The notes under the pieces were generated by a model. The model ran no database searches and was not told the DNA's origin. It saw only the letters and a list, made by a program, of their open reading frames with translations. From a bacterium (GTDB taxonomy: Bacteria > Elusimicrobiota > Elusimicrobia > UBA1565 > UBA9628), in NCBI GenBank assembly GCA_021806745.1, contig JAJZQS010000018.1, forward strand, positions 1 through 36,250: a DNA stretch of 36,250 bases, given 5' to 3'. Positions 1-36,250 of the stretch are shown piece by piece. The translations under genes were made by a program, and so were the position numbers. Position 1 is the stretch's first letter; each line of letters starts with the position of its first letter.

Positions 1-1
1 C

Positions 2-1162
2 TACGGCGCGGCCGGCCTGCCGGGCCTGCGCGTGGCCGCCGAGGACGCGGACTGGCAGGTGCGCTTGACCGCGATCCACGAGATGGGCCAAGTCGGCGCG
101 CCCGCGGCCGAGGACTTGGCGCGGCTGCTGCGCGAGGAGCCTTGCCGCACCGTGCGGCTGACCGCGCTGCACTGGCTGGGGGCGCTGGGTCCGGCGGGGC
201 GCAGGGCCCTGCGCGGGGCGCTCGACGACGAGAGCGCGATGGTGCGCGAACTCGGCCGCTACTGGCTGCGCAAGAGCGGCGAGGCCGGACCCGACGAGCC
301 CGGCGACGCGCAGGCCGTCGGCGACGAGGACTTGCGCGTGTGCGCGGCCTCGCCGGAGCCGGGCCGCGCGCCCTGGGCCCGCGCCGCCGCGCCCGCGCGC
401 CCCGCCGCGGCGCGGCGCGAAGACGGCCCGGTCGTGCTCGACGTGCGCACGCCCGAGCCCTTCGCCGACCGCGCGCGCGCGGCCGCGCCGCCGGCGCCGC
501 CGCCTCTGCCGCGCGAGCGCCTGGCGGCGCTCGACGAGATCCTCGGCGAGCGCGGCGCGCGTGAAAGCCTTCCGCCGGGCCCGCCCGGGCTTAAGAGGCC
601 GCCACCGTCGGCGCCCGAGCCGGGGATCGCGGCGTCGGTCCCGCGCGCGGCGCCGCGGCCCGCCGCCGATCAAGCCATCGCGCGCGGCGCGCCCGAGGTC
701 CTGCCGCCGCCGCGCACGCCGCCCGCGCCGCGCGAGGTCGCGCGCGCCGCCGAGCCGCGACTGTCGTCGTCGTCGCCCGACGCGCCGGCGGGAGTCGACG
801 CGCTGCCGATCCTGCTCAGGCTTCTGCGTTCGCGCGAGGCGCTGCGGCGCGGCCGCGCGGCCGACGAACTCGGCGCGATGGGAGCCGCGGCGTCTTCCGC
901 CGTGGCCGACTTGCGCCGCGCGCTGCGCGACCCCGACGCCGGCGTGCGCGCCGCCGCGGCGCTGGCGCTGGGCAACGTGGGCCCGGCGTCGGACCCGGCC
1001 GTGCCCGCGATCGTCGCGGCGCTGCGCCGCGGGCCCGAGGAGGTCTCCTGGAGCGCGGCGCTGGCGCTTGGCCGCATCGGCACGCCGCGCGCGCGCAGGG
1101 CTTTCGCGCGTTACGCGCGTCGCAGCGCGGGCGATCTGCTCATGCGGCAGGACCGGCGCTGA
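2..1162 (+). CDS. HEAT-repeat protein, 5' end missing
   Basis: The reading frame is open from base 2 and enters from outside the window, so the true start is not visible; the GTG at 32 is only an internal codon. Two blocks of HEAT/PBS-lyase-like helical repeats are visible. The first block has VRLTAIHEMGQVG and VRLTALHWLGALG, and the C-terminal block has VRAAAALALGNVG and VSWSAALALGRIG. Between them lie roughly 170 residues of Pro/Ala/Arg-rich low-complexity sequence that is probably disordered. HEAT repeats normally form protein-binding solenoids, so a scaffold or regulatory role is likely, but no partner can be named. It converges on the next gene with only 16 bases between the stops. The family assignment is firm, the function unknown. 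Confidence 0.8.
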   Translation, partial: YGAAGLPGLRVAAEDADWQVRLTAIHEMGQVGAPAAEDLARLLREEPCRTVRLTALHWLGALGPAGRRALRGALDDESAMVRELGRYWLRKSGEAGPDEPGDAQAVGDEDLRVCAASPEPGRAPWARAAAPARPAAARREDGPVVLDVRTPEPFADRARAAAPPAPPPLPRERLAALDEILGERGARESLPPGPPGLKRPPPSAPEPGIAASVPRAAPRPAADQAIARGAPEVLPPPRTPPAPREVARAAEPRLSSSSPDAPAGVDALPILLRLLRSREALRRGRAADELGAMGAAASSAVADLRRALRDPDAGVRAAAALALGNVGPASDPAVPAIVAALRRGPEEVSWSAALALGRIGTPRARRAFARYARRSAGDLLMRQDRR

Positions 1163-1178
1163 AAAGCGCGCGGCGCGG

Positions 1179-1856
1179 TCATTGCGGCGCGCCCGGCAGA
1201 CGACCCGTGCCGATGGGGTGAATCCAGCCCACGACGGGCATGTCGTGCCGGTAGCCGAGACGGGAGGTCCTCAGCGGCGGCATCCAGAACTTGCCGCGGT
1301 CGTCGCGCAGTTCGAATTTCATCACGTGAGCGCGCCAATCCGGCGAGGCGTTTCCGTAAGGGACGTTGGCTTGGTAGACCCAGACGCCGTCGCGCGTCAC
1401 CTTCCAAATCAAGGCCGTGTGGAACTCCCCGTCGCCGCGGCCCATCGCCGCCAGGATGTCCCCGGCGCGGGGCGGGACGGCCGAGGGGTTGCGAAAAGCG
1501 GGGAAGTTCTCCTTGTAGTCTCCGCCCAGGATGTATTCGGCGGGCTGTCCTAGCGTCGGATAGTTTTTCGGGTAGCGGCGGCCCAGCGTACGGAAATATC
1601 GATAGACGAACTCGCCGCATTGCTCCACTTGCGAGCCGTATCCGGGAAGCGCGCTGTGCGCGCGGGGCACGATGGAAGTGTCCAGCGCGATCTCGCTGAG
1701 GACTTGCGAGTCCGCGGATTTTCTCGCCTTCGCGGCGAGTTCTTCCAGGGAGAGGACGTCGCCGCGCTTGAAGGGGTCGCCCGGCGCGTCGGCGCCGGCC
1801 GTCAAAGCCAGCATCGCCGCCGCGCACAGCGCCGCGGCGAACCGAAAGACGCTCAT
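1179..1856 (-). CDS. Secreted CHAP/NlpC-P60-like cysteine hydrolase (putative)
   Basis: The 225-residue product starts with a clear signal peptide (MSVFRFAAALCAAAMLALTAGADA). The mature part has the outline of a CHAP-like papain-fold amidase. There is a Cys followed by an aromatic helix (QCGEFVYRYF), then PRAGDILAAM, then a His-containing strand pair (GEFHTALIWKV, GVWVYQANVPYG). Such enzymes cut peptidoglycan stem peptides or cross-bridges in the periplasm. Cys and His would be the catalytic pair; a third catalytic residue was not identified. The start is supported by a -10-like TACACT exactly six bases upstream, which suggests a leaderless mRNA. It lies downstream of phoU on the same strand but has its own promoter, so it need not belong to the Pho regulon. 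The fold assignment is by motif only. Confidence 0.6.
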   Translation of the reverse strand: MSVFRFAAALCAAAMLALTAGADAPGDPFKRGDVLSLEELAAKARKSADSQVLSEIALDTSIVPRAHSALPGYGSQVEQCGEFVYRYFRTLGRRYPKNYPTLGQPAEYILGGDYKENFPAFRNPSAVPPRAGDILAAMGRGDGEFHTALIWKVTRDGVWVYQANVPYGNASPDWRAHVMKFELRDDRGKFWMPPLRTSRLGYRHDMPVVGWIHPIGTGRLPGAPQ

Positions 1857-1862
1857 GTTCGC

Positions 1863-1868
1863 AGTGTA
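1863..1868 (-). promoter_or_regulatory. -10 element, TACACT, six bases before the CHAP-like gene
   Basis: Read on the minus strand the sequence is TACACT-N6-ATG. Transcription would begin at or beside the A of the start codon, and no Shine-Dalgarno sequence is present. No good -35 is visible. Confidence 0.5.
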
Positions 1869-1902
1869 GCCGTCGGCACGCGCGCAAACAGGGCCAAAAG
1901 GC

Positions 1903-2589
1903 CTACGCGCCCGACGGCCGCGGCTCGCCGCGCGCTTGCTCGGCCGGGTGGCGGATGTCCTTGCCCAGGACCATGAAGACGACGTCCTCGGCGATGTTGG
2001 TGGCGTGGTCGGCGATGCGTTCGAGGTTGCGCGCGATGAGGATCGCGTCCATGCCGCGGGCGATCGACGAGGAGTCGCGCTGCATCATGTGCACGAGCTC
2101 GTTGAAGGTCTGGCTCTTGAGCCGGTCTTCCTCGTCGTCGCGGCGGATCACCTCGCGCGCCAGTTCCACGTCGCCGCGCGCGAAGCTGTCCAGGGCGTCC
2201 TTGAGCATGCCGGCGGCGACTTCGACCATGCGCGGGATGTCGCCGAGCTTCACGCGGGGCTCGCGGCACAGAAAGACCCCGGTCTCGGCGATGTTGACGG
2301 CCTGGTCGCCGACGCGCTCCAGGTCCGAGTTGATTTTGAGCGCCGCCGCGATCAGACGCAGGTCGCCGGCGGCGGGCTGGTGGAGCGCGATGAGCTTGAG
2401 ACAGACGTCGTCGATTTCCAGATGAAGGCGGTTGACCTGGCTTTCCCATTCCTGGACGGGCGAAAGCAGTCCCTCGTCGCGGTCGACGACGAGCTTGACG
2501 GCCGCGTGGATCATCTCCTCGCACAGGCCGCCCATGCGCAGAAGACGCCCGCGCAAGTCCTCCAAGTCCGCGTCGAAATGCCGCTTCAT
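1903..2589 (-). CDS. phoU: Phosphate signalling regulator PhoU
   Basis: The 228-residue all-helical protein has the two-fold repeated PhoU domain. The signatures ALKINSDLERVGDQAVNIAE and ILIARNLERIADHATNIAED carry the conserved E/D-xxx-D metal-binding pattern of the family. PhoU bridges the PstSCAB transporter and the PhoR kinase and keeps PhoR inactive when phosphate is plentiful. The length is normal for PhoU. It starts two bases after the pstB stop and is the last gene of pstSCAB-phoU, the classical order. The open frame continues far upstream, but MKRHFDADLEDLR is the usual PhoU N-terminus, so this start was chosen. Confidence 0.95.
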   Translation of the reverse strand: MKRHFDADLEDLRGRLLRMGGLCEEMIHAAVKLVVDRDEGLLSPVQEWESQVNRLHLEIDDVCLKLIALHQPAAGDLRLIAAALKINSDLERVGDQAVNIAETGVFLCREPRVKLGDIPRMVEVAAGMLKDALDSFARGDVELAREVIRRDDEEDRLKSQTFNELVHMMQRDSSSIARGMDAILIARNLERIADHATNIAEDVVFMVLGKDIRHPAEQARGEPRPSGA

Positions 2590-2591
2590 GC

Positions 2592-3425
2592 TCAGCCGAA
2601 CCTCCCGGTCACGTAGTCTTCGGTGCGCTTGTCGGCGGGCTTGGTGAACAGGCCCTGCGTGGGCCCGAACTCGACGAGTTCGCCCGACAGCATGAAGGCA
2701 GTATACTCCGAAACCCGCGCGGCCTGCTGCATGTTGTGGGTGACGATGACCACGGTCAGCGTCTCCTTGATCTCGAGCAGAAGCTCCTCGATGCGCGCGG
2801 TGGCCACGGGGTCGAGCGCCGAGCAGGGCTCGTCCATCAGCAGCACGCGCGGTTCCACGGCCAGCGCCCGCGCGATGCACAGCCGCTGCTGCTGGCCGCC
2901 GGAAAGACCGGTGCCCGGGGATTTGAGCTTGTCTTTGACCTCGTCCCAGAGAGCCGCCCGGCGCAGGGAACTCTCCACGCGTTCGGCGATCTTGGCGCGG
3001 TCGCGCTCGCCGTTGAGAGTCAGCCCCGCGGCGACGTTGTCGAAGATGTTCATGGTCGGAAAGGGATTGGGGCGCTGGAAGACCATGCCGACTTCGCGGC
3101 GCAAGAGGACGGGATCCCAGTCCAGCACGCTGCGCCCGCCGAGCATGATCTGGCCGTCGCAAAACGCGCCGGGCAGGGCCTCGTGCAGCCGGTTCAGGCA
3201 GCGGATGAGGGTGGACTTGCCGCAGCCCGACGGGCCGATGATCGCGGTCACCCGTCTTTCGGAAATGTCGAGCGAGACGCCCTTGAGCACGGCGGCGCCG
3301 CCGGCGTAGCCGGCGCGCAAGTCCCGCACCGACAGCGCGACGGGCTTGGCGGCGGCGCGGGGGGGCGGCGCGGGCGCGGGCGTGGACGACGGCGCGGCGG
3401 GGTCTTGGTTCATGATCGGGTTCAT
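2592..3425 (-). CDS. pstB: Phosphate ABC transporter ATPase PstB
   Basis: A 277-residue ABC ATPase. Walker [10 protein letters not shown] is near residue 70, the Q-loop region is [20 protein letters not shown], the signature is LSGGQQQR near residue 173, Walker B is [13 protein letters not shown], and the H-loop is [12 protein letters not shown] is specific for the PstB subfamily. It energises phosphate uptake through PstC/PstA. A Pro/Ala-rich tail of about 25 residues precedes the ABC domain. Two in-frame ATGs exist, at 3425 and 3413; the first, two bases after the pstA stop, is preferred for coupling, but neither has a strong ribosome binding site. Confidence 0.95.
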
Positions 3426-3427
3426 CG

Positions 3428-4279
3428 TTATGAGGAGCTTCCCTGCGGAGGCCTCAACCAGAGCCGGGCCGAGGCGTTGACGGCGAGCACGAAAAGCATC
3501 AGAACGAGCGCGGCGGCCCAGGCCTGGCGGTGCCAGTCCTCGTAGGGGGAGATCGCGTAGTTGTAGAGCGTCTGAGGCAAGGTCGCGATGGGGTTGAGCA
3601 GGCCCTGGTCCCAGTAGGGACTGCCGAAAGAAGTGAAGATCAGCGGGGCGGTCTCGCCGGCCGCGCGCGAGAGCGCGAGCAACGACGCGGTGAGAATGCC
3701 GCGCCGCGCGGTGGGCAAGACGACGAAGGCCACCGCCTTCCAGCGCGGCACGCCCAGCGCCAGCGCCGCCTCGCGGATGGTGCCGGGGACTTGCCCCACG
3801 AAGTCTTCGGTCGAGCGCAGGACCACCGGGATCATGATCAACGCCAGGGCCACCGAGCCCGACAGCGCGCTGAAGCGCTTCATCGGCATGACGACGAGCG
3901 CGTAGGCGAACAGGCCGATGACGATCGAGGGCACGCCGTTCATCACGTCGGCCGCGTAGCGCACGAGGAATCCGAAGCGGCCGCGGCGGCCGTATTCGGC
4001 GAGGTAGAGGCCCGAGGCCACGCCCACGGGAATGCCCAGGAGCGCCGCGGTCCCCACGACCTTGGCCGAGCCGACGATCGCGTTGGCGATGCCGCCGCCG
4101 GTCTCTCCGACGGGCGCCGGCAGGCGCGTCAGGAACGCCCAGCTCAGCGACGACGCGCCCCGCCAGGCGATGTAGCCGAGAATGCCAAGCAGCACCGACG
4201 CCGAGACGGCCGCGCAAAGCGCGGTCAGCGCCAGCATCAGCGCGTTGACGCGGCGGCGCCGCGCGTAGGAGGAGTTCAC
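3428..4279 (-). CDS. pstA: Phosphate ABC transporter permease PstA
   Basis: A 283-residue inner-membrane permease with about six membrane segments. The ABC-coupling loop region [26 protein letters not shown] is the EAA motif that contacts Pst[17 protein letters not shown] and [18 protein letters not shown] are typical of PstA. It pairs with PstC to form the phosphate channel. Its start overlaps the end of pstC by four bases (ATGA), so translation is coupled. Confidence 0.94.
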
Positions 4280-5244
4280 GAGCGGTTCTCCAGGCGATAG
4301 ATCAGCAGTCGCGCCAGGCCGTTGATGACCACGGTCAGCGCGAACAAGGTCAGCCCCACGGCGATGAGCGCCGACAGGTGCGCGTCGCCGGCGGCCTCGG
4401 CCAGTTCGTTGGCGATGACCGCCGACATCGTGTAGGCGGGGGAAAACAGCGACGCCGAGATCGTGGGCGCGTTGCCGATGACCATGGTCACCGCCATGGT
4501 TTCGCCGAGCGCGCGCCCCAGCGCCAAAAACGCCGCGCCGGCGATGCCGGTGCGCGCGTAGGGCAGGCAGACGCCGCGCACGACCTCCCAGCGCGTGGCG
4601 CCGAGCGCGTGCATGCCTTCCTTGAGCGGGCGCGGGACGGTGAGCAGGACCTCGCGCGAGATCGCGGTGATGTAGGGCAGGATCATCACCGCGAGAATCA
4701 GCCCCGCCGACAGCAGGCCCACGCCGTAGGGCGCGCCGCGAAACAGGGGCAGAAAACCCAGCGCACGGCTCAGGGGCGGCTCGACGGCGCGCACCGCGGG
4801 AACAAGAAGGAATACCCCCATCAAGCCCAGGATCACGCTCGGCACCGCGGCCAAAAGCTCCACGGCGAAGCTCAGCGCCTGCGCCGCGCGCCGCGGCGCC
4901 AATTCGGTCAGGAATATCGCCGAGCCCACGCCCAGCGGCAGAGCGATGAGCATCGCCAGCGCCGAGGTGACGGCGGTGCCGTAGAGAAACGGCAGCGCTC
5001 CGAAGGAGTCGTCGACGGGGTTCCAGCCCGTGCGCCAGAGAAACGCCGGCCCCAGGCTCGTCCAGGTTTGGCGCGAGGCCGACGCCAACTGCCAGGCCAG
5101 CGCGAGCGCGACGAGCAAAATCAAGCTCGCCGCGACGGCGAGCGCGCGCCGGAAAAAAGCGTCCCCGGCCCTCTCGCGAGGGCCGGGGACGCGAGCGCGG
5201 CCGCGTCCGGTCGGGGGGGGGATGACCGGAGCGGCGCAGCCCAT
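4276..5244 (-). CDS. pstC: Phosphate ABC transporter permease PstC
   Basis: A 322-residue permease with the PstC signatures [21 protein letters not shown], the EAA loop [24 protein letters not shown], and [16 protein letters not shown]. The chosen ATG overlaps the pstS stop (TAATG), which implies translational coupling. The first 31 codons are unusual: they include a run of nine C (three Pro codons) and a complete intrinsic-terminator sequence. No in-frame ATG or GTG lies between that hairpin and the first membrane helix ([18 protein letters not shown]). The N-terminus must therefore be translated through the hairpin unless a non-standard start is used. Confidence 0.92.
5153..5190 (-). terminator. 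Intrinsic terminator inside the 5' end of pstC
   Basis: On the minus strand GTCCCCGGCCCTC and GAGGGCCGGGGAC form a perfect 13-bp stem. They enclose a GCGA (GNRA-type) tetraloop, followed by GC and six T. This is a textbook Rho-independent terminator oriented with pstS-pstC transcription. It lies in pstC codons 19-31, so ribosomes entering pstC would disrupt the hairpin. Partial termination here would leave more pstS than pstCAB mRNA. Confidence 0.85.
5213..5221. repeat. G9/C9 homopolymer tract in the start of pstC
   Basis: Nine consecutive G on the plus strand (C on the coding strand) lie at about pstC codons 8-11. Tracts this long can slip in replication and switch a reading frame; they are also common assembly errors. 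Confidence 0.8.
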
Positions 5245-6239
5245 TACTCGATCGTCGCGATGGTCTTGGACACCATCGCGCGCACGTTGGCCGGCAGCGG
5301 CGCGTAGCCCAAGGCCGGGGCCAGGGTCTGGCCTTCCTTCATCGCCCAGCGCAGGAAGTCGCGCAGTTCGATTCCCTTGCCCGCCGGATTGCGGGGATAG
5401 ACCAGCAGCCAGGTGTAGGTGGAGATGGGATAGGACTCGGCTCCGGGGGCGTCGGTGATCGAGACCCGATAGTCCTTGGGCATGCGCTTGGCGGCGCCGG
5501 CGGCGGCGGCCGTCACGCCGGCGATGCTGGCCTTGACGAAGCGCCCGGCCTTGTTCTTGACCGGCGCGTAGTCGATCGAGTTCTGCAGCGCGTAGATGAG
5601 CTCGATGTAGCCGATGGCGCCCGGGGTCTGCTTGATGAGGCCCGCCACGCCTTCATTGCCCTTGCCCCCCAGGCCCACGGGCCACTGCACCGAGACGCCG
5701 CGGCCCACGGACTTCTCCCACTCGGGGCTGACCTTGGACAGATAGTCGACCCAGCAGTAGGTGGTGCCCGAGCCGTCGGAGCGGTGCACGACGGTGATGG
5801 GCATGTCCGGCAGCTTGGCGCCGGGGTTGAGCTTGGCGATGGCCGGGTCGTTCCAGTTCGCGATCTTGCCCAGGAAGATGGCCGCCAGCGTGGGGCCGTC
5901 GAAGCGCAGGTTCCTGACGCCGGGCAGGTTGTAGGCGGGAACATCCGCGCCCATCACGGTGGGCAGGTGCAGCACATGGCCGCCGGCCTTGGCGATCTGC
6001 GCGTCGGTCATCGGACCGTCGGTGGCGCCGAAGTCGACGGTCTTCTCGGTGAACTGCCGGATGCCTCCACCGGAGCCGATGGACTGGTAGTTGATCTGCA
6101 AGTCGGGCTTGACCTTGCGGTAGGCGTCGGCCCACTTCGAATAGATCGGGTAGGCGAAGGTGGAGCCGGCGCCGGTCAAGGTCGCGGCGCACGCGGGTGC
6201 CGCGAGCAGGACGGCGACGAGAGCGGTTTCGAGCTTCAT
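5244..6239 (-). CDS. pstS: Periplasmic phosphate-binding protein PstS
   Basis: A 331-residue protein with a short signal peptide (MKLETALVAVLLAAPACA) and the PstS N-terminus GAGSTFAYPIYSKWADAY. The phosphate-binding loops are visible as SIGSGGGIRQF, DFGATDGPMT and HRSDGSGTTYCWVDYLSK. It captures phosphate in the periplasm and delivers it to PstC/PstA. The start has a strong AGGAGG ribosome binding site at 6246-6251. The promoter carries a row of 11-base Pho-box repeats, so strong induction by PhoB in phosphate starvation is expected. It is the first gene of pstSCAB-phoU and lies 97 bases downstream of the porin gene. Confidence 0.96.
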   Translation of the reverse strand: MKLETALVAVLLAAPACAATLTGAGSTFAYPIYSKWADAYRKVKPDLQINYQSIGSGGGIRQFTEKTVDFGATDGPMTDAQIAKAGGHVLHLPTVMGADVPAYNLPGVRNLRFDGPTLAAIFLGKIANWNDPAIAKLNPGAKLPDMPITVVHRSDGSGTTYCWVDYLSKVSPEWEKSVGRGVSVQWPVGLGGKGNEGVAGLIKQTPGAIGYIELIYALQNSIDYAPVKNKAGRFVKASIAGVTAAAAGAAKRMPKDYRVSITDAPGAESYPISTYTWLLVYPRNPAGKGIELRDFLRWAMKEGQTLAPALGYAPLPANVRAMVSKTIATIE

Positions 6240-6245
6240 GGAAGG

Positions 6246-6263
6246 CCTCCTGGGGAGATGTTA
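6246..6263 (-). promoter_or_regulatory. pstS -10 element (TAACAT, 6258-6263) and RBS (AGGAGG, 6246-6251)
   Basis: On the minus strand TAACAT lies exactly 10 bases downstream of the proximal Pho-box hexamer. This is the distance between Pho box and -10 in E. coli PhoB-activated promoters. No -35 is recognisable, as expected when PhoB replaces it. AGGAGG is seven bases before the ATG. Confidence 0.6.
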
Positions 6264-6273
6264 ACGGGGTGGT

Positions 6274-6312
6274 GTGACGAACGCGTGACGCCCGCCCGAC
6301 GGCCGGGTGACG
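6274..6312 (-). promoter_or_regulatory. Pho box before pstS: four 11-base units
   Basis: On the pstS strand the hexamer CGTCAC occurs at 6307-6312, 6285-6290 and 6274-6279, with a degenerate unit CGTCGG at 6296-6301. All are in register at 11-base spacing, one helical turn each. The proximal pair with its spacer, CGTCACGCGTTCGTCAC, is identical to sites at 7856-7872 and 10442-10458. Direct 11-base repeats are the hallmark of PhoB binding sites. Confidence 0.85.
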
Positions 6313-6325
6313 GCCGCCGGGCGGG
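6291..6325 (-). terminator. GC-rich hairpin after the porin gene, no U-tract
   Basis: On the minus strand two 14-base arms (6312-6325 and 6291-6304) pair completely with one G-U, around a 7-base loop. The hairpin starts 12 bases after the porin stop. It lacks a run of T, so it is better read as an mRNA 3'-end stabiliser or weak terminator than a canonical intrinsic terminator. It shares bases with the distal Pho-box units. Confidence 0.5.
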
Positions 6326-6336
6326 CGCGCGGATCC

Positions 6337-7773
6337 TTAGAACTTGAAGAACGCCGACAGTTGGTAGCGGTTGTTGATCGCGAAGCGGTTGTTGGGGTCG
6401 TTGTAGGTGTCGCGCGTCTGGCTGAGCTCGGCCGACAGGCGCAGCCAGTCCAGCGCGTCATACATCACGCTCGCGTAGCCGTATTGGATTTTCGGAGCCA
6501 GGCCGTTGAGCAGCGCCAGGTTCTGCGCGGCGCTGAAGCCGGGGTTCGACGCGAATCGGTCGAGGTTGCGGCCTTCCACTTGCGAGTATCCACCGGAGAA
6601 GGCCCACTTCTTGAGGTTGTATTGCAGGTGGGAACGGAAGGCGCGCACGCGCAGCATCTCGAAGTTGCCGGAGTCGTTGACTCCTCCGATCCCCGAGTCG
6701 ACGGCGCCGTTGGCGCCGGCGTTGGACGCGGACAGTCCGGGCACGCCCATCGTCAACGCGGTGTACTCCAGGCCGCCGATGCCGGTACCGGCGCCCGCCT
6801 CGCCGCCCCAGACCAGCGTGTTGTCTCGGCTCTTGCCGTCGGCCGACGGGATGATCGGCACGAAGAAGTCGAAGGCCGCGGCCTGGCCGGTGGGGTTGCC
6901 GATGTCGGCCGTGCGCAACGGGATGAGCACTCCCGACAGCGCGGCCGACAGGCCCACCATCGAGGTGTAGGCGCCGTTGGCCGAGGCGCCCATGATCTTG
7001 GTCGAGGCCAGGCGCAGTCCGCCCTGCCACTCCGGGGAGCCGGAGTTCATCTCGGCGGGTTTGGCGGCGTCGGCTGCGGTCTGCAGCTGCCAGCCGTCGG
7101 CGACGTCGTGCGTGTCGGTCACGCGCGCCTGCGCGAAGCGTCGGTAGAGCATGCCCGGGGAAGGCAAGATCGTGACCTCGCCCGGGAAGTAGTAGGGCTG
7201 CCAGCCGAACAGCGACCAGGTCTGTCCGATCTTGAAGTTGAGTTCGCCCTTGGTCAGGTCCACGTAGGCGTGGCGCACGCGCAGCGCGGGATTATTGAAG
7301 AAGTTGTTTTCGGTCTGCGTTCCGGTGCCGGCGTTTCCGGGCAGGGTGTTTACGCCTTGGTTGCCCAGGAAGTCGAACTCGAAGATGCCCTTGGTCTTCC
7401 ATCCGGAGTCCGTGGTCGGGATCGTGAGCTCGCCTCCGATGCGGCTGTTGCGGATGCTCATCTCCTCGCGCGAGTGCGTGCCCGCGAAGGTGTTGCGCTT
7501 CTGGATCAGCGCGTTGTCGGGTTCCTCGGTGAGGCTTTGCGTGGTGTCGTAGATCGAGTCGGTCTCGACGAAGCCGTAGAGGCGCAGGGACGCGCCCTTC
7601 AGGTAGGTCGTCGTGATGTTCAACGGCGTGGTGTCGTTTGCGGCCGCGGAGATCGGGGCGGCCGGGGCTCCCGGCACGTCGGTCTGCGGCGCGAAGTTGT
7701 CGGCGTGGGCGGCGGCGGCGGGCAGGGCCAGCGACAGCAGTGCGGACAGGAGCGCGTCTCGGCGTCGGCTCAT
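6337..7773 (-). CDS. DcaP-like outer-membrane porin
   Basis: The protein has 478 residues with a signal peptide MSRRRDALLSALLSLALPAAAAHA. It continues as alternating beta-strands and ends in a C-terminal aromatic residue (QLSAFFKF), the outer-membrane insertion signal. SLRLYGFVETDSIYD near the N-terminus, IFEFDFLG, RVRHAYVDL and GQTWSLFGWQPYYFPGEV are like DcaP-family trimeric porins. Placed between phoR and pstS and preceded by a Pho box, it probably admits phosphate or phosphorylated anions across the outer membrane in starvation; this role is inferred. Start: the ATG at 7773, preceded by GGGGGAAATC, directly begins the signal peptide. An upstream in-frame start at 7851 would add a non-secretory tail and overlap the promoter. 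Confidence 0.82.
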   Translation of the reverse strand: MSRRRDALLSALLSLALPAAAAHADNFAPQTDVPGAPAAPISAAANDTTPLNITTTYLKGASLRLYGFVETDSIYDTTQSLTEEPDNALIQKRNTFAGTHSREEMSIRNSRIGGELTIPTTDSGWKTKGIFEFDFLGNQGVNTLPGNAGTGTQTENNFFNNPALRVRHAYVDLTKGELNFKIGQTWSLFGWQPYYFPGEVTILPSPGMLYRRFAQARVTDTHDVADGWQLQTAADAAKPAEMNSGSPEWQGGLRLASTKIMGASANGAYTSMVGLSAALSGVLIPLRTADIGNPTGQAAAFDFFVPIIPSADGKSRDNTLVWGGEAGAGTGIGGLEYTALTMGVPGLSASNAGANGAVDSGIGGVNDSGNFEMLRVRAFRSHLQYNLKKWAFSGGYSQVEGRNLDRFASNPGFSAAQNLALLNGLAPKIQYGYASVMYDALDWLRLSAELSQTRDTYNDPNNRFAINNRYQLSAFFKF

Positions 7774-7849
7774 GATTTCCCCCAGGGTTGATTTGACGGC
7801 GCGGGAATTGAAGTAAAGTTTTTTTTGCCCGTCATCCGCGCGGCGTCGC

Positions 7850-7872
7850 ATTATCGTGACGAACGCGTGACG
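7850..7872 (-). promoter_or_regulatory. Pho box and -10 element before the porin gene
   Basis: On the minus strand CGTCAC at 7867-7872 and at 7856-7861, 11 bases apart, with the same GCGTT spacer as the other two sites. A good -10 hexamer, GATAAT, follows immediately at 7850-7855, giving a leader of about 70 bases that includes an A8 run. The box-to-minus-10 distance is shorter than at pstS. Confidence 0.75.
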
Positions 7873-7879
7873 GCCCGCG

Positions 7880-9664
7880 CTACGCGCGCGCGGGCAAGGT
7901 GAAGCGGAAAGTCGTGCCGCCGGGCCGGCGGCTTTCGACGGAGACCTCGCCGCCCTGCGCCTCGACCAGGTGCTTGACGATGGAAAGCCCCAGTCCCGTG
8001 CCTCCGGCCTCGCGCGAGCGCGCCTTGTCCACGCGGTAGAAGCGCTCGAACACGCGCGGCAAGTCGGCTTCCGGGATGCCCACTCCGGTGTCGCGCACGG
8101 ACACCTCCACGCGTCCGCCGCGCGCGGCGCAGCTCACGCTCACCGAGCCGCCCGGCTCGGTGTATTTGATGGCGTTGTCGAGCAGGTTGGCCAGGATCTG
8201 GCGCGCGTGGTCGGGGTCGGCCGAGGCGCGCGGCAGGCCCTCCGGCGCGGGTTCGACGCCGAGCGTCACTCCCCGCTCCTCGGCGATCGGCGCGAACGCG
8301 CGCGCGGACTCGGCCAGCAGCGCGGGGACCTCCACGGCCGTCAGGCGCGGCGCGCGGTGGCCGGACTCGATGGCGGACAAGTCGAGCAGGTCGTCGACGA
8401 GCTTGGTCAGGCGGTCGGCGTGCTCTTCGATGGTGCGCACGAAGTCCTCGCGGTTGTCCTTGTCGTCGAGCGCGCCGGCGCGCAGGGTTTCCGCGTAGCC
8501 TTTGATGGAGGCCAGAGGCGTGCGCAGTTCGTGGCTGACGTTGGCCACGAAGTCGCGGCGCACCTGCTCCAGGCGGCGCAGCCGGGTGATGTCGTGGAGC
8601 ACCAGCAGAGCGCCGGCGGCGCGGCCCGCCTCGATCATCGGCGCGGCGTGAGCGTCGAAGACCATCTCCTCGGGCGCGAACAGGCGGATTTCCTGGGCCA
8701 GGGGCTTGCGCTCGCGCAAGACCGCGCCCAGCAGCGAGGCGATGCCGTTGTGGCGCAGGGCTTCGAGGTAGCGGCGGCCGCGCGCGGCCGCGGCGTCCAC
8801 GCCGAGCAGGCGCGACAGCGCCGGATTGACCACCAGCACCGCCCCCGCGCCGTCCACCGCGACGACGGCCTCGGTCATTTGGTCGAGCACCGCCGCGAGC
8901 TGAGCCTTGTCGCGGGAAAGCTCCGCGACGGTCGTCTGCACGCGCGCGGCCAATTCATTGAGCGCCCCGCCGAGCACGTCGAACTCCACCCCGCCCACGC
9001 CCGGCGCCCGCGCCTCGTAGTCGCCCGCGGCGATGCGTCTGGCGGCCGCGGCCATCTCGGCGACGGGCCGCGCGACCTCGCGCGCGAGCGCCGCCGAGGC
9101 CAGCAGCGCCGCGGCCAGCGCGGCGAGCGTGGTCCACAGCACCAGCGAGCGCGCGCGGCCGACGGCGAGCTCGACTTGCGCCAGCGGGACCGACAGGCGC
9201 GCCACTCCGAGCAGGCGCCCGGCTCGGCGCATCGGCGCCGCCGCGTAGAGCATCCCGCGCCCGACGGTGGCGCTGCGGCGCGAGGCCGTGACCTCCCGTC
9301 CCGAGACGGCCGCCGCGACCTCGGGCCGCGTCGAATGGTTCTGCGCGCGCGCGAGCGCCGCGTCGTCGAGCTCGGAGTCTCCGGCCAGCCGCCCGTCGGG
9401 CGCGATCAGGGTCGCGCGGCAAGCGCACGCGGCCGCAAGAAGCCGCGCCTCGGCCTGCGCCGAGCCGGCAGACAGCGCGGCGGGCGCGGCGCTGGCCGCG
9501 CGCAGCGCGGCCAGGCGCGCCTGCGTCTGCAGTCCGCGCGCGAGGTCGGCGGTCAGGCGCTCGCGCAGGCCGCGCGTGAGGACGGCGCCGACCGCCGCGA
9601 GGGTTCCGGCCACCACGGCCGCCACGAGCAGGCCCAGCCGGAGGCCGAAGCGCCCGCGCGTCAC
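7880..9664 (-). CDS. phoR: Phosphate-regulon sensor histidine kinase PhoR
   Basis: The 594-residue membrane kinase has a first membrane helix (about residues 8-30), a periplasmic sensor stretch, a second helix (about 168-190), a HAMP linker, a PAS domain (about 250-350), a HisKA domain and a HATPase. HisKA has the phospho-acceptor His near residue 378 in NVSHELRTPLASIKGY. The HATPase has N box DNAIKYTEPGG, G1 DTGVGIP, F box FERFYRVD and G2 GGTGLGLSIVKH. PAS plus HisKA is the usual PhoR layout; the large periplasmic part (about 135 residues) resembles the longer PhoR of Gram-positives rather than the short E. coli form. It overlaps phoB by four bases and lies in the Pho cluster, which supports the name. 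Confidence 0.9.
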   Translation of the reverse strand: MTRGRFGLRLGLLVAAVVAGTLAAVGAVLTRGLRERLTADLARGLQTQARLAALRAASAAPAALSAGSAQAEARLLAAACACRATLIAPDGRLAGDSELDDAALARAQNHSTRPEVAAAVSGREVTASRRSATVGRGMLYAAAPMRRAGRLLGVARLSVPLAQVELAVGRARSLVLWTTLAALAAALLASAALAREVARPVAEMAAAARRIAAGDYEARAPGVGGVEFDVLGGALNELAARVQTTVAELSRDKAQLAAVLDQMTEAVVAVDGAGAVLVVNPALSRLLGVDAAAARGRRYLEALRHNGIASLLGAVLRERKPLAQEIRLFAPEEMVFDAHAAPMIEAGRAAGALLVLHDITRLRRLEQVRRDFVANVSHELRTPLASIKGYAETLRAGALDDKDNREDFVRTIEEHADRLTKLVDDLLDLSAIESGHRAPRLTAVEVPALLAESARAFAPIAEERGVTLGVEPAPEGLPRASADPDHARQILANLLDNAIKYTEPGGSVSVSCAARGGRVEVSVRDTGVGIPEADLPRVFERFYRVDKARSREAGGTGLGLSIVKHLVEAQGGEVSVESRRPGGTTFRFTLPARA

Positions 9665-10347
9665 GGCTCGGGCTTGATGCGGTAGCCGACGTTCTTGACG
9701 GTGGCCACGCGCGCGGACTCGGGGCCGAGCTTGTCGCGCAGGCGCGCGACGTGCTGGTCGACGGTGCGGGTGTCGATCTCCATGGAGCGGTCGTAGCCCC
9801 AGACCTTCTCCAGGATCTGGTCGCGAGACAGCGCGCGGCCGCCGGACTGCAGGAGGATCTTCAGGAACTCGAACTCCTTGGAGGTGAGCTGGACGTCCTT
9901 GCCGCGCACGCGGACCTCGTAGCGTTCGACGTCCATCTCGATGCCGCCGGCGCGCAGCAGCGACGCCGCCGCCTCGGCCGGAGCGGCTCGGCGCAGCAGC
10001 GCCTTCACGCGCGCCAGCAGTTCGCGCACGCCGAAGGGCTTGGTCAGGTAGTCGTCGGCGCCGAGCTCAAGTCCCAGCACGCGGTCCACTTCTTCCTTGC
10101 GCGCGGTCAGCATCAGCACGGGCGCGCGGGTTTCGCGGCGGACGATCTTGAGCAGTTCGAAGCCGTCGAGCTTGGGCACCATCACGTCCAGGATCAGCAG
10201 GTCCGGGCGGTCCTTGCGCGCCGCGCCCAGGCCCGCCTCGCCGTCCGTGGCCGAGACGACGCGGTAGCCCTCCTTTTCGAGGTTGTATTTCAGCAGACGC
10301 ACGATGTCCTTGTCGTCTTCAACGACGAGGATCTTTTCCTGGGCCAT
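9661..10347 (-). CDS. phoB: Phosphate-regulon response regulator PhoB
   Basis: A 228-residue OmpR-family regulator. The receiver domain has acidic residues VVEDDKDI, the phosphorylation Asp in LLILDVMVPK (near residue 54) and the Lys in LTKPFG. The C-terminal winged helix carries EFEFLKILLQSGGRALSRDQ and TVDQHVARLRDKLG. Once phosphorylated by PhoR it should bind the 11-base repeats found nearby. It is transcribed with phoR (4-base overlap). No convincing ribosome binding site precedes the ATG; a weak GAGCAT six bases upstream hints at a leaderless start. A single CGTCAC half-site lies about 45 bases upstream. Confidence 0.93.
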   Translation of the reverse strand: MAQEKILVVEDDKDIVRLLKYNLEKEGYRVVSATDGEAGLGAARKDRPDLLILDVMVPKLDGFELLKIVRRETRAPVLMLTARKEEVDRVLGLELGADDYLTKPFGVRELLARVKALLRRAAPAEAAASLLRAGGIEMDVERYEVRVRGKDVQLTSKEFEFLKILLQSGGRALSRDQILEKVWGYDRSMEIDTRTVDQHVARLRDKLGPESARVATVKNVGYRIKPEP

Positions 10348-10403
10348 GGCCCGATGCTCTCATTTCGAAGGCGGGCCGTCAACGGCGTGCGTGACGCCCG
10401 CGC

Positions 10404-10432
10404 TTGCGGGCGCGCCCCGGCATCCGCTATCC
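10404..10432 (+). promoter_or_regulatory. Putative promoter of the DUF47-pit operon
   Basis: TTGCGG at 10404-10409 and TATCCT at 10427-10432 are separated by 17 bases. Transcription would start near 10439, just before the Pho box at 10442. Both hexamers are imperfect (3/6 and 4/6), so this is moderate evidence. Confidence 0.45.
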
Positions 10433-10441
10433 TCTCGGCGT

Positions 10442-10469
10442 CGTCACGCGTTCGTCACGCGCGCGTCGG
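10442..10469 (+). promoter_or_regulatory. Pho box before the DUF47-pit operon
   Basis: On the plus strand CGTCAC at 10442-10447 and 10453-10458 and CGTCGG at 10464-10469, each 11 bases apart. The core is identical to those before pstS and the porin. It lies downstream of the only recognisable promoter, which would suit repression by PhoB. Confidence 0.78.
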
Positions 10470-10494
10470 CAAGATTTGACGCTCAGGGGGCGGG

Positions 10495-11121
10495 GTGGCT
10501 TTTCGACTGATTCCGAGGGAAGAGAAGTTCTTCGATTTGTTCGAGGCCCAGGCCGCGCACAACGTCGAGGCCGCGAAGCTTTTTCGCGAGATGGCCGTCT
10601 CCTGGAGCCGGGAGCGCTCGCGCTTCGACCGTTTGCGCGACATCGAACACGAGGCCGACATCACCTGCCACGAGATCTACGACAAGCTCAACCGCACCTT
10701 CGTCACGCCCTTCGACCGCGAGGACATCCGCGAATTGGCCAGCGAGCTCGACACGGTCGTCGACTTGATCGAGTCGGTGGGGCAGAGGATGTACCTTTAT
10801 CAGATCGCGGCGGCGCACGAGGACTTGGCGCGGCTGACCGACATCCTCTATCAGTGCGCGCAGACGCTGCACAAGGCGGTCTGCGAACTGCGCGATCCGG
10901 CCAAGTCCCGCCGCGTCCTCGACTACTGCATCGAGGTCAACCGCCTGGAGAACGCCGGCGACCACGCGCTGGGCACGGCCATCGGCAAGCTCTTCCAGGG
11001 CCGGCCCGATCCGCTCGAGGTCATCAAGTGGAAGGAGATCTACGAAACCGTGGAGCAGTCCATCGACAAGTGCGAAGACGTCGCGCACACGCTCGAGACG
11101 ATCCTGGTCAAGCAGGCCTGA
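10495..11121 (+). CDS. DUF47 / PhoU-like Pit accessory protein
   Basis: The 208-residue helical protein has PhoU-like repeats: RFDRLRDIEHEADITCHEIYDKLNRTF and EVNRLENAGDHALGTAIGKLF, plus EQSIDKCEDVAHTLETIL. FVTPFDREDIRELASELDTVVDLIE is characteristic of the DUF47 family that travels with Pit transporters and is thought to modulate them. It begins with GTG after a purine-rich CAGGGGGCGGGG stretch. The pit gene follows four bases after its stop, and the pair forms the first half of a four-gene operon. Confidence 0.9.
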   Translation: MAFRLIPREEKFFDLFEAQAAHNVEAAKLFREMAVSWSRERSRFDRLRDIEHEADITCHEIYDKLNRTFVTPFDREDIRELASELDTVVDLIESVGQRMYLYQIAAAHEDLARLTDILYQCAQTLHKAVCELRDPAKSRRVLDYCIEVNRLENAGDHALGTAIGKLFQGRPDPLEVIKWKEIYETVEQSIDKCEDVAHTLETILVKQA

Positions 11122-11125
11122 GGCC

Positions 11126-12130
11126 GTGGGCCACCTGAGCCCGGCGATCGTCGCCGTGATCGTGATGGCGTTCCTGTTCGACATGCTCAACGGCATGCAC
11201 GACGCGGCCAACTCGATCGCGACGGTCGTGTCCACGCGAGTGCTCTCTCCCGGGCAGGCCGTGCTGTGGGCGGGATTTTTCAACTTCGTGGCGGCCTTCT
11301 TCTTCAAGGTCCATGTCGCCGACACCATCGGCAAGGGTCTGGTCGATCCTCGCGTCGTGGACACGGCGGTGGTGGCCGGGGCTCTCATCGGCGCCAGCCT
11401 CTGGGACTGGATCACGATCGTCTTCGGCATCCCGGTCAGTTCCTCCCACGCTCTCATCGGGGGGATGATCGGAGCCGGCTTTGCCAAGGCCGGCGCGGGC
11501 TGCCTGCAGTACGCGACGCTCAAGACCACGGTCTTGTTCATCTTCCTGTCGCCGCTGATCGGCTTGATCTTCGGCTTCGGGCTGATGGTGGCGGTCTACT
11601 GGATTTTCCGCCGGCGCTCCCCGTCGCAGGTGGACCGGTTCTTCCGCGTCGGCCAGATGTTCTCGGCCGGACTCTACAGCCTTTCCCACGGCGCCAACGA
11701 CGGCCAAAAAACGATGGGCGTCATCGCGGTGCTTCTCTACGCCAACGGCCTGCTCGGCGACAAGTTCTACGTTCCGGTGTGGGTCATCGTCGCCTGCTGC
11801 GCGGTCATGGGCCTGGGCACGACGCTGGGCGGCTGGAAAATCGTGCGCACGATGGGCAGCAAGGTCACCAAGCTCAAGCCGGTGGGGGGCTTTTGCGCCG
11901 AGGCCGGCGCGGGGCTGTCGATCTTGATCTGCTCGGCCTTCGGCATCCCGGTGTCGACCACGCACACGATCACCGGCGCCATCGTCGGCGTGGGCACGAC
12001 CCAGCGGCTGTCGGCCGTGCGTTGGGGCGTGGCCGGGCGCATCGTTTGGGCCTGGGTGCTGACGATCCCGTGCGCCGCGCTCACCTCGGCGCTGGTCTAC
12101 AAGCTTCTGGCGCTGGCGTTTCGAGCATGA
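11126..12130 (+). CDS. pit: Low-affinity inorganic phosphate transporter Pit
   Basis: A 334-residue inner-membrane symporter of the PiT family. It has the two inverted signature repeats: NGMHDAANSIATVVSTRVLSP in the first half and LSHGANDGQKTMGVIAVLL in the second. Repeated GIPVSSSHALIGG and GIPVSTTHTITGA also match. Pit imports metal-phosphate with protons and serves phosphate-replete growth, which complements the high-affinity Pst system. A GTG start follows the DUF47 stop by four bases. The length is on the short side, similar to other DUF47-linked Pit proteins. Confidence 0.93.
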   Translation: MGHLSPAIVAVIVMAFLFDMLNGMHDAANSIATVVSTRVLSPGQAVLWAGFFNFVAAFFFKVHVADTIGKGLVDPRVVDTAVVAGALIGASLWDWITIVFGIPVSSSHALIGGMIGAGFAKAGAGCLQYATLKTTVLFIFLSPLIGLIFGFGLMVAVYWIFRRRSPSQVDRFFRVGQMFSAGLYSLSHGANDGQKTMGVIAVLLYANGLLGDKFYVPVWVIVACCAVMGLGTTLGGWKIVRTMGSKVTKLKPVGGFCAEAGAGLSILICSAFGIPVSTTHTITGAIVGVGTTQRLSAVRWGVAGRIVWAWVLTIPCAALTSALVYKLLALAFRA

Positions 12131-12624
12131 AAGCCGACCTCGGCGCCGCCATCACCAAGCGCGCGCTCGACTACGCGTGCTCGTTCGACGCCTACGCCCG
12201 CGAGAAGATCGCCGAGCTCAAGCCCTACGCCGGAGAGAAGCGCAACGTCTGCCTGCAGGCCGCCATCGTGGTGGCGGCCTTGATCCAACTGGAGCGCCGC
12301 GACGGCGCGCAAGATCGCGAGTCGCGCCATCAAGGCGTCGTGCGCTCCTACGCGCCCGCCGTCGCGCATCGCCACATCCCGGTCATCCAGGAGCTCTGCG
12401 CCGCCTTGCTCTCGGCCGACGCGTCGCGCTGGAGAGCCGACGAGATCCCCTCTCTGGCACCCTTGGCCGCCTCGACCGACAAGGACTTGATCGCGGCGCT
12501 GGGCGCCAAGCTCGCCCGCGCCGTCACCAACAAGCCGGTCCTGGGGCCGGCCGAGCAGGCCATCGCCTCGGCGATGGGCCGCAGCGCGTGGACCAGTGCT
12601 ACGATGATCGTTCGCCGGCTGTGA
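12127..12624 (+). CDS. Unknown helical protein in the pit operon
   Basis: The 165-residue soluble product is not recognised. It is predicted mostly helical, with an N-terminal region rich in charged residues (FDAYAREKIAELKPYAGEKRN) and a central HRHIPVIQELCAALL helix. It has no signal peptide or membrane segment. It overlaps the pit stop by four bases (ATGA) and overlaps the next gene by four bases (GTGA), so it is translated from the same mRNA. A role linked to phosphate supply or to the glycosylase downstream is possible but not shown. Confidence 0.75.
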   Translation: MKADLGAAITKRALDYACSFDAYAREKIAELKPYAGEKRNVCLQAAIVVAALIQLERRDGAQDRESRHQGVVRSYAPAVAHRHIPVIQELCAALLSADASRWRADEIPSLAPLAASTDKDLIAALGAKLARAVTNKPVLGPAEQAIASAMGRSAWTSATMIVRRL

Positions 12625-13181
12625 GGACTTTGCCCGGCGCGCGTCGGCCGCCGACGCGCGCGGAGCTTGCGGCCGCGAAGAGCAAGACGGTCAAGGACCT
12701 CATCCGCCCGGGGCTGGAAGTGCTTTTCGTCGGCATCAACCCGGGGCTCTACACGGCGGCCATCGGCCGTCACTTCGGGCGGCCCGGCAACCGCTTCTGG
12801 CCGGCGCTCAACGCCTCGGGGCTTCTGCGCGAGCCGCTGACGCCTTATGAGTCCGAGAGGTTGCTGGACTCGAACTTGGGCATCACCAACGTCGTGCGCC
12901 GCGCCACGGCGGCGGCCGACGAGCTGACGCGCGAGGAGCTGCGCGCGGGAGCCGCGGTCCTCCGGCGCAAGATCCTGCGCTACGCGCCGCGGCAGGCGGC
13001 CTTCCTGGGCTTGGGGCTGTATCGCGACGCCTTCGACCGTCCTCGCGCGCGGCTCGGTCTGCTGGAGGAGACCATTGGGAGCACGAAGCTGTGGGTGCTG
13101 CCCAATCCCAGCGGGCTTAACGCGCATTTCCAAGTTCACGACTACGCGTGCCTGTTTCGGCGTCTGCGTCCGCCGCGTTGA
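12621..13181 (+). CDS. mug: G:T/U mismatch-specific DNA glycosylase (Mug/TDG type)
   Basis: The 186-residue protein belongs to family 2 of the uracil-DNA glycosylase superfamily. The active-site motif GINPGLYTAAIGRHFGRPGN with Asn in GINPG and the DNA-wedge motif LPNPSGLN match Mug. GRPGNRFWPALNASGLL and LGITNVVRRATAAADELT are also as in Mug. It removes uracil, ethenocytosine or thymine mispaired with G. The GTG start overlaps the previous stop (GTGA), so the gene is the tail of the DUF47-pit operon. DNA repair in a phosphate operon is unusual and may simply be operon hitch-hiking. Confidence 0.88.
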   Translation: MRTLPGARRPPTRAELAAAKSKTVKDLIRPGLEVLFVGINPGLYTAAIGRHFGRPGNRFWPALNASGLLREPLTPYESERLLDSNLGITNVVRRATAAADELTREELRAGAAVLRRKILRYAPRQAAFLGLGLYRDAFDRPRARLGLLEETIGSTKLWVLPNPSGLNAHFQVHDYACLFRRLRPPR

Positions 13182-13230
13182 CTCGCCCGGGACGCCCCGC
13201 TCGGCTGCGGCAAAGCGACAAATGTTCCTA

Positions 13231-13261
13231 TTGACATGATAGTCGTCATATATCATGATAA
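13231..13261 (+). promoter_or_regulatory. AT-rich promoter of the AAA_14 ATPase gene
   Basis: A consensus TTGACA at 13231-13236 is followed by CATGAT at 13254-13259 (17-base spacer) and an overlapping TATCAT at 13251-13256. The palindrome TATCATGATA (13251-13260) ends one base before the ATG. The heptamer CATGATA occurs twice, starting at 13235 and 13254. The AT content stands out sharply from the rest of the window. The mRNA would be leaderless or nearly so. Confidence 0.6.
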
Positions 13262-14425
13262 ATGACGGCAATGTCGACACCTGGATATGCCCGGCGTCTT
13301 TTGGATCCGGCCGCGATGCTAGCGCGCAAGTCGACGCTGCTTTTGGGCCCTCGCCAGACGGGGAAAACCTCCCTCCTGCGCCACGCGCTGCGCGGCGCGA
13401 GGACCTACAATCTGCTCGACAGCGATGTCTACTTGAAACTCAGCCGCCGTCCCGCGCGCTTGCGCGAGGAACTGGCTCCGGGCGACAAGACGGTCGTCAT
13501 CGACGAAATCCAGCGTCTCCCGGCGCTGCTCGATGAAGTCCAGCTCCTGATCGAGGAGCGCGGGATACGGTTCCTTCTGACCGGTTCGAGCGCGCGCAAG
13601 CTGCGGCGCGGCGGCGTCAATCTCTTGGGCGGGCGCGCGGCGACGATGAACTTGCATCCCTTCGTTTCCGCGGAGCTCCCGGAGCTGGAGCTGTCGCGCG
13701 TCCTGCAGTTCGGCCTTCTGCCGCCGGTCTACTTTTCCGATAGGCCGGACGCGGAACTCGTCGATTATGTCGGAACCTACCTCAAAGAAGAGATCGCGGC
13801 GGAAGGCTTGACGCGAAATGTTCCCGCGTTCAGCCGTTTCCTGGAAGTCGCCGCGCTCTGCGACGGGCAACAGATCAATTTCACGAACATCGCCAACGAC
13901 GCTCAGGTGGCGCGCACGACGGTGCACGAGTACTTCGAGATTTTAAAAGACACCTTGCTGGCCTACGAGCTGCCGGCGTGGCAGAAGACGCTCAAGCGCA
14001 AGCCGATCCAGGTCCATAAGTTCTTTTTTTTCGACGTGGGTGTGTCGCGTGCGCTGCGGGGCGGCGGGCCGCTGCCGGACAATTCCCCGGAATTCGGTAA
14101 CGCTTTCGAGCGTTTTCTGTTTCATGAATTGCGCGCCTACGCGGACTATCGAATGGGGCGCGGCGGGGAGCATCTTCATTATTGGCGGTCGAAGTCCGGC
14201 TTTGAGGTTGACTTCATCCTCGCGGACAAAACGGCCGTCGAAGTCAAGGCGACTCGCCATGTCTCGCCGCGCGATCTCAGAGGCTTGCGCGCACTCTCCG
14301 AAGAAAGAAACATTCGAAGGCTGGTTTGCGTCAGTCGGGAGACCGAGCGGCGCGTCGTCGAGGGCGTCGAGATATTGCCGTGGCGCTTGTTCTTGAAGAA
14401 TTTGTGGGCCGATGCGTTCCGCTGA
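13262..14425 (+). CDS. AAA_14 / DUF4143 ATPase with PD-(D/E)XK-like C-terminus
   Basis: A 387-residue protein of the AAA_14-DUF4143 family. Walker A GPRQTGKTSL is at about residues 29-38, Walker B is KTVVIDEIQRLP, sensor-like is FLLTGSSARKL. A winged-helix-like segment (IANDAQVARTTVHEYFEIL) follows, and a C-terminal nuclease-like core GFEVDFILADKTAVEVKAT has the D-ExK spacing of PD-(D/E)XK enzymes. The family is widespread, often horizontally transferred, and its biological role is poorly defined. Codon use is visibly less GC-biased than in neighbours and the promoter is AT-rich, which fits recent acquisition. A second in-frame ATG at 13271 is an alternative start. It converges on sixA with the stops one base apart. 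Confidence 0.88.
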   Translation: MTAMSTPGYARRLLDPAAMLARKSTLLLGPRQTGKTSLLRHALRGARTYNLLDSDVYLKLSRRPARLREELAPGDKTVVIDEIQRLPALLDEVQLLIEERGIRFLLTGSSARKLRRGGVNLLGGRAATMNLHPFVSAELPELELSRVLQFGLLPPVYFSDRPDAELVDYVGTYLKEEIAAEGLTRNVPAFSRFLEVAALCDGQQINFTNIANDAQVARTTVHEYFEILKDTLLAYELPAWQKTLKRKPIQVHKFFFFDVGVSRALRGGGPLPDNSPEFGNAFERFLFHELRAYADYRMGRGGEHLHYWRSKSGFEVDFILADKTAVEVKATRHVSPRDLRGLRALSEERNIRRLVCVSRETERRVVEGVEILPWRLFLKNLWADAFR

Positions 14426-14426
14426 T

Positions 14427-14963
14427 TCATAAATCCCGCCATTGACGCCCGGCCGCCCCTTGAGGGCGCCGCGACAGCGCGCGCAGGTGGCGCGGCGCCA
14501 GCGACCAGACCAGCACTCCCGCGCCGGCCTCTGGGCGGGGGAGCTCGAGCAGCAGCGCCTGGGATTTCTTGAGCCTCAGGCGCGAGCGCGCCGCCCCCGT
14601 CATCAGCCAGGACGCCAGGCGCGAGAGGTGCGGCTCGTGGCCGACGAGTGCCACGCGCCTCTCGCGCCGGCGCGACAGCCAGGCCAAGAGATCCTCGGGC
14701 GCGCGGTCCGGCAGCAAGGCGTCGGTCTCCACGATGCGCCCGCCGCAGGCGCCCGCGAGCAGCGCCGCCGTCTGCGCCGCGCGCGTCCAGGGGCTTGTCG
14801 CGATCATGTCCAGCCGCCCGAACGCGCGCCGCAGGCCCGCGGCGGCTTCGCGCGCCTTCTTGCTCCCGCGCGGGGTCAGCGGGCGCTCGGCGTCGGGACG
14901 GCCCGCGCGGCGCCAGCGCTCGCGGTCGCCCGCCGGCCCGTGACGCACGATCAGGAGCTCCAC
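14427..14963 (-). CDS. sixA: Phosphohistidine phosphatase SixA-like
   Basis: A 178-residue histidine-phosphatase-superfamily protein. The RHG catalytic motif LLIVRHGPAG is at the extreme N-terminus, the second Arg is in TSPWTRAAQTAALL, and the second catalytic His is in VALVGHEPHLSRLASWL. These are the SixA features; SixA removes phosphate from phosphohistidine on signalling or phosphotransfer proteins. The GTG at 14963 puts the RHG motif at the correct distance from the N-terminus; longer starts would run through the divergent gene. No ribosome binding site is visible; CATAAT lies four bases upstream. Confidence 0.85.
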   Translation of the reverse strand: MELLIVRHGPAGDRERWRRAGRPDAERPLTPRGSKKAREAAAGLRRAFGRLDMIATSPWTRAAQTAALLAGACGGRIVETDALLPDRAPEDLLAWLSRRRERRVALVGHEPHLSRLASWLMTGAARSRLRLKKSQALLLELPRPEAGAGVLVWSLAPRHLRALSRRPQGAAGRQWRDL

Positions 14964-14967
14964 GACG

Positions 14968-14980
14968 ATTATGATATCAT
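14968..14980. promoter_or_regulatory. Shared AT-rich palindrome between divergent sixA and CYTH genes
   Basis: ATGATATCAT (14971-14980) is a perfect 10-base palindrome in a GC-rich context. On the minus strand CATAAT (14968-14973) would serve as -10 for sixA. On the plus strand TATGAT (14970-14975) or TATCAT (14975-14980) would serve the CYTH gene. The two promoters must overlap, so the genes probably compete or are co-regulated. Confidence 0.5.
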
Positions 14981-14988
14981 GGCGCCCG

Positions 14989-15777
14989 ATGTCGCGAAGC
15001 TTCGACGCCCTCGCCCGTTCGCTCAAGACGCGGCTTGCCATCGACGACCTGCGCTTCGTCGAGATCGAGTGCAAGAAGCGCGTGCTGCCCGAGGAGTCCT
15101 CCGAGCTCAAGGAGTGGCTGCTCGAGCGCCGCGGCGTCAAGCACAAGAAGAGCGCGTTCTTCTTCGACCAGTTCCTGGACACCGCCTCGGGCGACCTCTT
15201 GCGCGCCGGCGCCAGCCTGCGCCTGCGCTACAAGCGCGGCGGCTCGGCGGTCTACCTCCAATACAAGGGCCCCGGCTTCAACCGCGACGGCATCCTGTAT
15301 CGCTCGGAGTTCTCCTCGGCGCGCTTGACCGGCGTGTTCCTGGAGGAGAGCCACCACGACATCGTGCATTTCGCCGACGTCACCGTGGACTCGATTTTGC
15401 GCGGCCAGGCCACCTCCGAGATGGCCGAGGCCATGCGCCGCCACTTGGGCGCCGGCGTGGTGCGCCGCATCTCCAGCGGCCCCATCCTCGCGCTGTACCA
15501 AAAGGAGAAGTTCGAGGTGGACCTGGGCTCGGCGTTCCTGGAGCCCTCGCTTGACCGCGTGTTCGCCTTCCACATCGCCAAGAAGGGCCTGCACCCGTTG
15601 TCGACTTTCTGCGAGTTCGAAAACGAGATCAAGGCCGGCGACGGCTCCCTGCGCGCCAAGCTCGAGCACATGGACGACATGAGCGACTTCAACGCCGAAG
15701 TCGAGAAGCGCTTCGACTTGCGCCGCGAGCCGCTGGACAAATACCACCGCTGCGCGTCGTTCTTCGCGCGAAGCTGA
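14989..15777 (+). CDS. CYTH-domain triphosphatase-like protein
   Basis: The 262-residue protein begins its CYTH tunnel fold with FVEIECKKRV, a good ExExK-type metal and phosphate-binding motif. Arg/Lys-rich strands inside the tunnel follow (SLRLRYKRGG, VYLQYKGPGF), and later acidic strands include EVDLG and CEFENEIK. CYTH enzymes hydrolyse triphosphates such as thiamine triphosphate or inorganic tripolyphosphate, or act as class IV cyclases; the substrate cannot be decided here. No CHAD domain follows. Its neighbours SixA and, further on, Ppk1 make a polyphosphate link plausible. ATG 14989 follows TATCAT by eight bases; an in-frame ATG at 14971 lies inside the promoter palindrome. Confidence 0.82.
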   Translation: MSRSFDALARSLKTRLAIDDLRFVEIECKKRVLPEESSELKEWLLERRGVKHKKSAFFFDQFLDTASGDLLRAGASLRLRYKRGGSAVYLQYKGPGFNRDGILYRSEFSSARLTGVFLEESHHDIVHFADVTVDSILRGQATSEMAEAMRRHLGAGVVRRISSGPILALYQKEKFEVDLGSAFLEPSLDRVFAFHIAKKGLHPLSTFCEFENEIKAGDGSLRAKLEHMDDMSDFNAEVEKRFDLRREPLDKYHRCASFFARS

Positions 15778-15781
15778 CGCG

Positions 15782-17284
15782 ATGCGCGTCGCGCGCTCGC
15801 TTGCCGACCCGCTCCTGGCCGCGATCCTGCTTCTCGGGGCTTTTTTCTGCTTTTGGAACCTCGACGGCCGCGGCCTTTGGCAGGACGAGGCCGTCACCGC
15901 CGTGCTCGCGCGACGGACGCTGGCGCTCGGCGTCCCGCTGGCCGACGACGGCGTCAATCCCGTCTCCACCGAGCTCGGCCGCGACCGCGCGGCGGACGGC
16001 GTCTGGAACTGGTCGCCGTGGCTGCCGTTCTATCTTTGCGCGGCGGGCCTGCGCGCCGTCGGCGGCGAGGCCGGCGCGCGCCTTCCCTTTGCGCTGGCCG
16101 CCTGGCTGTGCCTGCCTGCCGCCTACTTGTTGGGACTGCGCGTCGGCGGCTCGCGGCGCTCGGCGCGCTTCTCGGCGCTGGCGTTGGCCTTATCCGCTCC
16201 GTTTCTCCTGCACGCGCGCCAGGCTCGCGGATATTCGCTCGCGGCCTTGTGCTGCGCCGTTCTGGCGCTGAGCGTCGAAGGCGTTCTCGAAGACGACCGT
16301 CGTGATTTTTTCTTATTCGTCTTTTTTTCCGCCGTTATGTTCTACACCAACGATCTCGTCGCCCTCGTTTATGTTTTTTCGTCGTTTTTGTCCGTCATGA
16401 CCATCCGCCGTCCCTCGCGAAGCGCCCAACTTCGTTTGACGGCGGCCGTCGCCGTCGTCGCCGCCGCCTGTCTTCCCGGCATTTTTTACTTCCGCGTCTT
16501 CGAGCACGGCGCCGGCCTTTCCGTACTCTCAGCCCCCGTGCGCGCCGTTCGTTCGTTGTCGTATCTCTTCGCGTTCATCCTGCCCTGGCCCGCCGCGCTG
16601 GCCGCGGGCTCGCTCGGCGTTCGCGCCCGCCGTCTGTTGTGGTCGTGCCTGATCTACGCCGCGGTCCTAGGCCTGTCCCCGTGGCTTTTCTCCCGCTACC
16701 TGATCGCCTTGGCGCCGCTCGGCGCCGCGCTGACGGGCGCGGCGCTCGACGCGCTGGCCGCGCGCTCGCGGCTGCTCGCCGCCTCGTGCCTCGCGGCGCT
16801 GGCCACGACCTTGCCTTCGGCCGGGCTGATTCGTTGGGCCGAGTCCGGGCCGCTCCATTCTCCGTTCTTTGCGCTGACCACAGAGGTGCTCAAGGGTTAT
16901 CCGTCCTGCGGCCGCGCGGCGGGGGAGTTCCTCGCCGCGCGCGCCGCGCCGGGCGCGATCGTCTTGACCAATTACGACGACGCCGTGCTCCAGTTCTACG
17001 CGCCCGCGCAGAGGACGCGCGGCGGCGAGCAGGGCCCGCCCTGGCCCGCCGATCCGGACTGGATGGTGCTTCATCCCTACGAGATCAGCCGCGACTCCGG
17101 ACGGGATTTCGATGTCCTCAATTTCGCGCGCGCGCGCCTGGCGCGCGGCGGCTACGCGGTCCAGCCCTTCGTCTGCCGCGACCCGGTCCTGGCCGGCGCG
17201 CCGGAGCCCGAGACGCACCTGTTCGCCGCGCCCTCCGCTGGGAGCTCGACCGTGATCTTGCGACGAGCCCCCGGCTCTCGCTAG
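15782..17284 (+). CDS. GT-C membrane glycosyltransferase (GT39/ArnT-like)
   Basis: A 500-residue polytopic membrane protein. The first luminal loop carries the GT-C acidic motif GLWQDEAVTAVLA near residue 33, followed by about ten hydrophobic helices and a C-terminal soluble periplasmic domain. HARQARGYSLAAL resembles the YPRxY-type region of PMT/ArnT proteins. Such enzymes move a sugar from a polyprenyl-phosphate donor to lipid or protein in the periplasm; acceptor and sugar are unknown. Bases 16300-16510 are notably T-rich because of Phe/Val-rich helices. The start lies four bases after the CYTH stop, so both are probably on one mRNA. Confidence 0.8.
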   Translation: MRVARSLADPLLAAILLLGAFFCFWNLDGRGLWQDEAVTAVLARRTLALGVPLADDGVNPVSTELGRDRAADGVWNWSPWLPFYLCAAGLRAVGGEAGARLPFALAAWLCLPAAYLLGLRVGGSRRSARFSALALALSAPFLLHARQARGYSLAALCCAVLALSVEGVLEDDRRDFFLFVFFSAVMFYTNDLVALVYVFSSFLSVMTIRRPSRSAQLRLTAAVAVVAAACLPGIFYFRVFEHGAGLSVLSAPVRAVRSLSYLFAFILPWPAALAAGSLGVRARRLLWSCLIYAAVLGLSPWLFSRYLIALAPLGAALTGAALDALAARSRLLAASCLAALATTLPSAGLIRWAESGPLHSPFFALTTEVLKGYPSCGRAAGEFLAARAAPGAIVLTNYDDAVLQFYAPAQRTRGGEQGPPWPADPDWMVLHPYEISRDSGRDFDVLNFARARLARGGYAVQPFVCRDPVLAGAPEPETHLFAAPSAGSSTVILRRAPGSR

Positions 17285-18348
17285 GACGCGAGGATGTCGG
17301 CCAGCGAGTGCCCGGTGGTTTGCTTGACGAAGCCATCGTAGGCGTTATAGATCGTGGTCGCGCGCGGGGGCGTGCCTCGCGCCTGCATCAGCAGAAGCAT
17401 CGTCGCGATTTTGTTCAGGGCCTCGGTCAGGCTCGCGCGGCCGGCGTCGTCGACGGCAAGCCCCAGCGCCAGCGCGCGCAGCGGCGCGGCCGCGTCGGGG
17501 GGCAGGCTCGCCGGGTCCAGCGGGTAGCGCTGGTCGTAGAGGAAAAGATCCTCGATCGCCTCGCGCGCCGGCTCGCCGCGGATGGAGTCGATGGCCTCCC
17601 TCGGCGTCGGCTCGGCGAACGCGCCTTGAAGCGGCCGCACGCTCACGAAGTTGTACCAGCTGGGGTGCGCGGTTTCTTGAAGAGCGTCCACGCCCGCCTC
17701 GCGCAGGGCCAGCACCACGTCCAGGCGCTCCGAGGGCGCGATCGCGCCGCAGACGACGACCGTCGCCTCGCGCGAGGTGGTCGTGCGCAGCGCGCGCGGG
17801 CCGTAGTCGGCCGAGTCGGCTAGGCGCGAGGACAGGTAGAAGCCGCCGCCCCACAGGTCGTCGTCGGGGTCGCCCGAGCGCAGGATGCGCGCGTCGAGCT
17901 CGGCCTCGCTCAAGGCGCCGGAGACCCGCGTCGCGTCCAGGTCCGCGCCGCCCCAGTGGTAGAGCGGCGTGGCCGCCGCCAGCGTCGTCAGCGCGCCGAG
18001 TTCGTAAGTCCGGCCGGGCGCGTCCGCCGTCGGCGGGACGACGATCCAGACCGAGCGAGCGCCGGAGGCGTCGGCGCGGATTTGCGCCGAGTATCGGGAT
18101 TGAGGCAGCGCCGAGGCCGGCGCCGCGGTGGGGACCGCGGCCGCGGCCGCCGGAGGCGCCGCGTCGGCCGCCGCGGCGAGAGCGGGAGCGGCTGCCAGCG
18201 CGGGCGCCGCTTCGAGGGAGGGCGCCGCCGCGGTCGGCGCGAGCGGCGCGGCGAGCGCGGCGCCGAGGTCGGAGACGGGCGGGGCGAGTTCGACTTGCGC
18301 CGCGGCATGCGTCGCGGCCAGCGCCAGAGCGGCCAGAAAAGAAGTCAT
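17281..18348 (-). CDS. Secreted protein with ADP-ribosyltransferase-like motifs
   Basis: The protein has 355 residues with a signal peptide MTSFLAALALAATHAAAQ. An Ala/Pro-rich low-complexity stretch of about 75 residues follows, then a globular domain. The pattern LYHWGGADL, then WGGGFYLSSRLADSADYG, then hydrophobic strands recalls the H-Y-(E) layout of PARP/toxin-type ADP-ribosyltransferases (xHG strand, then GxGFYLS..A..YG). The third catalytic residue is not certain, so the call is tentative. The C-terminal third is helical and unrecognised. The ATG at 18348 is preceded by GACAAT-N5; a GTG at 18363 is an alternative. It converges on and overlaps the GT-C gene by four bases. Confidence 0.5.
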   Translation of the reverse strand: MTSFLAALALAATHAAAQVELAPPVSDLGAALAAPLAPTAAAPSLEAAPALAAAPALAAAADAAPPAAAAAVPTAAPASALPQSRYSAQIRADASGARSVWIVVPPTADAPGRTYELGALTTLAAATPLYHWGGADLDATRVSGALSEAELDARILRSGDPDDDLWGGGFYLSSRLADSADYGPRALRTTTSREATVVVCGAIAPSERLDVVLALREAGVDALQETAHPSWYNFVSVRPLQGAFAEPTPREAIDSIRGEPAREAIEDLFLYDQRYPLDPASLPPDAAAPLRALALGLAVDDAGRASLTEALNKIATMLLLMQARGTPPRATTIYNAYDGFVKQTTGHSLADILAS

Positions 18349-18353
18349 GACGC

Positions 18354-18359
18354 ATTGTC
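18354..18359 (-). promoter_or_regulatory. -10-like GACAAT, five bases before the ART-like gene
   Basis: On the minus strand GACAAT-GCGTC-ATG. There is no Shine-Dalgarno sequence. Leaderless initiation at 18348 is implied. Confidence 0.4.
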
Positions 18360-18417
18360 CCACGAGACGTCGGCGCGCCGCGAGGGACCCGCGGTCCGGC
18401 GCGACGCGGCAAAGGTC

Positions 18418-19584
18418 CTAGGCGGCCGTCGCCGCCGCGGCAAGCCCCGCGCAGGCCAGCGCCGAGCAGGCCGCGCCGAAAACGAAGGGGGCCGCGGGCC
18501 CCACGCGCGTCCACAGCAGGCCGGCCGCGACGCTGGCCGAGAAGGCGAGCGCTCCGGTGACGGATTGGAAGACCCCGTGCGCGGTCCCGCGGTTGCCCTC
18601 GTCGGTGAACTGAGACACGACGGCACGAAAAGAGCCCTCGACGAGCGCCGCGTAGACGCCGTAGAGCGCGAACAGGCCCCAGACGACGCCCGACGCGCGC
18701 GCGAGCGCGAAGCCCGCGTAACAGGCCGTGAAGACGGCCAGCCCCGCCGCGACGGTTCTTCTCCGTCCCCAGCGGTCGGCCAGGCGGCCGGTCGCGGGCG
18801 CCAGCGACGCGTTGACCAAGTTGAAGAGAACATAGGCCAGGATCACGCGCGTCTCGCTGAGGCCGTCGGCGCGCGCCCTCAGCAACAAGAAGGAATCCGA
18901 GGAATTGCCCAGGGCGAACAGCCCGTAGACCGCCAGGAAAGTCCAGAACGCGCGCGGCAGGGGCGTGCGCGCGCGCGGCGCGCCGACGCGTTCCGATGCG
19001 GGCGCGGCGTCCGGTTTGCGCGCCTCGCGCACGAACGCGGCCACGATCAGCACCGACGCCGCGGCCGGGACGGCGGCGAATTCGAAGATGCGCCTGTGGT
19101 CGAAGCCCCGGCGCAGGAGCGCGAGCGCGGCCAGAGGCCCCAGCACCGCGCCGGCCGTGTCCATCGCGCGGTGCAGGCCGAACGCGTAGCCGAGCTCGCT
19201 CTTGTCGACCGAGTCGGCGATCAGCGCGTCGCGGGCGCTGCCGCGCAGGCCCTTGCCCGCTCGGTCGAGCATGCGCGCGCCCATCGCCGCGGGCCAGGCC
19301 GCCGACAGGGCCAGCAGCGGCTTGGCCAGCGCCGAGATCGAGTAGCCAAACAGCACCGTCGGCTTGCGCCGCCGCGCACGGTCGCTCCACCAGCCGCCGA
19401 GCGCGCGGCAGGCGCTGGCGGTCAGGTCCGCCGCGCCGTCGACTAGGCCCACCGCGGTGGCCGGCGCGCCCAAGGTCGAGACGATGAACAGCGGCAGGAT
19501 CGGCGCGATCATCTCGCCGGCGATGTCGGCGAAAAAGCTCACCGCGCCCATCGCGACGACGTTGCGGCGAGTCCGTTCGTCCAC
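18418..19584 (-). CDS. MFS transporter
   Basis: A 388-residue protein with about 12 hydrophobic helices. The loop between helices 2 and 3 carries the MFS motif-A variant GGWWSDRARRRKPTVLFGY, and ATGRLADRWGRRRTV is the matching motif in the second half. MGARMLDRAGKGLRGSARDALIADS resembles the MFS subgroup often annotated as YbjJ- or arabinose-efflux-like exporters. The substrate is not predictable. It starts with GTG, five bases after TAGAAT, so it has its own leaderless promoter 33 bases downstream of ppk1, and the ART-like gene follows after 69 bases. Confidence 0.85.
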   Translation of the reverse strand: MDERTRRNVVAMGAVSFFADIAGEMIAPILPLFIVSTLGAPATAVGLVDGAADLTASACRALGGWWSDRARRRKPTVLFGYSISALAKPLLALSAAWPAAMGARMLDRAGKGLRGSARDALIADSVDKSELGYAFGLHRAMDTAGAVLGPLAALALLRRGFDHRRIFEFAAVPAAASVLIVAAFVREARKPDAAPASERVGAPRARTPLPRAFWTFLAVYGLFALGNSSDSFLLLRARADGLSETRVILAYVLFNLVNASLAPATGRLADRWGRRRTVAAGLAVFTACYAGFALARASGVVWGLFALYGVYAALVEGSFRAVVSQFTDEGNRGTAHGVFQSVTGALAFSASVAAGLLWTRVGPAAPFVFGAACSALACAGLAAAATAA

Positions 19585-19589
19585 GCGCT

Positions 19590-19595
19590 ATTCTA
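19590..19595 (-). promoter_or_regulatory. -10 element TAGAAT, five bases before the MFS gene
   Basis: On the minus strand TAGAAT-AGCGC-GTG. The hexamer matches consensus at 5 of 6 positions, and no ribosome binding site precedes the GTG. Confidence 0.5.
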
Positions 19596-19616
19596 GCCGA
19601 TCGGGCGCGGCGGCGC

Positions 19617-21755
19617 TCAGATCTCGCCGCGCTGGAACAGCGCGGTGTCGCGGTAGTCGGAGCGCGCCAGCGCCTCGAAGAAGGTCTGCGAGCGGATGGG
19701 CGCGGCGCCGGGGCCGGGAACGACGCGCGCGTAGGAGCCGTCGGGGCGCAGGGCCCAAGCCTTCTGGTTGTCGGCCAGCCCCTTGCCGAGGATCGTGTCG
19801 TGGACGTAGCGCTTGAGCAGGGGGTCCTTGACCGGGAAGGCCACCTCGTAGCGGGAGTAGAAATTGCGCGGCATCCAGTCCGCGCTGGACAAATAGAGCT
19901 TGCGCGCGCCGCCGGCGCGGAAGTAGTAGATGCGGCTGTGCTCAAGGAAGCGGTCGACGACGCTCGTCACTCGGATGTTTTCGGACATGCCCGCGATGCC
20001 GGGGCGCAGGCAGCAGATGCCGCGCACCATCAAGTCGACCTTGACGCCCGCGCGCGAGGCGTCGTAGAGCGCCTCGATGATGACCGGGTCCACGAGCGCG
20101 TTCATCTTGGCGACGATGTGGCCGCGCGCTCCGGATTTCTGCAGCCGCGTCTCCTCGCGGATGAGCGAGAGCATGCTCGAGTGCAGGTTGACCGGCGCCA
20201 CCAGCAGTTCGCGGAACGCCTCGGGCTTTCGCCCGCGCGCGAGTGCGGTGAAATAGGCCGCCACCTCGCGGCCCAGCGCCTCGTCGCAGGTCAGCAGGCC
20301 CAGGTCGGTGTATTGCTTGGCCGTGACCGGGTGGTAGTTGCCGGTGCCCAGGTGCAGGTAGGACACGAGCTCTCCGCCCTCCTCGCGCAGGACCTGGGTG
20401 ACCTTGGAGTGCACCTTGAAGCGGCCCAGGTGGCGCACGACCTTCACGCCGGCGGCGCGCAATTCCTCGGCCCAGCGCAGGTTGTTGAGCTCGTCGAAGC
20501 GCGCCTTGATCTCCACGTAGGCGACCACGGACTTGCCGTTGGCCGCGGCGGATTTCAGCGCCTCCATCACCGGCGAGTCTTGGCTCGTGCGGTAGAGCGT
20601 GTGGTAGATCGCGCGCGTCTGCGGGTCGCGCGCGGCGCCCTGCAGGAACTTCACGACGATGTCGAAGGAGTCGTAGGGGTGGTGGAGCAGGATGTCGCGC
20701 TTGCGCACGATCGCGAAGGCCGAGCGCGGCTTGCGGAAAGGGCCCGGCACGCGCGGCTCGATGGGCGGGTAGCGCAGCGCGCCCGGCCGCGGCGGCTCGA
20801 TGCGCGCGAGCGTGCGCAAATCCAGCGGCAAATCGAAGCGGTAGAGCGCCCCCGAGTCCAGGCCGAGCGCGGTGGCCAGAAACAGCGCTCCCTCCGAGTA
20901 GGCGGGGGAGTCGACTTCAAGCCGCACGACCTTCGCGCGCGTGCGCCGCTGCACGGCCTCCCAGATCTGGTCTTCGAGCGATTCCTCGTAGTCGGGGCGG
21001 TAGCGCAAGTCGGCGTCGCGGATGATCTTGAACGGGAAGGTCTCGATGACCTCGCGGCCCGCAAACAGCGCGGCGGCGCGGTCGGCCAGCCAGCGCTCGA
21101 GCAGCGCGAAGCGCCGAGCGCCGCGCCGCGTGGGCAGGGGCAGAAGCCGCGCCTCGCGCTCCTCGATGGTGATCACCGCGTACTCGCGCGGGAAGCGCAC
21201 GAACACGTGGATGCGCTCGCTCATCAAGGCCGGCGGCGGGTCCGGGTAGCGGCGCAAGACCACGCGCAGGCGGGGCAGCCGCCGGTGGATCTCGCGGTCG
21301 GACGAGCGCGACGCGGAGAAGTCGGTCAAGATCTCGACGCCCTCCCGGCGCAGCGCGGCCAGCACGTCTTCGAGCACCGCGGCCTGGCGCGACTTCTGGC
21401 GCAACGCGTGCTCGCGGATCTGCGCCAGCGCCTGGCGCGCGGAAAGCCCGTCCGGGAAGCGTTTGAGCGGGAATCGGCGCGCGATCTTGCCGATCTCGGC
21501 CACGCGGACCATGAAGAACTCGTCGAGGTTGGAGCTGACGATGGTCGCAAAGCGCAGGCGCTCCAGCGCAGGCACCGTGGCGTCGGCGGCCTCCGACAGC
21601 ACGCGGTCGTTGAACGCCAACCACGACAGGTCGCGGTTGAACAGGCGCTCGGAGGCCTTCAGTCCCTCGTCGGGCCGGACGGCGGCGGCCGGGGCGTCGT
21701 CGATGCGCAGAGCCGGGAGTTGGAGTCGTGGCGGCATGGCCGAAGCGGAGGCCAT
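19617..21755 (-). CDS. ppk1: Polyphosphate kinase 1
   Basis: The 712-residue enzyme (E. coli Ppk is 688) makes long-chain polyphosphate from ATP. The N-terminal domain is typical (FNRDLSWLAFNDRVLSEA, FATIVSSNLDEFFMVRVAEI). The autophosphorylated His is near residue 449 in RFKVHSKVTQVL, followed by YLHLGTGNYHPVTAKQYTDLGL. The second catalytic His is near 606 in FLEHSRIYYF, then LYLSSADWMPRNF. Both are offset by about 14 from E. coli His435 and His592, so the core is complete. ATG 21755 is six bases after the stop of the MFS gene upstream, with no ribosome binding site; an in-frame ATG at 21737 is the alternative. It is the last gene of a four-gene operon. Confidence 0.96.
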   Translation of the reverse strand: MASASAMPPRLQLPALRIDDAPAAAVRPDEGLKASERLFNRDLSWLAFNDRVLSEAADATVPALERLRFATIVSSNLDEFFMVRVAEIGKIARRFPLKRFPDGLSARQALAQIREHALRQKSRQAAVLEDVLAALRREGVEILTDFSASRSSDREIHRRLPRLRVVLRRYPDPPPALMSERIHVFVRFPREYAVITIEEREARLLPLPTRRGARRFALLERWLADRAAALFAGREVIETFPFKIIRDADLRYRPDYEESLEDQIWEAVQRRTRAKVVRLEVDSPAYSEGALFLATALGLDSGALYRFDLPLDLRTLARIEPPRPGALRYPPIEPRVPGPFRKPRSAFAIVRKRDILLHHPYDSFDIVVKFLQGAARDPQTRAIYHTLYRTSQDSPVMEALKSAAANGKSVVAYVEIKARFDELNNLRWAEELRAAGVKVVRHLGRFKVHSKVTQVLREEGGELVSYLHLGTGNYHPVTAKQYTDLGLLTCDEALGREVAAYFTALARGRKPEAFRELLVAPVNLHSSMLSLIREETRLQKSGARGHIVAKMNALVDPVIIEALYDASRAGVKVDLMVRGICCLRPGIAGMSENIRVTSVVDRFLEHSRIYYFRAGGARKLYLSSADWMPRNFYSRYEVAFPVKDPLLKRYVHDTILGKGLADNQKAWALRPDGSYARVVPGPGAAPIRSQTFFEALARSDYRDTALFQRGEI

Positions 21756-21761
21756 GATAGC

Positions 21762-23030
21762 TTATTGCTCCCGGCCGTCGCGGCTCAGCCTCGCGGCCGC
21801 CGCGAACTGGGCCAGCGCCAGCGCGGCCAGCCCCGCGCCGACCGCGGCGAAGGCCCCGCGCGGACCCGCGCCCAGCGCGAAGGCCGCGCCCACCAGCGCC
21901 TTGACCAAGACCGAGGCGCCGTCGGCGCAAAACCGCGCGGCCGCGGTGACTCCACCGATGAGTCCGGCCGGCGTGCGCTCCTGCGCGCGGCGCGTCAGCG
22001 CCAGGCGCGCGCCGACGTTGCCCAGCGAAAACAAAAACGCCGCGGCCAGCATGGGCGCCAGGCCGCCCGGCGCCCAGCCCAGGGCCAACGCCAGCGCGCC
22101 CGCGCCGCCCGCCGCGAGCCACCCGGCCGCGCCCGCTCCCGCTCGCCGCGCGTAGAGCAGGGCGCCGAGCGCGCCGCCGATGCCAAAGGCCGCGCCGACC
22201 AGGCCCGCGGTCTCGGGACGAGACAGGATCGCGGAGGCGAAGAAGGCCGACAGCAGCTTGCGCAGCGGATACAGGTTCAGCGCCGCCGCCCCCGCGACCG
22301 CGGCGAGCAGGACCGGGTCGGCCAGCACGGCGCCCAGGCCCTGCAGGGGCCCTCCGGGCGCCGCCCCGGGGCGCGAAGGCCTGGGGCGCAGGGGCTCGGG
22401 GCGCGTGCGGCGGGGGATGGTCCAGAAGGCGAGCGCGGCCAAGACGAAGCCCGCCGGCACCAGCGCGTGCGCGGCCAAGCTCGCGGCGCGAGGACCGCGC
22501 AGCAGCAGAGCGGCCAGAAGCGCGGGGCCCAGCGCCGCGCCCAGGTCGAAGACGAACTCGTAGCGCGCGTTGACCGCGTCGAGCGCGGCGGCGTCTCGTC
22601 CGGCCAGCTCCAGCGGCAGCGCGTGGGCGGCGGTGTCGGCAAATCCCCGCACCAGGGCGTCGAGCGTGTAGGCCGCGGCGGCCGCGGCCAGCGTCAGGCG
22701 CCCGGACAGCCACAGGAGGGGAATCAGCGCCAGGCTCGCGCCGCGCAGCAAGGTGGCCGCGCACAGAAGGCGCCGCGCGCCGAAGCGGTCGGCGGGCCAG
22801 CCGGCCAGGAACGCCCCGCCCATGTGCACCGAGGTGTCGAAGGCCGAAAAGAGGGCCGCGTCGGCCAAGGAGCCGCCGGCCAGCCGCGCGATGAGCAGGG
22901 GTTGGAGCAGGTGCAGCGCGCCGTTGACGATCTGCGCCAGGAACACCCCGGCCAGAAATCCCGTCGGCGCGCCAAGCGCCGGCGAGAGCGCCGCTGGGTT
23001 CTCGGCGGGCGCTTCCAGCACCGCGCTCAC
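21762..23030 (-). CDS. MFS protein, paralogue of the fused MFS domain
   Basis: A 422-residue protein with 12 hydrophobic helices and short tails. Its N-terminal half (FLAGVFLAQIVNGALHLLQP, AGWPADRFGARRLL, VRGFADTAAHALPLELAGRD) aligns well with the MFS domain of the large fusion gene two genes upstream (YLAGAFMAQLASN, GGRMTDRWGAKPVLL, CRGLADTARSTLPSEVAGAD). A local duplication is likely. The substrate is unknown. It overlaps the phosphatase gene by four bases (ATGA) and precedes ppk1 by six bases, so its function is probably tied to theirs, perhaps export or import of a phosphorylated compound. Confidence 0.82.
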   Translation of the reverse strand: MSAVLEAPAENPAALSPALGAPTGFLAGVFLAQIVNGALHLLQPLLIARLAGGSLADAALFSAFDTSVHMGGAFLAGWPADRFGARRLLCAATLLRGASLALIPLLWLSGRLTLAAAAAAYTLDALVRGFADTAAHALPLELAGRDAAALDAVNARYEFVFDLGAALGPALLAALLLRGPRAASLAAHALVPAGFVLAALAFWTIPRRTRPEPLRPRPSRPGAAPGGPLQGLGAVLADPVLLAAVAGAAALNLYPLRKLLSAFFASAILSRPETAGLVGAAFGIGGALGALLYARRAGAGAAGWLAAGGAGALALALGWAPGGLAPMLAAAFLFSLGNVGARLALTRRAQERTPAGLIGGVTAAARFCADGASVLVKALVGAAFALGAGPRGAFAAVGAGLAALALAQFAAAARLSRDGREQ

Positions 23031-23710
23031 GCGGCCTCGAGCTCCCGCGCGGGCCAGGAGTCCTTTCGCGCGTAGACGCGCCGTGCGGGGACGCCGACCA
23101 GGCGCCGCTCGGGCAGGATCAGCGCGGTGAGAGCGCCGCCGTAGACGCAGCCGGTGTCTAGTCCCACCGCGTTGCGGCGCACGACGGGCTTGGGCGCGGC
23201 CCAGTGGCCGAACACGGCCAGGCGCTCGTCTTCGTAGCGCTCATACCACGGCTCGCCCGTGTCTTTCAGGCGGCGCAGGCCGGTCAGCATCACGTCGGAC
23301 TGGCGCGCGAGCGCGCGGCGCGGGTCGAAGCCGGCGTGGACGACGAGCAAATCCGGTTCGTCGATGGTCAGCGGCCAGCCGGCGATGACGCGCATCGCCG
23401 GCTCGTAGAGCTCGCCCAACTGGCGCACGGTTTCCATGTCGTAGGGCTTGACGTCGGGCAGAACGCCGCGGCGGCGGCAGTTGAGAAAGCGCAGTTCGTG
23501 GTTGCCGAGAACGCACTCGACATTCGGCGCGCGCATGGCCCACTCGAGCACGCCGCGGCTGTCGGGTCCCTTGCAGATCAGGTCGCCGACGCAGATGACG
23601 CGGTCCTCGCGTCCCACGCGGGCGGCGCGCAGCAGTTCGCGCAGTTCGGCCGAGCAGCCGTGGATGTCGCCGATGACGACGGTGCGGCGCGGGACTCTTT
23701 TATGGCGCAT
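23027..23710 (-). CDS. ApaH-like metallophosphatase
   Basis: A 227-residue PPP-type metallophosphoesterase with all metal-binding motifs: VIGDIHGC, VGDLICKGPDS, LGNHELRFL, VVHAGFDP and VFGHW. The ending GLDTGCVYGGALTALILPE is typical of ApaH-like enzymes. Members split dinucleoside polyphosphates; eukaryotic ApaH-like Ppn2 and related enzymes cut polyphosphate. Its place between the fusion gene (11-base overlap) and the MFS-ppk1 pair (4-base overlap) makes polyphosphate or a nucleotide polyphosphate a good guess for its substrate. A protein phosphatase role is the alternative. Confidence 0.85.
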   Translation of the reverse strand: MRHKRVPRRTVVIGDIHGCSAELRELLRAARVGREDRVICVGDLICKGPDSRGVLEWAMRAPNVECVLGNHELRFLNCRRRGVLPDVKPYDMETVRQLGELYEPAMRVIAGWPLTIDEPDLLVVHAGFDPRRALARQSDVMLTGLRRLKDTGEPWYERYEDERLAVFGHWAAPKPVVRRNAVGLDTGCVYGGALTALILPERRLVGVPARRVYARKDSWPARELEAA

Positions 23711-26700
23711 CGTCGCCCTCCGGCGGGGGCGTGAGCCCCGCCTTCTTCATGCGCTTCAGGTAGCGCGTGTGGGCGCTCAGCAACTCGTCGCGGATCGTGC
23801 GCCCGGCCTCGACGAGATCGCCGAAGTCCCGTTCCAGCGCGTTTTCGAGGTCACTTTCGGTCGTGCCGTCTTGAAGCGAGAGGCGATGCGCGCGGCCGAG
23901 CTGCGTGCCCACCGCGTAGGCCAAGTCGGCCTGCTGATCGAGCGTGAGCATTTTCTTGATCTTGGCGTTGAGCGGGTCGATGCGGCGCACGTCGTATTCG
24001 ACGCCGTCGAGAGTCGCCGAGCCTTCGCCCTGGGCCCAGTCGGGCGCGTAGAGAGAGGAGGCCGCGTGCATGCGCGCGATCTCGCTCGGATAGGGATTGG
24101 TGTACCAGCGCGTGTCGGGATCGGAGCGGACCTGTTTGATGTTCAAGAGGATGCGGTCAAGCCCCGAGTTCGGGTCCTTGGGCGCCAAAACGACCAAGAA
24201 CAGTCCGCGAAAGCCCATCGAGCCCCGCCCGCGCCCGGCCTCCTCGATGCGGTAGCGCTCCAAAAGCCCGCCGCCGAGGCTGCGGTCGTAGCCCTCCACC
24301 AGAGCGACGACGTCGGGGTCGCTGGCGGGCAGCGGCGAGCGGCGCATCTCGGCCGCCCACTTGCCGCCGGACTTGAGATACGCGTCGACGCTCTCCTCGC
24401 CCGGGCCCGGCTCCGCGTCCTTGAGCAGGCGCGCCTCGGAAAACGGCCGGTCGGGGTGGCGCAGTCCGTGCAGATAGCCCTTCTTGAGCTGCTTGAGCAC
24501 GGACTTGTCGAGCAGGTCCTCGTCGGGCTTCTTGCGCCGCAAAGACAGAGACACCATCAGGCGCAGCAAATCCCAGGCGTAGGGCCCCACGCGCGAGCGG
24601 TCGAAGTCCACCATCGCCGCGCCGCGGCTGGATTTGGCGTAGTTGTCGACGTGCGGCGAGCCGTGCAGCAGCACGCGCGGCATCGCGGCCATGTCCATGA
24701 GCTCGGCGAAGCGCTCCTGCATGGGCAGCAGCATGTTGCGGAAGTAGAAGTGCGCGCCGCGCTTCTCCTTCATGTAGTTGCGGCGGATGTTGTCGGCGTC
24801 GCCGGCGGGATCCTTGTCGAAGAGGCCGGACTTCGGCGCCGCGTCGCGGCGTTTGAACGACGACAGGTCTCCGAGCGCGCGGCGCGCCGCCACGCCGACC
24901 GCGGCCGCGACGGCGTCGCGGTCCTTGGAGGCGTCGATCGGGCGCAGCCCGAATTCGCGCATCTGCGCGTCGTAGGACGCCGCCACGCGGGTCTGGAACT
25001 CGCGGAAGTTCTCCAGATCGTCGGGCGAGAAGTTCTGGTCGCGCCCGACCGCGTAGTAGTTCTGGCCCAGCACCTTGCCGGCGGAGTCCTCGTCGAAGTC
25101 CTCCGACAGGCGCGGCGCGCCGCCCCCGGCGCGAGACATCACGCGCGAGATCGCCGCCTCCACCGGCAGGCGGAAATACAGCGTCAGGTCCGGACGCGGT
25201 GCGTTTTCGTAGAGCGACCTCAGCCAGCGCGGGTCGTTGCCGCGCACCGAGTCGCGCGCCAGCGCCGTGAAAAACCAGCGGTCGGCCAACACCACCGCGC
25301 CCGAGCGCAGCGCGGGCAAGACCACCTTGTCGAGACGGTCCGAGAGATCGGCCGCGTTCATCAGCGCGAAAGTCCGCGGGTCGAGCGCGCGCGCCTTCTT
25401 GGCCTTCTTGACCGCCTCGGAGGCCAAGTCGGAGGAGTTCCAGCTCGTCTCCACGACCTCCACGCCGCGCGACTCCAAGTCCTCCTTGAGCCGTTGCATC
25501 TGGGTGGATTTTCCCGAGCCGTCCAGTCCTTCCACGACGATGAGGCGGCCGGGCATGCCGTGCACGGGCGAGAGTCGTGGCGGGGCGGCGGGAGACAGGG
25601 CCATCATCGCCGCCGCGGAGACGGGGCGCGTCAGCCGCAGCGCCGAGGCGCCCAACGCCAGCGCCGTGACGCCGAGTCCTCCGGCGATGGCGGCAAACGA
25701 ACCCGCGGCAGACAGCGCCGCGCCGAAGGCCAAGCCGGCGAGCAGGCGGATGGCCAGACCCGTCGCGTTGGCCGCGAAGCGCGCCGGGCCCATCAGCGCG
25801 CCGGCCCGGCCGGGCTCGGCGCGGCGCTGGATCTCGGCGCTCAGCGCCAGGCGCGCGGCGGTGTTGGTGGCGGCAAAGAGCAGGATGCCCGCGGCCGCGG
25901 GCAGAAACGCCCCGGGTAAAAACGCCGCGCCAAGAAGCGCCACTCCGCCGGCGCCCGCCGCGATCCAGCCCCGCGCGCCGCGCTCGCGAGAGAATCGTCC
26001 ATAGGCGAGCGCGCCCAAAAGCCCGCCGACGCCGAACATGCCCGTCAGCCAGGCCGCGGAGGTTTGGCTGTGCAGGATTTGCGTGGCGAACACCGCGGGC
26101 AGCAGGCCCTTGAGCGGATAGACGGTGAGCAGCGCCGCGCAGGCCAGCGCCCAGGCTTTCCAGCCGTCCAGGCGCGCGGGCGTCGAGTTCGACGCGGACG
26201 CGTCGGAGGCGGCCGGGATCGGCGCGCGGCGCGGCAAGGTCAGGTAGGCCGCCGCGACCAGCGCGAAGGCGATGGGCGCCACCAAGAGCGCGGCCGTCGA
26301 CGCCGCGCCGCCCATCGCGGCGATCAGCCCTCCGGCCACGAAGGGGCCCGCGAGCGCGCCCGACTCGAGCGCGGTCTGGTTGCGCGCGAGCACGGTCTTG
26401 AGCGCCGCCTCGTCGGCGCCCGCGACCTCGGAGGGCAGCGTGCTGCGCGCGGTGTCGGCCAAGCCTCGGCAGAAGCTTTCGACCGCGTAGGCGGCCGCGA
26501 CCGCGGGCAGGGTCAGCGCGCCGCCGGCGGCGAGCGCGGGCAGCGCGGCCACGGCCAAGCCGCGCGCGACGGTGCTTGAAAGCAAGACGGGTTTGGCGCC
26601 CCAGCGGTCGGTCATGCGCCCGCCGATCAAGGTCCCCACGGCGTCCAGCGCCGAGCCGGCGGCGAGCAGGAATGCGGTCGACGACGCGGCGCCGGTCATC

Positions 26701-27329
26701 TTAAGGAAAATCAGAGGCATCGTCACCTGCTGCGAGTTGCTGGCGAGCTGGGCCATGAACGCGCCGGCCAGGTAGCCGCGCAGCTTGGGCGCGCGCGGCG
26801 TAGACGGCTTGAGACTGGCCGCGGCGGAGCGCGCTTGGGCGCGGGCAACGAGCGAATCGTCGGACGCGACGGCGCGAGCGCCGCCGTCGAACAGACGCGA
26901 GCCCGCGATCGCGGCGGCCGCTTCGCCGCGGCGCTCGCCGGCAATGAGCGCGCGCAGATTGGAGAGGAAGGTCGCGACTCGCGGCGCGGGCGCGGCGGCC
27001 GGAGCCGCGGCGAAAGGTGTCGCGGCCTCGTCGGCCGCGGCGGCCACGGCCGCGGCGGAGGCGGCCGGAGCAGGTGCGGACGCCGGCGCGGCGGAAGCGG
27101 CAAGCGCGGGGGCGGCCGAGAGGTTCGGCGCGGCCGCGCGCAGAGACGGCGCCATGGACGCTGCCGTGAGGCCCGGAGCCTCAGCGGCGGATCCGGAGAG
27201 GGCGAGGGGGAGAGCGCCCATTGCGATGGGTGCGGAGGGCGGCGCCTCGGCCGCGCGCGCGGCTTGCGCCCACGCCGACGCCCCCGGGATCGAAAGAAGA
27301 TACAGCGCCGCCAGTGCCGTTCTCATCAT
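23700..27329 (-). CDS. Fusion: signal peptide, Ala-rich linker, MFS, thymidylate-kinase-like, DUF2252
   Basis: A single 1209-codon frame. Residues 1-22 are a signal peptide (ALYLLSIPGASAWAQ). Residues to about 165 are Ala/Pro-rich linker. About 172-585 is a 12-helix MFS domain with GGRMTDRWGAKPVLL. About 593-790 is a thymidylate-kinase-like P-loop domain: Walker A VEGLDGSGKST near residue 600, DRWFFTALARDSVRG in place of the DRYxxS motif, and PDLTLYFRLPVEAAISRVMSR. About 795-1195 is a DUF2252 domain with kinase-like LLHGSPHVDNYA and MVDFDRSRVGPYAWDLLRL. It heads an operon with an ApaH-like phosphatase, a paralogous MFS protein and Ppk1. The start follows TACAAT by six bases. I know no described protein with this order. 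The kinase may phosphorylate whatever the MFS domain moves; that is conjecture. Confidence 0.85.
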   Translation of the reverse strand: MMRTALAALYLLSIPGASAWAQAARAAEAPPSAPIAMGALPLALSGSAAEAPGLTAASMAPSLRAAAPNLSAAPALAASAAPASAPAPAASAAAVAAAADEAATPFAAAPAAAPAPRVATFLSNLRALIAGERRGEAAAAIAGSRLFDGGARAVASDDSLVARAQARSAAASLKPSTPRAPKLRGYLAGAFMAQLASNSQQVTMPLIFLKMTGAASSTAFLLAAGSALDAVGTLIGGRMTDRWGAKPVLLSSTVARGLAVAALPALAAGGALTLPAVAAAYAVESFCRGLADTARSTLPSEVAGADEAALKTVLARNQTALESGALAGPFVAGGLIAAMGGAASTAALLVAPIAFALVAAAYLTLPRRAPIPAASDASASNSTPARLDGWKAWALACAALLTVYPLKGLLPAVFATQILHSQTSAAWLTGMFGVGGLLGALAYGRFSRERGARGWIAAGAGGVALLGAAFLPGAFLPAAAGILLFAATNTAARLALSAEIQRRAEPGRAGALMGPARFAANATGLAIRLLAGLAFGAALSAAGSFAAIAGGLGVTALALGASALRLTRPVSAAAMMALSPAAPPRLSPVHGMPGRLIVVEGLDGSGKSTQMQRLKEDLESRGVEVVETSWNSSDLASEAVKKAKKARALDPRTFALMNAADLSDRLDKVVLPALRSGAVVLADRWFFTALARDSVRGNDPRWLRSLYENAPRPDLTLYFRLPVEAAISRVMSRAGGGAPRLSEDFDEDSAGKVLGQNYYAVGRDQNFSPDDLENFREFQTRVAASYDAQMREFGLRPIDASKDRDAVAAAVGVAARRALGDLSSFKRRDAAPKSGLFDKDPAGDADNIRRNYMKEKRGAHFYFRNMLLPMQERFAELMDMAAMPRVLLHGSPHVDNYAKSSRGAAMVDFDRSRVGPYAWDLLRLMVSLSLRRKKPDEDLLDKSVLKQLKKGYLHGLRHPDRPFSEARLLKDAEPGPGEESVDAYLKSGGKWAAEMRRSPLPASDPDVVALVEGYDRSLGGGLLERYRIEEAGRGRGSMGFRGLFLVVLAPKDPNSGLDRILLNIKQVRSDPDTRWYTNPYPSEIARMHAASSLYAPDWAQGEGSATLDGVEYDVRRIDPLNAKIKKMLTLDQQADLAYAVGTQLGRAHRLSLQDGTTESDLENALERDFGDLVEAGRTIRDELLSAHTRYLKRMKKAGLTPPPEGDDAP

Positions 27330-27335
27330 GCGGTC

Positions 27336-27359
27336 ATTGTAGGCCCCGCGGCGCCGCGG
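27336..27359 (-). promoter_or_regulatory. Promoter of the fusion-ppk1 operon with a 14-base palindrome
   Basis: On the minus strand TACAAT (27336-27341) lies six bases before the ATG (TACAAT-GACCGC-ATG). Just upstream, CCGCGGCGCCGCGG (27346-27359) is a perfect palindrome filling the spacer and the -35 position. It could be an operator or a chance GC palindrome. No -35 consensus is seen. Confidence 0.5.
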
Positions 27360-27431
27360 ACGAATAGCCCGAGAATCTTCGTCGTGTCAACGCTGCGTGA
27401 CGCCGAAGTGCCCGGAGGTCCCGGAACCGAA

Positions 27432-28952
27432 TTAGGACCGACGGTCGCGCCGGAAGGCGCGCCAGAGCGTCAGCGCGGCCAGAGCCAGAAGCGCGGCCAC
27501 TCCGGCGGCGGCCTGAGCGCGAGAGACGGCGAGTGAAGTCTCGGCGGCGGCGGCGGCGCCCGCGCCGGCGTCCGCGGCGAGCGCCCGCGCGTTCGCGGAC
27601 GCCGCGGGCTCGGCGGCGGGAGAGGCCGCGACGGCATCGCGCAGGTCGGGGCCGTCGAGCGGTGCGTCGGCAACGCCGTCCGACGCGGCGGCCGCGGCGG
27701 CGCGCGCGGGCATGCCCGGCTTTCCTAAATAAGTGAAGCTCTCGGCGTCGAATCCGGGGCCGCGCGAGAAGAACTTCGTTCGCGGCGCGCCGGCCCTTCC
27801 GGCGCGAACGGCCGAGACCGAGACGGCGTGCGCCGCCGCTCGGCTGCCCCGGCCGGACAGCCCCTTGGCCGTCGCGCGAGCCAGCCTCAGCGCGCGCGCC
27901 GCCGCGGCGCGCGCCGCGGCGAGTTGGGCCTTCTCGTCGGGCATTTTCGACGCCACGGCCTTGAAGTCGGGGGATTTCTTCAGCTTTGCCGAGCGTCGCG
28001 CTCGTGACTTGCCTCCGGATTTGGCGCTTTTAGCGCCGCCGCGTTTGCCGCCGAGCGACGGCGCGCGCGGATTTTTCTTGGGCTGCTTATGGGAATGTTT
28101 TTTCTTCTTTATACCCGGAATCCATAGGTCCGTGTCGCCCAGGTCGACGCTGATGCGCTGGTGGTCCTTGAACTTGAGGCGCAGAATGAACTCGCCGTTT
28201 TTCGTTTTGAGGCGGAACTTCTTGACCGCGTCCCAGTTCACGCCGATGGCGCGGGCGGAGAGCTTTTCGGCCATTCTTTCGGCTCGGGCGTCGATTTTGT
28301 CCGAGGCGTAAGTGGAGCCGAAGTATTTCTGCAAGATGACGGTGGCCGCGTCCTTGTAGTTCGTGCTCCAGATGTGTTTGTGGAATTTCTCGGGCTTGTC
28401 TTTTTTGTCCTTTTTCGCGCCGTCTTTCTTCTTTTTCTTGCCGGGCTTGCCGTCGAGCGCGCCGTCGTCGGAGGCGCCCGGCGCGAGCGCGGCGCCATCG
28501 GCGTCGGCCGCGCCGTCGAACAGAGTCGCGCCCGAGGCGGCGGCGGCTCGGCGCAGGGCTTCGGAGGCCGCGGGGGGCGCGAACGCGGCGGCAAGCGCGG
28601 GGCCGGGCGCCGGGGGCGGCGCGGCGGCGCCGGAAGGCGGGGAGGAGGCGGGCAGCCCCGAGTTGAGCCGGGCGAGTTCGGCCTTGGCCTGGCGCATGCG
28701 CACATGCGTGTCGGGATCGGAGCCGAAGCCGCGCTGGATGGCCTTGAGCTGGTTCCACTCCGCCTGGAGGCCGGAGATCGTCCTGGCGTCGCCGGGAGAG
28801 ACGGACTCGATGCGGCGCAGGAGATCGGCGGCGCGGTCGTGGATGCTGCTGACCGGCGCGGCCGCGGCGGGCAGGGCGGGCAGGCCCGGCGCGCTTTGCG
28901 CGCGGGCCGGCGCGGCGGCCAGAGACGCCAGGAGCATGAAGCGCCCGATCAT
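27432..28952 (-). CDS. Secreted Lys-rich protein with C-terminal membrane anchor, unknown function
   Basis: A 506-residue protein. It has a signal peptide (MIGRFMLLASLAAAPARAQ) and a helical N-terminal part. A Lys cluster (KKKKKDGAKKDKKDKPEK, near residue 172) precedes a compact domain (HIWSTNYKDAATVILQKYFG through ISVDLGDTDLWIPG). A second long Lys/Arg/Gly-rich stretch (about residues 277-325) and an Ala-rich stalk follow, with a final hydrophobic helix (VAALLALAALTLW) and a basic tail RAFRRDRRS. The ending looks like a tail anchor or sorting signal, but no known sorting motif was found. The basic tracts suggest binding to a polyanion such as nucleic acid, lipopolysaccharide or polyphosphate. 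Start 28952 is favoured by TACGCT six bases upstream; 28976 is a longer option. Confidence 0.7.
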   Translation of the reverse strand: MIGRFMLLASLAAAPARAQSAPGLPALPAAAAPVSSIHDRAADLLRRIESVSPGDARTISGLQAEWNQLKAIQRGFGSDPDTHVRMRQAKAELARLNSGLPASSPPSGAAAPPPAPGPALAAAFAPPAASEALRRAAAASGATLFDGAADADGAALAPGASDDGALDGKPGKKKKKDGAKKDKKDKPEKFHKHIWSTNYKDAATVILQKYFGSTYASDKIDARAERMAEKLSARAIGVNWDAVKKFRLKTKNGEFILRLKFKDHQRISVDLGDTDLWIPGIKKKKHSHKQPKKNPRAPSLGGKRGGAKSAKSGGKSRARRSAKLKKSPDFKAVASKMPDEKAQLAAARAAAARALRLARATAKGLSGRGSRAAAHAVSVSAVRAGRAGAPRTKFFSRGPGFDAESFTYLGKPGMPARAAAAAASDGVADAPLDGPDLRDAVAASPAAEPAASANARALAADAGAGAAAAAETSLAVSRAQAAAGVAALLALAALTLWRAFRRDRRS

Positions 28953-28958
28953 GCGCAC

Positions 28959-28964
28959 AGCGTA
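28959..28964 (-). promoter_or_regulatory. -10-like TACGCT, six bases before the Lys-rich protein gene
   Basis: On the minus strand TACGCT-GTGCGC-ATG, a weak hexamer but with the same six-base spacing as several other genes here. It supports the 28952 start. Confidence 0.35.
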
Positions 28965-28995
28965 GCGCGCGCGCATGGAACGCCTCTGACGGGCG

Positions 28996-29013
28996 CGTCA
29001 CGAATCCGTGACG
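28996..29013. promoter_or_regulatory. Inverted repeat CGTCACG-AATC-CGTGACG before recQ
   Basis: Two perfect 7-base arms surround a 4-base spacer, 34 bases before the recQ start and 43 bases before the divergent gene. The heptamer matches the Pho-box unit but is arranged head to head, not in direct repeat. It overlaps the expected -35 of recQ, so a repressor operator is possible. Confidence 0.45.
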
Positions 29014-29034
29014 GCGCGCGCCCGCGCGAATTCG

Positions 29035-29040
29035 TAGAAT
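29035..29040 (+). promoter_or_regulatory. -10 element TAGAAT, six bases before recQ
   Basis: TAGAAT-CGACGC-GTG. The hexamer matches consensus at 5 of 6 positions and there is no ribosome binding site; leaderless initiation is implied. Confidence 0.5.
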
Positions 29041-29046
29041 CGACGC

Positions 29047-30564
29047 GTGACCCCCGAGCAGGTCCTCAAGGAAGTCTTCGGCTACCCGTCCTTTCGCCCC
29101 GGCCAGCGCGAGATCATCGACGCGGTGATGGCCGGGCGCGACTGCGTGGGCGTGATGCCCACGGGCGGGGGAAAATCGCTGACCTATCAAATCCCGGCGC
29201 GGGCCTTGGGCGGGGCGACGCTCGTGGTCAGTCCGCTCATCGCGCTGATGAAAGACCAGGTGGACGCGGCGAACTCGGTGGGCCTGCGCGCGACCTTCCT
29301 GAACTCGAGCCTGTCGGCCGACGAGCGCCGCGCGCGCGTGGAGGGCGTGAGGCGCGGCGACTACGAACTCGTCTACGCGGCGCCCGAGGGTCTTGAGGCC
29401 GGGGCGGGCGCGGCGCTGTCCGGGGTGAGGCTCGCGCTGATCGCCGTCGACGAGGCGCACTGCATCAGCCAGTGGGGCCACGACTTCAGGCCCGCCTACC
29501 GCAACCTGCGCGGGCTCAAGGACCGCTTCGGCGCGCCCATATTGGCGCTGACGGCCACCGCGACCCCGCATGTGGTCTCCGACATCGTTTCACAGCTCGC
29601 GATGCGCGACCCGCTGAGCGTGCGCGGATCGTTTTTCCGCTCGAACCTGCGCCTATCGGCTTATCTCAAGGCCGGCGCGGGCGCGGCACCCCGCCCCGGC
29701 GCGGTCTCGGACACCCGCGGCGCGATCCTGCGCCTGTTGCTCGCGCGCGCGGGCCAGAGCGGGATCGTCTACTGCCTGTCGCGCAAGTCGGTGGAGAGCA
29801 CCGCGGAATTCTTGTGCTCTCGCGGGATCAAGGCGCTGGCCTACCACGCGGGCATGGACGCGGCCGCGCGCGAGCGCGCGCAAGACGCCTTCAAGCGCGA
29901 CGACGCCGACGTGATCGTGGCCACCGTGGCCTTCGGCATGGGCATCGACAAGCCCGACGTGCGCTTCGTCGTCCATCGCGACATGCCCCGGTCCGTGGAG
30001 GCCTACGCCCAGGAGGTGGGCCGCGCGGGCCGCGACGGCGCGCCCAGCGACTGCGTGCTGTTCTATTCCTGGGCCGATGTGATCGGCTACGAGCGCCTGA
30101 CCTCGGACCTCGCGCCGGAGCTCGCGCGCTGGCACCGCGAACGCGCGCGGGAGATGTTCCGCCTGGCCGAGCGCCGCGCCTGCCGCCACCAGGCGCTTTC
30201 GCGGCAGTTCGGCGAGGAACTGGCGCCCTGCGGCGCGTCGTGCGACGCGTGCGCGGGACTGGACCCCGTGGCCGCCGCGCCCGAGGTCGCGGCGGCGCGG
30301 GCGTCGTTTGGCGCGCGCGCGGCCGGCCAGGACGCGCCGTCGTCGGCCGGCTCGCCGCTGTTCCAGAAGCTGCGCCGCCTGCGCAAGAGCCTGGCCGACG
30401 CGCGGCGCGTGCCCGCCTACATGATCTTCAACGACGCGACGCTGCTGGCGATGGCCGCTCAGCGCCCGCAAGACGAGGCGGGCTTGCGCCGGGTGCCGGG
30501 CGTGGGCCCCAAGAAATGGGCCGACTACGGCGAGGCGTTCCTGTCGCTGCTGCGCGAGGGCTAG
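29047..30564 (+). CDS. recQ: RecQ-family ATP-dependent DNA helicase, short form
   Basis: A 505-residue 3'-5' helicase. Motif 0 is FRPGQREIIDAV, Walker A MPTGGGKSLTYQ (near residue 43), motif II VDEAHCISQWGHDFRPAY, motif III LTATATP, and motifs V-VI are VATVAFGMGIDKPDVRFVVH and QEVGRAGRDG. A zinc-binding set follows (CRHQALSRQF, then CGASCDAC), then directly a linker and an HRDC domain (YMIFNDATLLAMA, LRRVPGVGPKKWADYGEAFL). The winged-helix part of the RQC region, about 100 residues in E. coli RecQ, is missing. It acts in recombination and fork repair. GTG start; it ends four bases into the convergent next gene. Confidence 0.93.
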   Translation: MTPEQVLKEVFGYPSFRPGQREIIDAVMAGRDCVGVMPTGGGKSLTYQIPARALGGATLVVSPLIALMKDQVDAANSVGLRATFLNSSLSADERRARVEGVRRGDYELVYAAPEGLEAGAGAALSGVRLALIAVDEAHCISQWGHDFRPAYRNLRGLKDRFGAPILALTATATPHVVSDIVSQLAMRDPLSVRGSFFRSNLRLSAYLKAGAGAAPRPGAVSDTRGAILRLLLARAGQSGIVYCLSRKSVESTAEFLCSRGIKALAYHAGMDAAARERAQDAFKRDDADVIVATVAFGMGIDKPDVRFVVHRDMPRSVEAYAQEVGRAGRDGAPSDCVLFYSWADVIGYERLTSDLAPELARWHRERAREMFRLAERRACRHQALSRQFGEELAPCGASCDACAGLDPVAAAPEVAAARASFGARAAGQDAPSSAGSPLFQKLRRLRKSLADARRVPAYMIFNDATLLAMAAQRPQDEAGLRRVPGVGPKKWADYGEAFLSLLREG

Positions 30565-31325
30565 GCGAAGCGCGGCGCGCGGCGCTGGCGCGCCGCGGCC
30601 ACGCCTTCGGCTAGGTCCGGGCCGCGGAAAAGCCGCGCCTGCGCGCGCGACTCGAAGGCCAGAAACGGCGCGAGTTCCTCGCCGATGCGCGTTTCCGCCT
30701 TGATCGCGCGCAGGGCCGCGCCGGAATTGGCGGCGATCACGGCGGCAAGCCTCTCGACTTCGGCGTCGAGCGCCGCCGCGGGAAATGCGAGCGCGCCGCC
30801 CCAGGCGGCCAAATCCGCGCCGGAAAATGCCCGCGCGCTGGCCAGCAGTTCCCGCGCGCGCGCCTCGCCCACGGCCGCGCGCGCCAGCGGCCAGGCCGCC
30901 ATGCCGGGGTTGAGCCCCAGCCGCGCGAAGTTCAAGGAAAGCCTGGCGTCGTCGGCCGCCGCGCGCAAATCGGCGGCCAGGGCCAGGCACAGGCCCGCGC
31001 CGTAGGCCGCGCCCTGGACCTTGGCCAGCACGATCTGGGGCAGTTCGCGCACGGACAGGAACGCGCCGTAGAATGCGCGCATGCGCGCCGCCAGCGCGCG
31101 CGCCGGGCGGCGGCGGTTGCGTTCGATGAAGTCCAAGTCGCCGCCCGCGCAAAACGAGCGCCCGCGGCCTTCCAGGATCAGCACGCGCGCGCGCGAGCGC
31201 CGGGCGCGGCGAGCGGCGGCCGCGAAGGACTCGGCCATGGCCTCGTCGAGGGCGTTGAGCGCCTCGGGACGCTCGAGCGTCAGCCGCGCGATGAGGGGAC
31301 CGTCGGTGAAAGCCACGCCCGCCAC
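30561..31325 (-). CDS. Enoyl-CoA hydratase/isomerase family protein
   Basis: A 254-residue crotonase-fold protein. The N-terminal LTLERPEALNALDEAM and the oxyanion-hole segment GRGRSFCAGGDLDFIE are typical, as is VQGAAYGAGLCLALAADLRAA. In the catalytic segment NFARLGLNPGMAAWPLARAVG, hand alignment puts Phe where rat hydratase has Glu144; the Glu corresponding to Glu164 seems kept (GEARARELL). It may thus be an isomerase or another crotonase-type enzyme rather than a true hydratase. GTG 31325 is six bases after a perfect TATAAT; an in-frame GTG at 31316 is also possible. Confidence 0.85.
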   Translation of the reverse strand: MAGVAFTDGPLIARLTLERPEALNALDEAMAESFAAAARRARRSRARVLILEGRGRSFCAGGDLDFIERNRRRPARALAARMRAFYGAFLSVRELPQIVLAKVQGAAYGAGLCLALAADLRAAADDARLSLNFARLGLNPGMAAWPLARAAVGEARARELLASARAFSGADLAAWGGALAFPAAALDAEVERLAAVIAANSGAALRAIKAETRIGEELAPFLAFESRAQARLFRGPDLAEGVAAARQRRAPRFA

Positions 31326-31331
31326 GCGCCG

Positions 31332-31337
31332 ATTATA
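31332..31337 (-). promoter_or_regulatory. Consensus -10 TATAAT, six bases before the crotonase-family gene
   Basis: On the minus strand TATAAT-CGGCGC-GTG. This is a perfect consensus hexamer in a GC-rich region; no ribosome binding site lies between it and the start. Confidence 0.6.
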
Positions 31338-31376
31338 GCAAGGCCCGCGCGCGTGGCGCGGCGGCGGGCAATCCGA

Positions 31377-31382
31377 TACAAT
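31377..31382 (+). promoter_or_regulatory. -10 element TACAAT before the first GT9 gene
   Basis: TACAAT overlaps an ATG at 31381, so transcription should begin near the in-frame ATG at 31390, seven bases downstream (TACAAT-GCCCGGC-ATG). This decides the start of the gene. It lies 40 bases from the divergent TATAAT. Confidence 0.5.
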
Positions 31383-31389
31383 GCCCGGC

Positions 31390-32451
31390 ATGGCCGAGGG
31401 GGTGGGCAAGAGGCTTGAGCGGGCCGGGAAGGCGGCGCTGCGCGCGGCGCTGGGAGCGCTTCTTCCCGCGCCGCCGCGGGCCGCCCCCGCGGCGGACCCG
31501 GCCTCGGTGAGGCGCGTGCTGGCGGTGCGCCACGACGCGCGGCTGGGCAATCTTCTGCTTCTGACGCCGGCGCTCGCCGTTCTCAGGCGATCCTTCCCGA
31601 ACGCGAGAATCGAGGTGCTGCTGTCGGACCGCTACGGCGACGCTCTGCTCCATAACCCGAGCGTCGACGCGATCTTGACCGCGCGCTCCCTGCCGGGTCT
31701 GCGCGCGCGCGGCTACGACCTCGCCGTCGATTTTTCCGCCCAGCAGGCCTTCTCGCTGTCGAGCGCGGCCTGGACGGCGTGGTCGGGCGCGCCTCGCCGC
31801 GTGGGCTTCGAGCGCGGCGACGCGGCGAGATTTCTCAACGCGCTCGTGCCGGTGCCCGCCGAGCGCGCGCACGAGACGGCCAACCTGGCGCGCCTGGCGC
31901 GCGCGGCCGCGCCGGGCGCGCCGCCGCTGTCGCCGCAAGACCTGCGGCCGCTCTGGTTTTTCGCGCCCGGCGAGCGCGAGGAGGGCGCGCGGACCTGGCG
32001 CGGCTGGGGACTCGACGAAAATTCCGTGGCGCTGTTTCTGGGCGCGCGCGCGGAAAAGCGCCTGCCGCCGGAGTGGTTCCTGTCGCTGGCCGAGCGGCTG
32101 GCCGAGTCCGGACGGCGCGTCGCGCTCATGGTCGGTCCGGCCGAGGCCGAGCTTCTGCGCGGGCGCGCGATCGCGCGCGGCGTCGTGGTCGCTGCGCAAA
32201 CGCCTCTGCGCGCGTTCGCGGCCGCCATCGCGGGCGCGCGCGCCGTGCTCACCGCCGACACCGGCCCCATGCACCTGGCCGTGGCCGTGGGAACGCCGAC
32301 CGTGGAGCTGTTCAGCCACACCGAGCCCTGGCGCTTTGGCTACGCGCACCTGCCCGGCCACATGGTGCTCGACTGCGCCGGACGCCATCCCTCCGTGGAG
32401 GAGGCGTGGTCGGCGCTGGCCGCGGTTCTGGCGCGGCCGCGCGGCGCCTAA
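31390..32451 (+). CDS. GT9 glycosyltransferase (heptosyltransferase-like)
   Basis: A 353-residue GT-B enzyme of family GT9. The N-terminal domain begins VRRVLAVRHDARLGNLLLLTPAL, the family's R-x-D-x-x-G-D-type loop, followed by LRRSFPNARIEVLLSDRYGD. The C-terminal sugar-nucleotide domain has ALFLGARAEKRLPPEWFLSLAE, LMVGPAEAELL and the binding motif LTADTGPMHLAVAVGTPTVELFSHTEPW. Such enzymes add heptose or a related sugar to lipopolysaccharide core on the cytoplasmic face. A basic N-terminal region of about 30 residues could lie on the membrane. It converges on the next gene with a four-base overlap. Confidence 0.88.
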   Translation: MAEGVGKRLERAGKAALRAALGALLPAPPRAAPAADPASVRRVLAVRHDARLGNLLLLTPALAVLRRSFPNARIEVLLSDRYGDALLHNPSVDAILTARSLPGLRARGYDLAVDFSAQQAFSLSSAAWTAWSGAPRRVGFERGDAARFLNALVPVPAERAHETANLARLARAAAPGAPPLSPQDLRPLWFFAPGEREEGARTWRGWGLDENSVALFLGARAEKRLPPEWFLSLAERLAESGRRVALMVGPAEAELLRGRAIARGVVVAAQTPLRAFAAAIAGARAVLTADTGPMHLAVAVGTPTVELFSHTEPWRFGYAHLPGHMVLDCAGRHPSVEEAWSALAAVLARPRGA

Positions 32452-32855
32452 CGCCCGTCCGTCTTCGCTTCGGGCTCGACTTGCGACGCCCAGCGCTCCA
32501 GCCACCGCGCGGCCGCGACCGCGCGCTCGCGCTCGCGCGCGACGAACTCGGGCTCCACGCCCTTCTTGGGCTTGCCCCCGGCGGCGTAGTAGCGCTTGAC
32601 CGACCACAGCCACTCGGTCAGGCACTGCAGGTCGGCGGCGTATTGGCGCGGGGTCTTGGCGTAGTTGAGCGCCCTCCCGCCCGCGGCGACGGGGCACGAC
32701 CACTGGTCGGGCGGCAGTTTGGCGTTGTCGCCGTAGGTGGTGAGCAGGGCGGTGTTCTTGCGCTCGTCGAGCGGCGCGGCCTGGTCTTGGGCGGCGGCGG
32801 CGCGCACGGCGGGGACGAAAGCCAGCACGGCGGCGGCAAGCAGCAGCGGGCGCAT
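32448..32855 (-). CDS. Small secreted protein, unknown
   Basis: The protein has 135 residues with a signal peptide MRPLLLAAAVLAFVPAVRAAA. The mature part has two Cys (QWSCPVAAGG and DLQCLTEWLW) that could form a disulphide, and a helical, charged C-terminus (EFVARERERAVAAARWLERWA). No family is recognised. The start at 32855 has a ribosome binding site GGAGG (32860-32864). A second in-frame ATG at 32876 sits five bases after CACAAT and could be used leaderlessly; it adds MPLPGGS. It converges with the GT9 gene. Confidence 0.7.
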   Translation of the reverse strand: MRPLLLAAAVLAFVPAVRAAAAQDQAAPLDERKNTALLTTYGDNAKLPPDQWSCPVAAGGRALNYAKTPRQYAADLQCLTEWLWSVKRYYAAGGKPKKGVEPEFVARERERAVAAARWLERWASQVEPEAKTDGR

Positions 32856-32881
32856 GGAGCCTCCAGGAAGCGGCATGCCCG

Positions 32882-32887
32882 ATTGTG
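32882..32887 (-). promoter_or_regulatory. -10-like CACAAT before the small secreted protein gene
   Basis: On the minus strand CACAAT-CGGGC-ATG(32876), with GGAGG and the second ATG (32855) 16 bases further on. The transcript could serve both a leaderless and a Shine-Dalgarno start. Confidence 0.4.
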
Positions 32888-32975
32888 GCCGTTTTTCCGG
32901 GCGCCGTCAACGGCGCCGCGTCTTGCCGACGCGCGCGCGGCGCGCTAAACTGGACGCGTCGGGGGGAGGCGAGGC

Positions 32976-33581
32976 ATGAATAGGCGCGGATCGATCCATC
33001 TGGTCTTGCTGGCGGCGTTGGGGCTCGTCGCCGTGGGCGCGGTCTTGTGGGGAGTGGGCGACTACAACGACATGGTCGCGCGCAACGAGGAGGTCAGCAA
33101 GTCCTGGTCCGTGGTCGAGAGCCAATACCAGCGGCGCATGGACTTGATTCCGAACCTGGTCGAGACGGTCAAGGGGACGGCGGGCTTCGAGAAATCCACG
33201 CTCAAGGCCGTGGTCGAGGCGCGCTCGCGCGCGGGCGAACTGACCCCCACCCGGGAAACGCTCGACGATCCGGCGAGCTTTCGCAAGTTCGAGGACGCTC
33301 AATCCCACCTGAGCTCGGCGCTGTCGCGCCTGCTCGTGGTCATGGAGCGCTATCCGGACATCCGCTCCAGCCAAGCCTACCGCGAACTGCTCGCCCAACT
33401 GGAAGGCACCGAGAACGCGATCCAGTCCGCGCGCCAGGACTACAACGCCGCCGCGCAGGGCTACAACACGCGCATCAAGATGTTTCCGGACAAGCTCGTG
33501 GCCGACTACGGCCGTTTCAAGGAACGGCCCTATTTCTCGGCCGCGCCGCAGTCCGCACGGGCGCCGGAGGTGAAATTCTAG
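32976..33581 (+). CDS. lemA: LemA family protein
   Basis: A 201-residue protein with an N-terminal membrane helix (IHLVLLAALGLVAVGAVLWGV) and the LemA helical bundle. Signatures are YNDMVARNEEVSKSWSVVESQYQRRMDLIPNLVETVKG, here at residues 30-65, then FEKSTLKAVVEARSRA and the C-terminal ARQDYNAAAQGYNTRIKMFP. LemA proteins are membrane-anchored with a largely extracytoplasmic bundle; their function is unsettled. Unlike most genes nearby it has a leader: TAAACT at 32946-32951 and a GGGGGAGG ribosome binding site. It converges with the next gene, overlapping by four bases. Confidence 0.92.
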   Translation: MNRRGSIHLVLLAALGLVAVGAVLWGVGDYNDMVARNEEVSKSWSVVESQYQRRMDLIPNLVETVKGTAGFEKSTLKAVVEARSRAGELTPTRETLDDPASFRKFEDAQSHLSSALSRLLVVMERYPDIRSSQAYRELLAQLEGTENAIQSARQDYNAAAQGYNTRIKMFPDKLVADYGRFKERPYFSAAPQSARAPEVKF

Positions 33582-34594
33582 GCCGCGGCCCAGGGCTTGA
33601 GGCGGGCCAGGTGCGCGCTCAGCGCCGCCCAGGCCTCGTCGACGCTCGTCTTCTGCACGTTGTCCCAGTCCGGCGCGACGACGCCGCCGTGGCGCGCGCC
33701 GCGAGGCCGCCAGACCGTCTCGGTGTAGCCCTCGTAGAAGGCGAAAGTCGCCGCGCCCACCGCCGCGGCCAGGTGGGTGGTGGAGGTGAGGCTGCCGATG
33801 AGCAGCCCGCAGCGGCGCGCGACGCCCGCGACCACGCCCAGGCGCGCTCCGTGCAGCACCGGCGCGGGCCGGCGCAGCGCGCGCGCCACCGACTCGACGG
33901 CCGCCCGCTCGCCGGGGCCGGCCAGAAACACCAGGCGCAGGTCCGGCTCGGCGGCCTCCAGGCGCCGGCAGAGCTCGGCCAGGCGCTCCAGCGGCCACAG
34001 CGACGGCGCGCGGCCGAGGTTGCCCGGATGCACGAGCGCGCGCGGCCCCGCGCCGGCGCACAGGCGCGCGAGCGCGGCGTCGGCCTCGGCCTGGTCGGCG
34101 TCGGGCACGCGCAGTTCCAGCTCCGGGCTGCCGGCCGCGCCGATGGCGGCGATCAGGCGCGCCATGCGCTCGCCGACGTGCTCGCGCTCGCCGGCGGCCG
34201 GCACGCGCCAGTCAAAGAGCGCGCGCCCGCGCGGCTTGTCGAACGAGAGCTTGCGTCGCGCGCGCGTGGCGCGCGCCAGCCAAAACGAGGTGGTGGAGTC
34301 GGCCGAGTTGAGGTCCACGGTCAAGTCCTCCCGGCCGCCCAGAGCCAGCGCGGCGGCCAGGCGCAGGTGCGCGCCGAACTCGCCGGGGCGGCCGACGGTC
34401 AGGCCCTCGTCGATGAACGGGATCAGGGGCAGCACCTCGGCCGCGCGCGCGCCCACGATCAGGCGCAGTCGCGCGCGGGGATGGCGCCGACGCAGCGCGC
34501 GCAAAAACGGCGTGGCCACGATCACGTCGCCCAGACGCCCGACATACAGGCAGGTGGCGCGCGCCACGGGGGCATCGTCGACCGCGGAGGACAT
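33578..34594 (-). CDS. GT9 glycosyltransferase (heptosyltransferase-like), second copy
   Basis: A 338-residue GT9 enzyme. The N-terminal YVGRLGDVIVATPFLRALRRRHP carries the conserved R-x-GD motif, DLTVDLNSADSTTSFWLA follows, and the C-terminal donor site is ALVHPGNLGRAPSLWPLERLAEL, LVFLAGPGERA and LIGSLTSTTHLAAAVGAATFAFYEG. In the last motif Ser-Thr-Thr-His replaces the usual Asp-Ser/Thr-Gly-x-x-H. It is only distantly similar to the other GT9 in this window. It probably builds cell-envelope glycan. ATG 34594 is six bases after a perfect TATAAT. Confidence 0.88.
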   Translation of the reverse strand: MSSAVDDAPVARATCLYVGRLGDVIVATPFLRALRRRHPRARLRLIVGARAAEVLPLIPFIDEGLTVGRPGEFGAHLRLAAALALGGREDLTVDLNSADSTTSFWLARATRARRKLSFDKPRGRALFDWRVPAAGEREHVGERMARLIAAIGAAGSPELELRVPDADQAEADAALARLCAGAGPRALVHPGNLGRAPSLWPLERLAELCRRLEAAEPDLRLVFLAGPGERAAVESVARALRRPAPVLHGARLGVVAGVARRCGLLIGSLTSTTHLAAAVGAATFAFYEGYTETVWRPRGARHGGVVAPDWDNVQKTSVDEAWAALSAHLARLKPWAAA

Positions 34595-34600
34595 GCGGAT

Positions 34601-34606
34601 ATTATA
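34601..34606 (-). promoter_or_regulatory. Consensus -10 TATAAT, six bases before the second GT9 gene
   Basis: On the minus strand TATAAT-ATCCGC-ATG. There is no ribosome binding site. It lies 38 bases from the divergent CATAAT of the next gene. Confidence 0.6.
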
Positions 34607-34644
34607 CGGCAGAGCGCCGCGACCCTTCGCGCCCGCGACGGCGT

Positions 34645-34650
34645 CATAAT
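34645..34650 (+). promoter_or_regulatory. -10 element CATAAT, six bases before the HGSNAT-like gene
   Basis: CATAAT-TGTAGG-ATG(34657). The hexamer matches 5 of 6 consensus positions. An alternative reading uses GGATGGAG as a ribosome binding site for an in-frame ATG at 34666. Confidence 0.5.
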
Positions 34651-34656
34651 TGTAGG

Positions 34657-35757
34657 ATGGAGGCGATGAACGCTCCGGTGCGCCGCCTGCGCGCGCTCGA
34701 CGTCTTTCGCGGCGTCACGGTCGCGGGGATGATCGTGGTCAACTGCCCGGGCTCGGCGGCCATCTACCCGGCCTTCGACCACGCGCCCTGGAACGGGCTG
34801 ACGCTGGCCGACCTGGTGTTTCCGTCCTTCCTGGTGATTTTGGGCGTGTCGGCGGCGTTGGCGCACGCGGCGCGGCGCGCGCGCGGCCAGAGCGTCGGGC
34901 AAATCGAGCGCCACGCCGCGGCCCGCGCGCTGGGACTGTTCGCGTTCGGCCTGCTCGTGGACGCGTTCGTGTTCCGCGAGCCCGGCGGCGGCATCCGCTG
35001 GCTCGGGGTGCTTCAGCGCATCGCGCTGTGCTCGCTGGCAACCTCGGCGTTTCTGGTCATCGACCGTCCCCGGGCCGAGCCGTGGGCGGCGGCGCTGCTG
35101 CTGCTCTTCTACTGGTGGCTGCTCGCGCGCCACTCGGCGCCGGGCTATCGCCCCGGCGACCTGACGCCGGCGGGCAACCTGGCCTCGTGGCTGGACCGCC
35201 GGCTGATGCGCGGGCACATGATGACGCCGGTGCAAGACCCCGAGGGACTGCTCAGCACGCTTCCGGCTTTCGCCACCGCACTGCTGGGCCTTGTCGCCGG
35301 CCGCCGGCTGTTGTCGGCGCGGGCCGACCCCGCGGCGGCGGAGCGCCTGGGCGCGTTGGGCCTGGGACTGGCGGCGCTCGGCTGGGCGTGGAGCGCGGCG
35401 TTTCCGTTCAACAAGCATCTGTGGACGAGTTCCTACGCGCTGACGGCGGGCGGGCTTGCGCTGGCGGGACTGGCCGCGTGCCTGCGCGCCTTCGGCGAGC
35501 AGCCGCCGCGCGCCGTCGCGCCGCTGGAGGCCTTGGGCCGGCACGCGCTGGCGGCCTACGCGCTCTCGGGCCTGGCCTACGGCCTGCTGGCGCATCTGCC
35601 CGCGCCGGGAGCGGCCAGCCTGCGCGCGCGGCTGCTCGCGGCGTTGTTCGGCGCGCTGGCGCCGCGCGCGGCGTCGCTGGCGTTCGCCGTGTCCTTCGCG
35701 GCGCTGTCGGCGCTGGTCGCGCGCGGCGGCGAGTTCGTCTTGGGCCGAAAGACCTAG
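34657..35757 (+). CDS. HGSNAT-like membrane acyltransferase (DUF5009/YeiB-like)
   Basis: A 366-residue polytopic membrane protein. The N-terminal RALDVFRGVTVAGMIVVNCPG and PWNGLTLADLVFPSFLVILGVS are the signature of the heparan-alpha-glucosaminide N-acetyltransferase family; LRWLGVLQRIALCSL-like GIRWLGVLQRIALC follows, and about ten membrane helices are visible. Family members acetylate sugars across a membrane, and a glycan substrate would fit the flanking GT9 gene. No active-site His can be assigned with certainty. It is divergent from the second GT9 gene with a 62-base shared promoter region. Confidence 0.85.
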   Translation: MEAMNAPVRRLRALDVFRGVTVAGMIVVNCPGSAAIYPAFDHAPWNGLTLADLVFPSFLVILGVSAALAHAARRARGQSVGQIERHAAARALGLFAFGLLVDAFVFREPGGGIRWLGVLQRIALCSLATSAFLVIDRPRAEPWAAALLLLFYWWLLARHSAPGYRPGDLTPAGNLASWLDRRLMRGHMMTPVQDPEGLLSTLPAFATALLGLVAGRRLLSARADPAAAERLGALGLGLAALGWAWSAAFPFNKHLWTSSYALTAGGLALAGLAACLRAFGEQPPRAVAPLEALGRHALAAYALSGLAYGLLAHLPAPGAASLRARLLAALFGALAPRAASLAFAVSFAALSALVARGGEFVLGRKT

Positions 35758-35776
35758 ATCGGCGCGGGACTCGCGG

Positions 35777-35839
35777 CTCTCGTGCGCGCGCCGGCGGCGC
35801 GTCAGACTCCCTCAAGCCCGGGGATGTCGCGCACGAGAG
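35777..35839 (+). promoter_or_regulatory. 12-base inverted repeat covering the RBS of the protease gene
   Basis: CTCTCGTGCGCG (35777-35788) and CGCGCACGAGAG (35828-35839) are perfect complements 39 bases apart. The right arm includes the purine-rich sequence ahead of the ATG at 35849. If both arms are in the mRNA, pairing would hide the ribosome binding site; as DNA it could be a two-arm operator. Confidence 0.5.
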
Positions 35840-35848
35840 GTGCGGAGC

Positions 35849-36250
35849 ATGGACACGCGGGCATGGTTGAAGACGGGTTTGGTGCTGGTGCTGGCGGTCG
35901 CGGCGCGGGCGCAGACGCAAGGGCGCAGGCTGATCGTGACCTTCGCCGACGGCGCGGACGCGGCGGCGCGGGCGGGCGCCGCGAAAGCCTTGGGCATGAC
36001 GGTCAGAGACGACCTCGGCGACATCGGCGTGGAGGTGCTCGAGTCCAAGAGCCCCTTCAGCGCGCAGGAGGCCGAGGCGGCGAGATCCCTGCCCGGAGTG
36101 GCCGGCGTGGAGCAAGACGTCTACCGCAACTGGCTGCTGGACGCTCCCGGCTCCTTCCAGGAACTGCCCGCGCTCGACGCGGGCGCGCTGCGCGCCTCGC
36201 TGAGCGCGGCCTTGCGCGCCCAGCGCGCGGCGGCCGCGCGCGGCGGCGGG
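35849..36250 (+). CDS. Secreted subtilisin-like (S8) protease, N-terminal part, cut by window end
   Basis: The frame runs open to the last base, giving 134 residues. It starts with a signal peptide (TGLVLVLAVAARAQ) and continues as an inhibitor-I9-type propeptide: RRLIVTFADGADAAARAGAA, then VRDDLGDIGVEVLE, then ARSLPGVAGVEQDVYRNWL. This beta-alpha-beta prodomain with a final VxxVEQD is typical of subtilases, where it helps folding and blocks the active site. The catalytic domain lies beyond the window, so the protease call rests on the prodomain alone. The start is preceded by a purine-rich GAGAGG/CGGAG region inside an inverted repeat. Confidence 0.7.
   Translation, partial: MDTRAWLKTGLVLVLAVAARAQTQGRRLIVTFADGADAAARAGAAKALGMTVRDDLGDIGVEVLESKSPFSAQEAEAARSLPGVAGVEQDVYRNWLLDAPGSFQELPALDAGALRASLSAALRAQRAAAARGGG

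Follow-up and report, generated by a model that had tools for sequence, protein, structure and literature searches.

An MFS domain, a thymidylate-kinase-like domain and a degenerate DUF2252 domain form one conserved polypeptide in a family of Elusimicrobiota

A single gene in a 36,250-nucleotide stretch of Elusimicrobiota DNA (referred to as the window) encodes a genuine three-domain protein, in which an MFS domain is followed by a thymidylate-kinase-like (TMK-like) domain and a DUF2252 domain, and this protein is conserved within one family of the phylum (Table 1). The kinase-DUF2252 part is present in 12 of 340 Elusimicrobiota genomes, all from that one family. Ten of these carriers have all three domains in one frame (the window, L032, L033, L034, L036-L040 and L042), and the other two loci (L035 and L041) are truncated by contig ends. 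Within one genus the fusion is found in 8 of 19 genomes and is absent from 11. A thirteenth genome, which belongs to another family, carries a TMK-less locus (L043) that joins MFS directly to DUF2252.

Table 1. Features of the fusion gene and its neighbourhood, in window coordinates.
Feature	Coordinates	Strand	Basis
Fusion gene (presequence, MFS, TMK-like kinase, DUF2252)	23700..27329	-	open frame, Pfam domains, order kept in relatives
TACAAT, -10-like box, candidate leaderless start	27336..27341	-	6 bases upstream of ATG; ortholog starts
Signal-peptide-like start, residues 1-23	27261..27329	-	judged by eye from sequence
Ala/Pro-rich segment, residues 24-185	26775..27260	-	39% Ala, 11% Pro
MFS domain, ~residues 186-560, motif-A-like GRMTDRWGAK	25650..26774	-	MFS_1; charge distribution
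TMK-like P-loop kinase, ~residues 594-815, Walker A 25503-25529, DRW	24885..25550	-	Thymidylate_kin, 2plr match, alignment
DUF2252 domain, ~residues 835-1209	23703..24827	-	Pfam, alignment
ApaH-like PPP phosphatase	23027..23710	-	Metallophos; GDIHG, GDLICKG, GNHE; co-occurrence; 11-base overlap with fusion
MFSb, stand-alone MFS	21762..23030	-	Pfam, paralogy; 4-base overlap with phosphatase gene
ppk1, polyphosphate kinase 1	19617..21755	-	TIGR03705, 695.4 bits vs 465.85; 6 bases after MFSb
CYTH-domain protein, phosphate neighbourhood	14971..15777	+	PF01928
DUF47 (PhoU_div) and PHO4-family phosphate transporter genes	10495..12130	+	
OmpR/PhoB-class response regulator	9661..10347	-	Response_reg and Trans_reg_C domains
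Two ABC permease genes (BPD_transp_1; PstA/PstC by position) and pstS	3428..6239	-	

The preliminary description of this DNA, made from the sequence alone, had proposed an uninterrupted frame of 1209 codons joining the three domains. In good agreement with this, a single open frame runs over 1209 codons from an ATG, and Pfam recognises MFS_1 (PF07690, residues 188-521, 58.8 bits against a cut-off of 33.4), Thymidylate_kin (PF02223, residues 599-734, 80 bits against 27) and DUF2252 (PF10009, residues 856-930, 36.5 bits against 22.3), with APH also above its cut-off (residues 802-928, 28.1 bits against 23.2). The MFS_1 score of L033 is 30.7, below the Pfam cut-off of 33.4. PHROGs and PADLOC searches matched the MFS and kinase regions, one of the hits being PDC-M51B (1.3e-11). 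Across six sequence pairs dN/dS is below 1 for every domain in every pair (TMK 0.11-0.40, DUF2252 0.11-0.40, MFS 0.08-0.78).

A chimeric assembly, or a run-on frame uniting separate genes, is next to impossible: numerous long spurious frames do occur in this high G+C DNA, and in L042, a complete chromosome, presequence and MFS lie in different frames, but one MFS-TMK-DUF2252 frame recurs in ten loci from different genomes, L042 included, the G+C content per codon position is of the coding type and dN/dS shows constraint as above. The domain order is the same in other Elusimicrobiota MAGs, a point that the preliminary description had suggested checking, and therefore the fusion is not a chimera; for the three domains, the chimeric assembly or separate genes of which that description had warned are effectively refuted by the shared frame.

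That the order of domains was undescribed holds for the triple and not for its parts. Our full-text literature search returned no paper with both DUF2252 and thymidylate kinase, and literature searches on MFS-kinase fusions yielded no related work among the titles listed. However, MFS-TMK occurs in Nonomuraea and MFS-DUF2252 at L043, and so only the three-domain combination is new to these searches, while its MFS-TMK part has an actinobacterial precedent. Like the protein described here, the Nonomuraea gerenzanensis MFS-dTMP kinase fusion (L057) places MFS before Thymidylate_kin in one frame, and in both proteins the MFS part matches TIGR00900 best among the NCBIfam models, below the cut-off. 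They differ in that the Nonomuraea kinase lies far above the curated dTMP kinase cut-off (174.6 vs 83.25), and in that the protein has no DUF2252 domain and no signal-peptide-like, Ala/Pro-rich start that could be seen by eye. PRK08633, which we take to be an MFS-acyltransferase fusion, likewise joins a carrier to an enzyme; the enzyme is a different one and the match to our MFS part is weak (18 bits, far below the cut-off of 1221). We use it as an analogy only.

The fusion gene stands first in a close gene cluster and is followed by the ApaH-like phosphatase gene, the paralogous MFS gene (MFSb) and ppk1; the cluster lies in a phosphate/polyphosphate gene neighbourhood. This agrees with the operon with ppk1 and an ApaH-like phosphatase proposed earlier, and the link to the phosphatase is conserved: the ApaH-like and MFSb genes adjoin the fusion or lie within a few kb of it at all 12 TMK-bearing loci (the window and L032-L042). 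In the genus, 8/8 genomes with the fusion and 0/11 without it have the ApaH-like gene, and ppk1 is present in 8/8 and 9/11, respectively; since the carriers are close kin and many genomes are incomplete, these and the other co-occurrence counts are approximate and not independent of one another. In genus g16, where the fusion is absent, the ApaH-like gene abuts ppk1 in four of five genomes and is on a separate contig in the fifth. Both ppk1 and CYTH are found at six of the seven TMK-bearing loci examined over at least 20 kb, the window included (CYTH homologues at five of the six others). In G215 the 20 kb examined contain no ppk1 and no CYTH gene, and a search out to 6 kb finds no ppk1 at L037, L038 or L040. 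The phosphatase scores 109.1 with PRK00166 (cut-off 176) and 61.4 with TIGR00668 (cut-off 222.85); both values being under the cut-offs, ApaH proper is ruled out and the neighbour is called ApaH-like only. When MFSb is used as the query in its own genome, the sole other match is the fused MFS (39%), and by sequence the two are paralogues.

The TACAAT hexamer that precedes the ATG of the fusion by six bases is possibly a -10-like box of a leaderless start. TAnAAT followed by six bases is seen at 5/9 ortholog starts and TAnnnT with the same spacing at 7/9, and in 400 kb of G011 there are 30 occurrences of TAnAAT with 5-7 bases to an ATG, compared with one for the ATC control. A sigma-70 scan of positions 19400-29300 gave no promoter-like site, and the search for PhoB-type boxes gave one match at three mismatches, not beyond chance (0.53 expected). 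The scan of 19400-29300 also recorded 13 terminator-like sites, where 6.0 would be expected; many are intragenic.

The presequence, a signal-peptide-like start and 162 Ala/Pro-rich residues preceding the MFS, had been missed in the preliminary description. Comparable starts are present in L033, L034, L036-L040 and L043, and L042 has one in a different frame from the MFS. Should this start act as a Sec signal and be translocated, the end of a 12-helix MFS behind it would come to lie outside the cytosol, away from ATP. The hydropathy profile of the MFS has 13 peaks, some of them merged, and does not separate 12 helices, so that the count of 12 rests on homology. Lys and Arg residues are found mostly in stretches assigned to even loops, although the segmentation is rough and one 'loop' is equally acidic and basic; this distribution would fit an MFS with both termini in the cytosol, with which the signal-peptide-like start conflicts, and would place the TMK-like and DUF2252 domains there as well.

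We tentatively read the protein as a phosphate-linked carrier that has a nucleotide-type kinase on its cytosolic side and, in addition, a degenerate kinase domain with a regulatory role. On this reading the cargo that the MFS takes across the inner membrane would be a metabolite that bears phosphate or can be phosphorylated, most likely a nucleotide or a compound resembling one, and the TMK-like domain, positioned in the cytosol just behind the carrier, would phosphorylate the cargo from ATP and so trap or charge it. The ApaH-like phosphatase could reverse this phosphorylation or free phosphate. DUF2252, its catalytic Asp lost, may bind a nucleotide or polyphosphate without ordinary kinase activity and tune the other two domains to the phosphate or ATP state of the cell, and MFSb, a duplicate, may act alone on the same substrate or pair with the fused MFS. 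That uptake or efflux is coupled to phosphorylation is a guess. The fullest version, a one-polypeptide nucleotide transport-and-phosphorylate machine in the service of phosphate storage by PPK1, with a carrier feeding a dedicated NMP-type kinase, a lobe-swapped pseudokinase sensing ATP/polyphosphate and the co-inherited phosphatase running the step backwards, strikes us as improbable.

The role of the fused MFS itself is open to a different interpretation. MFSb, the one further MFS of this kind matched in the genome, is part of the same cluster in 12/12 TMK-bearing loci, and in the most distant pair MFS identity is down to 39% where TMK retains 70% and DUF2252 65%. Both observations would fit a fused MFS that no longer transports and instead tethers the cytosolic kinase pair to the membrane or senses a nutrient for it, as a transceptor of the phosphate system, with MFSb as the transporter. 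In that same pair MFS is the least constrained domain (dN/dS of 0.78, with dS near saturation). On the other hand, the MFS_1 match covers most of the profile, the motif-A-like loop is retained, and MFS dN/dS is 0.08-0.30 in four of the six pairs and, in L037/L038, below that of both other domains. We therefore hold the anchor or sensor role to be rather unlikely.

DUF2252 belongs to a protein-kinase-like superfamily with swapped lobes, and here it is fused behind MFS or MFS-TMK. Its recognisable sites are HGSPHVDN (residues 889-896), DFD (908-910), a Gly-rich loop (1034-1039) and Lys 1065. The motifs LLHGSPHVDN and VDFDRSRVG, pointed out earlier, are both present, but the first differs from the GDxHxxN loop of PF10009, which reads GDAHPEN or GDAHPDN in six of the seven stand-alone DUF2252 proteins of the phylum (in the seventh, L101, the loop was not captured). 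The catalytic Asp of the loop is replaced by Ser in 12 of the 13 fusion sequences and by Asn in one, that of L043. Of the two phosphotransfer-like domains initially proposed, then, the kinase keeps its motifs and DUF2252 has lost its catalytic Asp, and the family-wide loss of catalytic residues against which the proposal had been hedged is confined to DUF2252. The Gly-rich loop, Lys, Asn and DFD-type Asp are invariant in 13/13 sequences despite the altered loop, and the domain is under strong constraint in the six pairs, which could also indicate a working transferase of unusual chemistry, e.g. nucleotidyl transfer, rather than a regulatory remnant. SelO pseudokinases perform nucleotidyl transfer; however, ATP-binding pseudokinases likewise retain their nucleotide-binding residues, and such a transferase seems unlikely to us.

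No match to solved structures was found with the DUF2252 profile up to an E value of 1. In plasmids, a tblastn search with the fused domain had one match only (E 9), and a search with a stand-alone protein returned two records, both annotated as DUF2252 family protein. The stand-alone proteins of the phylum also have signal-peptide-like starts, which could hint at DUF2252 working outside the cytosol. A Streptomyces cluster list in an excerpt of PMC13118837 includes DUF2252.

In the kinase domain the Walker A motif GLDGSGKST (residues 601-609), initially reported as intact, is unchanged in 11/11 aligned sequences, as is the DR motif; the second motif reads DRW, or DRY in L037 and L038. Its best match among solved structures is the thymidylate kinase 2plr (E 2e-34, 65/138 aligned residues identical), with which it shares the stretches WNSSD and ARDSVRG. 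The 2plr enzyme stands free, whereas the fused domain is joined to MFS and DUF2252 and has extra length between the two matched stretches. A tblastn search of phages returned 95 records, the best 10 of which are annotated thymidylate kinases, and viral contigs searched with the kinase alignment contained two loci with 34-37% identity.

The ppk1 and CYTH neighbours might suggest that the TMK-like domain consumes or produces polyphosphate in the manner of PPK2, a member of the same broad P-loop kinase superfamily. According to an excerpt of PMC4748334, the nearest structures to Francisella tularensis PPK2, after other PPK2s, are thymidylate kinases including 2PLR, from Sulfolobus tokodaii. The same excerpt gives DRS as the PPK2 tripeptide, in contrast to DRW or DRY here, and PPK2 models reach no more than 12.8 bits with the fused kinase (cut-off 301.8), compared with 82.0 for the dTMP kinase model. 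PPK2 membership is thereby ruled out, and we consider a PPK2-like activity improbable as well. That the domain is simply the cell's plain dTMP kinase, as may be the case for the actinobacterial fusion, is very improbable: Thymidylate_kin is above its Pfam cut-off, TIGR00041 is narrowly missed (82.0 vs 83.25) and the MFS-TMK order recurs in Nonomuraea, but the Nonomuraea protein reaches 174.6 with that model, the fusion is missing from 11 of the 19 genomes in the genus, and 12/12 carrier genomes have a separate tmk with a nearly full-profile match. This separate gene excludes the fused domain as the sole dTMP kinase and means that it probably serves another role.

The architecture places a nucleotide-type kinase and a degenerate representative of the uncharacterised kinase-like family DUF2252 on one chain with a carrier, and within the genus the ApaH-like phosphatase occurs in just those genomes that have the fusion. 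The TMK-less L043 protein offers a natural comparison for the contribution of the kinase domain. DUF2252, named in few of the papers searched, gains a concrete context of phosphate, polyphosphate and nucleotide chemistry with testable parts. Finally, the transport-and-phosphorylate machine, if true, would mean that an MFS protein carries out chemistry resembling group translocation.

The preliminary description had placed a transporter, a thymidylate-kinase-like (TMK) domain and a DUF2252 domain in one reading frame, and this was borne out: the minus-strand frame 23700..27329 encodes a protein of 1209 residues in which each of the three domains passes its Pfam cut-off. The G+C content by codon position (0.71, 0.56 and 0.90) is a coding-type pattern.

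Features of the fusion protein and its upstream region
Feature	Position	Remark
TAnAAT-type box	window 27336-27341	ahead of fusion start
Signal-peptide-like start	residues 1-23	fusion
Ala/Pro-rich stretch	residues 24-185	fusion
MFS domain	about residues 186-560	Pfam over cut-off
Thymidylate-kinase-like P-loop domain	about residues 594-815	Pfam over cut-off
DUF2252 domain	about residues 835-1209	Pfam over cut-off

The genome itself and 29 relatives, 30 genomes together, were searched. Outside the genome itself, the TMK-DUF2252 part was strongly matched in seven members of its genus, in one of which it is truncated at a contig end, and in G019, a relative from family f2, only the DUF2252 part was strongly matched. 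When read, the relatives' frames had the order MFS-TMK-DUF2252 in every case where the contig extended far enough, and that of G019 was MFS-DUF2252, without the kinase domain. The same architecture thus recurs among relatives, and the fusion is genuine and conserved. When two peptide patterns from this DUF2252 subfamily were run against a collection of 84,980 named genomes, they hit 12 loci, all from MAGs (10 entered as Elusimicrobia or Elusimicrobiota and two only as 'bacterium') and including one complete chromosome, L042. We matched these loci to genomes of the relatives' set and so count 13 genomes altogether. Across 340 genomes of Elusimicrobiota the DUF2252 subfamily is found in 13; 12 of the 13 carry the kinase domain, all within family f1 and spread over four of its genera. 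The kinase alignment matched, at E ≤ 1e-20, frames of 216-247 residues in seven other genomes, identified by match only. Nei-Gojobori dN/dS for six pairs was 0.11-0.40 for TMK, 0.11-0.40 for DUF2252 and 0.08-0.78 for MFS, ratios that are rough since dS reaches 0.9 in the distant pair.

How far the fusion is undescribed depends on which part is considered. An MFS domain is joined to a canonical dTMP kinase in Nonomuraea gerenzanensis (L057), and so the MFS-TMK pair is not new; the MFS-DUF2252 pair likewise exists without a kinase at L043, the G019 locus. The three-part form, in contrast, is new to these searches: it was not found outside these Elusimicrobiota relatives, either by the 84,980-genome pattern scan, which is blind to distant DUF2252-TMK fusions, or by profile searches, which covered this phylum. 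Among the literature matches listed, no paper had the architecture as its topic by title or abstract start.

The Walker A and DR motifs of the kinase domain do not vary in 11 sequences. Its best solved relative is the Sulfolobus tokodaii thymidylate kinase 2plr (E 2e-34; 65 identical residues out of 138 aligned), with further thymidylate kinases ranking next (from 5e-17), and its score of 82.0 with the curated dTMP kinase model TIGR00041 falls just below the cut-off of 83.25. A separate tmk covering nearly the whole profile is present in all 12 carrier genomes. We conclude that the fused domain is a nucleotide-type kinase, probably with a role other than that of the separate tmk. TMK-like proteins with 34-37% identity to it also occur on two viral contigs of about 220 kb (L128, L129).

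The kinase-like motifs claimed for DUF2252 are upheld in part. The loop His and Asn, the DFD aspartates, the Gly-rich loop and the Lys, positions whose roles we presume from protein kinases, are unchanged in 13 of 13 fusion-family sequences, but the loop itself reads HGSPH.DN (12/13) or HGNPHLDN (1/13) and not GDAHPEN or GDAHPDN. Stand-alone DUF2252 proteins of the phylum have GDAHPEN in five of seven cases and GDAHPDN in L099; the loop of L101 was not captured. The motif order fits a kinase with swapped lobes, as DUF2252 is described in PMC9758233. Nucleotide binding by the domain is probable, but it may not be an ordinary kinase. Six stand-alone proteins that retain GDAHP[ED]N (L099, L100, L102, L103, L106 and L107) have, by eye, a signal-peptide-like N-terminus, which is odd for an ATP-using fold.

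In an averaged profile of 11 MFS parts, Lys/Arg number about 3 to 5 per assigned even loop, against 0 to 0.2 in each intervening stretch. This distribution favours placing the C-terminus in the cytosol; the loop segmentation is rough, and in stretch 277-330 acidic residues are about as numerous. A signal-peptide-like start was recognised by eye in nine loci (the window, L033, L034, L036-L040 and L043), the contigs of L032, L035 and L041 stopping short of the start; in L042 it is present in a frame different from that of the MFS domain. If this were a functional Sec signal, the segment ahead of the MFS domain would lie outside, which is incompatible with a 12-helix MFS having cytosolic ends. 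No clear extra helix was found ahead of the MFS domain; beyond the last MFS helix there is a weak hydrophobic stretch rich in Ala. Four further proteins of the L042 genome, G011, combine a signal-peptide-like start with an Ala/Pro-rich stretch (L059:16138-17577, L060:12704-14014, L062:3038-5395 and L073:6847-9339): a crude script found such a start in 46 of 253 candidate frames, these four being also Ala/Pro-rich, and they comprise two Rce1-like proteases, one ChaN-like protein and one without a Pfam match.

TAnAAT lies 6 bases ahead of the start codon in five of nine loci, and TAnnnT in seven. Across 400 kb of G011 (20 stretches, L059-L078, both strands), TAnAAT 5-7 bases ahead of ATG occurs 30 times versus once in the control. 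This placement supports the annotated start and, together with the enrichment, suggests a leaderless transcript beginning with the fusion; leaderless transcripts may be common in these bacteria.

The close clustering with ppk1 and an ApaH-like phosphatase gene, already pointed out in the preliminary description, was confirmed. The fusion overlaps the phosphatase gene by 11 bases, which overlaps MFSb, a stand-alone MFS gene, by 4, and ppk1 follows 6 bases on, suggesting one coupled unit. MFSb has a sole other match in its own genome, the fused MFS (39%). Both the phosphatase gene and MFSb are close to the fusion in all 12 TMK-bearing loci (the window and L032-L042), the former lying upstream instead in L037-L039 and the latter in L039; neither had a match within 6 kb in the TMK-less L043. 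ppk1 is at most 6 kb away in seven of the 12; none was found within 6 kb in L037, L038 and L040, and L032 and L034 stop at contig ends. Among seven TMK-bearing loci spanning at least 20 kb, ppk1 and CYTH occur in six (the window, G010, G007, G227, G210 and G011) and were not found in G215, PHO4 and DUF47 in three (the window, G007 and G210), and pst genes in two (the window and G007); pst genes are also close to the G019 fusion. In L042, ppk1 is split over two overlapping frames (G011 C1:2330739-2332843); this split and the out-of-frame presequence are frameshifts or sequencing errors. In the window's upstream gene (27432-28976, minus strand), which has no Pfam match, a signal-peptide-like start and Ala/Pro-rich sequence precede a very Lys-rich region; its counterpart was recognised only in L033 (G010) among the loci compared.

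The ApaH-like gene is present in 17 of 44 family genomes, namely the 12 fusion carriers and five of genus g16, where it adjoins ppk1 in four and lies on a separate contig from it in the fifth. Within the fusion's own genus, it occurs in 8/8 fusion genomes and 0/11 others, compared with 8/8 and 9/11 for ppk1, counts limited by kinship and incompleteness of the genomes. Gene order and co-occurrence with the phosphatase link the fusion to phosphate, polyphosphate and nucleotide chemistry. We propose that it would combine a carrier, a dedicated kinase and a sensor in one protein.
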